DNA of 64,000 nt from Pseudomonas fluorescens (lineage in GTDB: Bacteria > Pseudomonadota > Gammaproteobacteria > Pseudomonadales > Pseudomonadaceae): assembly GCF_001623525.1 (NCBI RefSeq), contig NZ_CP015225.1:2046001-2110000 (forward strand). The letters run 5' to 3'. Made by a program: the position numbers and the translations under genes. How positions within the stretch are numbered: the first letter of the stretch is position 1; every line of letters begins with the position of its first letter. A model generated the notes under the pieces. The model was not told the DNA's origin, made no database searches, and saw only the letters and a list, made by a program, of their open reading frames with translations. Positions 1-64,000 of the stretch are shown here, one piece after another.

Positions 1-818
1 CAGAGCAACCACTCCACCAGCGCCGCGAACTGCGGGCCACTGCTGCCATGCGGCAACCGCACCAGGCCCTGCCCCAGCAGCCACGGCGCCAACCCGCCCC
101 ACGCCAGCAAGGCACCGAGCAGCAGGGTCAGACCCACGCGAATACCGATGATCCCGCCGAACCCCACTAACAACAGCGAAGGGTCGGCGGTAAACGTCAG
201 GCGCTCCAGTTGGGCGCTCGGAGACCAGCGCGGGATGGCCCACATGAAGGTGTCGACCGCCTTGACCAACCCGGACAGTAACGCGGCGCTGAGCAGCACC
301 TTCAAGCGCGTCGCGGCTTCGTGGCCGTGGTTATAGATATGCAGCAGGGTTTCCAGGGTCGCCATGCCCTCGGGAAATTTCAGCGCCTTGTCATTGAGCA
401 GTGACGGGCGCAAGTACCAGGCAATCCAGATCCCCAGGAAGCTCACCGAAAAGACCCAGGCCACCATGGGGATGGCGTCCAACTGCTGGCCAGTCAGCAA
501 GGTATAGGCCGGGATAGGAGCGACCAACCCACCGGAAATGATCGACGCAGCGGCAGAGGCCACGGTCTGGTTGATATTGCTTTCGTGCAGCGTCCAGGGC
601 AGTCGCCCCACCGATCGACTCGCCAAGCCTTGCCAGATGCCATAGCCAACCAGCAAGGCGATGATCGACATATTGAAGGACCAGCCGATCTTCAACCCGG
701 CATAGACATTGGAAGGCGTCAGCAGGATACCGAGGACGATTCCCGTACTGACCGCACGCGGACTGAGTTCGCGTTCGACGGCGGTGGTCAAGGGGAATGT
801 GGATGAGGTTGGGTGCAT
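1..818 (-). CDS. OPT family oligopeptide/metal-chelate transporter, N-terminal part (runs off the left edge)
   Basis: The reading frame opens at an ATG at 818 and stays open to the window edge, so about 272 N-terminal residues are visible and the C-terminus is missing. The N-terminus has an early SPRAVSTGIVLGILLTPSNV segment followed by YAGLKIGW, the glycine-rich SNxYxGLKxGW motif that marks OPT transporters. Several hydrophobic membrane segments alternate with short loops, as expected for this 12- to 16-helix inner-membrane family. OPT proteins take up small peptides or metal-chelate compounds by proton symport. The substrate cannot be told from this fragment. No partner gene is close; a hairpin repeat lies just upstream. 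Family assignment is confident, substrate is not. Confidence 0.85.
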   Translation of the reverse strand, partial: MHPTSSTFPLTTAVERELSPRAVSTGIVLGILLTPSNVYAGLKIGWSFNMSIIALLVGYGIWQGLASRSVGRLPWTLHESNINQTVASAAASIISGGLVAPIPAYTLLTGQQLDAIPMVAWVFSVSFLGIWIAWYLRPSLLNDKALKFPEGMATLETLLHIYNHGHEAATRLKVLLSAALLSGLVKAVDTFMWAIPRWSPSAQLERLTFTADPSLLLVGFGGIIGIRVGLTLLLGALLAWGGLAPWLLGQGLVRLPHGSSGPQFAALVEWLL

Positions 819-868
819 GCGAAGTCCTTATCGGCACTGGAGGGCGGCCGCCAGATTCAGACTGGCCC

Positions 869-900
869 CCTGTGGGAGCGAGCTTGCTCGCTCCCACAGG
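869..900. repeat. REP-like palindromic hairpin (GTGGGAGCGAGC type)
   Basis: Perfect 15-bp arms at 869-883 and 886-900 flank a 2-nt centre. The GTGGGAGCGAGC core followed by GCTCGCTCCCAC matches the repetitive extragenic palindromes common in P. fluorescens-group genomes. It sits between the OPT transporter start and the VOC gene end. A related, shorter hairpin occurs at 29426-29451. Confidence 0.8.
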
Positions 901-984
901 ACCACTTAAAACGGCACCTCAATAAGTGAACGCAGTATTGGCGCAAGGTTCACCCGGGTCGTCCATCCATGGGCTGCGCTCGAC

Positions 985-1392
985 TTATTTTTCCCCCTCG
1001 CAATTGACCATCCAGGCAATCCCGAAACGGTCTTCGAACATGGCAAAGCGTTCCGCCCAAAAGGTCTTCTCCAAGGGCATGTACACGCTGCCACCTGCAC
1101 TCAAGCCTTTAAACAGCCGCTCGGCCTCCTCCACACTGTCGACATTGAGGGAGACCGACACGCCTTGCGGCTTGCGAAATGGCTGGCCTGGCGGGCAATC
1201 GGAGGCCATCAGGCTGAAGGCGCCGACGGTCAGGCAAGCGTGCATGATCAGGTTGGGGTCCTTGGGCATCCCGGTTTCCTCGGGGGCCTCGGCAAAAGAC
1301 ATGGAAAACAGATCGCCGCCCAGTACCTCCTTATACAAAGCGAAGGCTTGCTTGCAGTTACCGTTGAAGGTCAGGTAAGGAATGATTCTCAT
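985..1392 (-). CDS. VOC superfamily protein, PhnB-like (glyoxalase/bleomycin-resistance fold)
   Basis: This 135-residue protein starts MRIIPYLTFNGNCKQAF, the first beta strand of the PhnB/3-demethylubiquinone-methyltransferase-like branch of the VOC fold. It goes on with EVLGGDLF, an FSLMASD strand and ends FEDRFGIAWMVN, the usual PhnB C-terminal DxFGxxW signature. Length matches the family, a single two-module VOC domain of about 140 residues. Members are often of unknown function; some act on small reactive metabolites. It is followed upstream, 23 bp away on the same strand, by a YciI protein. In many proteobacteria PhnB-like and YciI/DGPF proteins sit together, often near ECF sigma factors, so the two are probably co-transcribed. 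Precise role unknown. Confidence 0.85.
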   Translation of the reverse strand: MRIIPYLTFNGNCKQAFALYKEVLGGDLFSMSFAEAPEETGMPKDPNLIMHACLTVGAFSLMASDCPPGQPFRKPQGVSVSLNVDSVEEAERLFKGLSAGGSVYMPLEKTFWAERFAMFEDRFGIAWMVNCEGEK

Positions 1393-1415
1393 GGTAGGGT
1401 CTCCTGTAGTCGGTT

Positions 1416-1841
1416 TCAGGATTGGCCAGACATCTGTACCCGCAAGCGTTCTTCCTGCTCGCGCAATTCAGGGGTTAAGGACTCGCCGAACTCCTCGAGC
1501 TCGAAGATCTGGCGGATCTCGATTTCACTGTCGCTGACCATCGGGTTGGGGCAGCGCTTGACCCAGTCGATGGCCTCCTGCAATGACTGGACCTTGAAGA
1601 TCCAGAAACCGGCGATCAACTCCTTGGTTTCAGCAAAGGGCCCATCGATCACCGTCCGGTCCTTGCCGGAAAACTGCACGCGCACGCCCTCGGCACTGGG
1701 GTGCAGGCCTTCACCAGCGAGCATCACCCCGGCCTTGACCAGTTCTTCGTTGTAGGCACCCATGGCGGCCAGCAGTTCCTCGCTGGGCATTTCTCCGGCT
1801 TCCGATTCCGGACTGGCTTTGACGATCACCATAAATCGCAT
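1416..1841 (-). CDS. YciI family protein (DGPF domain)
   Basis: A 141-residue protein opening MRFMVIVKASPESEAG, with GEGLHPS, then VIDGPFAETKELIAGFWI, the DGPFAETKE motif that names the DGPF/YCII-related family (a ferredoxin-like dimeric fold). The C-terminal third adds ELEEFGESLTPELREQEERLR, a helical tail usual for proteobacterial members. No catalytic function is established for the family; an active-site His/Asp pair is proposed for YciI. It is the first gene of a two-gene minus-strand unit with the PhnB-like gene 23 bp downstream. A Shine-Dalgarno-like AGGAGA lies just upstream of the ATG. Family sure, biological role open. Confidence 0.88.
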   Translation of the reverse strand: MRFMVIVKASPESEAGEMPSEELLAAMGAYNEELVKAGVMLAGEGLHPSAEGVRVQFSGKDRTVIDGPFAETKELIAGFWIFKVQSLQEAIDWVKRCPNPMVSDSEIEIRQIFELEEFGESLTPELREQEERLRVQMSGQS

Positions 1842-2162
1842 GCTCTGATCTCCTGAGAGTGAATGGATTAGGCCGTCCGTGTGGCGGCTCTACGGACTAA
1901 TCGAACGGCATTGGTCGAATTCGACAGATCGACGCCATTATTTTTATATGCCGTTGACAGCCGCTGCGCACTCAATGGAGCTGCCGACGTCACGACAAGC
2001 AGGCCGAAGCTGCAGCATGACTATGCTTTTTGAACAGACACGTAGCGGAGATCAGTCCCCATGACCAAATCCAGGAAGCAATCGTGCTCGACATCCATAG
2101 TTCGACGCACCTCGAATTGAGGAACCTGTCGATCCCATAGTCTGTGAGCCACCCTGGAGGAG
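1842..2162. other. Divergent intergenic region between the YciI gene and the MFS gene
   Basis: About 320 bp without a convincing gene. It must hold the promoters of the leftward YciI/VOC unit and the rightward MFS gene. The stretch around 1940-1965 is AT-rich (TTATTTTTATATG), the best candidate core promoter region. A purine-rich GGAGGAGA run just before 2163 is the ribosome-binding site of the MFS gene. No regulatory palindrome stands out. Confidence 0.5.
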
Positions 2163-3419
2163 ATGGCGATGACACACACCCGTTTTTTTGGCAAAACCGT
2201 ACTGGCCTGCACGTTCATCCTGGCGATGATCGGTTGGGGGATCGGCTTCTATGGCCCGCCGATTTATATGCAAGTGGTCATGGAGCGCACGGGTTGGCCG
2301 ATCGCCCAGGTCTCGACTGCCGTGACCTTGCACTTTCTCAGCGGCACGCTTGTCATCGCCAACCTGCCACGCCTTTACGCACGCTTCGGGATACCCTTCA
2401 TCACCCTGCTGGGCAGTGTCCTCCTGGGCATCGGCGTGAACATCTGGGCTCACGCCAACCAGTTATGGGTGCTGTATAGCGGCGCCCTCTGCTCGGGTAT
2501 TGGCTGGGTGACATTGGGTGCCGCGGCCGTCAACACCCTGATCGCGCCGTGGTACGTCAAGGAAAGACCCAAGGCCCTGGGCAAGGCCTACAACGGCGCC
2601 AGCCTGGGTGGCGTGATCTTTTCGCCGCTGTGGGTGTTGCTGATCGAGCGTTTCGGCTTTGCCATGGCGGCGCTGGTGATCAGCATTGTCGCGGTGCTGC
2701 TCATAGGCGCCTTCGCTTTCCTGGTCTTCAACAAAAGCCCACAAAGCCTGGGGCAACATCCCGACAATGCAGACCAACCGGAACCCGTGCCGATCAGCGC
2801 CAGCGCCACGCCGTGGACCGCCAAGCAGACCCTCAGCTCGGCAAGTTTCCGCACCCTGGCAGCCGGCATGTCCTTGGGGCTGTTCGCCCAGATCGGCTTG
2901 ATCGCGCACCTGTACTCGATCCTGGTGGGTCGCATGGGGGCGCATGAGGCCTCATTCGCCATGGGCCTGGCCACTGCCAGTGCGATGGGCGGGCGATACG
3001 TCGCCGCACGCTTGATGATCCAAGGCATGAACCGCCGACAACTGGCCTGCCTCGGTTATGCCATCCAGATGCTGGGCACGCTGATGCTTCTCGGCCTGGA
3101 CCTTCACCCGACAGTGGCCTGGATAGCCGTGGTGTTGATCGGTTCGGGCATTGGCAATGCCACCTCCTTGCCGCCACTGATAGCCCAGACCGAGTTCAGC
3201 CGTGAACAAACCGCCAAGGTGATCGCCCTGATGGTCGCGATCAGTCAGGCCACCTACGCCTTCGCCCCGGCCTTTTTCGGCCTGGTACGCTCCGCCTTCA
3301 CCGATCCGAATCACGCAATCGTCGCCGTCGTGACAGGAGCGGTCGTCGTGCAGGTGCTGGCCATTTTGTCGTTCTATCGGGGTGTATCCGCTCGCCCCTT
3401 CAAGAAAACCGTTTTCTGA
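2163..3419 (+). CDS. MFS transporter (monocarboxylate/oxalate-formate antiporter-like)
   Basis: A 418-residue membrane protein with about 12 hydrophobic segments in two halves separated by a hydrophilic central loop near residues 190-225. The first helix, FILAMIGWGIGFYGPPIYM, and the following WPIAQVSTAVTLHF resemble the monocarboxylate-porter/oxalate-formate branch of the MFS, where the first helix ends with a proline-rich turn and a W-P/S start of the next. Start chosen at 2163 because a strong GGAGGAG ribosome site lies a few bases upstream; a second ATG at 2169 is also possible. It stands alone, with its own promoter region and no obvious partner enzyme, so the substrate cannot be inferred from context. 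Confidence 0.85.
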   Translation: MAMTHTRFFGKTVLACTFILAMIGWGIGFYGPPIYMQVVMERTGWPIAQVSTAVTLHFLSGTLVIANLPRLYARFGIPFITLLGSVLLGIGVNIWAHANQLWVLYSGALCSGIGWVTLGAAAVNTLIAPWYVKERPKALGKAYNGASLGGVIFSPLWVLLIERFGFAMAALVISIVAVLLIGAFAFLVFNKSPQSLGQHPDNADQPEPVPISASATPWTAKQTLSSASFRTLAAGMSLGLFAQIGLIAHLYSILVGRMGAHEASFAMGLATASAMGGRYVAARLMIQGMNRRQLACLGYAIQMLGTLMLLGLDLHPTVAWIAVVLIGSGIGNATSLPPLIAQTEFSREQTAKVIALMVAISQATYAFAPAFFGLVRSAFTDPNHAIVAVVTGAVVVQVLAILSFYRGVSARPFKKTVF

Positions 3420-3750
3420 CTGCGGTTCTGACTCAATAAAGGGGAACGCACAACGTTCGCGTATTGCTCCAACAGCCAAGCCAAGTCTCGGTAACGGATC
3501 GCTAAATGATAGGCCCCGAGCCTGGCCGGCGCTGATCGCCGGATGATGAGCATATCAGGCAATCCGCCGGCCCCCGCGCTATCTGCGCAATACCACGCTA
3601 CCCGGGCTTCATGAGCCCGCTTTGGATTGGGTGCAAGCCCGGTGCGCGGCATCGCTTCCCCAGGCATCGCGCAACGGTTAAGCTCCGTCGCCCCGAAAAC
3701 GCCCGTATGAAGGCCGGGGCAAAAGGACAACCGAACCCTCAGGAGCCACC
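3420..3750. other. Intergenic region upstream of the lipoprotein gene
   Basis: About 330 bp between the MFS stop and the lipoprotein start. A minus-strand open frame crosses it but shows no family features and overlaps the MFS end, so it is not called. The end of the region carries a clear TCAGGAGCC ribosome site before ATG 3751. Several short GC-rich inverted repeats (for example around 3525-3575) are seen, none with a T run, so no terminator can be claimed. Confidence 0.45.
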
Positions 3751-4389
3751 ATGTCATCTTTCAAAGTCATCGCCACCGCCATCGCCCTCGCCTCACTCGT
3801 GGGGTGCGCCACCAGCCGCTCCGAGGTGGACATCGTCGGCCCTGCGCCGCAAGCCAGCACTTCCGGCCAAGGGCAGCAGGTGTATATCAGCGCAGTGGAT
3901 GAGCGGGTGTTTCAGATCAAGCCTCGCAGCGCCGATATTCCTTCCTTGAAAAACGATGAGGAAGTGAACGATACCAGCGTCACCCAACGGGCCATCGGAC
4001 GAAAGCGCAACGGTTATGGTAAAGGGCTGGGCGATGTAGTGCTGCCGTCCGGTCGTACCGTGTCGCAATTGGTGGGCAATGCGGTGGCGACAGCCTATCA
4101 GCAGGCCGGGTACCAAGTGGTGAACACCCCCACGCCGAGCGCCGCCAACGTGAACGTGCACATCATCGAATACTGGTCGTGGTTCTCTCCAGGTGCGTTC
4201 AGCGTGGCAGTGAATAACAAGGCTCACCTGAAAATCGAAACCCAGGGCGCAGCGCCACTGGACGTGGTTTCCGGCGCACGCGACAGCATGCAATTGGCCA
4301 CCGACAGCGATTGGAAGAAGATCAACGAGCAGGGCCTCAGCGCCATCGTGACCGAGACGGCCAAACAACTGGGCAAGCCTAAGCCATAA
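3751..4389 (+). CDS. Putative YajG-like lipoprotein
   Basis: A 212-residue protein with a lipoprotein signal: basic start, hydrophobic IATAIALASLVGC, lipobox LVGC with the acylated cysteine at about residue 19 followed by ATS, which favours outer-membrane sorting. The mature part has VYISAVDERVF, then a region with VSQLVGNAVATAYQQAGYQV, NVHIIEYW and a final ALSAIVTETAKQL-type helix. This order, a VDxR strand followed by an xxLxxALxxAxxxxGY helix and a hydrophobic strand, resembles the YajG/Lipoprotein_16 family. That assignment is by pattern and moderately certain; no enzyme motif is seen. The gene appears monocistronic, with a GC-rich hairpin 40 bp past the stop. Confidence 0.7.
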   Translation: MSSFKVIATAIALASLVGCATSRSEVDIVGPAPQASTSGQGQQVYISAVDERVFQIKPRSADIPSLKNDEEVNDTSVTQRAIGRKRNGYGKGLGDVVLPSGRTVSQLVGNAVATAYQQAGYQVVNTPTPSAANVNVHIIEYWSWFSPGAFSVAVNNKAHLKIETQGAAPLDVVSGARDSMQLATDSDWKKINEQGLSAIVTETAKQLGKPKP

Positions 4390-4428
4390 GGCGACATTCA
4401 GTCCTGGGCGAGAGAATATCCACTCACC

Positions 4429-4454
4429 ATGGCCGGCGCGTGACTGCCGGCCAT
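4429..4454 (+). terminator. Hairpin downstream of the lipoprotein gene (possible terminator)
   Basis: Perfect 9-bp arms ATGGCCGGC (4429-4437) and GCCGGCCAT (4446-4454) around an 8-nt loop, 40 bp after the stop of the lipoprotein gene. There is no T run after it, so a Rho-independent role is only suggested. Confidence 0.45.
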
Positions 4455-4579
4455 CACCCAACTCGTCTTCGCCCACTACCTCGACGCGCAGGCCCTCACC
4501 CCCTCGCCCCCTCGCGCTCGGCCAAGCCCTCTACAACTTCTTCAACCTCCGCAAGCTCGCGAATCAGACATTGCTGGCC

Positions 4580-5254
4580 TCAAGCCGGCCGATCTTCGGT
4601 TTCGTCAATGAATTTCAGGATGCTGACGCCGCCGCGCAGGATGTCGTCGGCGATGGCCTTGCGAGCCTTCGATGGTTTTTTATCCCTGAGCGCATCCATC
4701 AGCACCAAGTGTTCGTCGGCACCAATGTAGGAGTTGTGGCCGTAGGTGTAGAACAGATTCAGGATCGGCCCCATGGAGACCCACAAACCCTCGATCTGGG
4801 CGGTGAGCATGTCCATGCCCGACAACCTGTAGAGCGTGAAGTGAAACTCGCGGTTGTGATGCATGGCCGCCAACCCGTCGTTCTTGCGATCGGCTTCCTC
4901 GAACAGCTTGTGCAGCTCCAGAAGCCTGGCCAGGTCGGCATCGGTCACATTGTGCGTGGCCATTTCGGCGGCCAGCCCTTCCAGCGCGATGCGAATGGTA
5001 CGAACCTCCAGATACCGCGCCCGGGTCAATGCCGGCACCGTTGCAAACCGGCCAGAGCGAAGCTCCAGGCCGCGCTCGCTGACAAGCCGAAGGCAGGCCT
5101 CACGCACCGGTGTGACACTGGTCCCCAGTCGCTCCGCAAGATCCTGCATGACCAACCGTTCCCCTGGTTTGAAGTTTCCAGCGATCAGTCCTTCGCGAAT
5201 CGAAAAGTACGCCCGAGCCGAAAGGTTGCCTTGCTCCAAGGGTTGAATCTGCAC
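4580..5254 (-). CDS. GntR family transcriptional regulator, FCD (FadR) subfamily
   Basis: A 224-residue regulator with an N-terminal winged helix (ARAYFSIREGLIAGNFKPGERL, AERLGTSVTPVREACLRL), the standard GntR operator-reading region, then a helical FCD domain. Residues that bind a metal in FCD proteins appear as an Asp/Arg-rich helix near the domain start and as HHNREFHFTLY and a later HxxLxxAL helix. Translation starts at a GTG (5254) behind a CAGGAGC ribosome site. It lies in the same orientation as, and downstream of, the aminotransferase/transketolase genes but is separated from them by a hairpin, so it has its own promoter. A TATAAGT-type repeat 70 bp upstream also occurs twice in the divergent promoter at 8.6-8.75 kb, which makes it the likely local repressor and self-regulator. 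Confidence 0.9.
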   Translation of the reverse strand: MQIQPLEQGNLSARAYFSIREGLIAGNFKPGERLVMQDLAERLGTSVTPVREACLRLVSERGLELRSGRFATVPALTRARYLEVRTIRIALEGLAAEMATHNVTDADLARLLELHKLFEEADRKNDGLAAMHHNREFHFTLYRLSGMDMLTAQIEGLWVSMGPILNLFYTYGHNSYIGADEHLVLMDALRDKKPSKARKAIADDILRGGVSILKFIDETEDRPA

Positions 5255-5324
5255 AGTTAGCTCCTGATATTGGCGGTCCCGGGAAGTGGCATGACGGTTT
5301 CCGCCCCCCTACGCGATAAGACGC

Positions 5325-5340
5325 CACTTATAACATATAG
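5325..5340 (-). promoter_or_regulatory. Putative GntR operator, copy 1 (autoregulatory)
   Basis: Read on the minus strand the site is CTATATGTTATAAGTG, a direct repeat TATATGT-TATAAGT. It lies about 70 bp upstream of the GntR GTG start. The same repeat occurs at 8631-8650 and 8724-8740. Seen directly: the shared motif. Inferred: that the GntR protein binds it. Confidence 0.6.
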
Positions 5341-5366
5341 GCACTTGGGTGCCGACAATCGCCAGT

Positions 5367-5396
5367 ACCGAAGGCAGGTGTCAGCCCGCCTTCGGT
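5367..5396 (-). terminator. Hairpin after the aminotransferase gene (likely terminator of the minus-strand operon)
   Basis: Perfect 9-bp arms ACCGAAGGC (5367-5375) and GCCTTCGGT (5388-5396) with a 12-nt loop, starting 19 bp past the stop of the aminotransferase gene and before the GntR promoter. No T run follows on the minus strand, so termination is inferred from position and symmetry. Confidence 0.55.
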
Positions 5397-5414
5397 CAGT
5401 GACCGATAGCGCGG

Positions 5415-6698
5415 CTACACCAGCGCTTTCAAGACGTCCTCAATCACCCCAAGGGACTCATCCAGTATCTCCCGGGTGTGCGCGGTAGACAGGTACAGCC
5501 GCTTGAGTTGCATCGGCTGGAAGATATGACGCTTCTCGATCAGGCGCTGACGGAACGCCATATCGAGCGCGTCATCATTGCGCAGCAGATCGGTGTATTG
5601 GCAGTACGGTCCCTCGAAAAAATACAGCAGCCAGGCCGAACCATAACCTGCACTCTGTGCCGCAATGCCCAGGCGCTGAACGATGGCATCCAGTTGCGTG
5701 CGCATATAGTCACCGAGTTCGAACAACCGCTCGTAGGTCCCGGGGCGCGCCAGCTCTTCAAGGGTGGCCTGCACCGCTGCCAGCGTTGAAGGCGTGCCAT
5801 TGCAGGTGCCGCCCATGAACACTCCTTTGGGGCCGGCCATGCCGATCAGGTGCATCAGCTCTCGCTTGCCCGCGATGAACCCTACGGGATAGCCGGACGA
5901 AGCGGCCTTGCCAAAGGTGGCCAGGTCCGGGGTCACGCCCACGATTGACTGATAGCCGCCCAATGCATGCCTGAAACCGGTAATCACCTCGTCGAAGATG
6001 AGCACGACGCCATGGGTACGCGTCAGGCTGCGCAGGTCCTTGAGGAAAGCATCCGTTGCGGCCACCGCCCCCATGTTGTGGGCGATGGGCTCGACGATGA
6101 TGGCGGCCACCTCCCCCGGATGAGCCTTGAGGTACCGCTCGACCGCCTCTGCATCGTTGTAAGGCAGGACGGCGGTGTACTCGGCGGCCGCGTGCAAAAT
6201 ACCGTCGGACATCGGGTCGAACTGACCGATCTTGTCTCTGGCAGTCTGTCCGTTCATGGCGACGTAATCGTGCCAGCCATGATATCCGCCCTGGAACTTG
6301 ATGATCCGTTTGCGCCCCGTGGCCGCACGGGCAAGCCGCAGGGCGTGATAGGTCGCCTCCGACCCGCTGTTGCAGAACGCAATCTGTTCGGCACAGGGAA
6401 TGTACCGGACCAGCGTCTCGGCCACTTCGACTTCCAGATCGGTAATGCCTGCGCCCATCAGGTCCATGCGCTGCGCAACTTCAAAAACCCGGTCACGAAT
6501 GGCCGGATGCCCGTGCCCCAACACGTGAGCGCCGAACCCGCAGTGAAAGTCAGTGTGGCGGTGACCATCGGCATCGAAGAGGTAGGCACCTTCGGCGCGC
6601 ACGAACGCGTAGGGTTGTCCGAGCTTGCGGCTGGGACTCAGATGACCGCCTGGCAGCACTTTTTCCGCACGGGCATACCACGCTTGATTAGCCGACAT
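5415..6698 (-). CDS. Class III PLP-dependent aminotransferase, glutamate-1-semialdehyde-aminomutase-like
   Basis: A 427-residue fold-type I aminotransferase. The N-terminus, VLPGGHLSPSR, is the glutamate-1-semialdehyde-mutase-like opening. CNSGSEATYHALRLARAATG is the PLP phosphate-binding segment, FQGGYHGWHDY the cofactor-stacking segment, LIFDEVITGFR contains the Asp that pairs with the pyridine nitrogen, and the FGKAASSGYPVG segment holds the Schiff-base lysine. It is the last gene of a minus-strand operon and overlaps the transketolase C-subunit stop by 11 bp. Haem synthesis is unlikely as its job because of this catabolic setting: a transketolase pair, a second transaminase and a polyamine-type importer. 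It more likely shuttles or removes an amino group from the imported compound. Substrate unknown. Confidence 0.88.
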   Translation of the reverse strand: MSANQAWYARAEKVLPGGHLSPSRKLGQPYAFVRAEGAYLFDADGHRHTDFHCGFGAHVLGHGHPAIRDRVFEVAQRMDLMGAGITDLEVEVAETLVRYIPCAEQIAFCNSGSEATYHALRLARAATGRKRIIKFQGGYHGWHDYVAMNGQTARDKIGQFDPMSDGILHAAAEYTAVLPYNDAEAVERYLKAHPGEVAAIIVEPIAHNMGAVAATDAFLKDLRSLTRTHGVVLIFDEVITGFRHALGGYQSIVGVTPDLATFGKAASSGYPVGFIAGKRELMHLIGMAGPKGVFMGGTCNGTPSTLAAVQATLEELARPGTYERLFELGDYMRTQLDAIVQRLGIAAQSAGYGSAWLLYFFEGPYCQYTDLLRNDDALDMAFRQRLIEKRHIFQPMQLKRLYLSTAHTREILDESLGVIEDVLKALV

Positions 6699-7698
6699 GG
6701 TGCTGCCCCTTGCCTGAAAGAGTGGTCAACGCTTCGCGGGTGACCGCTTCGATGCCCGCCGCATCCAGCCGGTAATGCCTGTACAGGTGGGTCGGCGGAG
6801 CGATAAGGCTGTACTCGTCGTGGATACCATGGCGTACCAGACGTACACCGGCGCCCTCGTCGGCCAGCACTTCGGCCACGGCACCGCCCAGACCGCCAAG
6901 GACGTTGTGTTCCTCAACGGTGATCAGCAGATTCGTCCCGGTGGCAGCGTTCAAGATCGCCTCGCGGTCGATGGGCTTGAGGGTGTGCATGTCGATGACG
7001 CCGACCGCGATACCGCTGTCAGTCAACGCCTTGGCTGCTTCCAGGGTCGGGTGCAGCATGCTGCCGGTGGCAATCAAGGTGACGTCATGGCCGACCGAAT
7101 GCACGATGGCTTTGCCAAACGTGAAGGTGACATCGTCTCGGTAGACAATGGGCTCCTGGCCGCGTCCGATACGGAAATAAATCGGCTGCGGATGATGAAT
7201 CGACGCGCGAATGGCGGCCGCCAGTTGCGGACCGTCTGCCGGGGCGACCACGGTGAGGTCGGCGATGCTGCGCATGATCGCGATGTCCTCGGTGGCATGG
7301 TGCGAGGTGCCGTAAAAGCCGAGGCTGATGCCGGTGTGATGGCCGATCAGACGCACCGGCAACGCCGAGTAAGCCACATCCATACGAATCTGCTCACAGC
7401 ACAACAGCGCCAGGAATGACGCAAAGGTGGCCACGAACGGCATGGTCCCGGTGGTGGCAATGCCGGCCGCGGCACTCACCATGTTCTGCTCGGCAATGCC
7501 AAACTGGATGAACAGCTCCGGATGCTTTTCGGCGAAGCGGTTCAGGCCGTTGGAATATTGCAGGTCGGCCGTCCCGACGGCGATCGGGTGGCCGTCGGCG
7601 ACCAGGTCCAACAGCCCTTCCGACAGATAATCAAGCCCCGGATTGATGGCGTTCAGTTGGCGGTACTGCCAACTCTTGGGGTTGACCGGCGCACTCAT
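6688..7698 (-). CDS. Transketolase-like protein, C-terminal (pyrimidine-binding) subunit
   Basis: This 336-residue protein matches the second half of transketolase: a pyrimidine-binding domain with FIQFGIAEQNMVSAAAGIA, in which the glutamate of GIAEQNM activates thiamine diphosphate, then VGIRLxGHHTGIS-type and HHATEDIAIMRSI segments, and a C-terminal transketolase domain with TLIATGSM and VIDMHTLKPID. It lacks the N-terminal domain, which is encoded by the next gene upstream with a 4-bp ATGA overlap, so the active enzyme should be an N2C2 heteromer. Split transketolases occur in archaea and in bacterial sugar-degradation clusters, where they act on unusual ketoses. The co-encoded aminotransferases suggest an amino-sugar or amino-polyol route, which is inference. 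Confidence 0.92.
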   Translation of the reverse strand: MSAPVNPKSWQYRQLNAINPGLDYLSEGLLDLVADGHPIAVGTADLQYSNGLNRFAEKHPELFIQFGIAEQNMVSAAAGIATTGTMPFVATFASFLALLCCEQIRMDVAYSALPVRLIGHHTGISLGFYGTSHHATEDIAIMRSIADLTVVAPADGPQLAAAIRASIHHPQPIYFRIGRGQEPIVYRDDVTFTFGKAIVHSVGHDVTLIATGSMLHPTLEAAKALTDSGIAVGVIDMHTLKPIDREAILNAATGTNLLITVEEHNVLGGLGGAVAEVLADEGAGVRLVRHGIHDEYSLIAPPTHLYRHYRLDAAGIEAVTREALTTLSGKGQHHVG

Positions 7699-8579
7699 TG
7701 AACACCTCCATTGGCTTTGATTTCTTCGATTGCCAGCACTTCATCTTCCGGCGCGAGCCAACCCAGGTGCCATCCGGGTTCGGTTTCCATGTACTCCACC
7801 CCCTTGCCTTTGGCGGTGATTGCAATCACACAGACCGGACGCTCCCGCGCAGGCTCGGCTTTCAACTCCCGAAACAACATCGCGACAGCGGCTACGTCAT
7901 GGCCGTCCACCTCCCTGACATCCCAGCCAAAGGCTCGCCATTTATCGGCCAGAGGTTCGATACCCACCACGTCATCGACCTTGCCATCGAGCTGGTAGCC
8001 GTTGCGATCGACGATGGCGATCAGGTTGCCGGTCTTGTGGTGCGCGGCCGCCAATGCAGCTTCCCAGACCTGGCCCTCTTGCATCTCGCCATCGCCCAGC
8101 AGCACGTAGACGTCAAATACGTTGCCCCGCAGGCGCCCGCCCAGTGCCATGCCCAACCCGCCCGACAGGGCATGACCGATGGACCCCGAGCTGAAATCCA
8201 CACCCGGCACCTTGCGCATGTCCGGGTGATCCCCCAGTGGACTGCCCAGCCGGGTGTAGTCATCGAGCCAGGCCTTGTCGAAGAAATCCCAGTCGGCCAG
8301 CAGCGGATAGAGCCCGACAGCGGCGTGGCCCTTGCCCATCAGAAACCGGTCGCGCCCGGTCCACTTCGGCTCGCCACGCTTGAGGCGCAGGGTGTCGTAG
8401 TACAGCGCGGAGAAAATCTCGGCACAGGAAAACACCGAGGTGTAGTGGCCGACCTTGGCGATGGAAATCAGCCGCACCGTCTCAAGGCGCACGAACAGTG
8501 CGCGCTCTTTCAGACGAGCGATCTGCTCGGGCGTCAACGGCGTTACGGGATCACGAACCGCAAGATTTGCAGCGGGCAT
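7695..8579 (-). CDS. Transketolase-like protein, N-terminal (TPP-binding) subunit
   Basis: A 294-residue protein covering the first transketolase domain. Near the start it has SIAKVGHYTSVFSCAEI, with the expected GHxxSxxSxxEI helix (here the usual GHxGG is altered). It continues with GKGHAAVGLYPLLA, then GSLGHALSGGLGMALG-like residues, and GDGEMQEGQVWEA with the downstream IAIVDRNGYQ, which together bind the diphosphate and magnesium of thiamine diphosphate. Its stop overlaps the start of the C-subunit gene by 4 bp, so the two are translationally coupled. It is the first gene of the minus-strand operon; two TATAAGT-type repeats in the 187-bp divergent gap upstream are candidate operators. Assignment of the fold is sure, the substrate is not. 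Confidence 0.92.
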   Translation of the reverse strand: MPAANLAVRDPVTPLTPEQIARLKERALFVRLETVRLISIAKVGHYTSVFSCAEIFSALYYDTLRLKRGEPKWTGRDRFLMGKGHAAVGLYPLLADWDFFDKAWLDDYTRLGSPLGDHPDMRKVPGVDFSSGSIGHALSGGLGMALGGRLRGNVFDVYVLLGDGEMQEGQVWEAALAAAHHKTGNLIAIVDRNGYQLDGKVDDVVGIEPLADKWRAFGWDVREVDGHDVAAVAMLFRELKAEPARERPVCVIAITAKGKGVEYMETEPGWHLGWLAPEDEVLAIEEIKANGGVQ

Positions 8580-8630
8580 GAGGGCACTCCTGAGTGGGTT
8601 GATCGAGGCCTGACGCGGCCTTCTTCTTAC

Positions 8631-8650
8631 AACTTATAAGTTATATTTTG
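8631..8650. promoter_or_regulatory. Putative GntR operator, copy 2
   Basis: AACTTATAAGTTATATTTTG contains the palindrome AACTTATAAGTT and the direct repeat TATAAGT-TATATTT. It lies 52 bp upstream of the transketolase N-subunit start. It shares TATAAGTTATA with the site at 8724-8740. Confidence 0.6.
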
Positions 8651-8723
8651 TAGAATCAAGCATCGATCGACGTTTTTATTTTTTCTCGCCGAGGGCTTGC
8701 GCGACATCCATTTCGATGCCAAT

Positions 8724-8740
8724 CATATAAGTTATAAGTG
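8724..8740. promoter_or_regulatory. Putative GntR operator, copy 3
   Basis: CATATAAGTTATAAGTG is a perfect tandem TATAAGT-TATAAGT 27 bp before the start of the plus-strand aminotransferase gene, in a position to block its promoter or translation start region. It is the best-formed copy of the three. Confidence 0.65.
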
Positions 8741-8766
8741 ATCAGTAACGCTCAACGAGGCTTTTC

Positions 8767-10158
8767 ATGATGCAGGAAACCACCCCTCCCCTAACCGAAC
8801 TGGCCCGCACGGACATGCGCTTCCACCTGCATTCGCAGACCAATCTGCGGGCGCACCAACAACACGGCCCGCTGGTTATCGAGCGAGGGTCAGGGATATA
8901 CGTGACGGACGAACATGGCCGGGACTACATCGAAGGGATGTCGGGCCTATGGTGTGCCGGGCTTGGCTTTTCCAATCCCAGGCTGGTGCAAGCGGCGCAA
9001 CGCCAGATGGCGGTGCTGCCCTACTACCACACCTTCAATCATCGCGTGCCGAACGTGGTCGCACAGTTGGCCGAGCGCATCGCCAGCCTGGTGCCGTTCG
9101 AAAAGCCAAAGGTGTTCTTTGCGTGCTCGGGCTCGGAAGCCAACGACTCGATGGTCAAGCTCGCCTGGGCGTACCACCGGGCTCGCGGTAATGACGGCAA
9201 GCGCAAGATCATTGCCCATCAGAAGGGTTTCCATGGCTCGACGGTAATGGGGGCCAGTTTGTCGGGGCTGCCCAACATGCATGCAGCGTTCGGCCTGCCG
9301 TTGGAAAACAGCGTACTGCATGTGCAATGCCCACACTTCTATCGCCATGGCATCGAGGGCGAAAGCGAAGCGCAGTTCACTGAACGCTTGCTGCGGGACC
9401 TGGAGCAGCGCATCGAAGCGGAAGGTGCCGACACCATCGCCGCGTTCATTTCGGAACCGGTGATGGGGGCCGGTGGTGTGATCGTGCCACCGCCCGGTTA
9501 TTTCGTCGGCGTCCAGGCGCTGCTGAAAAAGCACGACATCCTGTTCCTCGCCGACGAGATCATCTGCGGGTTCGGCCGCACCGGTCGCTGGTTCGGCCAC
9601 CAGACGCTTGGGTTTACCCCGGATATGATGGCCTGCGCCAAGAGCCTGTCATCGGGTTATCAGCCCATTTCCTGTGTAGTGGTTGCGGAAAATGTCTACC
9701 AGGTCATTGAAGAGCAGAGCCAGCAACTAGGTGGTTTTGGCCACGGCTTTACTTACTCGGGCCATCCGGTGGCAGCCGCCGTGGCCCTGGAAACCCTGAC
9801 CCTCTATCAGGAAATGCACCTGCCGCAACGCACCGAAGAGCTTGGCCGTCTACTGCACCAGCAATTGGAACCGCTGCTCGCGCACCCGCTGATCGGCGAG
9901 GTTCGTGGCATTGGCCTGGTGGCTGGCCTGGAACTGGTCGTAGACAAACACACCCGTGCCCCTTTCCCCCGCGAAATCGCCATCGGCGTACAGGTCGAAC
10001 GGGCAGCCCGTGAACAAGGGCTGATTGTGCGCAACATGGGTGATTCCATCGCCCTGGCGCCGCCTTTCATCATCAGCGCCGAGGAGATCGTCGAGCTGGT
10101 CGCCCGCCTGACACGCGCACTGGATGCCGTCGCCCTGGCCAACGGGTTGTCATTGTGA
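8767..10158 (+). CDS. Class III omega-aminotransferase (putrescine/beta-alanine:pyruvate type)
   Basis: A 463-residue class III aminotransferase. Visible motifs are YIEGMSGLWCAGLGF, typical of the SpuC/omega-amine transaminase group, ACSGSEANDSMVKLAW for PLP phosphate binding, HQKGFHGSTVMGASLSG, FLADEIICGFGRTGRW with the pyridine-binding Asp, and MACAKSLSSGYQPIS with the Schiff-base lysine. Members transfer the terminal amine of diamines, beta-alanine or amino-alcohols to pyruvate. It leads the plus-strand operon; the TGA overlaps the ATG of the ABC ATPase gene by one base. With a polyamine-type importer and an SDR downstream, it likely deaminates the imported amine to an aldehyde or ketone. 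A second Met codon follows the first, so the start may be 8770. Confidence 0.92.
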   Translation: MMQETTPPLTELARTDMRFHLHSQTNLRAHQQHGPLVIERGSGIYVTDEHGRDYIEGMSGLWCAGLGFSNPRLVQAAQRQMAVLPYYHTFNHRVPNVVAQLAERIASLVPFEKPKVFFACSGSEANDSMVKLAWAYHRARGNDGKRKIIAHQKGFHGSTVMGASLSGLPNMHAAFGLPLENSVLHVQCPHFYRHGIEGESEAQFTERLLRDLEQRIEAEGADTIAAFISEPVMGAGGVIVPPPGYFVGVQALLKKHDILFLADEIICGFGRTGRWFGHQTLGFTPDMMACAKSLSSGYQPISCVVVAENVYQVIEEQSQQLGGFGHGFTYSGHPVAAAVALETLTLYQEMHLPQRTEELGRLLHQQLEPLLAHPLIGEVRGIGLVAGLELVVDKHTRAPFPREIAIGVQVERAAREQGLIVRNMGDSIALAPPFIISAEEIVELVARLTRALDAVALANGLSL

Positions 10159-11264
10159 TGAACGCCAAGGCCACTCGCCCTCAAACCACCCTGCCGTTGA
10201 TCGAGTTCAACGGTGTTCAGAAAAGCTATGACGGCAAGACGCTGGTCATCAAGGATTTGAACCTGGCCATCAGCCGTGGCGAATTCCTGACCCTGTTGGG
10301 TGCCTCGGGCTCCGGTAAAACCACGACGCTGATGATGCTCGCCGGTTTCGAAACCCCGACCCGCGGCGAAATCCTCATGGGTGGCACGCCGATCCAGAAA
10401 AAACCGGCCCATCAGCGGGGCATGGGCATGGTGTTCCAGAACTACGCCCTGTTCCCCCACATGAGCGTCGAGGAAAACCTTGCCTACCCGCTGAAGATGC
10501 GTGGCCTGAATCGCTCGGACCTGCAAGCCAAGGTCAAGCGTGCCATCGACATGGTGCAACTGCACGGCATGCAGCAACGGCGCATCACCGAGCTTTCCGG
10601 AGGCCAGCAACAACGCGTGGCGCTGGCCAGGGCGATGGTCTTCGAACCGGAAGTCATTCTGATGGACGAGCCTCTGGGAGCGTTGGACAAGAACCTGCGC
10701 GAACACATGCAGTACGAGATCAAGCAACTGCACAAATCCCTGGGCGTCACCGTCGTCTACGTGACGCACGACCAGAGCGAAGCCCTGACGATGTCGGATC
10801 GGATCGCCGTCTTCCATGAGGGAGACATCGCTCAGATCGGCTCGCCGACTGCGCTGTACGAACACCCGGAAAACGCCTATGTCGCCAACTTCATCGGCGA
10901 GAACAACGTGCTGGTCGGCACCGTCCAACATCGCGACGGGCAGACCTGTGACGTGACCCTGGAAAACGGCCTGCACGTCACCGGCTCCGCTAAAGCGCTC
11001 AAGGGCCTGCGCCCCGAACGGGTTGAATTGGTCATCCGTCCGGAGAACATCCGCCTGGGCCCGGTGGCAAGCATGCCCTGGCAGGCCACGGTAATCGACA
11101 GCATCTACCTCGGAGACCATCTGCGGGTGCATCTGCGCCTTGGCCATCAGCAAGCGCTGATTGTGAAAGTCGCCAATAACGGTTTTTTCAAACAGCTGCG
11201 AACCGGCCAGGTGACCGGCTTTGACTGGAGTACCGACGACGCCCATCTATTCGAACTGAGCTGA
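10158..11264 (+). CDS. ABC transporter ATP-binding protein, PotA-like
   Basis: A 368-residue ATPase of the spermidine/putrescine (MOI/CUT1-like) importer group. Walker A GASGSGKTT, Q-loop MVFQNYALFPHM, signature LSGGQQQRVALARAMV, Walker B VILMDEPLGALD and switch-His VTHDQSEAL are intact. The C-terminal 110 residues form the TOBE/regulatory beta domain usual for PotA. The ATG at 10158 shares its A with the preceding TGA, so translation is coupled to the aminotransferase; a GTG one codon earlier is a less likely start. It energises the two permeases encoded at 12540 and 13806. Confidence 0.93.
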   Translation: MNAKATRPQTTLPLIEFNGVQKSYDGKTLVIKDLNLAISRGEFLTLLGASGSGKTTTLMMLAGFETPTRGEILMGGTPIQKKPAHQRGMGMVFQNYALFPHMSVEENLAYPLKMRGLNRSDLQAKVKRAIDMVQLHGMQQRRITELSGGQQQRVALARAMVFEPEVILMDEPLGALDKNLREHMQYEIKQLHKSLGVTVVYVTHDQSEALTMSDRIAVFHEGDIAQIGSPTALYEHPENAYVANFIGENNVLVGTVQHRDGQTCDVTLENGLHVTGSAKALKGLRPERVELVIRPENIRLGPVASMPWQATVIDSIYLGDHLRVHLRLGHQQALIVKVANNGFFKQLRTGQVTGFDWSTDDAHLFELS

Positions 11265-11415
11265 CCCACCGCTGCACCCGACAACGATAAGTCTCGACAA
11301 CAATAACGATCCGAGAGGCAACCATGCACACCATCCCTAGCACCGTTTAGTTCGTGACTGCCCGTTTGTGAACCTTTGCTTCCTTTTACATCCTCAAACA
11401 GCAGGAGGGACCAAC

Positions 11416-12468
11416 ATGTCCTCGATATTCCGTCGCACCGCACTGGTCTGTTCGATTTGCGCCGCCACCCTACTTGCCAGCCACGCCGCCCTGGCCCGTG
11501 ACCTGACCGTCGTCGGCTTTGGGGGCGCCACCCAGGAAGCCTTCGACAAGGCCTACTTCAAGCCCTACGCCGCACTCAGCGGCAAGCCGGTGGTGCAAGA
11601 CACCTACGACGGCGGCATCGCCAAGCAGAAAGCCATGGTCCAGGCTGGCAACCCCACCTGGGACGTGGTCCAGATGGACGAGAACGAAATGACCCTGGCC
11701 TGCGAGCAAGGCCTGCTGGAGCCCCTCGATCACAGCAAGCTGAGCAGCGCCGCCGACATCCCGCCAGACAAGTTCGCTCCGTGCGGGGTCGGCGCCATCG
11801 TCTGGTCGGAAGTCATGACCTATGACAACAAGAAATTCGCCAACGAGGGTCCGAAAACCTGGACCGACTTCTGGAACGTGAAGAAATGGCCCGGCAAGCG
11901 CGGCCTGCGCAAACAGGCACGCATGACCCTGGAAATCGCCCTCATGGCCGACGGCGTCAAGCCTGCCGATGTCTACACGGTACTGGCGACCAAGGCCGGA
12001 CAGGATCGAGCCTTCGCCAAGCTGGATGAAATCAAGCCCTACATCCAGTGGTGGGAAACCGGCGCTCAACCCCTTGAATGGTTGTCCTCAGGCAGCGTTG
12101 CGGTCACAGCCGCCTACAACGGTCGCATCGCCATCGCCAACCAACAGGGCGCGCATTTTCCACTGATCTGGAACCAGCAGCTCTACAGCATGGATTACTG
12201 GACCATCATCAAGGGCACGCCGAACCTTGCCGACAGCTACGCACTCCTCGACTACATGCTCAGCCCCAAAGCCCAGGGCGCCTTCACCCAAGCCATTCCC
12301 TACGGCATCGTCAACAGCAAAGCCCAGGCCGCACTGGACAAGCAGACGCTGAGCAACCTGCCCACGGCCCCCGCCAACCTGGAAAACGCCCTTCTGCTCG
12401 ACACACCGTTCTGGGTCAACTACGAGGAAGACCTGATGGCGCGCTTTACCAACTGGGCGGCGAAGTAA
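11416..12468 (+). CDS. Periplasmic substrate-binding protein, PotD/PotF-like
   Basis: A 350-residue secreted binding protein. The start at 11416 is preferred to an upstream in-frame codon because AGCAGGAGGG lies just before it and the resulting N-terminus is a clean signal peptide: basic residues, hydrophobic LVCSICAATLLASHA, cleavage after ALA near residue 28. The mature protein opens DLTVVGFGGATQEAFDKAY, has the DVVQMDENEM strand and an Ala/Tyr-rich LDYMLSPKAQGAFTQAIPYG segment, all typical of the type 2 PotD family that binds polyamines and related cations. It lies between the ATPase and permease genes of a full importer. Substrate is inferred to be an amine because of the transaminases, not shown. 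Confidence 0.92.
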   Translation: MSSIFRRTALVCSICAATLLASHAALARDLTVVGFGGATQEAFDKAYFKPYAALSGKPVVQDTYDGGIAKQKAMVQAGNPTWDVVQMDENEMTLACEQGLLEPLDHSKLSSAADIPPDKFAPCGVGAIVWSEVMTYDNKKFANEGPKTWTDFWNVKKWPGKRGLRKQARMTLEIALMADGVKPADVYTVLATKAGQDRAFAKLDEIKPYIQWWETGAQPLEWLSSGSVAVTAAYNGRIAIANQQGAHFPLIWNQQLYSMDYWTIIKGTPNLADSYALLDYMLSPKAQGAFTQAIPYGIVNSKAQAALDKQTLSNLPTAPANLENALLLDTPFWVNYEEDLMARFTNWAAK

Positions 12469-12539
12469 GTCCAGCCCTTGCCTGAATGGCGGCTTCGTTC
12501 ACGCGAAGCCGCTGATATCGAATTCCGAGGTCAGTCGAT

Positions 12540-13793
12540 ATGTCCGCCCCTGCGCTGGATTCACTAGCAAGCGCTCATCAGAAGTCGAGCAGACAAAAAC
12601 GTCTCGTCTCTGTGCTGCTGTTGTTACCCCTGTTGATCTACACCGCTGTCTTCTTCGTTCTTCCCATCGGCATGATGCTGTATCGCGCCGTCAGTAACCC
12701 GGAGCTGATCCAGGCCTTCCCTCGCACGGTCCAGGTACTGGAGCAGCAACCCCCCAGCGATGCTCAAGGCCTGCCGGGCGATGCGGTGTTCGAGGCGATC
12801 GAGCAGGACTTTATCCACGTCGAGAATATGGGCGTCATGGGTGAAGCGGCACGGCGCATGAACTACGAAAACAGTGGTTACCGTTTCCTGATTACAGCCA
12901 CTGCCCGCCGTTACCAGTGGCCCGCCAAACAGCAACCCGTCAGCGGTGAGTCATCGCGTGCGCGCCTGACCGCCATCGACCCACGCTGGTCCACGCCAGA
13001 GCTTTGGCAGGCGTTCGAACGGGCGTCACCGGCCTACACGTCCTATTACCTGCTCAGCGCCCTTGATCTTGAGCGAACAGCCCACGGCATCCAGCGCGTG
13101 GCCCCGGACAAACGGGTCTATCTGGACCTTACCTTCAAGACGTTGAAGATAGCCTTTGTCGTCTCCGTCTTGTGCCTGCTGCTGGGCTTTCCCTTCGCCG
13201 TGTTGCTGGTAAAAGCTTCCCGCCCCTTTCAGATGCTGTTGATCCTGGCGGTGATGCTGCCCTTCTGGACGTCGCTACTGGCGCGGACCACAGCCTGGAT
13301 CGTGGTGCTGCAAGAGAAAGGTATCGTCAACACCCTTCTGCTGAAACTGGGGCTGATCGAGCAACCGTTGCCAATGATCTTCGATGCCCTGGGGGTCTAC
13401 ATCGTCATGGTCCATATCCTGCTGCCCTTCACCGTGCTGCCGTTGTACAGCGTCATGAAAGGCATTCCGGCCCACTACATGCGCGCCTCGCAATCCCTCG
13501 GTGCTCATCCGGTTCGCGGCTTCCTGCACGTGTACCTGCCCATGACGCTCACAGGTATCGGCTCCGGCACGCTGCTGACATTCATCGTCGCGGCTGGCTA
13601 CTACGTCACGCCCACTCTGGTAGGCAGCGCACGGGAACAGATGCTCGGCTATTTCATCGCCTTCTACACCAACACCACAGTCAACTGGGGCATGGCCTCG
13701 GCACTGGGCCTGGTGCTGATCCTCTGCGTCATGGCGATCTACCTGGTCGCTGCACGGTTGGTGGGCATTCGCCAGATCGCCGGACTCAAATAA
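12540..13793 (+). CDS. ABC transporter permease, PotB-like, with a large periplasmic insertion
   Basis: A 417-residue inner-membrane permease, longer than the roughly 280-300 residues of PotB. TM1 lies near residues 20-45, then about 150 residues of hydrophilic sequence (roughly 50-195) precede the remaining five helices. The EAA coupling loop is visible as SQSLGAHPVRGFLHVYLPMT, with the conserved A/S-x-x-LGA-x(5)-F pattern. The extra domain between TM1 and TM2 is known in some PotB relatives and faces the periplasm. A GAGGTCAG ribosome site lies upstream. It forms the heterodimeric channel with the permease encoded 12 bp downstream. Confidence 0.92.
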   Translation: MSAPALDSLASAHQKSSRQKRLVSVLLLLPLLIYTAVFFVLPIGMMLYRAVSNPELIQAFPRTVQVLEQQPPSDAQGLPGDAVFEAIEQDFIHVENMGVMGEAARRMNYENSGYRFLITATARRYQWPAKQQPVSGESSRARLTAIDPRWSTPELWQAFERASPAYTSYYLLSALDLERTAHGIQRVAPDKRVYLDLTFKTLKIAFVVSVLCLLLGFPFAVLLVKASRPFQMLLILAVMLPFWTSLLARTTAWIVVLQEKGIVNTLLLKLGLIEQPLPMIFDALGVYIVMVHILLPFTVLPLYSVMKGIPAHYMRASQSLGAHPVRGFLHVYLPMTLTGIGSGTLLTFIVAAGYYVTPTLVGSAREQMLGYFIAFYTNTTVNWGMASALGLVLILCVMAIYLVAARLVGIRQIAGLK

Positions 13794-13805
13794 TCGGGAA
13801 AACCT

Positions 13806-14624
13806 ATGAATCATTTCACCTTGTGTTTCGTTGGTCGCCATCTGATGCGCCTGTTCGGGATCGTCATGATCGTATTCATGATCGCGCCTTTGCTGGCCGT
13901 GGTGCCTATATCGTTCAGCAGCGGCACATTCCTGTCCTATCCCCTGCCGGGGCTATCCTTGCGCTGGTATGAGAAGGTCTTCAGTGCTGGCCCCTGGCTT
14001 CAGGCGTTGCGCAACAGCCTGTTGGTCGGTTGTGCCGCGACGCTGTTGGCCACGCTGCTGGGGACACTCGCGGCGCTGGCATTCGCCCGACGCAACCTGC
14101 CCGGCGCCACCCACGTATTGGCGCTGCTGATTTCGCCAATGATCATTCCACCGGTGATTTCCGGGCTGGGCATGTATTTTCTGTTTGGACAGTTGGGCCT
14201 GACAGGCACTCTGACCGGGATGATCCTGGCCCATACGGTACTGGCGACCCCCTTCGTCCTGATCAACGTCGCCGCCAGCCTGCAAGGCCTGGACATGAGT
14301 CTGCTCAGGGCCGCGGCAATGTCAGGGGCATCGCCCGTGCGCGCGTTCATCGATGTCGGCCTGCCGATCATTGCACCGGGGGTGATCTCGGGGGCGCTGT
14401 TTGCCTTCATGACGTCTTTCGACGAAATCGTTGTCGTGCTGTTCATCGGCGGCCCCGGCCAACGCACGCTGCCACGGCAAATGTTCGACGGCATCCGTGA
14501 CACCATCGATCCATCGATTGTCGCGATGTCATCGTTCCTGCTGGTCGTGGGCCTAGCTGGCCTGCTGACCACGACCTGGCTCTCGATGCGCTCAAGCAGA
14601 ACATTGAATCAATCGGTAGCCTGA
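13806..14624 (+). CDS. ABC transporter permease, PotC-like
   Basis: A 272-residue permease with six predicted helices. It opens with a hydrophobic FGIVMIVFMIAPLLAVVPIS, the PotC pattern, has the SFSSGTFLSYPLPGLSLRWY periplasmic segment common to PotC proteins, and the EAA loop AAAMSGASPVRAFIDVGLPI followed by APGVISGALFAF. It is the second half of the membrane channel of the importer encoded from 10158; size and gene order (ATPase, binding protein, permease B, permease C) are those of a complete unit. The SDR gene follows 73 bp later on the same strand. Confidence 0.93.
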   Translation: MNHFTLCFVGRHLMRLFGIVMIVFMIAPLLAVVPISFSSGTFLSYPLPGLSLRWYEKVFSAGPWLQALRNSLLVGCAATLLATLLGTLAALAFARRNLPGATHVLALLISPMIIPPVISGLGMYFLFGQLGLTGTLTGMILAHTVLATPFVLINVAASLQGLDMSLLRAAAMSGASPVRAFIDVGLPIIAPGVISGALFAFMTSFDEIVVVLFIGGPGQRTLPRQMFDGIRDTIDPSIVAMSSFLLVVGLAGLLTTTWLSMRSSRTLNQSVA

Positions 14625-14697
14625 TATCCAGCGGCCACGAACGCTTTCACAGCAGCCGGCCTGGCATGAGCCGGCAATACCTTCAGGAGCAACATCC

Positions 14698-15432
14698 ATG
14701 TACATCGTCACAGGCGGGACCCAGGGCATCGGCGCCGCAACCGTGGAAAAACTGGCCAGCCTCGGCCATCCGGTGGTATTCACCGGACGCGACCAGTCGG
14801 CAGGCACCCAGTTGGCCGCAAGCCTGCCCAACTGCACCTTCGTCGCGGGCGACGTATCGAATGAAGACGAGTGCCGCAACGTCGTAGCAACAGCGCTGCA
14901 ATTGGGCAACGGCAAGCTGGCGGGGCTGGTCAACAACGCAGGCATGTCGGGGCGCAAAGCGTTCATTGAGACCACCCAACAGGAGTGGGACACGCTATTC
15001 GCCGTCAATACCCGCTCGGTCTTTTTCTACACCAAACACGCGTTGCCGGGTCTGATCGCAGGCCGGGGCGCTGTCGTGAACGTCTCCTCCATCGCTGGAA
15101 AGACCGGAGAGCAAGGGCTTGCCACCTACTGCGCGAGCAAGGCCGCCCTTCTCGGCCTGACCCAGGCGCTGGCCCTGGAATACGGTGGGCAGGTGCGTTT
15201 CAACGCGGTCTGCCCCGGACAGATCGCCACGCGCATGATGGATAAAATCGTCAATGACGAAGCCCGGCTATCAGCACTGACAGCCAGGATTCCGGAAGGA
15301 CGCCTGGCGTCCGCCAGGGAAGTCGCGGAGGCCATCTGCTGGTTGCTTTCACCGGGCGCAAGCTATGTCAACGGTACGACCCTCACGGTCGATGGCGGTG
15401 AAACAGCCGGCTTGCTCTCGCCTGAATCCTGA
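14698..15432 (+). CDS. SDR family oxidoreductase
   Basis: A 244-residue classical short-chain dehydrogenase. TGGTQGIG near residues 5-12 binds the nicotinamide cofactor, NNAG is at about residue 80, the catalytic Ser lies in VNVSSIAG and the YxxxK pair in YCASKAALLG, followed by NAVCPGQIATRM and the C-terminal NGTTLTVDGG. The substitution of the usual PG motif by CPGQIATRM is within family variation. Being last in the importer/transaminase operon, it probably oxidises or reduces a hydroxyl or carbonyl group of the imported compound or of the deaminated product. Start at 14698 has CAGGAGCAAC upstream. NAD or NADP preference cannot be settled by eye. Confidence 0.92.
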   Translation: MYIVTGGTQGIGAATVEKLASLGHPVVFTGRDQSAGTQLAASLPNCTFVAGDVSNEDECRNVVATALQLGNGKLAGLVNNAGMSGRKAFIETTQQEWDTLFAVNTRSVFFYTKHALPGLIAGRGAVVNVSSIAGKTGEQGLATYCASKAALLGLTQALALEYGGQVRFNAVCPGQIATRMMDKIVNDEARLSALTARIPEGRLASAREVAEAICWLLSPGASYVNGTTLTVDGGETAGLLSPES

Positions 15433-15456
15433 TCGTTTCCAGCCCCCCTCCTTAGT

Positions 15457-15536
15457 GACGGTCGATGCCAGACCGTCGCTGTTTGGCCGCACGCTGGCGA
15501 AGCAGGCGCGTGAGGCGACGGGGACTAACAGTCCCC
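15457..15536. terminator. Two hairpins between convergent SDR and MFS genes (possible terminators)
   Basis: GACGGT/ACCGTC arms at 15457-15462 and 15472-15477, and GGGGACT/AGTCCCC arms at 15520-15526 and 15530-15536 with a 3-nt loop. They occupy the convergent gap, where terminators for both strands are expected. Neither is followed by a clear T run, so the call rests on position and symmetry. Confidence 0.45.
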
Positions 15537-15548
15537 CTCACAGCATCG

Positions 15549-16715
15549 TCACGCAACCGCCGTTGCAGCCGCTCTGGAACGCCAGGCAAAAGCCAACACC
15601 ATCAGCAGCCCCAGACCCGCCATCGCCGCTCCGGCCAGGGAAATCGCCGGATAACCCAACCCGGCATTGATCACCGCTCCGCCCAGCGCCGCACCTATCG
15701 CGTTGCCGAGATTGAAGGCACCGATGTTCACCGCCGAGGCCAGATTGGGCGCGTCCTTGGCGGCTTCCATGACGCGCATCTGTAGCGGCGGCACCAGGGC
15801 GAAACTGGCGATACCCCATATCAGGATGGCCACGGCGGCCGGCAGTGGCCAACGCATCAGCGCGGTGAACGCCAGCAAGACGAGAATCAGCACGCTCAGC
15901 GAAACGATCAGGGTGCGGTCTATCGAGCGGTCGGCGGCCTTGCCACCCCACATGTTGCCCAGCGTCAATCCCACACCGAACAGCACCAGCATGGCGGTGA
16001 TGTAAGCGGTGGATGCGTGGGTCTCGTTGCTGAGGATCGGTGCGATGTAAGTGAAGACGGTAAACATTGCCCCCGAGCCGACGACGGTCAGGGCCAACGC
16101 CCCCAGCACCGGGCCACGGCCCAGCACCCGAATTTCAGCCAGCACACCGACGCCTTGCGGCATTTGCAGGTTGGGCAAGGCGAACCACAACGCGGCCATG
16201 GTAAGCCCGCCGAGGCCGGTGATACCCCAGAATGCAGTGCGCCAGCCGAACAGTTCACCAAACCAGGTGGCCAGCGGCACGCCGCCGATGGTCGCCAGGG
16301 TCAGGCCCATGAACATGGCCGCCACCGCCCCGGCACGTTTCTCCGGAGCGACCACGCTGGCGGCGACGATGGAGCCAACGCCAAAGAACGCACCGTGGTT
16401 CAGTGAGGTCACCACCCTGGCGACCATGAGGCTGTAGTAATCGGTCGCCAGGGCTGACATCAGATTACCCAGGGTGAAAATCGCCATGAGCCCGATCAGC
16501 AGATAGCGCCGGGGGATCCTGCCGGTGGTCAGGGTCATCAACGGCGCGCCGAGCAGTACGCCCAGGGCGTAGGCACTGACCAACAGACCGGCGGCGGGAA
16601 TGGAAACGCCGAGGTCCGCAGCGATGCCCGGCAACATGCCCATGGGGGCGAACTCGGTCACGCCGATGCCAAAGGCACCAATGGCGAGTGCAACAAGTGG
16701 TGGATTGATACGCAT
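15549..16715 (-). CDS. MFS transporter, AraJ/YdhP-like drug:H+ or sugar efflux protein
   Basis: A 388-residue, 12-helix MFS protein. Start at 16715 gives the typical N-terminus PPLVALAIGAFGIGVTEFA, the GAFxxGxxEF motif of the DHA1 AraJ/SotB/YdhP group, followed by GMLPGIAADLGVSIPAAG and ALGVLLGAPLMT. The open frame extends 140 codons further upstream, but that part is antisense to the LysR gene and has no membrane character. The G-R rich loop TTGRIPRRYLL sits between helices 2 and 3. Likely an exporter of a small toxic or sugar-like compound. It is divergent from a LysR gene 95 bp away, the standard arrangement of a LysR-controlled efflux pump. Confidence 0.9.
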   Translation of the reverse strand: MRINPPLVALAIGAFGIGVTEFAPMGMLPGIAADLGVSIPAAGLLVSAYALGVLLGAPLMTLTTGRIPRRYLLIGLMAIFTLGNLMSALATDYYSLMVARVVTSLNHGAFFGVGSIVAASVVAPEKRAGAVAAMFMGLTLATIGGVPLATWFGELFGWRTAFWGITGLGGLTMAALWFALPNLQMPQGVGVLAEIRVLGRGPVLGALALTVVGSGAMFTVFTYIAPILSNETHASTAYITAMLVLFGVGLTLGNMWGGKAADRSIDRTLIVSLSVLILVLLAFTALMRWPLPAAVAILIWGIASFALVPPLQMRVMEAAKDAPNLASAVNIGAFNLGNAIGAALGGAVINAGLGYPAISLAGAAMAGLGLLMVLAFAWRSRAAATAVA

Positions 16716-16809
16716 GGAAGGCTCCTCATCTATGCTGCGAATGCTACGATCCCGTCTTTTCAGGCGGTAGATAACATTTCTGGCAATCACCTTTGCGCAA
16801 GAGGCACAA

Positions 16810-17703
16810 ATGGACTTCAACGGCAGATCAGGTGAAATGAGCGTGTTCGCCACCGTGGCGCAGGAAGGCAGCCTGTCAGCCGCCGCGCGTGCATTGGGGC
16901 TGACACCCTCGGCGGTCAGTCGGATCATCGCGCGTACCGAACAACGCCTGGGTACCCGCCTGCTGTTGCGCACCACCCGAGCGATCACCTTCACCGCCGA
17001 GGGCGAGGCGTTCCTGCGCGGCGCCCGGCGTATCCTGGCCGACATGGACGAGGTCGAAGAAGCCATCGCCGACCAGGGCGTACCCAGGGGCCGATTGCTG
17101 GTCAGCGCCGCCCTTGGCCATGGGCGGCAGGCCATCGTTCCCTTGGTGGCGGCATTCAGCGCCCGCTACCCGAACATCGTCGTCGACCTCACCCTGGGCG
17201 ACGAAGTGGTCGACATTCTCGGTGGCCAGGCCGACGTGGCGGTGCGCTTCGGCCATCTGCCGGACAGCCCGCTGACCGCGCGCAGGATCGGCGACACCGG
17301 CCAGGTCGTGGTGGCATCGCCCGACTATCTGCAGCGCCATGGCACCCCGGTGGAACCGGAGGACCTGCTACGGCACAACTGCCTACGCTTCAACTTTCGG
17401 CGCGCCGAACCCAACTGGCCATTCATCCGCGACGGACGAGAGTTCTCCCTGAAGGTCAGCGGCAACATCGAATGCAGCAGTGGTGAAGCGTTGGCACAAT
17501 TCGCGCGAGTCGGTGCCGGCATTGCCCGTATCGGCGAGTTCACCGTGAGCGAGGACCTGCAGCGCGGCGACCTGATACCGCTGCTGGAAGCCTGGAACCC
17601 AGGCGACCGAGAGCCGATCCATGCGGTGTTCGTGGGGGGCTCGGCAATGCCGGCGCGGGTGCGGCTGTTCGTGGATTTCTTGCTGGAGCATCACCGGATG
17701 TAA
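16810..17703 (+). CDS. LysR family transcriptional regulator
   Basis: A 297-residue regulator. N-terminal winged helix-turn-helix at residues 10-65: MSVFATVAQEGSLSAAARAL, LTPSAVSRIIARTEQRLG, LLLRTTRAITFTAEG, the order seen in the LysR CrgA/AaeR-like branch. The rest is the LysR substrate-binding domain, with RLLVSAALGHGRQAIVPLVA at its first strand and GAGIARIGEFTVSEDL late in the protein. It is transcribed away from the MFS exporter across a 95-bp gap that must hold both promoters and the LysR-binding site. The likely role is inducer-dependent control of that exporter and of itself. Confidence 0.92.
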   Translation: MDFNGRSGEMSVFATVAQEGSLSAAARALGLTPSAVSRIIARTEQRLGTRLLLRTTRAITFTAEGEAFLRGARRILADMDEVEEAIADQGVPRGRLLVSAALGHGRQAIVPLVAAFSARYPNIVVDLTLGDEVVDILGGQADVAVRFGHLPDSPLTARRIGDTGQVVVASPDYLQRHGTPVEPEDLLRHNCLRFNFRRAEPNWPFIRDGREFSLKVSGNIECSSGEALAQFARVGAGIARIGEFTVSEDLQRGDLIPLLEAWNPGDREPIHAVFVGGSAMPARVRLFVDFLLEHHRM

Positions 17704-17865
17704 GCGGTGGCGTCACTCAATCCTTCCGGGTGCTTGAGATGTGGCCTGGCATAGCGTCAACCGCGAACAGGGACTATCTTAAAGCCCTGACGGCCGTGGC
17801 TCGTCGCACCTATAACAATAACGCCGTGCCCGCCCTCTGAAGCGGCACGCTACACGGAGCCTCCC

Positions 17866-19788
17866 ATGACTCGGCATAGCGCGCAGCCCCATCCGAGCGA
17901 ACTCGCTGCCTTCGTCAACGAGCATTTCCCTGAGCGGCGAATCAGGCCGGACCGGGTGATTGCCCAGTCCTGGTATCGCAGCGTCATAAAACATCGACTC
18001 GATCCCTCCTCGTCCGCGCGCCTGGATGTTCTTTGCGCCGAAGACATCCGCCAGCATCAGCAACGACACCAGCAGTACCTCGATATCGCCAGCCAGGGCG
18101 TCAGCGGTTTGGCCCGGCGCGTGGTACCGGCCGGCTTCGCGGTGTTGCTCAGCGATGAACACGGCATCACCCTCGATGCCCGCCTGCCCGACCAGCCTGT
18201 TCCTTATGTCCGCTCGGGCTTGGTGGTCGGGGCGCGCTGGGACGAGTCCATCGCCGGCACCAACGGCATTGGCACCACGTTGGCTGCGGCCGAGCCTTTG
18301 ATCATCCACCGCGAGGAGCACTTCCTCACCTCGAATGCTCGCCTGAGCTGTTCCGTTGCGCCGATTTTCAACGCCCAGGGCCTGTTGCAGGGTTGCTTGA
18401 ACGCTACTTGCCTGAACAGCAATGGACCCAAGGAAAGCCAATACCTGACCCTGCAGTTGGTGATCCTGTATGCCCGCTTGATCGAGAACGCACACTTTCG
18501 CCAAAACTACCGCGATCGGCTGACCCTATCGCTCAAGCCCATCGACGAGATTGCCGATCTCGCCAACGAGCAATTGCTGGCGCTGGATGACAGTGGTCGA
18601 GTGATCGGTGCCAATCACGCGGCCTTTGTTGCCCATGACCAGGCCCATGGCCCACATCTGCTGGGCGGCCCTATCGAGCAACTGCTGCCCATGGGCGTCA
18701 ACGAGCTACTGCGCCTGACCAACGGCGGCGCCCGCGGCCTGCGCCTGCGTGCGCGGCATGACGAAGCGCTGCTGGACCTGAGCCTGCGCATCCCCTCGAG
18801 CGATCACCGTCTGGCGCCAGCGCCGGCCAAGGCACAGCGGCCCCGCCACCCCGATCTGGAGCAACTGGCCGGTGATGACCCGACGCTACAGCAGGCCGTG
18901 CGCCGCTTGCACAAGGTCATCGACAAAGACATCGCCATCCTGATCACCGGCGAGACAGGCACTGGCAAAGAGGCTTTTGCGCGAGCCATTCACCAGGCCA
19001 GCGCGCGTCGGGACGAGCCCTTTATCGCACTCAACTGCGCGGCAATCCCCGAGAGCCTGATCGAGAGTGAACTGTTCGGCTACCGTGGCGGTAGCTTCAC
19101 CGGTGCCGATAAAAAAGGCATGAAGGGCAAGCTGGAACTGGCCAATGGCGGCACGCTGTTTCTCGATGAAATCGGCGATATGCCAGCCCATCTGCAAACC
19201 CGTCTGCTACGCGTACTGGCCGAACGGGAGATCAGCCCCATCGGTGCTCCAATGCCGGTATCACTGGACATCCAGGTGATTTGCGCCACGCACCAAGACC
19301 TGCAAGGTATGTTGCGCGACAAACACTTTCGCGAGGATCTGTTCTATCGCCTCAACGGCATGAACCTCAGTCTACCGCCCTTGCGCGAACGCAGTGACCG
19401 CGCGCAACTGATCCAGCGTCTGCTCGACAGCCAAGCCGAAGCCAAGGGTGTGCAGCTCACCGCCCAGGCCCGCCAATGCCTGCTGGAGGCGTCCTGGCCC
19501 GGCAATATCCGCCAACTGATCAATGCCCTGCGCTACGCGGTGGCGATGGCCGAGGACGGCAATGTCGATGTCGACTGCCTCCCCGCCGAACTGCTGCAGG
19601 GCGACGCGTATGCCCGGCTGGCCAGCCCGTCCGTGGGCAGCGAACCACCCGCGTCGAATCTGCTGGAGATCTTGCGCCGGCATCGGTGGAACATCAGCGC
19701 GGCAGCCGCCGAGTTGGGGGTCGCTCGCTCGACGCTCTATCGACAGATGAAAAAGCAACGTTTGGTGCAACCCAACGACCGTCTCTGA
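17866..19788 (+). CDS. Sigma54-dependent activator, AcoR-like (GAF-AAA+-Fis HTH)
   Basis: A 640-residue enhancer-binding protein. An N-terminal AcoR-like sensory region (residues 30-330) includes a GAF domain with ARWDESIAGTNGIGTTLA. The AAA+ domain has Walker A GETGTGKE at 362-369, the sigma54-contact loop as GSFTGA at 409-414 (the usual GAFTGA with Ala to Ser, frequent in AcoR relatives), and Walker B LFLDEIGDM. The C-terminal Fis-type helix-turn-helix is ILRRHRWNISAAAAELGVARSTLY. AcoR-like activators control acetoin and alcohol oxidation genes. It sits next to a convergent aldehyde dehydrogenase and PQQ alcohol dehydrogenase pair, and the latter has a good sigma54 promoter and inverted repeats, so it is the probable activator. 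Confidence 0.93.
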   Translation: MTRHSAQPHPSELAAFVNEHFPERRIRPDRVIAQSWYRSVIKHRLDPSSSARLDVLCAEDIRQHQQRHQQYLDIASQGVSGLARRVVPAGFAVLLSDEHGITLDARLPDQPVPYVRSGLVVGARWDESIAGTNGIGTTLAAAEPLIIHREEHFLTSNARLSCSVAPIFNAQGLLQGCLNATCLNSNGPKESQYLTLQLVILYARLIENAHFRQNYRDRLTLSLKPIDEIADLANEQLLALDDSGRVIGANHAAFVAHDQAHGPHLLGGPIEQLLPMGVNELLRLTNGGARGLRLRARHDEALLDLSLRIPSSDHRLAPAPAKAQRPRHPDLEQLAGDDPTLQQAVRRLHKVIDKDIAILITGETGTGKEAFARAIHQASARRDEPFIALNCAAIPESLIESELFGYRGGSFTGADKKGMKGKLELANGGTLFLDEIGDMPAHLQTRLLRVLAEREISPIGAPMPVSLDIQVICATHQDLQGMLRDKHFREDLFYRLNGMNLSLPPLRERSDRAQLIQRLLDSQAEAKGVQLTAQARQCLLEASWPGNIRQLINALRYAVAMAEDGNVDVDCLPAELLQGDAYARLASPSVGSEPPASNLLEILRRHRWNISAAAAELGVARSTLYRQMKKQRLVQPNDRL

Positions 19789-19799
19789 TCCCCTATGCA

Positions 19800-19838
19800 A
19801 AACGCCCAGACCGTCAATCCGGCCTGGGCGCTTTTTGA
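19800..19838. terminator. Rho-independent terminator of the AcoR-like gene
   Basis: CGCCCAG (19803-19809) pairs with CTGGGCG (19824-19830), extended inside by CCG/CGG, and is followed by CTTTTT. It starts 12 bp after the activator stop and lies between convergent genes, so it may also help end transcription of the aldehyde dehydrogenase gene on the other strand. Confidence 0.8.
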
Positions 19839-19852
19839 TGGCGGTGGAACTG

Positions 19853-21286
19853 TCACGCCTGGATGTACACCACATGGGTATGGGTGTACTCGTACAACCC
19901 GTGCTTGCCATCGGCGCCGCCAATGCCTGACTTGCGCGTCCCGGCGTGGAATCCCTGCATGGCTTCGAAGTTCTCGCGGTTGATATAGGTCTCACCGAAA
20001 TCCAGCAAGCGGGTTGCCTGCATGGCAGCGCTCAGGCTCGCGGTGTAGATCGACGAGGTCAGGCCATATTCGCTGTCATTGGCCAGCGCAATCGCCTCAT
20101 CGAGGTCATCGACAATCTGGATCGGCAGCACCGGACCAAAGATCTCCTTGCGCATGATTTCCATCTTCGCGGAACACCCGGCCAAAACGGTTGGCTGGTA
20201 GTGGAAACCCTGGCCCAGATCGGCCACCGCGCCGCCGGTAATAATCTGCGCACCCTGCCCGCTCGCGGTCCGAACCATTTGCGCCACCTTGTCGAGTGCC
20301 GCGCGATTGATCAGCGGCCCCATGTCCAACCCATGTTCGGCCAGAGGGTCGCCATACCGGGTGGCCGCCATGGACGCCGCAATACCGTCGATAAACGCAT
20401 CGGCCACCTTGCGCTCGACGTAAACTCGCTCGGCGCAGTTGCACACTTGCCCGGTATTGATCACCCGCGAGGCCGTAATGGCCCTGATCGCCAGGTCCAG
20501 GTCAGCGTCAGCCAGAACAATGGCGGGGGCCTTGCCGCCCAGTTCCAGATTGAGTTTCGTGATATTCGGTGCCGCAGCGGCCATGATCCGCGAACCGGTG
20601 CCGACGCTGCCGGTAAAGCTGATCAGGTCGATGCCCGGGTGACCGCTCAGTGCATGGCCGACCGTTGCGCCAGTGCCGCAAACCACGTTGAAGACGCCAG
20701 CGGGCAGATCGGTCTCGGCCACCAGGCGAGCGAACTCGAAGCAGTTGATCGGCGTTTCTTCACTCGGCTTGATGACGATGGTATTGCCGGTCAACAGCGC
20801 TGGCGCCATCTTGCGGGCGATCAGGAAGAACGGGAAATTCCACGGCAAAATCCCAGCGACCACGCCGAGGGGTTTGCGCAGCAAAAAGATGCTCTCGCCG
20901 GCCCGGTCGCTGCTCAGCACTTCGCCTTCCAGGCGCCGCGCCCACTCGGCCATGTAGTCGAGGTAGTCGGCCGTGAAATTCACTTCGACCCGCGCCAACT
21001 CCAGGACCTTGCCCTGTTCGGCAGTAATGGTCCGAGCCAAGCGCTCGCCGTGCTCGCGCACCTTGCTGGCAATTTTGCGCAGATAGCCCGCACGCTCAAT
21101 AGCCGGGCGGGCAGCCCAGGCCCTTTGGGCTTGGCGCGCGGCTGCAATGGCCTGCTCGACTTCGGCGGTGCTGCCTTGGGGCACGCGCCCAAGCAACTGG
21201 CCGTTGGCCGGGTTATGGACCTCAAGATGCTCGTCGCTGGCGACAAAGGCATTGGCGATGTAGTTCTGGTAGATGATGTGACTCAT
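19853..21286 (-). CDS. NAD-dependent aldehyde dehydrogenase, AldA-like
   Basis: A 477-residue aldehyde dehydrogenase. Start at 21286 (MSHIIYQNYIANAF) agrees with the family; the longer upstream frame overlaps the neighbouring gene and is not used. PWNFPFFLIARKMAPAL binds the cofactor, LELGGK holds the general-base Glu248, and NTGQVCNC contains the nucleophile Cys282. The sequence style, including GFHAGTRKSGIGGADGKHGLYEYTHTHVVY at its end, is that of the AldA lactaldehyde/glycolaldehyde subfamily (quoted region runs over the last 35 residues). It is 62 bp downstream of the PQQ alcohol dehydrogenase gene on the same strand and should oxidise the aldehyde that enzyme makes. Confidence 0.93.
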   Translation of the reverse strand: MSHIIYQNYIANAFVASDEHLEVHNPANGQLLGRVPQGSTAEVEQAIAAARQAQRAWAARPAIERAGYLRKIASKVREHGERLARTITAEQGKVLELARVEVNFTADYLDYMAEWARRLEGEVLSSDRAGESIFLLRKPLGVVAGILPWNFPFFLIARKMAPALLTGNTIVIKPSEETPINCFEFARLVAETDLPAGVFNVVCGTGATVGHALSGHPGIDLISFTGSVGTGSRIMAAAAPNITKLNLELGGKAPAIVLADADLDLAIRAITASRVINTGQVCNCAERVYVERKVADAFIDGIAASMAATRYGDPLAEHGLDMGPLINRAALDKVAQMVRTASGQGAQIITGGAVADLGQGFHYQPTVLAGCSAKMEIMRKEIFGPVLPIQIVDDLDEAIALANDSEYGLTSSIYTASLSAAMQATRLLDFGETYINRENFEAMQGFHAGTRKSGIGGADGKHGLYEYTHTHVVYIQA

Positions 21287-21348
21287 ATCCGCGTCTCTCC
21301 TGTCGAGGATGTGCGACCGACCGGCAAGGCTACCGGCCGGCCGGAGGC

Positions 21349-23529
21349 TTATTGCTTGGCGCTGAATTTTTTCCAGGCCAGTCCTTCGTCCTGAAGGTCG
21401 TGGGCCCGCTTGATCAGGTACTGATGGATCTGGTCGACCTGCTCGGGGGTAAAAGCATCGGCAAAGGACGGCATGCCATCGGGCACACGCCCACCGAACA
21501 GGATGCCGAGGAACATCTGGTGTTTCTCCGGCGTCAGCTTGCGAAGATCCGGCAACACGCCGCCGCTGACCGCGTGGATGCCATGGCACTGCGAGCAATA
21601 TCCGTCATAGAGCTTGCCGCCGGCCTCGATGGCCGCGGTGTCGGTGCTCAGCGCGGGTGGTTTCGGGGTGTCGGGACGCGGCGCCGGTTCCTGCAACTTG
21701 GCGGTGCCGCCAATCTTGTAGGTCAGCACCTGGGAAAAGGGCTGCACCCCGGCACGCAGCGACAGGGCGCCGGCAAAGGTGGAAAATGCCCCGCCCCAAC
21801 CGGCCATGAACGTCACGTACTGCTCGCCATCGACGCTGTAGGTGATCGGTGCTGCCATCACCCCACTGGCCGCAGGTTGCTCCCAGAGTTTCTTGCCGGT
21901 GTCGGCCGCGTAGGCGATCACCCGGCCATCGGCGCTGCCTTCGAATACCAGGTTACCGGCGGTACTCAAGGTGCCGCCATTGAAGATGGTTACGTAGGGC
22001 ACTTCCCAGGCCGGCTGCTGCTTGACCGGGTCCCAGGCGATCAGCTTGCCCGACCAGCCCTTGGCCATTTCCAGCAGGCCGTCGACATTCTCCGGCATCA
22101 TCCCGGTCCGCAGGCCCAACTGGTACATGCTCTTGAAAGGGTTGCGCTTGGGCGCCTCGGGAATGTGCTCGTAGTAGGCGGACATGATGTGGGCCGGGAT
22201 ATACACCAGCCCGGTGTTCGGGTTGTAGGACATTGGCTGCCAGTCATGCGCTCCCCAGAAGGCCGGCGTCACCAGCTTGCGCTTGCCGTCCTTCCAATAC
22301 GCAGCGTTCTCGTCATCGACGATTGGCCGACCGGTCTTCATGTCCATGCCCTTGGTCCAGCTTTGCGGCACGATGCCCTTGGCCGACAGCAACTGGCCGG
22401 TGGCGCGGTCGATCACATAGAAGAAACCGTTCTTGGGCGCCTGCATCAGCACCTTGCGCGGTTTCCCGTCGATGGGCAGTTCAGCGAGGATCATATGCTG
22501 GGTCGCGGTGTAGTCCCATGCGTCACCCGGGGTGGTCTGGTAGTGCCAGACGTACTCACCGGTATCGGCGTTGACCGCGACAATCGACGACAGGAACAGA
22601 TTGTCGCCCTTGGCCTGGCTGCGCCATTTCGGGTCCCACAGCGAACCGTTGCCGACACCGATGTACAGCAGGTTCAAATCCGGGTCGAAGGCAAACGAAT
22701 CCCAGGCCGTCCCGCCACCGCCCTGCTCGACAAACGCGTCGCCATGCCAGGTCTTGGCGGCAATGGCCATGCCCTTGTCTTCCGGTGGTAGCTTGGGGTC
22801 GCCGGGCACGGTATAGAACCGCCAGGCCTGCTTGCCAGTCTCGGCATCATAGGCGGTGACATAACCGCGCACGCCAAACTCCGCGCCGCCGTTGCCGATC
22901 ACCACCTTGCCGTTGACCACCCTGGGCGCGCCAGTGATGGTGTAGCTGCGCTTGTGATCGGCCCGGGTATCGACCGACCAGGCGCGTTGACCGGTCTTGG
23001 CATCAATGGCCTCCAGGCGCCCGTCAAGCACGCCCACGTAGACCTTGCCCTTCCACACGGCCACGCCACGGTTGACCGCGTCGCAGCAGGCTTCGCCCGC
23101 GCGGTTACGGTCCGATTGCGGGTCGTACTTCCAGATCAATTTACCGTTACGGGCATCCAGCGCGTACACCACCGAAAACGGCCCAGTGGTGTACATCACG
23201 CCATCGACCACGATCGGCGTGGCCTCGACACCGCGATCCAGATCGAGCTTGTAGCTCCAGGCCAGCCCAAGCTGACCGACGTTCTGATCGCTGATCCGCT
23301 TGAGCGGACTGTAGCGCTGCTCATCATAGGTCCGTCCGGTGCTCATCCAGTTACCGGGTTCTTTATCGGCCGCAATCAGTCGCTGACTGTCGACATTGGC
23401 TGGCGTCTCAGAAGCCAAGGCGGACGCAGTGGCCAGGCTCAACAGCAAAGCGCCGGCCAGGGATTTCAGAGGGATACCGGCGACGGTAGATCGAACACCG
23501 GAAAACGAGGCATGGCCAATCTGTCTCAT
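21349..23529 (-). CDS. PQQ-dependent quinohaemoprotein alcohol dehydrogenase (type II, C-terminal cytochrome c)
   Basis: A 726-residue periplasmic enzyme. It has a signal peptide with hydrophobic SLAGALLLSLATASALA cleaved near residue 40, then an eight-bladed PQQ propeller with the vicinal disulfide of GEACCDAVNRG, catalytic/Ca-binding residues around GTAWDSFAFDPDLNLLYIG and GNGS, and repeated tryptophan-docking AxDxxTGKxxW motifs. The C-terminal 90 residues carry a haem c site CSQCH and a later Met ligand region (GRVPDGMPSF). This is the layout of soluble type II alcohol dehydrogenases of Pseudomonas and Comamonas, which pass electrons from alcohol through PQQ to haem c. It is preceded by a sigma54 promoter and inverted repeats. 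PQQ-synthesis genes are not in the window. Confidence 0.94.
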   Translation of the reverse strand: MRQIGHASFSGVRSTVAGIPLKSLAGALLLSLATASALASETPANVDSQRLIAADKEPGNWMSTGRTYDEQRYSPLKRISDQNVGQLGLAWSYKLDLDRGVEATPIVVDGVMYTTGPFSVVYALDARNGKLIWKYDPQSDRNRAGEACCDAVNRGVAVWKGKVYVGVLDGRLEAIDAKTGQRAWSVDTRADHKRSYTITGAPRVVNGKVVIGNGGAEFGVRGYVTAYDAETGKQAWRFYTVPGDPKLPPEDKGMAIAAKTWHGDAFVEQGGGGTAWDSFAFDPDLNLLYIGVGNGSLWDPKWRSQAKGDNLFLSSIVAVNADTGEYVWHYQTTPGDAWDYTATQHMILAELPIDGKPRKVLMQAPKNGFFYVIDRATGQLLSAKGIVPQSWTKGMDMKTGRPIVDDENAAYWKDGKRKLVTPAFWGAHDWQPMSYNPNTGLVYIPAHIMSAYYEHIPEAPKRNPFKSMYQLGLRTGMMPENVDGLLEMAKGWSGKLIAWDPVKQQPAWEVPYVTIFNGGTLSTAGNLVFEGSADGRVIAYAADTGKKLWEQPAASGVMAAPITYSVDGEQYVTFMAGWGGAFSTFAGALSLRAGVQPFSQVLTYKIGGTAKLQEPAPRPDTPKPPALSTDTAAIEAGGKLYDGYCSQCHGIHAVSGGVLPDLRKLTPEKHQMFLGILFGGRVPDGMPSFADAFTPEQVDQIHQYLIKRAHDLQDEGLAWKKFSAKQ

Positions 23530-23585
23530 GGGCGTAGTCCTTTTCTTATTAGTGGCGCGGTCATATCGATGCGCACCCGTGAAGG

Positions 23586-23601
23586 AGCAATGACCATGCC
23601 A
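23586..23601 (-). promoter_or_regulatory. Sigma54 (-24/-12) promoter of the PQQ alcohol dehydrogenase gene
   Basis: The minus strand reads TGGCATGGTCATTGCT. GG and GC are separated by exactly 10 nt and both blocks match the TGGCAy-N5-TTGCw consensus. Transcription would begin near 23575, about 45 nt before the start codon at 23529. The nearby AcoR-like activator belongs to the class that opens such promoters. Confidence 0.85.
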
Positions 23602-23656
23602 CTGACTTGAAATAGGGCCGACAGCTTGATTTGATGGGATTCAGGGATGGGGCGAA

Positions 23657-23740
23657 GCGCTATTCATCCATGAAAGACGCTACAGATGTAGCGAGTAGCG
23701 CTACAGTGGCGGCACAGGTGTAGCGCGTAGGCGCTATTCA
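23657..23740. promoter_or_regulatory. Upstream activating repeats for the sigma54 promoter
   Basis: Two inverted repeats with the same half site: CGCTACA-GA-TGTAGCG at 23678-23693 and GCGCTACA-N13-TGTAGCGC at 23698-23726. They lie 75-140 bp upstream of the -24 box, the usual distance for enhancer sites. A direct repeat GCGCTATTCA flanks them at 23657-23666 and 23731-23740. Binding by the AcoR-like protein is inferred. Confidence 0.75.
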
Positions 23741-23812
23741 CGAATTGGCAATAGCCGATTCTGCCAGTTTGAGCGGCTTCTAATCGACGGCATTCACAAT
23801 GGACTCCAGCAC

Positions 23813-25282
23813 ATGATCAGGACAATATTGACCGGGCGAAAAACCCTTAACCTAAGAAGCAGCGCTCTCAACCTGTTTGACATCGATTCGATCTCTCTGC
23901 TCATTGGCAAGAATGGATCCGGCAAGACTCGAACCTTGCAAGAAATCGCTGAAGCTTTCGGCACAAGACGCAATCAATCACTGGACGAACCCTGTAAGAT
24001 TATCCTCAGCACCGAACGCCTGGCCACACCGGAGCAGCTAAACGATTGGGGAATCCTGTACTACACGCCCGCACAAAACAGGCCAAGCATTCGCAGTACC
24101 AAAAACTTCATCAACGCCTCAAAGCGTCCAGTGGAAAATCTCAATAATCTAGACCGCTACTCTAACATTCTGGCTGCCTTCGGCCTCGACGTAGAGTTGA
24201 CCGCTACATTGCGAGCGGAATACCGCAAAATTGCTCGACTGTTAGCTGAAGCATTGTTGAAAAACCGGCAGTTTCGTACCGCTGCCATTCTCGATGCTTT
24301 TAATTTCGCCGAACTCGAAGAGCGCAAACGAATATTTGATAATGTCTCGGAGTTTGAAGCCAGCCAGTCGGAATACAACCTTGCAGACTCCCGCTATACC
24401 GAACAATTTCAGACCCTCGTTGAATTACTGCTACGCAAGTTACACCAAAGCGCCACGGCACATCAGGTTTTTGCTTGCCTTGCTGTAGTCACCCAACTAC
24501 TGGAGAAGCGCCAAGCCAGTATCGTTTTGGTCATCAGCTTTCTCAAAACATATCTGGACTTTGAGTTCTTACCTTCGCTGCAAGATGATCCACGTCTGCC
24601 TGAACTGCGCCAACTTGCCAAAATGACCGAATACCTGCTTAGGCATGAGCACTTCGAACCAGCACCAGGCAGTAGCAGCAATGTTCTAATCTACACTCGG
24701 CCCCTGATTACCCAAGAGCAACGTGTCAGACTCGAACGATTGGAAGCGTTCAAGCTTTGTCGACTTGGGTATCCTCATATCAGCTCAGGACAATGGGCGA
24801 TCATGCAACAAATCATCGCTTTGTACGAATCATTGAAGGAATTGCGAACCCGTGGGTTCCGCAAGTTACTGGTAATGATCGATGAAGGCGACGCATTTTT
24901 ACATTTGGAGTGGCAACGGCAATATATCTATCAAATCAACGACTTCTTGAGCCAATGCAAGGAGGAGCTCCAGATCGATTGCCTACAATTGATTCTGGCA
25001 TCCCACTCCCCTCTACTGGCTACTGATGTGCCACGAGAGTTCGTTGCGACTTTTGACAGTGATGAACCGCAGCCATCCTTCGGCGCCCCCATGCAACTAG
25101 TATTAAACCGCTCGTTTGGTGCCCGTTCGATGGGCGCATTTGCCATCCGAGAAATTAATAAGACTCTGCACAATGCCGCCCAAGGCCTAATGACGGAGCG
25201 AGACAGGTATGTCCGGAGCATCGTCGAGGACCCTATCATCTCAAGGGAAATTGATTATCTGCTGAACAAGGAGCGGTCGTAA
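23813..25282 (+). CDS. AAA ATPase of a two-gene Septu-like module (PtuA-like)
   Basis: A 489-residue P-loop ATPase of the AAA15/AAA21 (OLD/SMC-like) class. Walker A GKNGSGKT is at 32-39, a degenerate ABC signature SSGQW at 324-328, Walker B LLVMIDEGD at 352-360 and the switch histidine in ASHSP at 398. Between them is a 240-residue helical insertion rather than a long coiled coil. The TAA overlaps the next ATG by one base, coupling it to an HNH nuclease gene. ATPase plus HNH nuclease is the composition of Septu antiphage systems (PtuA/PtuB), also carried by some retrons; no reverse transcriptase is seen. Codon use and base composition are more AT-rich than in the neighbours, in keeping with transfer. 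The ribosome site is weak; a 5-codon ATG frame at 23799 ends in TGA overlapping the start. Confidence 0.8.
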   Translation: MIRTILTGRKTLNLRSSALNLFDIDSISLLIGKNGSGKTRTLQEIAEAFGTRRNQSLDEPCKIILSTERLATPEQLNDWGILYYTPAQNRPSIRSTKNFINASKRPVENLNNLDRYSNILAAFGLDVELTATLRAEYRKIARLLAEALLKNRQFRTAAILDAFNFAELEERKRIFDNVSEFEASQSEYNLADSRYTEQFQTLVELLLRKLHQSATAHQVFACLAVVTQLLEKRQASIVLVISFLKTYLDFEFLPSLQDDPRLPELRQLAKMTEYLLRHEHFEPAPGSSSNVLIYTRPLITQEQRVRLERLEAFKLCRLGYPHISSGQWAIMQQIIALYESLKELRTRGFRKLLVMIDEGDAFLHLEWQRQYIYQINDFLSQCKEELQIDCLQLILASHSPLLATDVPREFVATFDSDEPQPSFGAPMQLVLNRSFGARSMGAFAIREINKTLHNAAQGLMTERDRYVRSIVEDPIISREIDYLLNKERS

Positions 25283-26259
25283 TGCTGATCAATATATCGG
25301 ACGTCTGGAAAACGGCATACGCTTCGCACAATCGCTATTTGGAAAAATGTATCAACGAAGGAATAAAGTCGCTCAAAAAAACATCTATCGAGAAACCCGC
25401 CACGCAATTTTTGAATTTCCTCAGAATCCAGTTGACCGCTAAGAGTCCGAGCGGACTGCAGTCCTCCATCCGTTATTATGAGAAACTGAAGCGAAAGATT
25501 TCTCGACACGAACGCTCCGTACTGGATTCCTTTCTAAGAAAGACATTCGATTACAAAAAATTCACTTCCAAGCGTGTACATTGCTGGTCAGCATACAAAC
25601 TGTGCAAAAGCAGCACTTACAAAATATGCCCCTATTGTCATCACGCTTACATGCTCACCACAAAGGAAGCAGAGAAAGGCATCAGGCCAGACCTGGATCA
25701 TTATTATCCTCAGCATCGCTACCCGTATCTTGCATTGGCTTTGCACAATCTCATTCCCAGCTGCTCGATCTGTAACTCTCGCCTGAAGGGCGCCGAGGAT
25801 ACAGGCGACCATTCCTATTTGCACCCTCTGTTCGACTCGGAATCCCTGCATTTTCGTTGCGAGAAGCCGGGTAGCACTATAGTCGACATTGTAAGCGACT
25901 TCGAAAACATCAAAGATCAGTTGAAAGTTCGGATCACCTATGACCCTACCTGCGCCAAGTCAGTCAATACCCTGCGAATGTTCCAGCTACATGAACGTTA
26001 CGATCTGTTTTCCCAACAAGGTGCTGACTTCGTCGGTTCAAAAACCAGTATCGATGGGCTAGATGAATTGCTACAAGCCCACGCTATAGGTCCATTGCAA
26101 GAGGGTGCATTCCTGGCTCTTCCACCGAGTAAGGAAAAAGAAATGCGGCAACTTCGATTCGACCGAGAGCGATACAAACACTATTTGCACGGAAAAATGT
26201 TCGCTGATTTATATGATCAATTCGACCGGACCTCTTTACTCAGCAGACCTTATCCTTAG
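25282..26259 (+). CDS. HNH endonuclease of the Septu-like module (PtuB-like)
   Basis: A 325-residue protein with a zinc-bound HNH core: CPYC at 116-119, Asp139-His140 in LDHYYPQHRYPYLALALHN, Asn156 in the HNLIPSC stretch and a second CxxC (161, 164) followed by Asn165 in CSICNSRLKG. This order, CxxC-DH-N-CxxCN, is that of PtuB and related phage-defence HNH nucleases. The N-terminal 110 residues are basic and helical, and the C-terminal part (175-325) shows no known motif. It starts inside the stop of the ATPase gene (TAATG). The likely effector role is nucleic-acid cleavage when its ATPase partner is released or activated; this is inferred from the family. Confidence 0.8.
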   Translation: MLINISDVWKTAYASHNRYLEKCINEGIKSLKKTSIEKPATQFLNFLRIQLTAKSPSGLQSSIRYYEKLKRKISRHERSVLDSFLRKTFDYKKFTSKRVHCWSAYKLCKSSTYKICPYCHHAYMLTTKEAEKGIRPDLDHYYPQHRYPYLALALHNLIPSCSICNSRLKGAEDTGDHSYLHPLFDSESLHFRCEKPGSTIVDIVSDFENIKDQLKVRITYDPTCAKSVNTLRMFQLHERYDLFSQQGADFVGSKTSIDGLDELLQAHAIGPLQEGAFLALPPSKEKEMRQLRFDRERYKHYLHGKMFADLYDQFDRTSLLSRPYP

Positions 26260-26615
26260 AGCAAAAGATTCTTCATCTTTGCAAGGGCGCATGCTATCGG
26301 TGATCCGGCGCCCCGCAGCTTAATGACACGCCTGTCGTGACACACAAAATGACCTCAATCGACATCATGGGCGTGAAGACGATCAGGGGCGCGGCCATTG
26401 ACCAATAGTTTAGAAATCTCTGAACTATCTTTTTGCGCTTCCCTATTCTTTCCGCCAACCGCCCCTCCCTACTATTGCGGCAACAAAGGAGCCTTTCCAT
26501 AGAGATGCGGCCCGAAGCTTGCCTTTTCTGATTGTCACTGCCGTTCGTTGTGCGTTTCGGTTAGCGCCGCAACGCCGCCGTGTCAATCATGCGAAGGAAC
26601 CTTTGGAGTCGATCG
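26260..26615. other. Intergenic region before the isomerase/oxygenase operon, with an inverted repeat
   Basis: About 355 bp. The first part shows nothing recognisable. An imperfect palindrome lies at 26405-26428: ATAGTT...AACTAT outside, AGA-AA-TCT inside. Its position about 190 bp before the next gene suits an operator or activator site for the operon that follows. A ribosome site (TTGGAG) precedes ATG 26616. No terminator with a T run is seen after the nuclease gene. Confidence 0.5.
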
Positions 26616-27467
26616 ATGAAGCTGGAAATATTCCGAACGTTGTGGGGCTACACCGCGAGCAAGGCACAAGCGCTCGATGAGTTGCTTGAAGCCGGGTTCG
26701 ATGGCATGGAAGCCCGCCTGCCCATGACCGCCAGCGAACGCGCCGAGTTCGCAGCCTTTCTACGCATCAACAAAGTCAGCTATATCAGCACCGTCTTCAG
26801 CGCCTACGACGTTCTACCGGAACAGTCGGCAACCGTCGACGAACACCTTCTGGACCTCGATAAGAAACTCGGTTGGGCGGCTGAGTTGTCACCGCGCTTC
26901 GTCAATCTGCTGGCTGGCAACGACCGCTGGCCACTGGCACAGCAAGTCGACTTCTTTGGCCGCGCGATGGACGTCGCGCGCAAGCATGGCCTGGTGTGCA
27001 CCTTCGAAACCCATCGCGCTCGCTCGTTATTCAACCCCTGGGTCACCCTCGAGCTGATTCGTCAACTGCCGGACCTGCGCTTCACCAGCGACATCAGTCA
27101 TTGGGTCGTCACCTGCGAACGCCTGCTCAACGATCCGGAAGACGACCTCAGCGCCTTCGTCGAACGCGTTCACCATATCCAGGCCCGAGTCGGTTATGAC
27201 CAGGGACCGCAAGTGCCTCACCCCGCCGCCCCCGAGTACAGCCAAGCGCTTGCCTTCCATCAGCAACATTGGGAGGCCATCTGGCGATCCCAGGAAAAAC
27301 GCGGGTATCAGGTCAGCACGCTGACACCGGAGTTCGGCGCCGACGGCTATCTGCATCACCTGCCCTTCACCAACGTGCCGGTGGCCGATCTGTGGTCGCT
27401 GAACGTGTGGATGGCAAACACCGAGCGCGAGCATTTTCGGCGTTTCGCCTGCACCTCAACCCGATAA
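26616..27467 (+). CDS. Sugar phosphate isomerase/epimerase family protein (xylose-isomerase-like TIM barrel)
   Basis: A 283-residue TIM-barrel protein of the AP endonuclease 2/IolE-like group. The first strand is [12 protein letters not shown], then [17 protein letters not shown], the Glu-bearing second strand, [12 protein letters not shown] with a metal-ligand Glu/His, [16 protein letters not shown] with Asp-xx-His, and a late [14 protein letters not shown] strand with the last Glu. These four ligands fit a divalent-metal site. Start at 26616 is preferred to two earlier in-frame codons for its spacing to TTGGAG. It is the first gene of a four-gene operon with a 2OG-type oxygenase and an ABC importer, so it probably isomerises or cleaves a product of the imported compound. 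Exact reaction unknown. Confidence 0.85.
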
Positions 27468-27480
27468 GGAGCGCTGCCTC

Positions 27481-28533
27481 ATGCCTGACAAAACACCAAC
27501 GACCGCCAACTTCAATCGCATTCCGGTGGTGGACATCGCCGGGCTGTACAGCGACGACATCACTCAGCGCCAGGCGGTGGCCGAAGCACTGGGTAAGGCC
27601 GCCCGCGCAGTCGGTTTCCTGTACATCAAGAACCACGGCATCGAGCCGTCACTGATCGACGGCTTGCATCAAGCGGCGAAGGACCTGTTTGCCCAATCGC
27701 TTGAGTACAAAATGCAGCATTACATCGGTACTTCACGCAGCCACAAGGGTTTTGTGCCTGAAGGTGAAGAGGTCTATGCCAAAGGCAAACCGGATCACAA
27801 GGAGGCTTTCGATATCGGTTTCGAAGTGAGCGAAGACGATCCGCTGGTCATTGCCGGCACGCCATTGATCGGGGCCAACGAATGGCCAGACTTGCCGGGC
27901 TTCCGTCCCGCCGTCGAAGCTTACTACGCCGCGGTGTTTGCATTAGGTCGTCGCTTGTTCAAGGGCTTCGCGCTTGCATTGGGCCTGGAGGAAGACTATT
28001 TCGAGGCCCTGGTGACTCGCCCACCGTCGAAGCTGCGCCTGATCCATTACCCATTTGATATGACTGCTCAAGACGCGCCCGGCATTGGTGCGCATACCGA
28101 CTACGAGTGCTTCACCATCTTGCTTGCCGACAAGCCAGGCCTCGAGGTGATGAACGACCAGGGGCAATGGATTGATGCGCCGCCCATGGACGGTACTTTT
28201 GTGGTCAACATCGGCGACATGCTGGAGGTCATGACCGCAGGCACATTCGTCGCTACGGCTCACCGAGTGCGAAGCGTCAGCGAAGAGCGCTACTCGTTCC
28301 CACTCTTCTATGCGTGTGACTTCCACACGCAAATCAAGCCACTGCCGCAGTTTCTTGAAGGCGGTAAGGATTACGAGGAAATCACCATCGGTGAGCACAT
28401 GTTTGGTCAAGCGTTGCAAACCTATCAATACCTGCGCCGCAAAGTCGAACGCGGCGAACTCAAGCTGTATGAGCGCGCACGCAAGCCATCGAGCTTCGGT
28501 CACTTGAAGAACCAGGCGCAGGAAGCGTCCTGA
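27481..28533 (+). CDS. Isopenicillin N synthase/2-oxoglutarate-Fe(II) oxygenase family protein
   Basis: A 350-residue double-stranded beta-helix dioxygenase. The N-terminal DIOX_N region starts [10 protein letters not shown] and contains [10 protein letters not shown]. Iron ligands are His205 and Asp207 in [10 protein letters not shown] and His261 in ATAHRV. The co-substrate pair Arg270-Ser272 (RYSF) is the 2-oxoglutarate-binding RxS of this family. It follows the isomerase gene by 13 bp and precedes an amino-acid-type binding protein. A hydroxylation or oxidative ring/bond cleavage of the imported molecule is likely. Plant-like and bacterial members act on many substrates, so no specific product is named. 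Confidence 0.9.
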
Positions 28534-28606
28534 TGCCCCCGACCCGTTCCATAACAGCCCTGTTTCAAAACCAGTCCAATCCTACTTTTTCGACGTGGAG
28601 TCACCG

Positions 28607-29413
28607 ATGATGCGCAATCCAATGAATATCGCTGTCCGCTTGTCCCTGCTGGCCTTCGCGATCCTCGGTGCGGCAGGAGCCCACGCAGCGACGACGGTGA
28701 CACCCGGCGTACTCAAGGTCGGCATGGAAATCACCTATCCGCCCTTCGAATCATACGACGAACAAAAAAATGTCGTCGGCTCCGACCCCGAACTGGCGCG
28801 GTTACTCGCCAAACATCTGGACCTCAAGGCCGACTTCGTTGACACCAAATTTTCCAACCTGCTGCTGAGCCTGAACGCCGGTCACTATGATGCGATCATC
28901 TCGGGCATGTACATCACGCCCCAACGGCAGACTCAAGCGCAAACCATCCCATACGCCAAGACCGGCGCAGCGATCATGGTGCTGAAGGACAGCCCGCTGA
29001 AACCGAAAGTACCGGAAGACCTCTGCGGCCTGAAGGTCGGCCTGGAAAAAGGCACCACTTGGGTGACGCAATTCAACAAACTCTCGACCGATTACTGCAC
29101 CCCGAATAACAAGGGCGCGATCATGGTCAGCGAATTTCCGTCCGCCCCTGAAGTGACCCAAGCGCTGCTCTCCGGCAACGTGCAGGCTCAGGTGGAGATC
29201 GACGGCGCCGCCGGCATGATCGCGGAACGTACCAAAGGCCGGGTTGTGATCAGCACCGAGCACTCGATCTATCAACAGACACTGGGTATTTACGTCAAAA
29301 AAGACAACGACGCGCTCTATCAGGCGCTACTCAAGGCCTTTGACGCGACGAAAGCGTCAGGTGAATACGCCGCCCTGTTGAAGAAATACAACCTGGAAGA
29401 ACCGACTAACTGA
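28607..29413 (+). CDS. Family 3 solute-binding protein of an amino-acid-type ABC transporter
   Basis: A 268-residue periplasmic protein. Start 28607 (or the next codon) gives a signal peptide, hydrophobic LSLLAFAILGAAGAHA, cleaved near residue 26. The mature protein opens GVLKVGMEITYPPFESYDE, the SBP family 3 signature, with GSDPELARLLAKHL and later LKVGLEKGTTW and EIDGAAGMIAE. These proteins bind amino acids, opines or similar polar compounds. Its transporter partner, a fused permease-ATPase, is encoded 106 bp downstream past a hairpin that could lower its expression relative to this abundant binding protein. Ligand unknown; the co-encoded oxygenase and isomerase suggest it is not a standard protein amino acid. 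Confidence 0.92.
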   Translation: MMRNPMNIAVRLSLLAFAILGAAGAHAATTVTPGVLKVGMEITYPPFESYDEQKNVVGSDPELARLLAKHLDLKADFVDTKFSNLLLSLNAGHYDAIISGMYITPQRQTQAQTIPYAKTGAAIMVLKDSPLKPKVPEDLCGLKVGLEKGTTWVTQFNKLSTDYCTPNNKGAIMVSEFPSAPEVTQALLSGNVQAQVEIDGAAGMIAERTKGRVVISTEHSIYQQTLGIYVKKDNDALYQALLKAFDATKASGEYAALLKKYNLEEPTN

Positions 29414-29425
29414 CTCAGTGCAGCC

Positions 29426-29451
29426 CTGTGGGAGCGAGGCCGCTCCCACAG
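29426..29451. repeat. REP-like hairpin between binding-protein and permease genes
   Basis: Perfect 11-bp arms CTGTGGGAGCG (29426-29436) and CGCTCCCACAG (29441-29451) around AGGC, 12 bp after the binding-protein stop. It shares the GTGGGAGCG core with the repeat at 869-900. Inside an operon such a hairpin can stabilise upstream mRNA. Confidence 0.75.
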
Positions 29452-29519
29452 TCGGCGGCTTTCGCTTGACTGCCCGGCATAGGTGAAGCCTCCGTCGACG
29501 CCAGCAGTTGGAGGTACAC

Positions 29520-31028
29520 ATGCAATTTGAATGGCCCTACTTTTTTTCTCTGTTTTCGGTCTCGGACTTCTGGAAAGCCTGCATTACGGTGGTGGAACTC
29601 AGCACGCTGGCCTGGTTCATCGGCATGCTGCTGGGCTTCCTGCTGGCTTCGGCCAAGCTTTCGGCCACGCGTTGGATCAGCGTGCCGGCGTCGGTTTATA
29701 TCTGGTTCTTTCGCAGCGTGCCGCTGCTGGTACTGGTGGTGTTCGTCTATAACTTGCCGCAGATGTTCCCGATCACCCGTGGCGTACTGTCCAACCCGTT
29801 CTATTCCGGCCTGTTCGCGCTGGTGGTGACCGAGGCGGCGTACATGGCGGAAATTCATCGTGGCGGCTTGATATCCGTTGCCAAAGGCCAGAAAGAAGCC
29901 GGCCGTGCACTGGGCATCGGCCTGATCGGCCTGCAGCGCCTGATCGTCATCCCACAGGCGTTCCGCATTTCCCTGCCGACACTGATCAACGAATACATCA
30001 CCGTGGTGAAGCTGACCTCGCTGGTCTCGGTGATTTCCTTGACCGAACTGTTGACCGTGGGCCAGCGCCTTTACGCGCAAAACTTCCTGGTCATGGAAAC
30101 CCTGTCGGCCGTGGCGGTGTATTACGTGCTGATCGTGACCGTGCTCGGCTGGCTGTTTCATTGGCTGGAGCAACACCTGGAGCTCAACAACCGCAAACCA
30201 CAAACGCTGGATGACATCAGCCTGCGGCGTCTACGCGCGTCACAGGCAACGCCCTCTTCTGCAGACGCTCACACAGCGTCAGGGCCTGGCTCGGCACCCG
30301 CCCTGCAACTGGTCAACATTCACAAGCGCTACGGCCAGCACGCCGTGCTCAAGGGCATCAACCTTGACGTCAACGTAGGTCAGGTGATTTCCATTATCGG
30401 TCCGTCGGGATCGGGAAAAACCTCGTTGATTCGGACCGTCAACGCTTTGGAAAGCATCGACCAGGGCGAGATCATTCTGTTCGGCGAAAGCTATATCCAC
30501 GCCGGTGACAACACCAACACGCAACAAGTCCGCCACGGGGTGCAGCGCATCGGCATGGTGTTTCAGAGCTTCAACCTGTTTCCCCACCGCACCATTCTCG
30601 ACAACGTCACCCTCGCGCCGCGTTATCACGGCCGCGACAAGTCCATCAGCGAGCAGCGCGCCTACGCCCTGCTGGACAAGGTCGGACTGCTGGCTCACGC
30701 GCAAAAGTATCCGCATCAGTTGTCGGGCGGTCAGCAACAACGCGTGGCAATCGCCCGCGCATTGGCGATGGATCCCCACATCATGCTGTTCGATGAGCCT
30801 ACTTCAGCCCTTGACCCGGAACTGGTCGGCGATGTGCTCAAGGTGATCAGCGACCTGGCAAAAGAAGGCATGACCATGTTGATCGTGACCCATGAAATGG
30901 ACTTCGCCATGTCAATTTCCGACAGGGTGGTTTTCATGGAGGACGGCCTGGTCAAACTGGATGCGAAGCCTGGGATGATCCGAGCTGATCAGTGCGGCGA
31001 GAGAATCAGAAAATTCATGAGGGTTTGA
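29520..31028 (+). CDS. Fused amino-acid-type ABC permease-ATPase
   Basis: One 502-residue polypeptide combines both cytoplasmic-membrane parts of a polar amino acid importer. Residues 1-220 are a HisM/GlnP-like permease with five hydrophobic segments and the EAA loop KEAGRALGIGLIGLQRLIVIP. A 35-residue Ser/Ala-rich linker follows. Residues 262-502 are the ATPase: Walker A GPSGSGKT at 294-301, Q-loop MVFQSFNLFPH, signature LSGGQQQRVAIARAL, Walker B HIMLFDEPTSALDP and VTHEMDFA. Start at 29520 follows a GTTGGAGG ribosome site. A single permease means a homodimeric channel with two ATPases tethered. Fusions of this kind exist in other proteobacteria but are uncommon. Confidence 0.93.
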   Translation: MQFEWPYFFSLFSVSDFWKACITVVELSTLAWFIGMLLGFLLASAKLSATRWISVPASVYIWFFRSVPLLVLVVFVYNLPQMFPITRGVLSNPFYSGLFALVVTEAAYMAEIHRGGLISVAKGQKEAGRALGIGLIGLQRLIVIPQAFRISLPTLINEYITVVKLTSLVSVISLTELLTVGQRLYAQNFLVMETLSAVAVYYVLIVTVLGWLFHWLEQHLELNNRKPQTLDDISLRRLRASQATPSSADAHTASGPGSAPALQLVNIHKRYGQHAVLKGINLDVNVGQVISIIGPSGSGKTSLIRTVNALESIDQGEIILFGESYIHAGDNTNTQQVRHGVQRIGMVFQSFNLFPHRTILDNVTLAPRYHGRDKSISEQRAYALLDKVGLLAHAQKYPHQLSGGQQQRVAIARALAMDPHIMLFDEPTSALDPELVGDVLKVISDLAKEGMTMLIVTHEMDFAMSISDRVVFMEDGLVKLDAKPGMIRADQCGERIRKFMRV

Positions 31029-31111
31029 ACTCGCTCTAATTGGGTCCTGACACTCGAGATGGGATATCCGTCAAACACACTCACGTTATCCGTTGCGAAG
31101 CTGCTGGCGAG

Positions 31112-31567
31112 TCATTCTGATGGGGATTCATCAAGATCGTCGTCAAGGCTCGCAATGCATGCGTCGAGCAATTCGTGCAATACAGCCACGCGCTCCACGC
31201 CGAGTAGACCATTGAGCGCGCGCTGTGCCTCCTTCCAGGCCCGCTGGCCTTCGGCTTGCTTTACGCGTCCAGCCTCGGTCGCTTCGACAAGGCGACTGCG
31301 AGCATCGCCTCCTGCACCAATCTCCAGCCACCCCTGAGTGGTCAGGGACTGCATGTTTCGAGTCAAGGTCGAATTATCCATCTGCATTTGCCTGGCCAGG
31401 TCACTCGGGCGGATAGGCCCCAGCCTGACGACATGCGACAACAGTGCGTACTGCGTGTTCTTGAGGCCGGACTCGGCGACGTAGCGGTCGTAGTGACGCG
31501 TCACCATGCGATTGAGCTGGCGCAGCTTCAGATTGGTGCAGCCCTGTGGCTTGATAGTATTTTTCAT
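31112..31567 (-). CDS. MarR family transcriptional regulator
   Basis: A 151-residue winged helix protein. The DNA-binding core is GPIRPSDLARQMQMDNSTLTRNMQSL followed by the wing EIGAGGDARSRLVEATEAG, both characteristic of MarR, with long dimerisation helices at either end. (The first quoted region spans residues 50-75.) It is divergent from a PaaI-like thioesterase gene with 59 bp between the start codons, in which two inverted repeats are found. MarR proteins typically repress the adjoining gene until a phenolic or similar ligand binds. Regulation of the thioesterase and aldo/keto reductase genes is therefore likely. Confidence 0.92.
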   Translation of the reverse strand: MKNTIKPQGCTNLKLRQLNRMVTRHYDRYVAESGLKNTQYALLSHVVRLGPIRPSDLARQMQMDNSTLTRNMQSLTTQGWLEIGAGGDARSRLVEATEAGRVKQAEGQRAWKEAQRALNGLLGVERVAVLHELLDACIASLDDDLDESPSE

Positions 31568-31572
31568 GGGGT

Positions 31573-31602
31573 ATATTGTACCTGCAATATTTGCATATGC
31601 AA
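31573..31602. promoter_or_regulatory. Putative MarR operators in the divergent gap
   Basis: ATATTG-N6-CAATAT at 31573-31590 and the perfect 12-bp palindrome TTGCATATGCAA at 31591-31602 lie side by side between the MarR and thioesterase starts. Size and symmetry suit a MarR dimer; TTGC/GCAA half sites are common for this family. Confidence 0.7.
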
Positions 31603-31626
31603 TTATCTAAAGAAAAGGAAATGCTG

Positions 31627-32187
31627 ATGGAAGTCGATCAGGTCGTCGCTCACTGGGAGGCGGAGGAAAAATCGGTTCGTGCGCGCTTGCTGGTCGCCGA
31701 TACCGCGCCGCAGGATCAGATCGCCAATCGAACAGGCATGGAAGTGTTCGAGGCAATCTTTGCTGGAGAACTGCCTCCCCCACCCATCGGCGACACGCTC
31801 GATTTCGTGCCGATTCACATGGAGCCCGGCATTGCCGTCTTTCAAGGTCGCCCACAGCGCAGGCACTACAACCCACTGGGCACCGTCCACGGTGGATGGT
31901 TCGCTACGCTGCTCGACTCGGCAGTAGGTTGCGCGGTGCACTCGACCTTGCCCGCAGGCAAGGGCTACACCACGCTGGAGCTGAAGGTCAACATGGTGCG
32001 CCCCTTGAACGACCAGGTCCCGTTGGTGCGTGCCGAGGGCAAGGTCATCCATGCGGGGCGTACTGTGGCGACGGCCGAGGGCCGGATCATTGGCCCCGAC
32101 GGCAAACTGTACGCGCACGCGACGACCACCTGCCTGATCTTCGATCACCCCGCAGCCACGCAGGGGAACTTTCATGGCCAAGGCTGA
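31627..32187 (+). CDS. PaaI family hotdog thioesterase
   Basis: A 186-residue hotdog-fold protein. The core has YNPLGTVHGGWFATLLDSA, the HGG/catalytic-Asp region of PaaI-type thioesterases, then YTTLELKVNMVRPL and AEGKVIHAGRTVATAEGRI. The N-terminal 60 residues are an extension without motif. Start at 31627 fits the AAAGGA ribosome site better than the ATG two codons earlier. It probably hydrolyses an aryl- or acyl-CoA thioester. It is controlled by, or linked to, the divergent MarR gene and followed on the same strand by an aldo/keto reductase. Confidence 0.88.
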   Translation: MEVDQVVAHWEAEEKSVRARLLVADTAPQDQIANRTGMEVFEAIFAGELPPPPIGDTLDFVPIHMEPGIAVFQGRPQRRHYNPLGTVHGGWFATLLDSAVGCAVHSTLPAGKGYTTLELKVNMVRPLNDQVPLVRAEGKVIHAGRTVATAEGRIIGPDGKLYAHATTTCLIFDHPAATQGNFHGQG

Positions 32188-32290
32188 GATCGATCCTGGC
32201 GCACCCGTTACCCGTGAAACACTGCGACGCCCAGGCCTTTGCGCCGACACTGTCTGACAATATCTTCCCGACTTGATCAATGGTGAAAAC

Positions 32291-33295
32291 ATGAAATATG
32301 CATCCTTCGGCAAAACAGGACTGAGTGTGTCCCAGGTCGCGCTCGGGACAGGCAACTTTGGCACAGGCTGGGGCTACGGCGCGGATCCCGATGTCAGCAC
32401 GGCAATCTTTAATGCGTACGCGGAGGCCGGCGGCAACTTCATCGATGGGGCCGATATCTACCAGTTCGGACAATCCGAGGAGCTGCTCGGGCCCCTTCTG
32501 AAGGGCCGACGCGAGAATTTCGTCCTGGCGACCAAGTACACCAAAGGCGCGCAGCCAAATGCCGATCGCCTCGTCACGGGCAATAGTCGTAAAGCCATGG
32601 TGGCCTCGGTAGAGGCAAGCCTGAAGCGACTCGGAACCGATCGCATCGATCTCTACTGGGCGCATTGGCCGGATGATGTCACGCCCACCGAAGAAATCGT
32701 CCGTGGGTTCGAGGATCTCGCCCGCGCGGGTAAGATTCTTTATGCCGGCCTCTCCAACTTCCCTGCTTGGCGGCTATCGCGTACCGTCACCCTTGCCGAG
32801 CTCACCCACTCGGTGCCGATCGCTGCGGCGCAATTCGAGCATAGCCTGGTCCACCGCGAGCCCGAGGCTGATCTGTTCCCGGCTTCGCAGGCGTTGGGAT
32901 TGGGTATCGTCACTTGGTCGCCACTCGGCGGAGGCATGCTGACCGGTAAGTACCGCAAGGGCGAGAAAGGACGCGCCGAGGGCCTCGGTGGCAAGGTGTT
33001 CCAGGCAGAGAATAGCGAGCAGCGTACACAGGTCCTCGACACGGTTATCGCCATCGCCAACGAACTGGGCGTCAGCCCCGGTCAGGTCGCCATCGCCTGG
33101 TCCGGCACGCACGGGTCGTTGCCCATCATCGGGCCACGCTCGGTCGAGCAGTTGGCCGACAACCTCGCTGCCCTGTCGGTTGAACTGTCAGCCGAGCAGA
33201 TTCATCGGCTCGACACCGTTAGCAGCTTGTCTCCTTCGATGCCAGCAAGGACAGCGACCCCTTGGGCTTCCAGAGCAGCTCAAGTCGTGGCTTGA
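32291..33295 (+). CDS. Aldo/keto reductase
   Basis: A 334-residue AKR (TIM barrel). Typical elements are MKYASFGKTGLSVSQVALGTGNFG at the N-terminus, the catalytic Asp/Tyr segment NFIDGADIYQFGQSEELLG, Lys in LATKYTKG, His in DLYWAHWPD, and the cofactor region SPLGGGMLTGKY plus IIGPRSVEQLADNL. (The first quoted stretch marks residues 1-24.) Start taken at ATG 32291 because the frame's earlier start is only a TTG. The C-terminal 20 residues after LDTVSSL are atypical and short of the usual end, a possible sign of a changed terminus next to the degraded DNA that follows. Substrate unknown; NADPH use is usual. Confidence 0.88.
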   Translation: MKYASFGKTGLSVSQVALGTGNFGTGWGYGADPDVSTAIFNAYAEAGGNFIDGADIYQFGQSEELLGPLLKGRRENFVLATKYTKGAQPNADRLVTGNSRKAMVASVEASLKRLGTDRIDLYWAHWPDDVTPTEEIVRGFEDLARAGKILYAGLSNFPAWRLSRTVTLAELTHSVPIAAAQFEHSLVHREPEADLFPASQALGLGIVTWSPLGGGMLTGKYRKGEKGRAEGLGGKVFQAENSEQRTQVLDTVIAIANELGVSPGQVAIAWSGTHGSLPIIGPRSVEQLADNLAALSVELSAEQIHRLDTVSSLSPSMPARTATPWASRAAQVVA

Positions 33296-33411
33296 CTGGA
33301 GTGGAGATTCGGGAAAATAAAGGAGTGTTTGTAGGGTCTTCAGAGTGCTGAGCACCTTTACAAACTGATTTACCCCTGACCGACCACTCACTGATCCTGC
33401 CAATCTACGCG

Positions 33412-33573
33412 ACCACGCGTCGATAGCGTGCTACCAAGGGTTGGCAGACCCACCTTGATCGGAAGGTGCATATGGATCCCAAGGGGACCGGTGTCTTCGA
33501 CGGTGCCGACCGGGACTTGCCAGGCAACCTTGCGAGTGTTCATGTCGATGGTGGTCAGGGTGCCGAATGTGCC
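33412..33573 (-). pseudogene. Remnant of a PQQ-dependent glucose (or quinate) dehydrogenase gene
   Basis: On the minus strand 54 codons in one frame read like an internal piece of membrane-bound quinoprotein glucose dehydrogenase: GTFGTLTTIDMNTRKVAWQV at the start, then PVGTVEDTGPLG, MHLPIKVGLPTLG and STLSTRG. In intact Gcd proteins this is a conserved propeller stretch in the later half and continues with a GLVFxAGTQD strand. Here the match stops abruptly and a TGA follows 7 codons later. Upstream the similarity also ends. No other part of such a gene is nearby, so this is a degraded relic, not a gene. Distinguishing glucose from quinate dehydrogenase needs a search. Confidence 0.8.
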
Positions 33574-33716
33574 GGCGTCAACAACCCTATCAAGAGCCGC
33601 TGCTGTACAGAGCCTACTGCCTACTCATCTGCCCGGGAACAAGCCAGATTGATCGAACGCAGCGCAGTATCTTTGATGCGCTATAAAGAAGAAGGATAGC
33701 GGAGGGCCCATTTTTC

Positions 33717-34646
33717 TTATCCAATCAATCCCCTTTCTATCAAAGGCTGATCCCAATCTGGCGAGGGGCCGATGTGTTCCGCCAAGAAATCAATCAACGT
33801 TCCAACTTTCAATGCTTGACGCTGTGCCTGAGGGTAAATGGCCACGAAGTCCAGCGTCGGCAATCGATACTGACTCAACACCGGAACCAGCCTGCCACTG
33901 ATCACATCATCACTCACGATGAGTGTGGGCAGGCAAGTGATACCCGCCCCACTCCGTGCGTAGTCGCGTATCAGATGAAGCGACGATGAGCGCATCTGAG
34001 CATGCAAGGTAATGTCGAGAGAGTCGCGCCCTTGATTGAATTGCCAACGGTTTCGTGATGAATAGCCACCGTACAGGGCAATGCGGTGATCGTGCAATTG
34101 CAACGGATGCTCCGGAGCGCAGTGTTGCTCCAGGTATTCCGGCGCAGCGCAAAACAAGCGATGAACAGTAAACAGCTTTCGGACGACAACCCGCTCCGTG
34201 GTGGCCGGAAATAGTTGGAAGGCCACGTCAAAGCCTTCCTCAATGGGGCCGATGACACGGTCATTGACCACCACATCAAAATCGATATCCGGGTACTGCT
34301 TGGTGAACTTGGCCAATAGTGCGCCAAGATGGCCAATTGCAAATCCCTGCAATACCTGCACGCGCAACTGACCGGTGAGATTAGAGCGTTGATAACGCAT
34401 CTTTTCAGTTAAACCGTGAAATGACGCGATGACGTCCGCACACTCCTGATAATACAACTCCCCCACATCGGACAACCTTACTTGTCGTGTACTTCGATGA
34501 AATAAGGGAGCATTAATGAACTTCTCCAGTTGTTGCACGCGGAGCGTGACAACCGAGCGGGTAACGCCGAGCTGTTCAGCGGCTTTAGTGAAACTACCGG
34601 TTCGAGCGACACGCACAAAAGCTTCAGTGCTAAGCAAACGATCCAT
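33717..34646 (-). CDS. LysR family transcriptional regulator
   Basis: A 309-residue regulator with the N-terminal helix-turn-helix EAFVRVARTGSFTKAAEQLG, VTRSVVTLRVQQLEKF and LFHRSTRQVRLSDVGELYY, then the co-inducer domain beginning LTGQLRVQVLQGFAIGHLG. It belongs by style to the CrgA/DmlR branch. It is divergent from the esterase/monooxygenase operon across about 615 bp, and is the most likely regulator of it. A perfect 11-bp-arm palindrome at 34851-34873 lies in that gap. Confidence 0.92.
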   Translation of the reverse strand: MDRLLSTEAFVRVARTGSFTKAAEQLGVTRSVVTLRVQQLEKFINAPLFHRSTRQVRLSDVGELYYQECADVIASFHGLTEKMRYQRSNLTGQLRVQVLQGFAIGHLGALLAKFTKQYPDIDFDVVVNDRVIGPIEEGFDVAFQLFPATTERVVVRKLFTVHRLFCAAPEYLEQHCAPEHPLQLHDHRIALYGGYSSRNRWQFNQGRDSLDITLHAQMRSSSLHLIRDYARSGAGITCLPTLIVSDDVISGRLVPVLSQYRLPTLDFVAIYPQAQRQALKVGTLIDFLAEHIGPSPDWDQPLIERGLIG

Positions 34647-35262
34647 TTTTATTCTCCTACGCCGATGTATATCGACCGGGCTCGGAAAAGGCTATCACAG
34701 CGAAATAACGCTGAACATGAATTGTTGATTTATTGCAGCAAGCATCGGGCTATCGCACCACCGGGGGGCGTCTCCAGTAGCCTGAATGCCTGCGTTACTA
34801 GCCGCTGACGCACGGTGCAAGCAGGACATTTCCTTGGAGCCGCCTGCAGAACTGTTCGTGATTCACGAACAGTAATTTCGCCAAGACAGGCCTTGTTGTG
34901 TTGCGCCGCCAATGACTAATGTAGGGCGTCCAAAAACAAAAAAAATGGCACATATTATGAAACTACAGTCCGTCTCCACTCCGATGCAGACTTCACTTCA
35001 TGCTGCTGTAAATATTTACAACCATCAGCCTGCGTCGATCAAAACCGGCTACCGACGCTGCTCTGCACGTACGCAGTTGGCAGCAATTTACGCTGGCAAC
35101 TCGCCTTCTTTCATTCACCAATTCACTTTTAACGAGAGCCTGGCAAAGCCATAGCACATCTGGCGCGTTGTCAATACTGGCTCGCTTTGAAGTTAATCCA
35201 AGCGATGAGCCGTGCAGTTACCGCAACCGTTTACGCGACCATCGATTTATGAGGTATTCACG
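34647..35262. other. Long divergent control region of the ketone-degradation operon
   Basis: About 615 bp between the LysR start and the esterase start. An 80-codon open frame (34912-35154) lacks a ribosome site and family features and is not called. The notable element is the palindrome at 34851-34873. AT content is higher around 34930-34960 (AAAAACAAAAAAAATGG), a plausible promoter or bending tract. Confidence 0.5.
34851..34873. promoter_or_regulatory. Perfect palindrome, candidate operator
   Basis: ACTGTTCGTGA and TCACGAACAGT, 11 bp each, are separated by a single T. No T run follows, which argues against a terminator. It lies 205 bp from the LysR start and 390 bp from the esterase start. 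The binding protein is unknown. Confidence 0.6.
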
Positions 35263-36180
35263 ATGCCACTGGATATTGAATCCGTTAAATTAATCAACAC
35301 GCTGGTTGAACTTGGCTTGAAGCCGATTCATCAGATGACACCTGCCGAAGCACGTGGCGTTATGAAGTTTGGGCGCTCGGTCATGCAGGGCCCGACGATG
35401 CATCGCATCGAAGATGTTCAGTTGGCAACGGCGCGTTTGCGTGTTTACGTTCCCAGCGAGTCGACCTGCGGCGTGATGCTGTATCTGCATGGGGGCGGAT
35501 GGGTATTAGGTGAGTTGGAGGACTTCGATCATTTTGCCCGCGTGCTGGCGCAGAAGTCCGCTTGTACCGTGGTACTGCTTGAGTACCGCCTGGCCCCCGA
35601 GTTCCCCTATCCAGCGGCCTTGTCGGACGTAGAGCTTGCTCACCAATGGATAAATGACCATCGCCATCGGTTGACCGGCTCAGACCTGGCTCCACTGATC
35701 ATTGCCGGTGACAGCGCCGGCGGCAACCTGGCTGCTGCCTCTGCACAACGGGCAATGAATAGCGAGTTGGCCCGCTGGGACATCCAAGTTCTCATCTATC
35801 CCGTCACCCAATCGAACCTCAACTCGCCTGCCTATCAGGCCACGGACCGCCAACTGCTGCTCTCCCATGAGGACATGCGCTGGTTTTGGAACCATTACCT
35901 GAATGAGCCCAGTCAGCGCGCTCAACCCAACGCCTCCCCGCTTGCGGCTGACGATCTGAGTGGGCTGCCGCCGGCGATTGTGATCACGGCCGAACTCGAT
36001 GTGTTGCGCGAAGAGGGCGAAGCGTACGTCGACCGCCTGCGCACGGCCGGTATCGAGGTCAGCCACCGACGTTTCGAGGGGCAGATGCATGGATTCATGA
36101 CATTCATGACATTGCGCGCCAGTGACCAGGCCCTGGACTGGGTCGCCGATCAGATTGCCCAGCGATTAAGACTGCTTTGA
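35263..36180 (+). CDS. Alpha/beta hydrolase, hormone-sensitive-lipase-like carboxylesterase
   Basis: A 305-residue esterase of family IV. The oxyanion-hole motif is LYLHGGGWVLGE, the nucleophile elbow GDSAGGN, and the Asp/His part of the triad appears as ITAELDVLREEGEAY and GQMHGFM. Start at 35263 has GAGGT seven bases upstream; a GTG at 35212 in frame is less likely. In the P. fluorescens hydroxyacetophenone pathway an esterase of this kind hydrolyses the ester made by the Baeyer-Villiger enzyme. Here the monooxygenase gene follows 51 bp downstream, so the same role is inferred. Confidence 0.92.
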   Translation: MPLDIESVKLINTLVELGLKPIHQMTPAEARGVMKFGRSVMQGPTMHRIEDVQLATARLRVYVPSESTCGVMLYLHGGGWVLGELEDFDHFARVLAQKSACTVVLLEYRLAPEFPYPAALSDVELAHQWINDHRHRLTGSDLAPLIIAGDSAGGNLAAASAQRAMNSELARWDIQVLIYPVTQSNLNSPAYQATDRQLLLSHEDMRWFWNHYLNEPSQRAQPNASPLAADDLSGLPPAIVITAELDVLREEGEAYVDRLRTAGIEVSHRRFEGQMHGFMTFMTLRASDQALDWVADQIAQRLRLL

Positions 36181-36231
36181 CGTACATCGCACTCTTAGCC
36201 GCGCCACCTAATAATAAAATCAGGTACATCT

Positions 36232-38154
36232 ATGAACACTTACAACCAAACGCTTTCGGCCATGGCTTTTGATGAGCCCACACTCAGAACCCACCTGCGT
36301 GAGGCCGATATTCCGACACTGCTCATGTGCATCGCTCACCTGACCGGCGATCTGAAACTGCTCAAGCCCGAGTGGAAGCCGGTGTTGGTGATGGGCGATC
36401 CGAAAAGCAGCATGACCGCCGAACAAGAGGAACAGGTTCGTGAGCTCTGCGCGGAGAAACTGATCGAGTTCAAAAACAGCGGTCGTCCGGTTCCAGGACG
36501 CCCCACAAAGGACGAGCTGATCACCTTCACGACCTGGTTGATGGGCCCAGGCGTCGACGCCTATTTGCCGATATTGGCCGAAGAAATGGTCAGCGCCGAC
36601 GACGATCCGCGCGCGCCGCGCTGGCACAAGGAGCATGTGGCCCCCGAGCGCGACTTCAAAGTAGTGATCATCGGTGCGGGCGAAAGTGGCATGGTTGCGG
36701 GGCTACGTCTGAAGCAGGCGGGCGTTCCTTTCGTCATCTACGAGAAAGGTAACGATGTCGGCGGCACCTGGCGGGAAAACACCTACCCAGGCTGCCGCGT
36801 CGACATCAACAGCTTCTCCTACAGTTTTTCTTTTGCACGGGCCACTTGGGACGACCATTACAGCACTGCCCCGCAGGTATTCAGCTATCTGCAGAATGTG
36901 GCTAGGCAAAATGGGCTGTACGAGCACATCGTGTTCAATGCCGAGGTGACTGACGCCCACTGGAACGAGAACACTCAGCACTGGAAAGTCAGCGTCAATC
37001 AAGCCAGCGCAACCCAGGACATTCACGCCAACGTAGTGGTCTTTGCTGTCGGTCAATTGAACCGTCCGTTGATTCCAGCGATACCGGGAATCGAAAGCTT
37101 CCAGGGGCAAACCTTCCATTCCGCCCAGTGGGATCATGATGCTGACTGGGCCGGAAAACGCGTGGCGGTCATCGGCACAGGCGCAAGCGCCGTGCAGTTC
37201 ATTCCGCACCTGGCCAAAACCGCAGCGGACCTGAAAATCTTCGCACGCACCAACAATTGGCTGCTGCCCACGCCGAACCTGCACGACCGCGTTGCCGACA
37301 GTGCCAAATGGCTGCTCGACAACCTTCCTAACTACAGCCTGTGGTTCCGGGCAACGGCAGTGCTACCGCAAACCATCGGGTTTGTTCACGCCGTAACCGT
37401 AGACCCGGCTTACCCTCCGACCGAGAAAGCGGTCTCGGCGATCAACGAACAACTGCGTCAGGACCTGGGCAGCTGGATGGAAGCCCAAATTGCCGACCGG
37501 CCCGATCTGCGCGATGTGGTAATCCCTGATTCACCCGTTGGCGGCAAGCGAATCATTCGCGACAACGGCACATGGATTTCAACTCTCAAGCGCGACAACG
37601 TACGCCTTGTCCGCGAACCAATCGAATCGATCAATCCTAAAGGCATCTACTGTGTGGATGGCACTCACCATGAGTTCGATCTGATCGTCTACGGCACCGG
37701 CTTCCAGGCCTCGAAGTTCCTCATGCCCATCCGCGTCACTGGCCGCGATGGCCTGGATCTGCATACCGAGTGGAAAGGCGACGACGCACGGGCCTACCTG
37801 GGGACGACTGTTCCAGGCTTCCCGAACATGTTCTGCATGTATGGCCCCAATACCGGGCTTGTGGTCAGCAGCACGATTATTCAATTCTCGGAATTCACTG
37901 CGACCTACATCACCGATGCGGTTCGCCTATTGCTCGAGGGCGGGCACACAAGCATGGAAGTAAAGCCGCGGGTTTGCGAGACCTACAACCAACGAGTCGA
38001 TGAAGGGAACAGCTTGCGGGCTTGGGGCTTTTCCAAAGTCAACAGTTGGTACAAGAACAGCAAAGGCCGCGTAACTCAGAACTTCCCTTTCGATGCGGCG
38101 GAGTTCTGGCGGCGCACCCATGAAGTTGAACCCAGCGACTACTTCCTTTCCTGA
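36232..38154 (+). CDS. FAD/NADPH Baeyer-Villiger monooxygenase, 4-hydroxyacetophenone-monooxygenase-like
   Basis: A 640-residue class B flavoprotein monooxygenase. Its length and 140-residue N-terminal extension (residues 1-140) match the HAPMO subgroup of P. fluorescens, also about 640 residues. FAD-binding GAGESG is at 148-153 and the NADPH-binding GTGASA at 315-320. The BVMO fingerprint FxGxxxHxxxW is complete: Phe290, Gly292, His296, Trp300, followed by Asp301 as in HAPMO instead of Pro. The enzyme inserts oxygen next to a ketone, giving an ester. The esterase gene upstream, aldehyde dehydrogenase and outer-membrane channel genes downstream fit a ketone-degradation operon. Aryl versus aliphatic or steroid ketone cannot be decided here. 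Confidence 0.92.
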
Positions 38155-38265
38155 GCACATGCACTAACGCCCGTGCAGTAGATACACCTGAACTTAAGGC
38201 GCCGATGTTCCATGGGCGCCACATATCACAGTGCGTGATGGTCAAGCTTTTAGCGAGGTACACAG

Positions 38266-39774
38266 ATGAACAGTCAAGTTGAGCGCTCTGCACTCGATGC
38301 AATCAGTGCAAAAGCTCGCCACTTTATCGAGTCGTCCAAAGGGCATTACATCAATGGCCACTGGCTGCGCGCCGGGGCAACGTTTGAAATTATCGACCCG
38401 GCGACCGAACTTCCACTTGGCGAGCTCGATGAAGCGGATGCCGATATCGTTGGCCTGGCTGTAGATGCAGCCCGGTCTGCCTTCGAGGACCGCTCCGCTT
38501 GGCGCACCATGGGCCCCAGCGAGCGCGAACGCATCCTGCATAAGCTGGCCGATGAGCTCGAGGCTGACAGCGACGTTCTGGCTGATCTGATTGCCGCTGA
38601 ACTGGGGCTACCAAGAGGGGCTGCGCTCGCCTTCGAAGTTGCCAAAGTCATTGATGTGTTTCGCTATTACGCCGGTTTTCCCAGCAAGCTTACCGGCGAC
38701 ACCATCGAGATTGACCCGGCAATGGACGATGCAGAGTTCTTTGCCTATACGACGCATGAGCCGGTCGGCGTGGTAGGGGCGATCCTTCCGTGGAATGCAC
38801 CGCTGCTGGTGGGCTCCTGGAAAATCGCACCGGCCCTCGCCGCTGGATGCACGCTGGTCGTCAAGCCAGCCGAGGATGTGTCGCTGGTGATCCTGCGGCT
38901 CGCCGAACTGGCGAGCAAAGCTGGCTTGCCGGATGGCGTGCTCAACGTGGTGACTGGCCGCGGCGCGGTAACCGGCCAGGCATTGATCGAGCATACGGGG
39001 ATCGACAAGTTCGCGTTCACCGGCTCAACGGACATTGGAAAGCGCATCTACAAGGCCGCCGCTGACCGCCTCGTTCGCGTCAGCCTGGAGCTCGGCGGTA
39101 AAAATCCCGTCATCGTGCTAGCCGATGCCGACGTCAAGGCCATTGCACCGGCATTGTGTATGGCTGCGTTCGCCAACTCGGGACAAATTTGCGTGTCTGG
39201 CTCGAAAGTCATGGCGCATGCCTCGATCGCCAACGAGCTACTTGGGGCGATGGCTTCATTCGCCAAGACACTGGTGCCTGGCTCGCCCTTCGATCCCGAG
39301 ACGGTCATTGGTCCAGTGTGTTCGAAAAAACAGTTCGATCGGGTAATGGCCTATATCAGGCAGGGTGAAACAGAAGGGAACGTCATCATCGGCCAACGGC
39401 AATCGACATCTCCCGGCTTTTACATCAACCCAACGATCATCACCGATCTGCCCGCGCAATCGAAGTTGCTGAGTGAAGAGATATTTGGCCCGGTCATCAC
39501 GGTTGAAACCTGGACGGATGAGCAAAACGTGATCGATCTGACGAATCGCTCTGCCTACGGGCTGTGCGCCACGATCTGGGGCAGCAATCACGGCCATATC
39601 CAGCGCCTGGCGAAAAGACTGCGTACCGGCACCGTTTTTATCAACTCCCCTGCCTTCCCACCGGCCAACATTCCTACAGGAGGTTTTCGTCAGTCCGGAG
39701 TTGGACGGGACCTGGGTAAAAAAGGTCTTGAAGGCTTTCTCGAACCCAAGTCCGTTATCGCGCGTATCAACTGA
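38266..39774 (+). CDS. NAD-dependent aldehyde dehydrogenase
   Basis: A 502-residue aldehyde dehydrogenase. The cofactor segment is GAILPWNAPLLVGSWKIAPAL, the general base Glu275 is in LELGGKNP, and the nucleophile Cys309 is in NSGQICVSGSK. The C-terminal GGFRQSGVGRDLGKKGLEGF is usual. Style is that of the betaine/phenylacetaldehyde/geranial group. It follows the monooxygenase gene by 111 bp, a gap holding small inverted repeats (ATCAC-N5-GTGAT), and precedes the MpaB gene by 12 bp. The product of ester hydrolysis, if a primary alcohol or aldehyde, would be its substrate after oxidation. The alcohol-oxidising step is not obviously encoded here. Confidence 0.93.
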   Translation: MNSQVERSALDAISAKARHFIESSKGHYINGHWLRAGATFEIIDPATELPLGELDEADADIVGLAVDAARSAFEDRSAWRTMGPSERERILHKLADELEADSDVLADLIAAELGLPRGAALAFEVAKVIDVFRYYAGFPSKLTGDTIEIDPAMDDAEFFAYTTHEPVGVVGAILPWNAPLLVGSWKIAPALAAGCTLVVKPAEDVSLVILRLAELASKAGLPDGVLNVVTGRGAVTGQALIEHTGIDKFAFTGSTDIGKRIYKAAADRLVRVSLELGGKNPVIVLADADVKAIAPALCMAAFANSGQICVSGSKVMAHASIANELLGAMASFAKTLVPGSPFDPETVIGPVCSKKQFDRVMAYIRQGETEGNVIIGQRQSTSPGFYINPTIITDLPAQSKLLSEEIFGPVITVETWTDEQNVIDLTNRSAYGLCATIWGSNHGHIQRLAKRLRTGTVFINSPAFPPANIPTGGFRQSGVGRDLGKKGLEGFLEPKSVIARIN

Positions 39775-39786
39775 GGAGTTTCTGTC

Positions 39787-41091
39787 ATGTCCATGCTCGC
39801 AGAAAAAGATCGTGATGTTGAAATGGCTCTCGATCAGAAGTTTCTCTCCCTGAGTGCAGGAAGAACAGCGCCTCCGGGTGGTTTCCTGTACTCACAAGCG
39901 TACAACGCCAAAGCCGGTAATGACTTGCGCAAGGCGTTCAAAATGGTCACTGGCGTCAGTGCCGGTTACAACGAGGAGCAGGCATTCAAGATTGCCATGT
40001 CGGGCTGGGTTGGAGATCCATTATCGGATGTCGCCATCCTCAAGATCCGTCGAGAAGGCCGCGATGTCCACGCCGTCATGCAGAGCTTTCTGAATGACGG
40101 CATCAAGGGCGTCAGCAATGCCCCCGAAGAACTTGAGCAAATCTGGCAGCAAGTCAGCACACCACCACAATGGGTGGACTGGAAGCGTATCGAGAACGGC
40201 GCGAAAATCTATCGCCGATTCGGTGTGGAGGGCCATAGGTATCAGGGCATCAGTTCGCTGGACATGTACCGCGTGCTGTCGATTGCCAGAACTCTGATGT
40301 CGACCGGTCAGTACGCCGACGACACCGCCTACAAGCGCTTTCTTCTAACCTGCAATTTCTGGACGCAGATCTCCGAGCCCAATGGCATGAAGATCTTCAA
40401 TGAAGGCTGGAAGGTCACACTGAGGGTGCGTTTGCTGCACACACTGATTCGTCGGGCCGTGTTCGGTTCTCCCCGCTGGGAGCGCGAGCAGTTTGGCATG
40501 CCAATCAACCAGAGTGGAATGTTGACCGCCCCGCTCATCTCCTCGGTGATGATGTGCAAGTCCCTGCAGATACTGGGCTACAAGGTGACCGACGAGGAAG
40601 TCGAGGACGTGATTCACCTGTGGCAATACGTGGCCTATATCATGGGTTACCAGCAGGAAAATGTGTTCCCGTCCGACATCAAGGGCGCGGTGCAGGCTAT
40701 GCACGACTCCTTGCTACTCAATCCCCCCAGCGAAGATCCCGATTGCATTCGACTCGGACGATCCTTTCTCGACAGCTTCAAACCCTCCAAAGATGCAGCC
40801 CTGATGCAGCGCGCCCGGCAATGGGTCGACTACAAGATCGGCATTGCCCACTCGGCATTTTTTGTCTCGCCCGATACTCGCAGGGCAATGGGCACGCCCA
40901 ATCCTTGGCTCTGGGCGGCGCTGTATGCCGCCACTCAGTTTCCCAAAAACCGTATTCAGGATTTGCGCCGCCTGAGCAGTCCGAGTTATGCGGCTGGACT
41001 CGATGAAAAAGTGCGCGCTGAGAGAAAACATTGGTTGCAAACCCAACTCACGGACGCAGACATGAACTACACGCCAAAGTCGAAATACTGA
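39787..41091 (+). CDS. MpaB/latex-clearing-protein family oxygenase (DUF2236)
   Basis: A 434-residue protein of the DUF2236 family. The diagnostic region is VTLRVRLLHTLIRRAVF followed by W-x(5)-FGMPINQSGMLTAP, the RxxHxxVR...GxPINQxD pattern of MpaB and Lcp proteins, in which the His binds haem b. No signal peptide or Tat motif is seen, unlike secreted Lcp, so it is probably cytoplasmic or membrane-associated. Lcp cleaves polyisoprene by dioxygenation and MpaB cleaves a farnesyl chain; most relatives are uncharacterised. Placed 12 bp after the aldehyde dehydrogenase gene, it may cleave a C=C bond of a terpenoid or fatty side chain in the same pathway. Confidence 0.85.
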   Translation: MSMLAEKDRDVEMALDQKFLSLSAGRTAPPGGFLYSQAYNAKAGNDLRKAFKMVTGVSAGYNEEQAFKIAMSGWVGDPLSDVAILKIRREGRDVHAVMQSFLNDGIKGVSNAPEELEQIWQQVSTPPQWVDWKRIENGAKIYRRFGVEGHRYQGISSLDMYRVLSIARTLMSTGQYADDTAYKRFLLTCNFWTQISEPNGMKIFNEGWKVTLRVRLLHTLIRRAVFGSPRWEREQFGMPINQSGMLTAPLISSVMMCKSLQILGYKVTDEEVEDVIHLWQYVAYIMGYQQENVFPSDIKGAVQAMHDSLLLNPPSEDPDCIRLGRSFLDSFKPSKDAALMQRARQWVDYKIGIAHSAFFVSPDTRRAMGTPNPWLWAALYAATQFPKNRIQDLRRLSSPSYAAGLDEKVRAERKHWLQTQLTDADMNYTPKSKY

Positions 41092-41187
41092 AAGGCGCTA
41101 TCCCATAGGGATAAACGGAATGTTGGGCCAGGCGTTTTATATGACAGCAGCTCAACGTGCTTAACCGTAAACAAGAGAATAATAAAA

Positions 41188-42243
41188 ATGAAGCGTTCCA
41201 CCTTCGTGCAAGTGTTTTTGTTCCTTTCCCCAGGCGCCGTTTATGCCGGCGGTTTTGACGGCCTGGCAATTGGTGTTCAACCCATTTTTGAGTCGGGCAA
41301 TTACATCGAGCTGACTCACCACTGGCTCAGGCCCAATATCGAGGGAACCGACCCGGCGGGCAACGACACTGGAAACCTGGTCCGCAGACTGGACAGCACC
41401 AGCGGTGCATTCAAGCTCGATGTCAGTGACAGTTTCTCCCTGGCACTTCTGACTGACGAACCTTATGCGCGAAGCCCCTACTACCGAAAGGGGCCAGCCG
41501 AGGGACTGAAGGCGTCCTATAAAAGTCGCGACTGGACGCTGGTCGGACGCTACAAACTGACACCTGAATTGAGTGTTTACGGTGGCCCTTTCTCGCAGAC
41601 CCTGGAAATTGCCGCCCACCAACCGCAGCAACTGGCCGGGGTGGCCTACACCTTGAAGACCGACGGCGACACCCGTTATGGCTACACGCTGGGAGTGGCC
41701 TATGAACCCATGCCGTTTACCCGGGTATCCCTGACGTACCGCTCGAAGGTGCAGCACAAGGTCGACGGTACCGAGAACGGAATGGATTCGACCATCCGTC
41801 AACGCACACCTGAGTCGCTGGCACTGGATGCGCAAATTCCGATCAGCCAGAGCACGCTGCTGTTTGGCTCGGTTTTCTGGGCCAAGTGGACCGGTGTGAG
41901 CCTTGCTCCTCCGTTGTTTACCGCCACCTTCGGTATGCCGGTAAAGGTGTTCGAAAATGACACCATTCGTTATACGCTGGGTGCTGGATATCGCATCAAT
42001 GAAAATGCAACATTAATCGGTGCTTTTATCTATGAGAAAGAGAAAGAAGAGTTCTCTCCACTTGCCCCCACCTCAGGAATCAAGGCATTGAGCGTGGGCT
42101 TGAAGTATGATGTGGGCCACGGATTCAATGTCACACCCATGGTGACCTATAGTAAATTTGGCGACATGTCGAGTCCGGTATTTGGAGAGTATCGTGACAA
42201 CACAATGACAATCTACTCACTGAAAACCAGTTATAACTTCTAA
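41188..42243 (+). CDS. Outer-membrane protein, FadL/TodX-like channel for hydrophobic compounds
   Basis: A 351-residue protein with a short signal peptide (VQVFLFLSPGAVYA, cleaved near residue 21) and a long series of amphipathic beta strands ending in Phe, TIYSLKTSYNF, the BAM targeting signature. Strands such as FTRVSLTYRSKVQHKVDG match the FadL/TodX family, where YRS and H(x)2 elements recur. It is shorter than FadL (about 420-450 residues), and the N-terminal NPA hatch motif is not clear, so assignment is by overall pattern. It closes the ketone-degradation operon and would admit the hydrophobic substrate across the outer membrane. Confidence 0.82.
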   Translation: MKRSTFVQVFLFLSPGAVYAGGFDGLAIGVQPIFESGNYIELTHHWLRPNIEGTDPAGNDTGNLVRRLDSTSGAFKLDVSDSFSLALLTDEPYARSPYYRKGPAEGLKASYKSRDWTLVGRYKLTPELSVYGGPFSQTLEIAAHQPQQLAGVAYTLKTDGDTRYGYTLGVAYEPMPFTRVSLTYRSKVQHKVDGTENGMDSTIRQRTPESLALDAQIPISQSTLLFGSVFWAKWTGVSLAPPLFTATFGMPVKVFENDTIRYTLGAGYRINENATLIGAFIYEKEKEEFSPLAPTSGIKALSVGLKYDVGHGFNVTPMVTYSKFGDMSSPVFGEYRDNTMTIYSLKTSYNF

Positions 42244-42363
42244 CACGGCGCGCTGGACTAGCGCACGGGGAACAGTCTCTCCGATGGATTATTCCATGTA
42301 AAACCGGACACCAACTCCCTCTTAAGAAAGGTCTGACTTAACCCTATATATCCGTCCACTTCA

Positions 42364-42515
42364 GGAAACCTCTAAAAACTATCTGCATTGTCATCGCTGC
42401 GTTAAAAAGGCTAAAAATGCTAACTTACAACGTTAAAGTCTGATGCGTCTCAGACCGTCTAACGCCTGCCTTTGCCTTGCGCTGACTGCATTTTGCAACG
42501 TTTTTAGAGGTATCC
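42364..42515. mobile_element. MITE (152 bp, non-coding) with 4-bp target duplication
   Basis: Terminal inverted repeats GGAAACCTCTAAAAAC (42364-42379) and GTTTTTAGAGGTATCC (42500-42515) match at 15 of 16 positions and are flanked on both sides by TTCA (42360-42363 and 42516-42519). The interior has no gene but has an inner inverted repeat GTCTGA-N6-TCAGAC at its centre (42438-42455). This is the structure of a miniature inverted-repeat transposable element mobilised by an IS transposase elsewhere. The surrounding region, 42244-42699, otherwise holds a 24-codon frame. Confidence 0.85.
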
Positions 42516-42572
42516 TTCAACTTTCGCCGACTTTAACAACGGCAAACCATATTTCATGAGGGGGAGTTTCCT

Positions 42573-42647
42573 ATGGCGCTGTATGACCTCCCGCACCTGA
42601 TAGGTTCGAGCGAAGTGCTCGTTATTGAGGCTGTATTTGTTCAGTGA
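42573..42647 (+). CDS. Possible small protein (24 residues) with a strong ribosome site
   Basis: An ATG six bases after GAGGGGGAG opens 24 codons (MALYDLPHLIGSSEVL...) ending TGA. It starts 57 bp right of the MITE and ends 52 bp before the AraC-type gene on the same strand. The ribosome site is among the best in the window, while the sequence resembles no known family and could be a leader or the relic of a longer gene. Confidence 0.35.
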   Translation: MALYDLPHLIGSSEVLVIEAVFVQ

Positions 42648-42699
42648 GCCAGTACAGGGCTAGACTGGCGCCAGCCCCAGTCGTCACGCCGGTCAACCA

Positions 42700-43500
42700 A
42701 TGCCTCTCCTTCCGCCAGATACCGCCGAACAGACAACGTTGACCCTGGAAGTGGTGCTGCGTTACCACATGGCGTGGAAACGCCGCGACTTGGAGGCGAT
42801 TCTCGCGATGTATCACCCGCAAGTGCAGTACAACGATTTCTTCCAGAACCGCAGCATGGGCCTGACCGAGTTGCGCGCTTACATCACCAGCACGTTGCCG
42901 CGTCATCCCGATGAGTATCTTGAACACAACGACCGCATCCGTGCAGATGGTTGTACCGCATTCATCCAGTACCAGACAGCGCTGAAAGGCAGTGGCGAGC
43001 GTGTGGTTTTTCGCACCAGCGAAGCCATCACGGTATGTGATGGCCTGATCCTTCGTATAAACGAATATGCCTCACTGGTGCGCGACAGCGAGCCCCAGAC
43101 TGGGCGCCACGCGCCCGCCATCAGTAAACTGGGTCTCTCGGCGCGTCAGCTGACTTTCATGGCGCGAGACTTGGCCGACTATTTTACGCGCCAGCAGCCA
43201 TTCCTCGACCCGGATCTGGACCTCGCACGGATTGCCAGCGCCACCGGGTACAGTCGCAATCAGCTGTCTTACCTGCTGAATCAAGTGCTGGGACAAAGCT
43301 TCTATCGCTACGTGACCCAAGCCCGGTTGGCCTACCTGCTTGAGCGCCTCGTCAATCACGGTGAAAACGCGCCCATCGATGCCCTTGCGGCGAGTGCCGG
43401 ATTCAACTCCACCTCGGCGTTCTACAAGGCCTTCCGCAGTCACACCAGTTGCACACCCAAGGCGTGGTTGAAAGCCAATTGCGCGCGTGCCCGCAGATAA
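42700..43500 (+). CDS. AraC family regulator with an N-terminal SnoaL/NTF2-like domain
   Basis: A 266-residue protein. Residues 12-130 look like an NTF2/SnoaL cone fold: LEVVLRYHMAWKRRDLEAIL, MYHPQVQYNDFF, then strands with FIQYQTALKGSGERVVFRTS and LRINEYASLV. Residues 160-262 are the double helix-turn-helix of AraC: DLARIASATGYSRNQLSYLLN and IDALAASAGFNSTSAFYKAF. SnoaL domains bind small hydrophobic ligands, so this half is a likely sensor, unlike the cupin sensor of AraC itself. The gene lies upstream of and close to the FAD oxidoreductase operon, on the same strand, and may regulate it or the operon to its left. The ribosome site is weak. Confidence 0.88.
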   Translation: MPLLPPDTAEQTTLTLEVVLRYHMAWKRRDLEAILAMYHPQVQYNDFFQNRSMGLTELRAYITSTLPRHPDEYLEHNDRIRADGCTAFIQYQTALKGSGERVVFRTSEAITVCDGLILRINEYASLVRDSEPQTGRHAPAISKLGLSARQLTFMARDLADYFTRQQPFLDPDLDLARIASATGYSRNQLSYLLNQVLGQSFYRYVTQARLAYLLERLVNHGENAPIDALAASAGFNSTSAFYKAFRSHTSCTPKAWLKANCARARR

Positions 43501-43557
43501 CACAGCCCCCGTCGCAGCGCATTAATCTCTGTCGGCAATCAACCGATGGAGCATGGG

Positions 43558-44982
43558 ATGTCTGGCTGGGGTGGTGTGAGTTTGTGGATGGAGCAACTCG
43601 GCGAGGCGCTGACGCCGCGCCCGGCGTTGTATCAGGATCTGCAAGCAGACGTTGTGATTATCGGCGCCGGTTACAGTGGCCTCTGGGCGGCCTATTACCT
43701 TAAACAGCAAGCACCGCACCTGAACATTGTCATCGTTGAAGCACAGATTGCCGGCTTCGGCGCCTCCGGTCGCAATGGCGGCTGGTTGATGGGCAACCTG
43801 CTGGGCGAAGACCGGCTCCTGGGCCCACTACCTGCCGCGCAACGTCACGCAGGCTACCAACTGCTGCATGCAATCCCCGACGAGGTGGCGCGAGTGTGCC
43901 ACCTCGAAGGCATCGATTGCGAACTGCGCAAAGGCGGCGTGCTGTACTGCGCGGCGCGTTATCCCGAGCAAGAACGGCGCCTGCGCGAACAGCTCGATGC
44001 TGTCCGCGGGCAAGGCCTGGGTGAAGACGACTACCGCTGGTTGAGCCCTCAGGCCTTGCGTGAACAGTTAAATGTGGCCCAGGCGTACGGCGCCCTGTAC
44101 TCACCTCACTGCGCGACCATCCAGCCTGCACGGTTGGTACGGGGCCTGGCCGAAGCCGTCGAACGGATGGGTGTACGCATTTACGAGCAAAGCCCGGTGC
44201 TCGACTGGAAGCCAGGCCAGGTTCGAACCGAGCACGGTCGGGTGAGCGCCGATTGGGTGGTACCGGCGGTAGAAGGTTATGCCAGTACCCTGCCCCCGTT
44301 GAACAAGCATCAACTGGCCGCGCAAAGCCTGATCGTTGCGACTGAGCCGCTCCCGGCCGATGTATGGGCCGAAATCGGCCTGACCCGTGGCCAGGCGTTC
44401 AGCGAAAACAGCCGACAAGTCACCTACGGTCAGCGCAGCCGAGACGATCGCCTGGTGTTTGGCGCCCGCGGTGGATATCGCTTTGGCGGTCGCCTGCGCA
44501 GTGACTTCAACCTCACTCAGGCCGAACGAGCATTGCGGCAACACCTGTTTAGCGAGCTCTTTCCGATCTTGCGCAATGTGCGCCTGACCCATGCCTGGGG
44601 CGGCAATCTGGGGGTTGCCCGGTCCTTTCACCCGCACATGCTCGCCGACCGTCGCCAGCGGATCGCCCTGGCGGGTGGCTACGGAGGTGAAGGTGTAGGC
44701 GCCAGCAATCTGGGCGGCCGAACCGTGGCGGCGTTGATTCTTGACCAGGACAACGAACTGACTCGCCAGCCCTGGGTGCTGGATGACCGTCCCCTGGCCT
44801 CGTTGCCACGATGGGAGCCCGAGCCTCTGCGCTGGCTGGGTTACAACGCCATTATCCAGAGCTTCGTTCACGAGGATCAGGTATTGGCCAACCTCCATGC
44901 GCCACGCTGGCGTCGCCGGATGGCTGAAGGGCTGGCCGGTTGCATGGAACGTCTGATGAAGTCCAAGGAGCCGTTTGCATGA
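43558..44982 (+). CDS. FAD-dependent amine oxidoreductase (DAO family; PuuB/OrdL-like)
   Basis: A 474-residue flavoprotein. The Rossmann motif is VVIIGAGYSGLWAAYYLK, then the FGASGRNGGWLMGNLLG segment that follows FAD in gamma-glutamylputrescine oxidoreductase-like proteins. Late motifs are HAWGGNLGVARSFHPHM and LAGGYGGEGVGASNLGGRT, the FAD pyrophosphate end region. Start taken at 43558 with GGAG seven bases upstream; another ATG lies four codons earlier. It overlaps the cupin gene by four bases. Homologues oxidise amino groups of polyamine derivatives or sarcosine-like amines. The putrescine-type binding protein downstream points to an amine substrate. Confidence 0.9.
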   Translation: MSGWGGVSLWMEQLGEALTPRPALYQDLQADVVIIGAGYSGLWAAYYLKQQAPHLNIVIVEAQIAGFGASGRNGGWLMGNLLGEDRLLGPLPAAQRHAGYQLLHAIPDEVARVCHLEGIDCELRKGGVLYCAARYPEQERRLREQLDAVRGQGLGEDDYRWLSPQALREQLNVAQAYGALYSPHCATIQPARLVRGLAEAVERMGVRIYEQSPVLDWKPGQVRTEHGRVSADWVVPAVEGYASTLPPLNKHQLAAQSLIVATEPLPADVWAEIGLTRGQAFSENSRQVTYGQRSRDDRLVFGARGGYRFGGRLRSDFNLTQAERALRQHLFSELFPILRNVRLTHAWGGNLGVARSFHPHMLADRRQRIALAGGYGGEGVGASNLGGRTVAALILDQDNELTRQPWVLDDRPLASLPRWEPEPLRWLGYNAIIQSFVHEDQVLANLHAPRWRRRMAEGLAGCMERLMKSKEPFA

Positions 44983-45320
44983 AGATCGATCATTTTCGCG
45001 ACACAGCCCGTTTGCCTCTCGGTGAGCCTGGCGCTGTCGGTGTACCGCTGGGCGAGCCGCTTTCACAGGTTGCCACGGCATGCGTCGAGCGCGACGACGG
45101 CGTCGAGGCCGGCGTGTGGGAATGCACCCCCGGCCGCTGGCGGCGCCAGATCGTGCAACAGGAGTTCTGCCATTTCATTCAGGGGCGTTGCACCTTCACC
45201 CCGGACGGTGGTGAGGCCCTACATATCCAGGCCGGCGACGCGTTGATGTTCCCTGCGAACACGACGGGAGTCTGGGATGTACAAGAAACCGTTCGCAAGA
45301 GCTACGTACTGATTTTCTGA
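44979..45320 (+). CDS. Cupin domain protein (Cupin_3/DUF861-like)
   Basis: A 113-residue single cupin. The barrel shows CTPGRWRRQIVQQEFCHFIQGRCTFTP, with the E and H of the first cupin motif replaced in part (only EFCHF remains), and a second motif IQAGDALMFPANTTGVWDV. This reduced set is typical of EutQ-like/DUF861 proteins, which are not known to be oxygenases. The ATG is inside the TGA of the flavoprotein gene, so the two are co-translated. Proteins of this family are often next to amine-oxidising flavoproteins. Role unknown. (The first quoted region spans about residues 50-76.). Confidence 0.85.
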   Translation: MKIDHFRDTARLPLGEPGAVGVPLGEPLSQVATACVERDDGVEAGVWECTPGRWRRQIVQQEFCHFIQGRCTFTPDGGEALHIQAGDALMFPANTTGVWDVQETVRKSYVLIF

Positions 45321-45364
45321 ACTGCCTTCATCCATAACGCCTAGAACAAAGGTTGAGGTCTCGC

Positions 45365-46438
45365 ATGTTGAAGTCGATCTTTCCGTTACTGTTGATCGTG
45401 TCTACCGCTCAGGCAGCAGACACCGTCAGGATCTACAACTGGAGCAGCTACATCGCTCCAGATACCCTGCAAAACTTTACCACCCAGACCGGGCACCAGA
45501 CCCAATATGACCTGTACGACAGCAACGAGGTGCTCGACGCCAAACTGATGGCCGGCCATTCAGGCTATGACGTGGTGTTTCCCTCCAACCACTTCATGGC
45601 CCGGCAGATCACGGCCGGCGCACTCAAACCGCTGGACCGCAGCAAGCTCCCGAACTGGCACAACCTCAACCCGACGCTGATGAAGGTCCTGGAGGCCAAT
45701 GACCCTGGTAACCGCTACGGTTTTCCCTACCTGTGGGGCAGCACCGGCATCGGCTACAACGTGGCCAAGGTCAAGGCGGTCCTGGGCGATGTACCGATAG
45801 ACTCGTGGGACATTGTGTTCAAGCCGGAAAACATGAAGAAACTCGCCCGATGCGGCGTGGCGATGCTCGACAATGGTCCCGAGATCCTTCCCATCGCCTT
45901 GAACTACCTTGGCCTGCCGCATCACAGCAAGGACAAGGCCGACTACGAGAAGGCGCAGGCCTTGTTACTCAAGGTGCGCCCCTATGTGAGTTACTTCCAC
46001 AACTCCAAGTACACCAGTGACCTTGCGACGGGTGACGTGTGTCTGGTCGTAGGATTTTCCGGCGATGTGATGCAGGCCGCAGCGCGAGCCAATGAGGCCG
46101 GGAACGGCCAGCAGATTGCTTACGCCATACCCAAGGAAGGCTCACCGATGTGGTTCGACATGGTCGCCATGCCCGCCGATGCGCCGAATGAAGGCGCCGG
46201 CTACGAATTTCTCAACTACCTGCTGGACCCCAAGGTGATGGCTGGCATCAGCAATCATGTGCACTATGCCAACGGCAACACCGCCGCCGAGGGGCTGGTC
46301 GACAAGGCCATCCGCAACGACCCGATGGTGTACCCGCCTGACAGCGTGATGAAAAAACTCTTTGTACTGGAGGCAATGCCATTAGAGAACGACCGGCTGC
46401 GCACGCGGGTCTGGAGCCGGATTAAAAGCGGGCAATGA
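45365..46438 (+). CDS. Polyamine-type periplasmic binding protein, PotF/SpuD-like
   Basis: A 357-residue secreted protein. Signal peptide FPLLLIVSTAQA, cleaved near residue 18, then DTVRIYNWSSYIAPDTLQNF, the PotF/SpuD opening, DVVFPSNHFM, YGFPYLWGSTGIGYN and LDNGPEILPIALNYLG. Tryptophan and Asp/Glu residues of the PotF pocket (W in YNWSSY, D in DNGPE) are present. It binds putrescine- or spermidine-like cations in the periplasm. No permease or ATPase follows, since the next gene is on the other strand, so it must work with a transporter encoded elsewhere or act as a sensory binding protein. Confidence 0.92.
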   Translation: MLKSIFPLLLIVSTAQAADTVRIYNWSSYIAPDTLQNFTTQTGHQTQYDLYDSNEVLDAKLMAGHSGYDVVFPSNHFMARQITAGALKPLDRSKLPNWHNLNPTLMKVLEANDPGNRYGFPYLWGSTGIGYNVAKVKAVLGDVPIDSWDIVFKPENMKKLARCGVAMLDNGPEILPIALNYLGLPHHSKDKADYEKAQALLLKVRPYVSYFHNSKYTSDLATGDVCLVVGFSGDVMQAAARANEAGNGQQIAYAIPKEGSPMWFDMVAMPADAPNEGAGYEFLNYLLDPKVMAGISNHVHYANGNTAAEGLVDKAIRNDPMVYPPDSVMKKLFVLEAMPLENDRLRTRVWSRIKSGQ

Positions 46439-46442
46439 AACC

Positions 46443-46480
46443 TGTCGCCGATGAAGCAGACACCCGGATCATCGGCGACA
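46443..46480. terminator. Bidirectional hairpin between convergent genes
   Basis: Perfect 12-bp arms TGTCGCCGATGA (46443-46454) and TCATCGGCGACA (46469-46480), 14-nt loop, five bases past the binding-protein stop and 15 bp before the stop of the convergent HD-GYP gene. No T run follows, but position between convergent ends supports a terminator. Confidence 0.6.
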
Positions 46481-46494
46481 TCTCCCGGGTCTCA

Positions 46495-47556
46495 TCAGCC
46501 CTCTCGCGCATCAGGCAGGCGCAAGCGATCTATTTCGTCAAAGAGATTACAAAAAACGTCCACCAGGAACGGATCGAACTGGGTACCGGCTTGATCGGTG
46601 ATGAAACGCCTTGAGCACTCGACATCCCAAGCCTGCTTATAGGCTCGAGGCATTCTAATGGCGTCATACACATCGCATATCGACACAATCCTTGCCGATA
46701 ACGGGATTTCCTTGCCCCGCAATCCCTTTGGATAGCCGGTGCCATCCCAACGCTCATGATGCGACAGGGCAATTTCCGCTGCCAGGTCCGTCAACGGCGA
46801 ACCCTCTGGGTCACGCAAGATTTCATAACCAATGCGGGCATGCTCCTGCATGATCGCCCGCTCCTGCGGCGTCAATGCTCCAGGCTTTTGCAGAATGGCA
46901 TCTACAATGCCAATTTTTCCAACGTCGTGCATCGGTGCAGCCATCCTCATGAGGTCACACCATTGAGCGGGCATGCCGATAGCCTTGGCCAACAAAGCCG
47001 CGGACTCGCCAATACGGACAATATGCTGCCCCGTGTCGTCATCGCGATAGCTGGCTGCTCGACTCAAGCTGCTGCTGATCGCCTTGTAGCTGGAAGCCAG
47101 TTGGGCCGTGCGCAGCTCCACTTTGCGCTCGAGTTCAGCATTGACGTCGCGCAGCAGCTTGGCCGCCTGCGCCAGCTCCAGGCAATTACGCACCCTGAGC
47201 AACACTTCAGGAAGATCAATGGGTTTGGAGATGAAGTCGTTGGCGCCCCTTTCCAATCCTTTGCGCCTGTTCTGCTGATCACTCAAGGCCGTCACGATGA
47301 TGACCGGTGACTCCGTGCGGTCACGTGTATTGAGGCGATCAAGGATCTCGAAGCCGTCGGGTGCGGGCATGTCCAGGTCCAACAACAGCAGGTCCCAGGC
47401 GTTCGCAAGCAACCAGTCCAGTCCTTTGGCAGAGTCGCTGAATGTGGTGATGTTCTGCAGGCCCACGGCTCGCAAGCACGAATCCAGAAGCCGGAGATTG
47501 GTGGCCACATCGTCGATAATGACGATCCTGCTTTGCGCATTTACTTTGGCAAACAT
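46495..47556 (-). CDS. Response regulator with HD-GYP c-di-GMP phosphodiesterase output
   Basis: A 353-residue two-domain regulator. The receiver (1-125) has the acidic pair Asp15-Asp16, the phosphoacceptor Asp60 in LLLLDLDMP and Lys111. A short helical linker, ELERKVELRTAQLASS, follows. The HD-GYP domain (160-340) has the metal pair His210-Asp211 in MHDVGKIG and HHERWDGTGYP at 266-276, complete for c-di-GMP hydrolysis. Its start overlaps the end of the sensor kinase gene by 16 bp, so the two are a kinase-regulator pair. This would turn an external signal into lower c-di-GMP. Confidence 0.94.
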   Translation of the reverse strand: MFAKVNAQSRIVIIDDVATNLRLLDSCLRAVGLQNITTFSDSAKGLDWLLANAWDLLLLDLDMPAPDGFEILDRLNTRDRTESPVIIVTALSDQQNRRKGLERGANDFISKPIDLPEVLLRVRNCLELAQAAKLLRDVNAELERKVELRTAQLASSYKAISSSLSRAASYRDDDTGQHIVRIGESAALLAKAIGMPAQWCDLMRMAAPMHDVGKIGIVDAILQKPGALTPQERAIMQEHARIGYEILRDPEGSPLTDLAAEIALSHHERWDGTGYPKGLRGKEIPLSARIVSICDVYDAIRMPRAYKQAWDVECSRRFITDQAGTQFDPFLVDVFCNLFDEIDRLRLPDAREG

Positions 47557-50465
47557 ACATCCGCCCTCCCCGTGGCGAGCGTCAAGACCAGACTACGAAT
47601 ACTCTGCCTCTCCAATGGAGAAGCGACGATGGCCTGGCATTCAAGGTGGCCAACCGAAGCGTGATCCACGGCCGCACGGACCACGATGATCGACATTGCA
47701 GTCGTTGGGATACTCGTGCGCAAGCCGCTGAAAAAAGTGTTCAGCACGGGTACAGGGTCCGGAGTGGCGACGATCAATACGCTGACCGCCGTGGCATCAA
47801 GCACGAGGCCGGCATCGGGCAAGGTATTGACCCGATCCAACTCAAAATCGCCGATTAACGCCTCTCGAACCACCTCACCATCCTGAGGGTCGTTACTCAC
47901 CAACAGGACGCGTGGCAAGGCTATCGTCGACACTTTGGACGCGTTCCCCGGCACAGGAAGCGCCGCCGAGCACATGTCGATCCAGAAAGTCATCCCCACT
48001 TCGACGTTGCTTTCAAAGCCCATGGTGCCGTGCATCAGGAGCGCCAGGTCTCGGCACAACACCAAGCCAATGCCAGTTCCCGGGATGGACGAGTTCTCTT
48101 TTCCCAAGCGCTGGAAGGGCCTGAAAAGCTCGCCCTGCAAAGCCGGGGAAATGCCCATCCCGGTATCTGTCACATAAAGACGAAGCCTGGCTCCGTCCTC
48201 GACAACCGAAGCCCCCAGAGTGACGTCTCCACCGGGCCGGTTGTACTTGATTGCATTGGATAACAGATTGATCAGGACCTGCTTGAGGCGGCGCTTATCC
48301 GCCCAGACATGCCATGTATCCAGAGGAGCATTGATGTGCAAGGTCTGGCCATGCGCCGAGACTTGCTGCTGGACCATGTCAGCGCAGTTGGATAACAGGC
48401 TTGCCACGTGTACGGGCTTGAGATCGAGCAGTGGTTTCTCGGCCTGCAAGCTGGAGAGATCAAGCAGATCGTCAACCAACTGCATGAGATGCTCACTGGC
48501 TTCGATGATCTCCTGCAGGTTGGCCGTCTCCTCCAATGCCGGGGCAGGCGACTGCATGAGCCCCAACTGGGCAAACCCGTAGATCGCATTCAATGGCGTC
48601 CGCAGCTCATGGCTCATGCTGGAGATGAATTTGGACTTGGCGGTACTGGCGGCCTCTGCCTCCAGGGTTTTCTCCCGCAGATCCAACTGGGTCTGCTTGA
48701 GTGTCGTGATGTCGACACACGCCACGACCACGACACTGGAATCCTCCAGCCGGGAGGATTCCAGCGTACGGCCCCGGCATAGGATCCAGATCAGCTTTCC
48801 ATGCACGTCCCTGATCCGGAACTCCACTTCCGGCGCCACGCTTGCACTGCCCCTGGCCTCTTCCAGGAACTGGGTGAAGGTTTGCCGATCCTCAATGGGA
48901 ATGCTCTGCAGCAATGTCGCCATGGGCACTTCATTAGCGGCAAAACCGAAGCGCTGGCACAGGGCACCCTTGAGAATAAAACGCTGTCGTTTCGGGTAAT
49001 ACTCCCAGAGCCCTTCGGCAAAACTCTCCATGACCAACTCCAGACGCTGCTGGGTGGAGCTGCGAATGAACTCGGCCTGGGCCAGCTGCCTGCCCATCCC
49101 CAGTGCCTGGTTGGACATTGACCACAGTTCGGTGATATCGGAAGGACTTGCCGCTGGTTGCCAGTTACCCCGGCCGATCTCTCGCATCATGCGTGAGACC
49201 CCTTGCACCGGTATGCTCAACTGGCGACTGAGGTCACGCGTACGCCACCACATGAAGGCAAAGAACAAGGCATAGAACACAACCAGCCCCGCGATCAACA
49301 GGTACCCCACATCGCGGTAATGACTGGCCAGCAGATTGGTTTCCTGCATGGCCGCGGCTTCGTCCACTACCGCCAACAAGAGCCAGCCGGTGGTGGGGAT
49401 CCCACTCCAGGCGACCAGATGAGGCCGTCCATTCAACGTCAGCGCAACGATGCCCTCTGGATGGCCCGGCAAGTTCTTATTGAGACTGGCGAGGTCCGGA
49501 TAACGAGTGAGGTTCAAATCCGGTGATTGCAAGCGTTCGTGATCGACAGGCTTTCCAGTGGGCTGGTTCTCGGCGGCTCGCAGGGAAAAATCACGTTGCC
49601 CCGCCTTGGGCACGGCCATGATATCGAGCTTATTGTTGACCAGCATCAGGTAGCCACCCCAAGGCATCTTCAACTGCTCGATTTGCTTCAAGATCCCGTC
49701 GACCGTTACATCGATCCCGGCTACGCCCTCCAGGAAGTCGCCGCTGTAGACTGGCGCAATGGCAGACATCATCCACCCCTGGCCGGCGGGATCCAGGTAG
49801 ACATCGGTCCAGACTACTTTTTTATCAGGATTATGTTTTGCATCGGCCAAGTAGTAGAAGTTGTATTGGGTGATGTCCATATCATGTGGGTACTGCTCGA
49901 GCGTATTAAACCAGGGATAAATCCGGTTATAGCTGTCCCACGTATTGAAATAGATGCTGGCAATCAGAGGATCCCCGTCCTTCAACTGCTTCATCATGAA
50001 GTCCTGGTTCGCCAGCAGCGATATCTTGTAGAGGTCCTGCTTTTGCAGCGGGGTGACATTCGAATAGAACGAGGCGGACGCCCCGTCGTTCGCTGCGCTG
50101 TAGCGGACACCATCGGCACTTACTGCAAGCGATGCCGCCACGGGAGGCTGGTTTTCGGTGAGTTCATGTTCAGTGGACTTGGCATAAAGACTGATCGCTT
50201 TGTGAACCTGCTCCAATTGTCCTTGCACCAACAGCGCATTCTGCTGAACCGATACCTGTATGTCGCGAGTTGCACTTTGATGCAGGTGCTCGATCTGGGA
50301 GTTTCGAATGGACTGGTTCGTGATGAAGTAAGTGGTGATCAGCACGCCTTCCACCAAGACGAGCGGCAACAGGCTGGTACTGGCAAATGCCCGCCAGATC
50401 CATCTGCGCAAACTGACCCTCTTCTTTGACGCTGCTTGCATAGGCACGCTCGTTGCGCTGGCCAC
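47541..50465 (-). CDS. Membrane sensor kinase (dCache-HAMP-PAS-HisKA-HATPase) with a degenerate C-terminal receiver
   Basis: A 974-residue kinase. TM1 is at about residues 27-50 and TM2 near 390-412. Between them lies a large periplasmic dCache domain (YFNTWDSYNRIYPWF, GWMMSAIAPVYSG, GVAGIDVTVDGIL). A HAMP-like stretch, a PAS domain (about 460-590), the HisKA helix with His619 in SHELRTPLNAIYG, and an ATPase domain (NLLSNAIKYN, DTGMGIS, GTGIGL) follow. The last 115 residues look like a receiver (LPRVLLVSNDPQDGEVVREA), but the acidic pair is reduced to SND and the phospho-Asp strand reads VLIVATPDP, so it is probably unable to accept phosphate. The partner regulator is the HD-GYP protein downstream. 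The periplasmic ligand, perhaps an amino acid or amine, is unknown. Confidence 0.93.
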   Translation of the reverse strand: MASATSVPMQAASKKRVSLRRWIWRAFASTSLLPLVLVEGVLITTYFITNQSIRNSQIEHLHQSATRDIQVSVQQNALLVQGQLEQVHKAISLYAKSTEHELTENQPPVAASLAVSADGVRYSAANDGASASFYSNVTPLQKQDLYKISLLANQDFMMKQLKDGDPLIASIYFNTWDSYNRIYPWFNTLEQYPHDMDITQYNFYYLADAKHNPDKKVVWTDVYLDPAGQGWMMSAIAPVYSGDFLEGVAGIDVTVDGILKQIEQLKMPWGGYLMLVNNKLDIMAVPKAGQRDFSLRAAENQPTGKPVDHERLQSPDLNLTRYPDLASLNKNLPGHPEGIVALTLNGRPHLVAWSGIPTTGWLLLAVVDEAAAMQETNLLASHYRDVGYLLIAGLVVFYALFFAFMWWRTRDLSRQLSIPVQGVSRMMREIGRGNWQPAASPSDITELWSMSNQALGMGRQLAQAEFIRSSTQQRLELVMESFAEGLWEYYPKRQRFILKGALCQRFGFAANEVPMATLLQSIPIEDRQTFTQFLEEARGSASVAPEVEFRIRDVHGKLIWILCRGRTLESSRLEDSSVVVVACVDITTLKQTQLDLREKTLEAEAASTAKSKFISSMSHELRTPLNAIYGFAQLGLMQSPAPALEETANLQEIIEASEHLMQLVDDLLDLSSLQAEKPLLDLKPVHVASLLSNCADMVQQQVSAHGQTLHINAPLDTWHVWADKRRLKQVLINLLSNAIKYNRPGGDVTLGASVVEDGARLRLYVTDTGMGISPALQGELFRPFQRLGKENSSIPGTGIGLVLCRDLALLMHGTMGFESNVEVGMTFWIDMCSAALPVPGNASKVSTIALPRVLLVSNDPQDGEVVREALIGDFELDRVNTLPDAGLVLDATAVSVLIVATPDPVPVLNTFFSGLRTSIPTTAMSIIVVRAAVDHASVGHLECQAIVASPLERQSIRSLVLTLATGRADVCLPK

Positions 50466-50675
50466 ACGTTCGATATCACAACGACATCATTGTGGTCTCA
50501 TCCTTGATATCTGTCCAAGGGAACCCTGCTCCTTTCGTCCGCGGGCAAAAAACCTGCTGGTACACCAAGCATCGATCAAAAACCCGTGGGCAGCCTTATG
50601 ACCATAGTCGAACACTGGATTTTGCTCTCAAGACTTTAAGCTATGCTCAAGAGCGGGTTACCCGAGGATGGACGA

Positions 50676-53672
50676 ATGGATTCAGCCATTGCGCTAGCAA
50701 CACCGTACACGCAGGGTGCGGATGACGTGGGTGTCTTGTTGCTGGATGCCCAGGGGGCCCTGCTCATCATGGACGACTGCGCCAGCGGATTGCTGGGGCT
50801 AAGCGAGACCGCCGCATTCCTGGTTCCCTTGCCTTCCCTGTTTTCTCTCAAGCCGCTGATGTTTGAACAGCACATCACCCATGCTCGACTCAAGGGTAGC
50901 TGGCATTTCCAGGGCATGTCGGCCGATGGCGACACGCTGAGTGTGAAACTCGACTACAAAGCGCAACAATCCACCTACCTGGTAAAGATCCACCGCGCCG
51001 AACACATCCATCTTGCCGAACAGGATTATCGCTTGGCGTTTGACTCCGCCGGCACGGGCCTGGCCTTGTTGCGGATGAACGGTGAATGGATCGCGGCCAA
51101 TCGAATGCTGTGTCAGATGCTTGGCTACACCGAAGAAGAACTTCGTGCCACCTCTTTCCAGCGTTTGACGCATCCGGACGACGCCGACCTCAATAAGGAA
51201 GAATTGCACAGGCTCATCCAGGGACACCGCGCGAGCCTGACACTGGAAAAACGCTACATCCGTAAGGACGGCAGCACGCTGTGGGCACGCCTGACCGTGG
51301 GCATCGCCCGTAACGCTGATGCTGAAGCGCTTTACTTCGTATCGCAGCTGGAAGACATCAGTGAACATCTCGCCTTGCGCCAGGCATTGTTCAATAACGA
51401 ACAGAAGTACCTCTCACTGGCCAAAAGCTCACAAAACATCATCCTTCGCTACAACCGGCTAGGACAACAGATCTATGCCAATCCAGAGCTTGAACGCGCC
51501 CGAGGTTTTCCCAACACTCATATCACCGAACGCGCCTCGACGCCCAATCAGCTCGACGAGTACTTTCGCACGCAGGTGGAACTCACGTTATCAACCGGCG
51601 TAGCGAACACGTTTCTGCTGGAAAACAAGGACTCGCATTCACGTCGTTCCATGGATTTCCTGTGCAACCTGACCCCGGAGCATGACGAAACAGGCAAGCT
51701 GTGCGGGGTGCTGGTCACCGCCCAGGATATCAGTGCGTTGCGCCGGCAGGAGCGCGCCGAGAATGCGCGCTCGGCCATTTTCCAGAAGATGGTCACCCAC
51801 GACTCTCTCCTTGAGGTGCTGCCCCTGCTCGGCGCCTACCTGGATATTCTGACACCCGAGTTTCACAACGCCATGGCGTTCAAGGCTATCCCTGGCGACG
51901 ACTCCCCTGACGCGCCGCCTACGGATACGCCCTCGATTGCAACCTGCCTGGCCGAAGATCTCGATCGACATCCCGAGCTGTTCGAACACCATCGTTTCAT
52001 CGCCGATTTGAGAAGCGATGCCTCGGGCTTCGCTTTCAGCCAACCCGCCGTGCAGGCAGGCTACCGGGGTTGCTGGGTAGAACCGGTGATCAACAAGACC
52101 GGCGTCACGCTGGGCGCCATCCTGTTGTTCGTCGGTGGCGACACCCCACTGAGCGAGCAGGACCGCAAGCATGCGCAAATGGCCAGTCATATCGCTGCCA
52201 TCGCCTGGGAACGCTGCTCAGCCCACAGCCACCTGGCCCAAAGCGAACGTCGTTACCGCGAAGTCTTCGACCATTCGCAAGACATGCTTTGCCTGCTCGC
52301 GGTGGATGCCGACCAGCAACTCAGTTGCCTGGAGGCCAATCCGAAGCTGTGCGAGATGCTCGCCAAGAGCCATTCGGACATGATCGGCCAACCGTTGGGC
52401 CAATGCTTGGAGAAAGAAGCCGCAAGTATTGTCGAGGCTATCTGTCTGCACTGCATTGCCGTGGGCGCGCCCATCGAACTGGATGCGCATCTGCCTTGCG
52501 GTCAGCGCTCACTCGTTGTGCATTTCAACCTGGTGCCCGTCGCCGATTCAAATGGGCACTTGCATCGCCTGGTATGCATTGCTCGCAACATCACCGATAT
52601 CCGGGAAGCGCAGCGCAACGAACTGGCCCGGCAGCAGGAAATCGGCACACTGGTTGAGAACTCTCCAGATGGTATTGCACGCCTGAGTCGAACGGGTGAA
52701 CTGTTGTTCATCAATCCGGCGCTGGAAACCTGGTTGGATCGCCCGCAAATCGACTTGCTGCACAAGGACCTGCTCGAAATTCTGCCGAAAAACCTGCAGA
52801 GCCAATTATTCCATGCAGCCGTCATCGAAGCCGTGGAAAAGGGCCAGCCCCTGGAGCATGAGTATGTGCTCACCGAGCAGCATCGACTGCAACGCGTCTA
52901 TCACATCAGCCTCGTTCCCGAGCAGGACATCCAGGGGAAAATTGCCACCGTGCTGGCGGTCGTTCGGGATATATCACAGCTGCGCCTGGCCGAACTGCGC
53001 CTGGCATCGCTCAACAAGCAACTGCGCCAATTGATGTCCAGCCGCGAAAGTGCGCGGGAAGAGGAACGCAAGCTGATCGCCCAGGAGATCCACGATGAGC
53101 TCGGGCAACATCTGACCGCAATCCGCATGGGCACTTCGCTGCTGCGCTTCCAGTACGGCGAACAACTGCCCCAGCTCAGTGAACAAGTCGCACGCCTGCT
53201 GCAACTGATCGACCAGACGGTGCAGGTGGTGAGAAATATTTCCACCAGCCTGCGCCCTTCCATCCTCAACATGGGTATCGCCGCGTCACTGGAATGGCTG
53301 ACCGACACCTTCAAGCAGCAATGGGGCATCGACTGCAACCTGCAGATTCATCCGCCGACAATCCGCCTGGACGATGCCAGCGCAACCGCCGCATTTAGAA
53401 TCGCCCAGGAGTCGCTGACCAACATTGCCCGGCACGCCGAAGCCACCCGGGTCAATATCACGTTTGAGCAAGGCGACAATGGCTGGTCGCTGGAAATCGC
53501 CGACAATGGCAAAGGCTTCGAGCAACGTGAACAATCGTCCAGGACCCTCGGCTTGCTGGGCATGCGCGAACGGGGCCTGACCTTGGGGGGGACCACCACC
53601 ATCTCCAGCAGCATCGGCAGCGGTACTACCGTTCAATTGCGCGTACCTGTCTCAAGGAGTCACGACTCATGA
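50676..53672 (+). CDS. Cytoplasmic multi-PAS/GAF sensor histidine kinase (NarX/HisKA_3 type)
   Basis: A 998-residue soluble kinase with no clear membrane segment. Repeated PAS-type units are visible: DYRLAFDSAGTGLALLRMNG (about 125), QKYLSLAKSSQNIILRYN (about 245), RRYREVFDHSQDMLCLLAVD (about 525) and IGTLVENSPDGIARLSRTGE (about 655), with a GAF-like part between the second and third. The dimerisation helix is RKLIAQEIHDELGQHLTAIR with phospho-His806, followed by an ATPase domain with ADNGKGF and LGLLGMRERGLTLGG. HisKA_3 kinases pair with NarL-type regulators, and one is encoded with a 4-bp overlap downstream. Start at 50676 chosen for its GAGGATGG ribosome site; 50643 is the alternative. The signal is likely intracellular. 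Confidence 0.92.
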   Translation: MDSAIALATPYTQGADDVGVLLLDAQGALLIMDDCASGLLGLSETAAFLVPLPSLFSLKPLMFEQHITHARLKGSWHFQGMSADGDTLSVKLDYKAQQSTYLVKIHRAEHIHLAEQDYRLAFDSAGTGLALLRMNGEWIAANRMLCQMLGYTEEELRATSFQRLTHPDDADLNKEELHRLIQGHRASLTLEKRYIRKDGSTLWARLTVGIARNADAEALYFVSQLEDISEHLALRQALFNNEQKYLSLAKSSQNIILRYNRLGQQIYANPELERARGFPNTHITERASTPNQLDEYFRTQVELTLSTGVANTFLLENKDSHSRRSMDFLCNLTPEHDETGKLCGVLVTAQDISALRRQERAENARSAIFQKMVTHDSLLEVLPLLGAYLDILTPEFHNAMAFKAIPGDDSPDAPPTDTPSIATCLAEDLDRHPELFEHHRFIADLRSDASGFAFSQPAVQAGYRGCWVEPVINKTGVTLGAILLFVGGDTPLSEQDRKHAQMASHIAAIAWERCSAHSHLAQSERRYREVFDHSQDMLCLLAVDADQQLSCLEANPKLCEMLAKSHSDMIGQPLGQCLEKEAASIVEAICLHCIAVGAPIELDAHLPCGQRSLVVHFNLVPVADSNGHLHRLVCIARNITDIREAQRNELARQQEIGTLVENSPDGIARLSRTGELLFINPALETWLDRPQIDLLHKDLLEILPKNLQSQLFHAAVIEAVEKGQPLEHEYVLTEQHRLQRVYHISLVPEQDIQGKIATVLAVVRDISQLRLAELRLASLNKQLRQLMSSRESAREEERKLIAQEIHDELGQHLTAIRMGTSLLRFQYGEQLPQLSEQVARLLQLIDQTVQVVRNISTSLRPSILNMGIAASLEWLTDTFKQQWGIDCNLQIHPPTIRLDDASATAAFRIAQESLTNIARHAEATRVNITFEQGDNGWSLEIADNGKGFEQREQSSRTLGLLGMRERGLTLGGTTTISSSIGSGTTVQLRVPVSRSHDS

Positions 53673-54298
53673 TCCGTTTAATGGTGGCCGACGATCACAC
53701 GATCATGCGCGAGGGCCTCAAGCAACTGTTCGCGCTGGTCAAGGATTTTTCCGTGGTGGCGGAAGCGGAAAATGGTGCCCAGGTCCTGGAGTTGCTGCGC
53801 CACACAGACATCGACGTGCTACTGCTCGACATGACCATGCCCGGTTCAAGTGGCGAGGATCTGATCGGCCGTATCCACGCCCATTACCCCAAGCTGCCGA
53901 TGCTCATCTTGAGCATGCACAATGAAGCCCACATTGCCCAACGTGCGCTACGCGCCGGCGCCTCGGGCTACATGACCAAGGACCGCGACCCGGAAGCGCT
54001 GCTGGCAGCGATCCGCAAGGTGAGCACCGGCGCGCGCTACCTCGATCCACAACTGGCCGAGCAGATCGCCCTTCAGAGCAGCGGTGTAACGCCCGAAAAC
54101 GCTTCGCAGAGCCTGACCTCGCGTGAATTCCAGATCCTGCGCATGCTGGCTCAAGGGCTGAGCGTCAACCAAATCGCCGAACAACTGGTGATCAGCAATA
54201 AAACCGTCAGCACCCACAAGACTCGGCTGATGGAGAAGATGTGCTTTGCCACCAGCACAGACCTGGTGCGCTACGCCTTGAACGAAGGACTGGTCTGA
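53669..54298 (+). CDS. NarL/FixJ-type response regulator (LuxR HTH)
   Basis: A 209-residue regulator. Receiver residues 1-120 have Asp8-Asp9, phosphoacceptor Asp54 in LLLDMTMPG and the Lys of GYMTKD. The LuxR-type HTH (145-205) has LTSREFQILRMLAQGLSVNQ and ISNKTVSTHKTRLMEKM. It overlaps the kinase stop by four bases (ATGA), so the two proteins are made together and form a phosphorelay pair. Target genes are not shown; the neighbouring genes are on the other strand, converging with it. Confidence 0.95.
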   Translation: MIRLMVADDHTIMREGLKQLFALVKDFSVVAEAENGAQVLELLRHTDIDVLLLDMTMPGSSGEDLIGRIHAHYPKLPMLILSMHNEAHIAQRALRAGASGYMTKDRDPEALLAAIRKVSTGARYLDPQLAEQIALQSSGVTPENASQSLTSREFQILRMLAQGLSVNQIAEQLVISNKTVSTHKTRLMEKMCFATSTDLVRYALNEGLV

Positions 54299-54313
54299 AA
54301 CGACGGCACGATC

Positions 54314-55390
54314 TCAGGGCTGATGTCCGCGAACGCCAAGGATGGCCGAAGCAATCTGCTCCAGTGGCAACTCGCGCTCGACCGCGCCCAGCTTGAAGGC
54401 CTCGCGTGGCATGCCATACACCACACAAGAGTCTTCATCCTGCCCCAGGGTCCTGGCGCCGGCATCGCGCATTTCCTTGAGGCCACGAGCACCATCATCG
54501 CCCATGCCCGTCATGATGATTCCAAGGGCATTGCTGCCGGCGCTGCGTGCGACCGATCGGAACAGGACATCCACTGAGGGGCGATGTCGGCTGACGGGAG
54601 GTCCCTGGACAATATCCACCTGGTATTGGGCACCGCTGCGCTTGACTAGCATATGGGTGCCACCCGGTGCGATCAGCGCACGCCCGGGAATGATGCGATC
54701 ACCCTGTACCGCCTCGCGAACCTCGATTTCGCAAACGTGATTGAGGCGCTCGGCGAAGGCGGCGGTAAACTTCTCTGGCATGTGCTGCACCACGACAATG
54801 CCCGGACACACCCGCGGCAATCCTTGGAGTACCTGTTCCAGGGCCTGGGTGCCGCCGGTGGAAGTACCGATGGCAACGATACTTTCAGTCGTGCGCACCA
54901 TGGCCACGGACGCAGGGGGCAGAATCGAGTCGGCACTGAGCCGGGGCGGTACGTCGACAGGCACCCGGGCGCCCGCTACCCGCCGCAGGTTGGCCTTTGC
55001 TGCGGCCCTGACGGCCTGGACCAGTTCGTCCGCGCTTTCAGTCAGGAACTGTCGCAGGTTGGACTGTGGCTTGGTGACGATACTGACTGCACCAGCCGCC
55101 AGCGCCTGCAAGGTGGTCTTGGCGCCCTTCTCGGTCAGCGTCGAACAGATCACCACCGGCGTAGGCTTTTGCGCCATCAGTTTTTTCAGGAAGGTAATGC
55201 CGTCCATTCGTGGCATCTCGACGTCCAACACGATGACGTCAGGCCATTGCCTGCTCATCTTCTCCATGGCGTACACCGGATCGGCGGCGACGTCGATAAC
55301 CTGGATTCCACTGGCCTGGTTCAGGGCTGCACTCAGCACCTGGCGCACCACGGCGGAATCATCCACGATCAAGACCTTGATATCCGTCAT
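54314..55390 (-). CDS. cheB: CheB chemoreceptor glutamate methylesterase/deamidase
   Basis: A 358-residue CheB. The receiver has Asp10-Asp11 and phosphoacceptor Asp56 in [12 protein letters not shown]. After a linker of about 45 residues, the esterase domain has the triad Ser177 (IGTSTGG), His203 (VVQHMPEKF) and the Asp in TGMGDDGA. Deamidates and demethylates chemoreceptor glutamates in the adaptation arm. It is the last gene of the minus-strand chemosensory operon, four bases overlapping cheD. The methylation partner CheR is encoded two genes upstream. Confidence 0.96.
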
Positions 55391-55899
55391 ATGGCTTTAC
55401 TCTTGGGCGACTCGAATACTTTGCGTACCGAGTCGGCATGATTGAGTTGAAGGCATCCAGTGCCTACATCGAACACCAGGTGGCGATACCCCTGGCCACC
55501 GACGTGATAGGCCCGGCACTGCAACCCATGATCCTGGATCAGGCTCCTGGCGGCATTGACGTTCTGTTGGCCGATCCCGGTAGCGTCACCGCGATACACC
55601 CCGGGAAACATGTCAGCCCCGCCAAAAAGACTCACTTCAAACTGCTCGGGCCGAGCGCCCGCCTGATGAATGCACTCGAACAGCAGCAACAACGCATCCG
55701 TCGCGTAACGACCGTTCAGGTGTCCCGCGCCGCGACCGCCCCGACGAGGCAACATGAAATGACACATACCGCCCAACAAGCGTTGCGGATGCCAAAACAC
55801 CAAGGCGACACAAGACCCCAGCACGGTACATAAGCGCATTTGGCGCCCTCCGAACGCCACATCACCGGGCTGCAGGAAATATTCGGTCACCTGAACCAT
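55387..55899 (-). CDS. cheD: CheD chemoreceptor glutamine deamidase
   Basis: A 170-residue CheD. Start at 55899 gives [17 protein letters not shown], the family opening; a longer in-frame start lies inside cheR. The catalytic Cys is in [15 protein letters not shown] and the His in GGMCHFMLP, followed by the Thr-containing region (YATDALLLL). It amidohydrolyses receptor glutamines, a second adaptation enzyme. It follows cheR directly and overlaps cheB by four bases. The [10 protein letters not shown] strand is typical. Confidence 0.95.
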
Positions 55900-55900
55900 C

Positions 55901-56704
55901 TCAAGCGTCCGGTTTGCGATAGATAGAGGGTTTGACCAACTGCAATTCATCGCTGATGCCATTCAGGCTTTCCGAATGGCTCACGATGAAATAGCCACCT
56001 GGCCGCAGGTGTTTGCTCAAGCGCTTCACTACCTCGGACTTGGTCTGGTTATCGAAATAGATCATCACATTGCGCAGGAAGATCACGTCGAACTGCCCCA
56101 CCGAAGGCAACGCATTGTTCAAGTTGATCGAAGTGAAGGTAATCCGTGACGCCAACGCGCGATCGACCATGAAAATGCCGTTGTTGCTGCCCACGCCCCT
56201 CAGGCAGTACCTGTTCAACAACGCCTCGGGAATGCCGCGGATACCGTCCAGTGGGTAGCGTCCGCCTTGGGCTTTTTCCAACACCCGGCTACTGATATCC
56301 GAAGCGAGGATCTCCCATGGCCGGGTGCCCAGGCTGTCGGCCAGCACCATGGCCAGGGTGTAGGGTTCCTCCCCCGTGGAACAGGCACCACTCCAAATAC
56401 GTACCGGGGCATTGCCACGAAGTTCGGGAAGCACCACGTCGCGCAGAAACTCAAAATGCTTGGGTTCGCGGAAAAAGTAGGTTTCGTTGGTGGTCAGCAA
56501 GTCCACTGCCATTTGCAACTCGGTCCGGTCCTTCATCAACAAGCGGTAATAGCTGCCGTAGGTGGTCAAGTTGAAAAACTGCAAGCGCTTGGCCAGGCGG
56601 CCGCTGACCAGCTGTTTCTTGGCAACGGATAGGCTGATCCCGGCGATTTCATGAATCATTGCCCGAAACTGCTGGAACTCGTTGTCGGAGAGCACGACAT
56701 TCAT
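55901..56704 (-). CDS. cheR: CheR chemoreceptor methyltransferase
   Basis: A 267-residue CheR. The helical N-terminal domain has FRAMIHEIAGISLSVAKKQL and LTTNETYFFREPKHFEFL (the NETxFFRexxHF motif); the SAM-binding Rossmann fold has RIWSGACSTGEEPYTLAM. The beta-subdomain insert and C-terminal GGYFIVSHSESLNGIS are present. It methylates receptor glutamates. The ATG overlaps the end of the CheW gene upstream by four bases, and its stop is two bases from the cheD start. Confidence 0.96.
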   Translation of the reverse strand: MNVVLSDNEFQQFRAMIHEIAGISLSVAKKQLVSGRLAKRLQFFNLTTYGSYYRLLMKDRTELQMAVDLLTTNETYFFREPKHFEFLRDVVLPELRGNAPVRIWSGACSTGEEPYTLAMVLADSLGTRPWEILASDISSRVLEKAQGGRYPLDGIRGIPEALLNRYCLRGVGSNNGIFMVDRALASRITFTSINLNNALPSVGQFDVIFLRNVMIYFDNQTKSEVVKRLSKHLRPGGYFIVSHSESLNGISDELQLVKPSIYRKPDA

Positions 56705-57225
56705 GGTCTTAGCCCGTCGGCGTTGATGTTCGAAGGGAGCAGCGCCGACCAGTCCTCGCTACTGAGCATGTGCTCGATGTCCAGTAACAAGACGAAACGG
56801 TCACTGAGCTTGCCGATTCCCACCACAAATGCAGGACTAAGGCGGCCCTGGAGTGCCGGTGCCGGCTCGATCTGCTCGGCCGGTATCTCCAGCACTTCGC
56901 TGACTGCATCCACGATGATGCCCACCAGGCCTGCGCCGCCGCTGCCGTGGACCTCCAGCATGACGATGCAGGTACGTGGGTTTTCCAGGGTCTGGACGCC
57001 CCCAAAACACAGCCCGAGGTCCAGCACAGGAATGGCCGCTCCGCGCAGATTGGTGATGCCGCGAACCTTCGCTGGCGCCATCGGCAACGGCGTAATCGGT
57101 CCGTATTCGACAATTTCCCGTACGCACAGGGTGCCTACCGCGAACATCTCCTGGCCCACGCTGAAGGTCAGGTACTGTGGCGCTGCCGTCCCCGGGGCTG
57201 GCAGGCGCGAGGCAGATATGGACAT
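56701..57225 (-). CDS. cheW: CheW coupling protein (second of two)
   Basis: A 174-residue single CheW domain. It begins QYLTFSVGQEMFAVGTLCVR, with EIVEYGPITPLPMAPAKV and the NLRGAAIPVLDLGLCFG coupling loop (R of NLRG conserved), and ends EHMLSSEDW. CheW links receptor tips to CheA. It overlaps cheR by four bases and is 75 bp from a second cheW. Its middle is less like other CheW proteins than the neighbour, so the two likely have different receptor or array positions. Confidence 0.95.
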   Translation of the reverse strand: MSISASRLPAPGTAAPQYLTFSVGQEMFAVGTLCVREIVEYGPITPLPMAPAKVRGITNLRGAAIPVLDLGLCFGGVQTLENPRTCIVMLEVHGSGGAGLVGIIVDAVSEVLEIPAEQIEPAPALQGRLSPAFVVGIGKLSDRFVLLLDIEHMLSSEDWSALLPSNINADGLRP

Positions 57226-57300
57226 GGTTCACTCCTAGGGATCCACCGTAGACGGCAGCATCCATCTCAAGACAACGTAGGCATGCCTGAGCGCTACAAC

Positions 57301-57813
57301 TCAGTGCAACTGGCGAGCGATCTCACTGACACACAGCACCTGGTCGATCTGAAGCACAGTCAGGAACGCACCTCGCACCTTGACCATCCCTCGAATGAAG
57401 TCTTCACGGATCCGGTTTCCGATCGCCGGAGCGGCCTTGATGTCGGCCAACTCGATTTCGATCACCTCGCTCACCGAGTCGACCACGATACCCAGCACTT
57501 GCGGCTCGTCTTCCTGAACCAGTTCCAGGATAACGATGCAGGTTCTGTTGCCTTGCTGCGTGGCGCCCTTGCTGAAGCGCGCCTGCAGATCGATCACCGG
57601 CACCACCGAACCGCGCAGATTGATCACTCCGCGGATAAAATCCGGCATCATCGGTACGCTTGTAACCTGGCCGTACTCGATGATTTCTCGCACGCACAAG
57701 GTATCGATCGCATAGACCTCCCTGGCAGATACAAACGTCAGGAATTGCAGGAATTCGCTGTCACACGGATTCTGCTGCGCATGCTCGAAATGGCTCAAGA
57801 CTGCAGGTTCCAT
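57301..57813 (-). CDS. cheW: CheW coupling protein (first of two)
   Basis: A 170-residue CheW. The opening QFLTFVSAREVYAIDTLCVR is followed by EIIEYGQVTSVPMMPDFIRG and VINLRGSVVPVIDLQARF, the classical NLRG motif, then VDSVSEVIEIELADIKAAP. It starts 3 bp after the end of the MCP gene, so translation is coupled. It is the more standard of the two adaptors. Two CheW proteins in one operon are also found in the Vibrio cholerae cluster III system. Confidence 0.95.
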   Translation of the reverse strand: MEPAVLSHFEHAQQNPCDSEFLQFLTFVSAREVYAIDTLCVREIIEYGQVTSVPMMPDFIRGVINLRGSVVPVIDLQARFSKGATQQGNRTCIVILELVQEDEPQVLGIVVDSVSEVIEIELADIKAAPAIGNRIREDFIRGMVKVRGAFLTVLQIDQVLCVSEIARQLH

Positions 57814-57816
57814 GTC

Positions 57817-60207
57817 TCAACTCCCGAAGCGAATGAAACCGCCTTCCTGGGCATGCTCACTGCTTTGCATGCCGCCCAGACTGGAGGAAGCGGCCCGTGG
57901 AACGGCGGAAACCGCAACCCGACCCTGCAAGGTGAAAAAGCCCATCAACTCTTGCAACTGCTCGGCCTGGCTACTCATTTCCTCGGCGGTAGCAGCCAGC
58001 TCTTCGGACGCCGAGGCGTTTTGTTGAGTGATCTGGCTCATCTGCGACATGGCGGTATTGATCTGCTCCGAGCCGATGGACTGCTCTTCGGATGCAGCGG
58101 CAATCTCCTGAACCAAATCAGAGGTCTTGGTAATCGAGGGCACGATTTCATCAAGCAGGTTGCCGGCCCGCTCAGCCAGGGCAACGCTGTTCTTGGCCAC
58201 CTGGCCGATTTCCTGTGCCGCGACCTGGCTGCGTTCGGCGAGCTTGCGCACCTCAGCGGCGACAACCGCGAAGCCCTTGCCATGCTCGCCGGCACGGGCC
58301 GCTTCGATGGCCGCGTTGAGCGCCAGCAGGTTCGTCTGGTAGGCAATCGAATCAACGATGCCTATCTTCTCGGCGATGGTTTTCATGGCCGAGACGGTGT
58401 CCTTGACGGCCTGTCCACCTTCGCTTGCCTCCTTGCTCGCCTTGCCGGCCATGCCATCGGTCACTTTGGCATTCTCGGTGTTCTGGGAAATCGACGCCGA
58501 CATCTGTTCCATCGACGCCGATGTCTCTTCAACCGACGCCGCCTGTACCGAAGCCGACTGGCTGATGCTTTGGGCCGTGGCGGAAATCTCTTCCGAGGCA
58601 CTGGACAGCGAATCGGCGGAACTACGCACCTCGCCAATGATCTGCGAAAGCTTGCTCACCGTTTCATTGACCGCGTGCTTCAGGTCTTGCAGGCTGCCCT
58701 GGTAATCACCCTTGACGCTGCGGGTCAGGTCACCACCGGACAGGGCCACCATGACCTCCATCGCCTCGTTGAGAGGGGCAACGATAGAGTCCAGGGTGCT
58801 GTTGATCCCCGCCACGATGCGGCGGAAATCCCCTTGATGGCGAGTACTGTCCGCACGGGTATCGAGCCGACCGACTACCGCATTCTCGCTGAGCATCTGG
58901 GTGTCTTCGATCAGCGCCTGGACGTTGCGGCGCAGTTGCTCGATGTTGTCGTTGATAAAGGCTTTTTTGCCCGGGAACTGGGCCAGGGGTGCCGACAGGT
59001 CACCTTCTCCGAAGGAACGTATGCAAGCCATGGCCTGTTTCTTCACGCTGATGTGACCATTGACCATGTCGTTGATGCCCTGGGCAATCTGACGGTACGA
59101 GCCTTGGAATCGCTGTACGTCGATCTGCACATCAATGTCGCCTTTCTCGTGCTCGTCCGACATGTGATGCATCTCTTCGATCAACGCCGTGATGGTGCTG
59201 CGAAGATGCTCGATGGTGACGTTAATAAAGGCTTTCTTGCCGGGGAACGCTTGCAGGGACGCCTGCAGGTCGCCCTCACTGATCGACTTGATGCAGGCCA
59301 TGGCTTGCTTCTTGACGCTGATATGCCCACTGACCATATCGTTGATGCCTTGGGCCATCAGTCCATAGCTGCCAGCAAAGCGTGCCGCATCGATCTGCAC
59401 GTCGATGTCGCCTTTGTCGTGCTCTACGGACATGTGATTCATTTCGCTGATCAGTTGGTTCAAGGTCCCGCTCAGCCGGTCCATGGCGCCCATCAGCCCG
59501 GTACGTTCAGGGCCATTGTTGCCGCCCTGCACATCCAGTTGCCCGGCCACCAACCGCTCGGCCACCCGCCGGAGATCATCGGGCTCGCCACCCAATGTGT
59601 GGAGCAGCCGGCGTACCAGGAAGAAACCGAGCAAGCAGATAACCAGCAAGGTGGCGCCGCCGACCAACGCGATGCTGTAGATCGCCGTCTGTTCGGTCGA
59701 TGCCGCGACCGCCGCATTCTTGCGCCCCAGGTCCAGGTTGTACTGACGGATATCGTTCAAGGCGGAAGTGACCTTTTCGCGCGTCACCTCCAGGTCGAGC
59801 AGCAGATTACGGGCTTCAGGGATGGCATTCTTGAGGGCATTATCGAAACGTTCCGTACCTCGGTTGTATTCATTGACCGTGCTGCGCAAGGCGCTGAGCA
59901 GCGTCGCATCATGATCATCGGAGACGAACTCTTTCTGGTAGCGATCCAGCGCCTGGAGCACCGTTTCCTTGTCGCTTTGCTGGGCACTACCGGCAGTTCC
60001 GGACAGACTCTGCCATTGCCGGCTGCGGCTGTCCGCCAGGGCCAGGGCCACGTGATCCAGCAACTGCAGGCTGGGCACTGTGTTGACTTGCGCATAGCTG
60101 GCCGTGCTCCTGACCCCGCCCATCAGGTAAAGACTGAGGCTGACCAGAATCAGGATGCCCAACAGGGCTGAGGCGACCAGCAGCGAGATATTTTTTTTGA
60201 CGGTCAT
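57817..60207 (-). CDS. Methyl-accepting chemotaxis protein with tandem HAMP-like repeats
   Basis: A 796-residue receptor. TM1 lies at residues 8-30, a 140-residue periplasmic four-helix-like sensor follows (30-173), TM2 at 174-198 and a HAMP ([20 protein letters not shown]). Two 90-residue repeats, 256-345 and 346-435, come next; each holds GDIDVQID and [13 protein letters not shown], identical at 65 of 90 positions. A further HAMP-like unit with [20 protein letters not shown] precedes the signalling hairpin, whose tip is [21 protein letters not shown]. The protein ends GGFIRFGS with no evident CheR-binding pentapeptide. It lies between cheA and cheW and should be the main transmembrane receptor of this array. 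Ligand unknown. Confidence 0.94.
58903..59442 (-). repeat. Tandem 270-bp coding repeat inside the MCP gene
   Basis: Two in-frame copies of 90 codons, 59173-59442 and 58903-59172, encode the duplicated linker units between HAMP domains. By residue comparison, 65 of 90 positions agree; most conserved are [27 protein letters not shown] and FPGKKAFIN. Recombination between them would change receptor length by 90 residues without a frameshift. Confidence 0.85.
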
Positions 60208-60228
60208 GATGCTGTACTCCAGGGAGAA

Positions 60229-62370
60229 CTATTGAGTCAATTCAGGGCTGAGGGTCATACCGTGTTTCTGCCGGCTGGCGACTTGCCCGAGTAGTTTGGG
60301 AATATCCAGGATCAACGCTACTGCTCCGTTCCCCAGGATGGTGAAGCCGCCCAATCCATGGGCCGTACCGAAAATCTTGCCCAGCGGCTTGATCACCGTC
60401 TGGAACTCTCCCAGCAATTGATCGACGACCAGGCCCACCCGCATCCCCGCGTAATGCACGACCACGATGTTTTCACGGCCATGGTTAGGCTCGTCGATGG
60501 CAAACATCTCGCGCAGGCGCAGGACTGGAAGAACCGAGCCTCGCAAGTCCAGGAAGTCCTGACTGCTGCCGTCGTCGGTCGACAGCTCGATGCACTCCTC
60601 GACCAGGTCCAGCGGCACGACATAAGAGGCATTGCCTACCCCGATCAGAAAGCCATCGATGATGGCCAGGGTCAGCGGCAGGCGGATACGCACCGTGGTG
60701 CCTACGCCCTCTTCGCTTTCCAGATTGACCGAGCCGCGCAGGGCGACGATGTTCCGTTTGACGACATCCATCCCCACGCCGCGTCCGGACAGGTTGCTGA
60801 CCTGGTCGGCAGTGGAGAAGCCTGGCTCGAAAATCAGATTGAGAATGTCGCCATCGGCCAGCGATTGCCCTTCGGCGACGAGACCGCGTTCCATCGCCTT
60901 GGCCAGGATGCGTTGCTTGTTCAGGCCACCACCGTCGTCGCTGACTTCAATGACGATGCTGTTGGCCTCGTGATAAGCGTTGAGGCGAACCGTGCCCTGC
61001 TCCGGCTTGCCACGGTCTCGGCGCAATTGGGAAGATTCGATGCCGTGGTCCATGGCGTTGCGCACCAGGTGGGTCAGGGGATCACCAATGCGTTCGACTA
61101 CCGTTTTGTCCAGCTCGGTCTCGGCGCCGAGTACTTGCAAGGCGATGTCCTTGCCCAGTTCCTTGGAGACATCGCGCACCACCCGCTGGAAGCGGTTGAA
61201 TGTGCCGCCGATCTGCACCATCCGCAGGGTCAGGGCGCAGTCGCGCACCTCCTCGACAAGACGCGAGAGCGAGCTGGTCGCTTCAATCAACTCGCCAATG
61301 CCGCTTTGGATGGCCCCCAGATTGGCGCCTGCGCCGGCGATGATCAGCTCGCCCACCAGGTTGATCAATTGATCCAGTTTTCCGGCATCGACCCGAATCA
61401 GATTACCTTCGGCCGGACGGGCCTCTTTTGCCCCCCGACTCTTGGTGACGTCCTCGCGGGCTGCCTGGTCTGGTGCCACGGGGGCAACCGCAATGGCTGT
61501 CGACTCGCCAGAAGAAGGACTGGCCAGCCAGGCCTCACGGGTGACGGAACCACAGGCGATGAAGGCCTCGACCATGGCATCGGGCTCGGCGTCGAGACGA
61601 CCGATCAAAGCCCGCAAGCCGGTCAGGTCACCGTTGCACGGCAACACGCAGATCTGACTGCCCTCACGAACGAAGTCGAAGGCCCCTTCAATGGTGGCCT
61701 GGTCGGCGTCACTGACAAACCCCAGCTCAAATCCCAGGTAACACGTTTCCGGATCCATCGCCGAGATATCCGGCATGCCCTCGGTGATGCACACGACCGC
61801 GCTGATCTGGCCGAAACTGTTGAGGTAACGCAACAACGACAGCGGGTCCATACCGTTGCGCAAAACGTCGGGACACAGGCGAAGGGAGATATGCCAATGC
61901 ATGATGCAAGTCGATTGCAGCGGTTCGAACGTTGCCAGGGACTGCACCGGTTCTGGACTGGGTTCCAGGTAGCGGTTGAGACGCTCGACCAATGCCGCTC
62001 CCAGTAGCTCGTGCTCTGCGGTCATGCCTTGCAGGTCACCGTGGCTGGCCAGCAATTCAATCAGCGTGCACAAGTGGTCCCGCACTTCCAGGAACAAGGC
62101 ACTCAGCGATTCGTCCACCCGCAGTTCATGTCCACGGACCCGATCCAGCACGCTTTCTGCCACATGGGTAAAGGCAACGATCGGCGTGAAGCCAAACAGG
62201 CCGGCAGAACCTTTGATGGTATGGGCGACGCGAAACAGGGCGTTGATGGTGTCGACATCATCCGGCGCCTGTTCGATCTGCAGCAACGCCTCCTCCATCA
62301 GGAGCAAAAGCTCCTGGCTTTCAGCGATGAACGTTCGTAGCACGTCGTCCAGATTCATGGGTGAACTCAT
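60229..62370 (-). CDS. cheA: CheA chemotaxis histidine kinase
   Basis: A 713-residue CheA. The Hpt domain has phospho-His50 in FRVAHTIKGSAGLFGF. A middle region of about 230 residues (120-340) contains an internal segment MHWHISLRLCPDVLRNGMDP that resembles the P2-like HDMSLRF domain of some CheA proteins. The dimer domain starts IRVDAGKLDQLINLVGELI. The ATPase has HLVRNAMDHGIE, VSDDGGGLN and GRGVGMDVV. The C-terminal CheW-like domain ends LGNGAVALILDIPKL. No receiver is fused. Start at 62370 is set by GAGAGGTTG upstream. It lies between the STAS gene and the MCP gene and is the array kinase of this cluster. Confidence 0.96.
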   Translation of the reverse strand: MSSPMNLDDVLRTFIAESQELLLLMEEALLQIEQAPDDVDTINALFRVAHTIKGSAGLFGFTPIVAFTHVAESVLDRVRGHELRVDESLSALFLEVRDHLCTLIELLASHGDLQGMTAEHELLGAALVERLNRYLEPSPEPVQSLATFEPLQSTCIMHWHISLRLCPDVLRNGMDPLSLLRYLNSFGQISAVVCITEGMPDISAMDPETCYLGFELGFVSDADQATIEGAFDFVREGSQICVLPCNGDLTGLRALIGRLDAEPDAMVEAFIACGSVTREAWLASPSSGESTAIAVAPVAPDQAAREDVTKSRGAKEARPAEGNLIRVDAGKLDQLINLVGELIIAGAGANLGAIQSGIGELIEATSSLSRLVEEVRDCALTLRMVQIGGTFNRFQRVVRDVSKELGKDIALQVLGAETELDKTVVERIGDPLTHLVRNAMDHGIESSQLRRDRGKPEQGTVRLNAYHEANSIVIEVSDDGGGLNKQRILAKAMERGLVAEGQSLADGDILNLIFEPGFSTADQVSNLSGRGVGMDVVKRNIVALRGSVNLESEEGVGTTVRIRLPLTLAIIDGFLIGVGNASYVVPLDLVEECIELSTDDGSSQDFLDLRGSVLPVLRLREMFAIDEPNHGRENIVVVHYAGMRVGLVVDQLLGEFQTVIKPLGKIFGTAHGLGGFTILGNGAVALILDIPKLLGQVASRQKHGMTLSPELTQ

Positions 62371-62374
62371 GGCT

Positions 62375-62692
62375 TCAACCTCTCTGCTGAAGGGCCGGAG
62401 CCGACTGATCGAAAAAGCTGTGTAACCCACTCATGTCCAGTGCATCAAGCACCGCCGTACTGTGGTTGCTCAGCAGCAGATTGGAACCATGGCGCAGCGA
62501 CTCCTGCTTGATCAGCACCAACAACTGGAGCCCGGCGGTATCCATTTCGTCCACGCCGCCCAGATCCATTTCGACTTCCTGAGCCAACGGAAACAGCTCC
62601 AGCAACAGGTCTTTGCGTTCGGCTGCGGTGTAAATGGTCAGCGGCCCTTCGAGAACCAGAATCCGACGCAGACAAGCCGTGGTGTTTGTCAT
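62375..62692 (-). CDS. STAS domain protein (anti-sigma-antagonist-like)
   Basis: A 105-residue single STAS domain, RILVLEGPLTIYTAAERKDL at its start, then EMDLGGVDEMDTAGLQLLVL with DTAG, where SpoIIAA-type proteins have D-S/T-x-G; Thr52 would be the phosphorylation site. It ends LDMSGLHSFFD. Start at 62692 is preferred to an upstream ATG because it follows AGGAGG. It lies between cheY and cheA, only 5 bp before the cheA start on that strand. A STAS protein in a chemosensory operon suggests an output or phosphate sink other than flagella. Its role is not established. Confidence 0.92.
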   Translation of the reverse strand: MTNTTACLRRILVLEGPLTIYTAAERKDLLLELFPLAQEVEMDLGGVDEMDTAGLQLLVLIKQESLRHGSNLLLSNHSTAVLDALDMSGLHSFFDQSAPALQQRG

Positions 62693-62724
62693 GACAACCT
62701 CCTTTCCAGGGACTCTGGGCGGTG

Positions 62725-63093
62725 CTACGGCATGATCAGTTTGGAGACGGCACCGAGCATCTGCGCCGGTTGGAAGGGCTTGACCATCCAAGCCTTGGCA
62801 CCGACGGCCTGGCCCTGTTGCTTCATGGCCTCTCCGGTTTCGGTGGTCAGCATGATCACGGGCGTGAACTTGTAGGCCGGCAGTTGTTTAGCGGCCTTGA
62901 TGAAGCTCAGGCCGTCCATGTTCGGCATGTTCACGTCACTTACAATCAGGTGGATCTTGCGTCCGTCGAGCTTGGTCAGGGCGTCACGACCGTCAACACC
63001 TTCGATGACCTCGTATCCGGCGCCCTTCAAGGTGATGCTCACCACTTGGCGAATGGAAGCAGAGTCATCGACAATCAGGATGGTTTTGCTCAT
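62725..63093 (-). CDS. cheY: CheY-like single-domain response regulator
   Basis: A 122-residue receiver only. Asp9-Asp10, phosphoacceptor Asp53 in IVSDVNMPNMDG, Thr83-Thr84 in MLTTETG and Lys105 in WMVKPFQPAQ. No output domain. It is the phosphoacceptor of the CheA encoded downstream. It resembles the CheY of alternative (non-flagellar or Che2-type) clusters in wording such as KTILIVDDSASIRQVV. A GAGTTTCC region separates it by 11 bp from the soluble MCP gene. Confidence 0.95.
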   Translation of the reverse strand: MSKTILIVDDSASIRQVVSITLKGAGYEVIEGVDGRDALTKLDGRKIHLIVSDVNMPNMDGLSFIKAAKQLPAYKFTPVIMLTTETGEAMKQQGQAVGAKAWMVKPFQPAQMLGAVSKLIMP

Positions 63094-63104
63094 GGGGAAA
63101 CTCC

Positions 63105-64000
63105 CTAGAAAAAAGTGATCTCGGATGAAGTACTGCTCACCACAGGCTTACCGTGATGGATCGCATGCTGTTCAGGCATGGTGTAGGTGCTTGCCAATTG
63201 CTCAAGCCAGGCATCCGCGATGATCGGGGCCGGTGAGCCGCCGGCGAGCGCGAATTGCTGGCGTTCGACGATATGCCCGTGCAGCTTGCCAAGGTCGTTG
63301 TTGACCAGGGAAAGCATCTGGCCGACTCGATCCTGGAACTGCAGGGCGACCAGCACCCCCGATATCTCGGTGGCAACGTTTTCGCTCTGCTGCTGAAGAC
63401 TGCTACTGGTATCGACGATGGCCTGGGCGTTGTGCCGGAAGTGCTCGATCACCTGGGACACCAGTTGCTCTGAATGAGCCAGGGTTTGCGAATCCTGCTG
63501 CGCCTGGTGCTGGGATAGCTCGACGGTGCGAGAGATGGCAGCGTTGACGGCATTGACCGTTTCGCTGATTTTCTGCCCCGTCCCCCCGGATAAACTGGAC
63601 AGTTTGCGTACCTCATCCGCCACTACCGCGAAGCCGCGTCCGGCATCCCCTGCCCGCGCCGCTTCAATAGCGGCGTTGAGTGCCAACAGATTGGTCTGCT
63701 GGGCAATATCACCGACGAACTTGGCCATCTCCTGCAATTGAGAGGTGAAATCGGAAAGGAGCATTACCTCCTTGAGTTGCGACTCCTTGCGCAAAAGCGC
63801 ATCGCGAAGGGCAACCATGATCGAGTCCAGGTCCCGCTGGCCGACTTCAAGAATTTCCAGCAACCGCGCGCCCGAACTCTGGTCCGCGCCGTGGGAAGCA
63901 GAAGCACTGATGTCCCCCGACAGCGTCGCGAAGCGGCTACTCAGCTTGAGGATCGACTCCTCGCTGAGGATGCGCGCTGCATCGATCTGGTGGCTCCAGA
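63105..64000 (-). CDS. Methyl-accepting chemotaxis protein, C-terminal part (runs off the right edge)
   Basis: The frame is open from the right edge to a stop at 63105; about 298 C-terminal residues are visible. They include the signalling hairpin tip [24 protein letters not shown] and [20 protein letters not shown], then a long C-terminal helix region and a tail ending SSEITFF. (The first quoted stretch is the conserved tip.) The hairpin is short and the visible part has no membrane segment, so this resembles the first MCP (CttP) of the P. aeruginosa Che2 operon, in the same place before cheY. The N-terminus is outside the window, so topology is not known. Confidence 0.9.

What the first reader, a model, noticed from the sequence alone, without database searches (positions are those of the whole stretch)
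4580..15432. Apparently undescribed amine/amino-polyol catabolic island: two transaminases, split transketolase, PotABCD importer and SDR under a GntR regulator
Seen: GntR/FCD, class III aminotransferase, transketolase C and N subunits on one strand; aminotransferase, complete polyamine-type importer and SDR on the other. Known: split transketolases serve unusual ketose pathways, and PotABCD-type importers carry amines. Inference: the imported compound is a polyhydroxylated amine (amino sugar or amino polyol). It would be deaminated, adjusted by the SDR and cut by the transketolase into a two-carbon ketol donor and an aldose. I recall no named pathway with this gene set.
Basis: partly seen in the sequence, partly recalled or inferred. 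Interest (0 to 1): 0.8.

Follow-up and report, generated by a model that had tools for sequence, protein, structure and literature searches.

The report
Mobile amine-eating cassette using transketolase
A sharply bounded block of ten genes, found in scattered soil, plant-associated and marine bacteria, appears to import an unidentified amine-carrying acid, strip off its nitrogen and cut it with an unusual two-part transketolase; its food compound is unknown, but the parts narrow it down enough to test.

Summary
Window 4580-15432 holds ten genes: GntR/FCD regulator, class III aminotransferase AT1, split transketolase (TKC, TKN), omega-aminotransferase AT2, PotA/D/B/C-type importer, SDR. In three other Pseudomonas genomes DNA similarity starts and stops within 20 bases of these edges; in a fourth it stays inside: a mobile cassette. 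The set recurs in Azospirillum and Rhizobiaceae and, with other aminotransferases, in further proteobacteria. An operator-like palindrome (ACTTATAAGT) precedes TKN in 16 of 24 islands and 0 of 76 other transketolases.

All 30 binding proteins compared carry the Arg of GABA-binding Pf622 where E. coli PotD/PotF have Ser/Asp.

Best model: an amine-bearing acid is imported; AT1 (in relatives replaced by, among others, an (R)-amine-transaminase homologue) turns a hydroxymethyl-amine end into a 1,3-dihydroxy-2-ketone; the transketolase moves two carbons onto glyceraldehyde 3-phosphate; the leftover aldehyde is oxidised. Substrate unknown, chemistry inferred. Five paper searches aimed at the set listed no description.

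The parts
4580..5254 (-). GntR/FCD regulator, first gene at one cassette edge
   Evidence: Pfam GntR 46.8 bits, FCD 78.4 bits; no NCBIfam equivalog reaches its cut-off; start of DNA similarity to L017 and L024
5326..5339 (+). third operator-like site (ACTTATAACATATA), about 70 bases upstream of gntR
   Evidence: same variant in G044 and another one-mismatch variant at the corresponding place in G005; not seen there in G068 and G585
5415..6698 (-). AT1, class III aminotransferase of the glutamate-1-semialdehyde-aminomutase branch, not HemL itself
   Evidence: Pfam Aminotran_3 212 bits; hemL 347 bits against cut-off 527; the only locus of this genome over that cut-off is G000:C1:5787450-5788712, 620 bits; SPxR motif in 13 of 13 AT1
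6688..7698 (-). TKC, C-terminal half (pyrimidine-binding and C domains) of split transketolase; 11-base overlap with AT1
   Evidence: Pfam Transket_pyr 127 bits, Transketolase_C 103 bits; best solved relative 6yaj
7695..8579 (-). TKN, N-terminal (ThDP-binding) half of split transketolase
   Evidence: Pfam Transketolase_N 124 bits; best solved relative 6yak
8632..8641 (+). operator-like site 1, exact palindrome ACTTATAAGT in the divergent promoter region 8580-8766
   Evidence: 2 matches with at most 1 mismatch in 64 kb, expected 0.25, 0 of 100 shuffles with 2; conserved upstream of TKN in islands, absent from non-islands; 14-base form with at most 1 mismatch only in this promoter in the genome, control pattern 1 match
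8730..8739 (+). operator-like site 2 (AGTTATAAGT) in the same promoter region
8767..10158 (+). AT2, omega-amine/omega-amino-acid-type aminotransferase (PRK06105)
   Evidence: NCBIfam NF004767 660 bits over cut-off 517; solved relatives 6tb1, 6g4b series, 5ghf
10155..11264 (+). PotA-type ATPase of the importer
   Evidence: TIGR01187 379.5 bits over cut-off 355.6
11368..12468 (+). substrate-binding protein; predicted ligand a zwitterionic amino acid (Arg253, Asp276)
   Evidence: Pfam SBP_bac_8 141 bits; closest solved relatives 4i1d, agropine permease 6hly, GABA-binding Pf622 9d57; pocket comparison
12540..13793 (+). PotB-type permease
   Evidence: NCBIfam PotH/PotB models 155/145 bits, below their cut-offs; Pfam BPD_transp_1 22.1 bits, below its cut-off of 26.4
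13806..14624 (+). PotC-type permease
   Evidence: Pfam BPD_transp_1 48 bits; PotC model 150 bits, below its cut-off
14698..15432 (+). SDR oxidoreductase, last gene at the other cassette edge
   Evidence: Pfam adh_short_C2 203 bits; end of DNA similarity to L024

Best explanation
A self-contained, horizontally moving catabolic cassette. GntR controls the two divergent operons from ACTTATAAGT sites and responds to the substrate or a product (inferred from the conserved sites). The PotADBC-type importer brings in a zwitterionic compound with both an amine and a carboxylate (inferred from the pocket). AT1, replaced in relatives by AT1b or by an (R)-amine-transaminase homologue (ATIV), removes an internal amine of the type HOCH2-CH(NH2)-CHOH-R and so makes HOCH2-CO-CHOH-R, the standard transketolase donor (inferred). 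The split transketolase moves the two-carbon ketol onto glyceraldehyde 3-phosphate, giving xylulose 5-phosphate and R-CHO (inferred from family and retained catalytic residues). R-CHO is oxidised by an SSADH-like aldehyde dehydrogenase, encoded in some islands and elsewhere in this genome (inferred). AT2 removes a primary omega-amine, and the SDR adjusts a hydroxyl or carbonyl (inferred). Amidase, acetylpolyamine-amidohydrolase or oxoprolinase-like genes near some relatives would free the amine from amides or lactams first (inferred).
For: Sharp boundaries and recurrence; from the AT1 side 7 of 7 plasmid records have TKN beside it; of the 9 records with PotD at 55% or more among the 40 of 256 listed, 8 also hold TKN. 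Operator-like site upstream of TKN in 16 of 24 islands and 0 of 76 others; with L028 it is present in 17 of 17 islands whose GntR is at least 58% identical and 0 of 7 others. AT1 is in 13 islands and never with AT1b (3) or ATIV (7); L117 has both of these, 2 of 24 have none seen. ATIV's best solved relatives are (R)-selective amine transaminases, E about 1e-89. Island transketolases are not one clade (p-AU 0.00019 on 51 of 100 rows; 6 label changes, at least 5 forced), so the tie to amine genes was made or lost several times. Transketolase: His26, His66, His100, Asp155, Asn185, Glu411, Ser385, His461, Arg520 kept, Arg358 to Leu and Asp469 to Tyr in 24 of 24. Pocket: Arg in 30 of 30, Asp in 27 of 30; Ser232 in PotD, Asp247 in PotF at the Arg site. 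Precedents: sulfo-transketolase moves the C2 ketol of a sulfonated ketose onto GAP (PMC11659671, passages); transketolase plus succinate-semialdehyde dehydrogenase was suggested to turn 5-ketogluconate into tartrate, and an R358I/H461S/R520Q TktA is more active on it (PMC12016104, passages).
Against: No substrate, enzyme assay or expression datum. One amine does not explain both AT1 and AT2; the SDR's step is unassigned. AT2's family is broad: 313 plasmid records at E<=1e-100, one at 60% identity or more. Islands were collected through the transketolase, so its constancy there is by construction; L115 and L119 have importer or ATIV genes with a PDH-like E1 but no transketolase on their plasmids at E<=1e-60, and four islands carry that E1 too, so another ThDP reaction may be the shared one. 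Leu358 and Tyr469 are shared by sugar-context relatives (70 and 72 of 76) and say nothing special about amines; the 358 region is gapped, His261 aligns to a gap in all 100 rows, and only one of the three changes of the 5-ketogluconate-active TktA is matched. ATIV passes no NCBIfam cut-off; its best models are branched-chain and D-amino-acid transaminases, and several of its solved relatives are labelled branched-chain aminotransferases. 8jv1, labelled spermidine/putrescine-binding, also has the pocket Arg. For the looser operator pattern the reversed control gave 0 to 4 matches per genome, in G005 more than the real one (4 against 3). Amidase, deacetylase and ALDH are absent from the Pseudomonas form.
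Confidence: 0.46

Rival explanations
1. Omega-amino-acid or lactam catabolism of the GABA, 5-aminovalerate or caprolactam type: AT2 plus an SSADH-like dehydrogenase form the main line, and the transketolase and AT1 handle a side product or a hydroxylated variant.
For: GABA-like pocket; AT2's solved relatives include the series 6g4b (that this is the P. jessenii caprolactam enzyme is recalled); in P. jessenii such an enzyme converts 6-aminocaproate, with a 6-oxohexanoate dehydrogenase and an oxoprolinase-like caprolactamase (PMC6061476, abstract and passages); 8 of 24 islands carry a NylA-like amidase and L108 and L117 have oxoprolinase-like genes nearby.
Against: TKN lies beside AT1 in 7 of 7 plasmid records found through AT1, and the operator-like site precedes both TKN and AT2 in most islands, which is much for a side role. 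No lactamase or aldehyde dehydrogenase lies in the Pseudomonas cassette.
Confidence: 0.24
2. Polyamine or acetylpolyamine catabolism, as the importer annotation suggests.
For: PotA model passed (379.5 over 355.6 bits); acetylpolyamine-amidohydrolase homologues in 3 of 24 islands; 8jv1, deposited as spermidine/putrescine-binding, is the fifth solved relative of the binding protein and shares the Arg.
Against: PotD model only 32 bits against a cut-off of 582; Arg at the site that is Ser232 in E. coli PotD and Asp247 in PotF; unmodified polyamines contain nothing a transketolase can cut (general knowledge).
Confidence: 0.1
3. Opine or Amadori-compound catabolism: a sugar-derived amine is imported and its polyol arm shortened by SDR and transketolase.
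For: Agropine- and mannopine-binding proteins are among the closest solved relatives of the binding protein; many carriers are Rhizobiaceae.
Against: No recognised opine-cleaving family among the ten genes; aminotransferases need a primary amine; carriers include the gammaproteobacterium Motiliproteus and Phaeobacter (L098, L109, L117).
Confidence: 0.1
4. AT1 acts as an aminomutase, like its kin HemL: AT2 and AT1 shuffle a vicinal amino-aldehyde to an aminoketone, the SDR reduces the resulting 2-ketoaldehyde to a ketol, and the transketolase cuts it.
For: AT1 is closest to glutamate-1-semialdehyde aminomutase and keeps its SPxR motif; it would give AT2, AT1, SDR and transketolase one role each.
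Against: In 6 islands a class IV transaminase homologue is found instead of AT1, and class IV enzymes are not known to me as aminomutases (recalled).
Confidence: 0.1

Closest known systems
Sulfo-transketolase pathway for sulfoquinovose (SqwGH)
   Same: Split-gene transketolase that moves the C2 ketol of a modified ketose onto GAP, inside a dedicated import-and-catabolism cluster (PMC11659671, passages).
   Different: Phosphate-site motif RAFDR there, L-S-F-H-R here; isomerases make the ketose there, no isomerase family among the ten genes here; sulfonate versus amine.
5-ketogluconate to tartrate route (transketolase plus semialdehyde dehydrogenase)
   Same: Transketolase proposed to act on a carboxylated ketose and an SSADH-type enzyme to oxidise the leftover semialdehyde (PMC12016104 and PMC11066805, passages; the former says mechanistic validation is lacking); the more active E. 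coli variant has R358I, the subfamily here naturally has Leu at that site.
   Different: That variant also has H461S and R520Q, both wild type here. There the ketone is made by a dehydrogenase; here aminotransferases are the candidates.
Caprolactam catabolic cluster of Pseudomonas jessenii
   Same: Omega-aminotransferase, aldehyde dehydrogenase and a CsiR-type regulator in one cluster (PMC6061476, passages).
   Different: No transketolase mentioned in the passages read; no caprolactamase in the window cassette.
GABA/opine binding-protein family (Pf622, Atu4243, AgtB, MotA)
   Same: Among the closest solved relatives of the importer's binding protein; Arg and Asp of the GABA pocket kept.
   Different: Other pocket positions changed in the window protein: W9 to F, F100 to I, F102 to W, W202 to Y.
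(R)-selective amine transaminases (class IV)
   Same: ATIV, found instead of AT1 in 6 of 24 islands and with AT1b in a seventh, has them as its best solved relatives.
   Different: AT1 itself is class III, a different fold type; ATIV passes no NCBIfam cut-off.

Membership tests
Polyamine importer PotABCD | ATPase passes the potA model | tested here: met
   379.5 bits over 355.6
Polyamine importer PotABCD | binding protein passes the PotD or PotF model | tested here: not met
   PotD 32 of 582 bits, PotF 19 of 636
Polyamine importer PotABCD | pocket residue as in E. coli PotD/PotF at the Pf622 Arg205 site | tested here: not met
   Arg in 30 of 30 binding proteins of islands and relatives; Ser232 in PotD, Asp247 in PotF; 8jv1, labelled polyamine-binding, also has Arg
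Transketolase | ThDP, donor and catalytic residues (His26, His66, His100, Asp155, Asn185, Glu411 of TktA) | tested here: met
   24 of 24 islands; His261 could not be aligned, a gap in all 100 rows
Transketolase | full set Arg358/Ser385/His461/Arg520 and Asp469 | tested here: not met
   Arg358 to Leu and Asp469 to Tyr in 24 of 24; the other three kept (region of 358 gapped)
Sulfo-transketolase SqwGH | RAFDR motif and sugar isomerases in the cluster | tested here: not met
   for the residues; no isomerase family in the ten genes
Glutamate-1-semialdehyde aminomutase HemL | passes the hemL equivalog cut-off | tested here: not met
   347 of 527 bits; another locus of the genome passes with 620
Omega-aminotransferase PRK06105 (AT2) | passes the subfamily cut-off | tested here: met
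   660 over 517 bits
Caprolactam degradation cluster | caprolactamase (oxoprolinase-like) with the aminotransferase | tested here: not met
   no such gene among the ten cassette genes
(R)-amine transaminase (for ATIV of relatives) | closest solved relatives are (R)-amine transaminases | tested here: met
   best hits 8zm7, 6xu3, 9vqk; some among the top hits are labelled branched-chain aminotransferase
(R)-amine transaminase (for ATIV of relatives) | activity on (R)-amines | not testable with these tools
   sequence kinship only

The most novel reading that the evidence does not exclude
The cassette degrades aminodeoxy-aldonates (for example 4-amino-4-deoxypentonates or 5-amino-5-deoxyhexonates, the ring-opened lactams of iminosugars): transamination replaces the dehydrogenase that makes 5-ketoaldonates, the Leu358/Tyr469 transketolase cleaves the ketoacid to xylulose 5-phosphate and a hydroxylated semialdehyde, and SSADH finishes it. 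It would also be a natural home of (R)-amine transaminases.
Probability: 0.2. Interest if true: 0.82.

Novelty: new variant of a known kind. Interest (0 to 1): 0.6.

Why it matters
Transketolases that act on modified ketoses have opened unexpected routes such as sulfoquinovose breakdown. This cassette ties such a transketolase to amines, appears to have its own small regulon, and narrows the substrate class enough to screen. In relatives the amine seems to be handled by homologues of (R)-selective amine transaminases, industrial enzymes whose natural substrates are, as far as I recall, not established; the cassette makes that question testable.

Tried and rejected
Polyamine import was set aside as the main reading after the pocket control, though not excluded (8jv1). 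HemL identity of AT1 was rejected. Tyr469/Leu358 as a mark of amine substrates was rejected, because sugar-context relatives share them. One origin of the island transketolases was rejected by the AU test. Sigma-70 promoter scan: 2 sites, expected 2.9; terminator scan: 13, expected 8.7; neither used. No tRNA gene in the window to explain insertion. Passages of PMC5131300 held no statement on the natural role of (R)-amine transaminases, nor did the listings of searches 53 (no paper), 59 and 73. Structure prediction and fold searches were not run.

Rows set aside: L001-L015 (short stretches around search hits, fetched again in longer form or belonging to other transketolases) were left out of the tables and trees. 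L016 and L033 are the same place and both count among the 76 other loci. L117 spans 49.5 kb, with its importer and ATIV 20-40 kb from its transketolase. The AU test used 51 of 100 rows. ORF starts in the scripts are the first ATG/GTG/TTG and some are too long (L028 for example).

Full report
What is there. Window 4580-15432 contains ten adjacent open genes in two divergent groups. Minus strand: TKN, TKC, AT1, GntR. Plus strand: AT2, PotA, PotD, PotB, PotC, SDR. AT1 belongs to the glutamate-1-semialdehyde-aminomutase branch but misses the hemL cut-off (347 of 527 bits); another locus of the genome passes it (620 bits). AT2 passes the PRK06105 omega-aminotransferase model. TKN and TKC are closest to the two chains of the split transketolase of Carboxydothermus.

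It is a cassette. DNA similarity between this window and other Pseudomonas loci is confined to the ten genes: 4580-15414 with L017 (83%), 4580-15432 with L024 (87%), 4593-15422 with L026 (88%), four pieces within 4594-15410 with L023 (73-76%); the query was window 1-24000, the subjects were stretches of 20-21 kb, and nothing outside matched at E<=1e-10. That the block moves as a unit to different places is the inference from this. AT1 at E<=1e-150 is found in 5 of 298 genomes of the genus and in 1 of 398 of a phylum sample, the own genome.

It recurs far away. The fractions below describe this collection, not nature. Of the 100, 24 carry an aminotransferase of the set and 23 carry AT2. Twelve have all ten families (window, L017, L023, L024, L026, four Azospirillum, Pararhizobium gei, Shinella HZN7, Agrobacterium H13-3); Ensifer L037 lacks only PotA, its stretch ending there; four more have transketolase, AT2, PotD/B/C and SDR with another aminotransferase (L098, L107, L109, and L117, where they are spread over 49.5 kb). 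None of the 76 other transketolase loci has a PotD or SDR of the set. Two checks do not start from the transketolase: in the plasmid collection AT1 at 60-80% identity occurs in 7 records, and all 7 have TKN about 1.1 kb away, the next AT1 hit being at 41%; of the 9 records with PotD at 55% or more among the 40 of 256 listed, 8 also hold TKN, the exception being Ochrobactrum quorumnocens.

A conserved operator-like site. The 187-base gap between TKN and AT2 holds ACTTATAAGT at 8632 and AGTTATAAGT at 8730; these are the only matches with at most one mismatch in the 64 kb (expected 0.25, 0 of 100 shuffles with two). The motif lies upstream of TKN in 16 of 24 islands (0.17 expected by shuffling) and 0 of 76 other loci (0.25 expected), upstream of AT2 in 17 of 23, and before PotD in 4 of 18, the four Azospirillum islands. 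L028 also has it between TKN and AT2, missed for TKN because the ORF start is too long. The motif is present in 17 of 17 islands whose GntR is at least 58% identical to this one and in 0 of the 7 others. In the whole 6.9 Mb genome the 14-base form with at most one mismatch occurs only in this promoter, the reversed control pattern giving 1 match. A looser form adds a site upstream of gntR at 5326 and one unrelated site; over five genomes its reversed control gave 0 to 4 matches, in G005 more than the real pattern (4 against 3), so this third site is weaker evidence. That this GntR binds these sites is an inference.

The aminotransferase varies. AT1 is in 13 islands, a different class III enzyme (AT1b) in 3, a class IV enzyme (ATIV) in 7, both AT1b and ATIV in L117, none seen in L027 and L100; AT1 never occurs with the other two. 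AT1 lies behind TKC, while ATIV and AT1b usually lie beside an SDR gene, so a replacement would be by function, not by position. ATIV's best solved relatives are (R)-selective amine transaminases (8zm7, 6xu3, 4ce5 and others, E about 1e-89), ahead of D-amino-acid aminotransferases (E about 5e-31); several of the top hits are labelled branched-chain aminotransferases. No NCBIfam cut-off is passed; the best models are branched-chain and D-amino-acid transaminases. If AT1 and ATIV, of unrelated fold types, do one job, a plain transamination is likelier than an aminomutase reaction.

The importer does not look like a polyamine importer. The binding protein is closest to 4i1d, agropine permease 6hly and GABA-binding Pf622 (9d57); E. 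coli PotD is far behind (E 2e-6). In Pf622 the GABA site is W9, T13, F100, Y102 (F102 before engineering), W202, R205, D228, Y264, with D228 holding the GABA amino group (PMC12999171, passages). That R205 holds the carboxylate is my inference. In 30 binding proteins from islands and relatives (21 PotD-type, 9 second copies) the R205 position is Arg in 30, D228 is Asp in 27 (Glu 2, Thr 1), Y264 is Tyr in 30. As a control, E. coli PotD has Ser232 and PotF has Asp247 at the Arg position, both keeping the Asp. Against this, 8jv1, deposited as spermidine/putrescine-binding, is the fifth solved relative and has the Arg too; I do not know its measured ligand. AT1 keeps the SPxR motif of the aminomutase in 13 of 13; from memory this Arg binds the substrate carboxylate there. 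Both point to a substrate with a carboxylate.

The transketolase subfamily. Against E. coli TktA, Glu411, His26, His66, His100, Asp155, Asn185, Ser385, Phe434, His461, His473 and Arg520 are kept in 24 of 24 islands; Arg358 is Leu in 24 of 24 (70 of 76 others) and Asp469 is Tyr in 24 of 24 (72 of 76 others); the 358 region is gapped and His261 falls in a gap in all 100 rows. A TktA with R358I/H461S/R520Q is more active on 5-ketogluconate, and transketolase plus succinate-semialdehyde dehydrogenase was suggested to lead from it to tartrate, without mechanistic validation (PMC12016104, passages; see also PMC11066805, passages); only position 358 is matched here. An SSADH-like gene lies within the fetched stretch in 11 of 76 other loci and 5 of 24 islands. 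So the subfamily plausibly cuts unphosphorylated, possibly carboxylated ketoses. The tree needs 6 changes of the island label and one clade is rejected (p-AU 0.00019, 51 rows): Variovorax and Brucellaceae island transketolases sit among sugar-context ones. The link with amines was therefore made or lost more than once.

Extra genes in relatives: NylA-like amidase in 8 of 24 islands, acetylpolyamine-amidohydrolase homologues in 3, a fused PDH-like E1 in 4. L115 and L119 combine ATIV and that E1 without a transketolase on their plasmids at E<=1e-60. In this genome the nearest SSADH (62%), deacetylase (41%) and amidase (43%) homologues lie far from the cassette.

Mechanism. Shown: gene content, boundaries, co-occurrence, conserved promoter motif, residue patterns. 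Inferred: import of a zwitterion; transamination to a 1,3-dihydroxy-2-ketone end; C2 transfer to glyceraldehyde 3-phosphate; oxidation of the leftover aldehyde. Unassigned: the SDR step and why two aminotransferases are needed. Rivals are listed; none is excluded by experiment.

Literature. Ten word searches of the held library were run; five aimed at this gene set, the rest at binding proteins, (R)-amine transaminases and 5-ketogluconate. Their listings, capped at 10 to 20 papers, showed no paper describing this set; subscription papers are mostly not in the library. Of the papers named, I saw passages found by terms, none in full.

Noticed in passing
L111 9992-14431 (Agrobacterium pusense plasmid), also L116: Same transketolase subfamily with SSADH-like dehydrogenase and, in L111, an L-idonate 5-dehydrogenase (as annotated): a candidate natural bacterial 5-ketogluconate-to-tartrate route; the cleavage step is called enigmatic in PMC12016104 (passage).
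   Followed up: partly
L018-L021, L016/L017 (genomes G097, G140, G044): Three Pseudomonas genomes carry two copies of this transketolase subfamily 20-53 kb apart; in G097 and G140 both copies are of the non-amine type.
   Followed up: no
L118 9266-12139, L120 9158-12160: Class IV aminotransferase homologues of ATIV in Mesorhizobium and Sinorhizobium sit between an Lrp/AsnC regulator and a glycine C-acetyltransferase, a second recurrent context for this enzyme family.
   Followed up: no
L119 4240-13652, L117 18144-28633: In Salipiger and Phaeobacter the ATIV homologue lies near SDR genes and a PDH-like E1/E2 pair (with amidase, RidA and deacetylase in Salipiger), in Salipiger without a transketolase on the plasmid at E<=1e-60: perhaps a CoA-linked version of the same cleavage.
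   Followed up: partly
window 17866-23529: Near the cassette: by eye, from the translations only, a sigma-54-type activator, an aldehyde dehydrogenase and a quinoprotein alcohol dehydrogenase, which look like a separate alcohol-oxidation locus.
   Followed up: no
G000:C1:2219209-2220627: An amidase homologue elsewhere in the genome has one in-frame stop codon.
   Followed up: no
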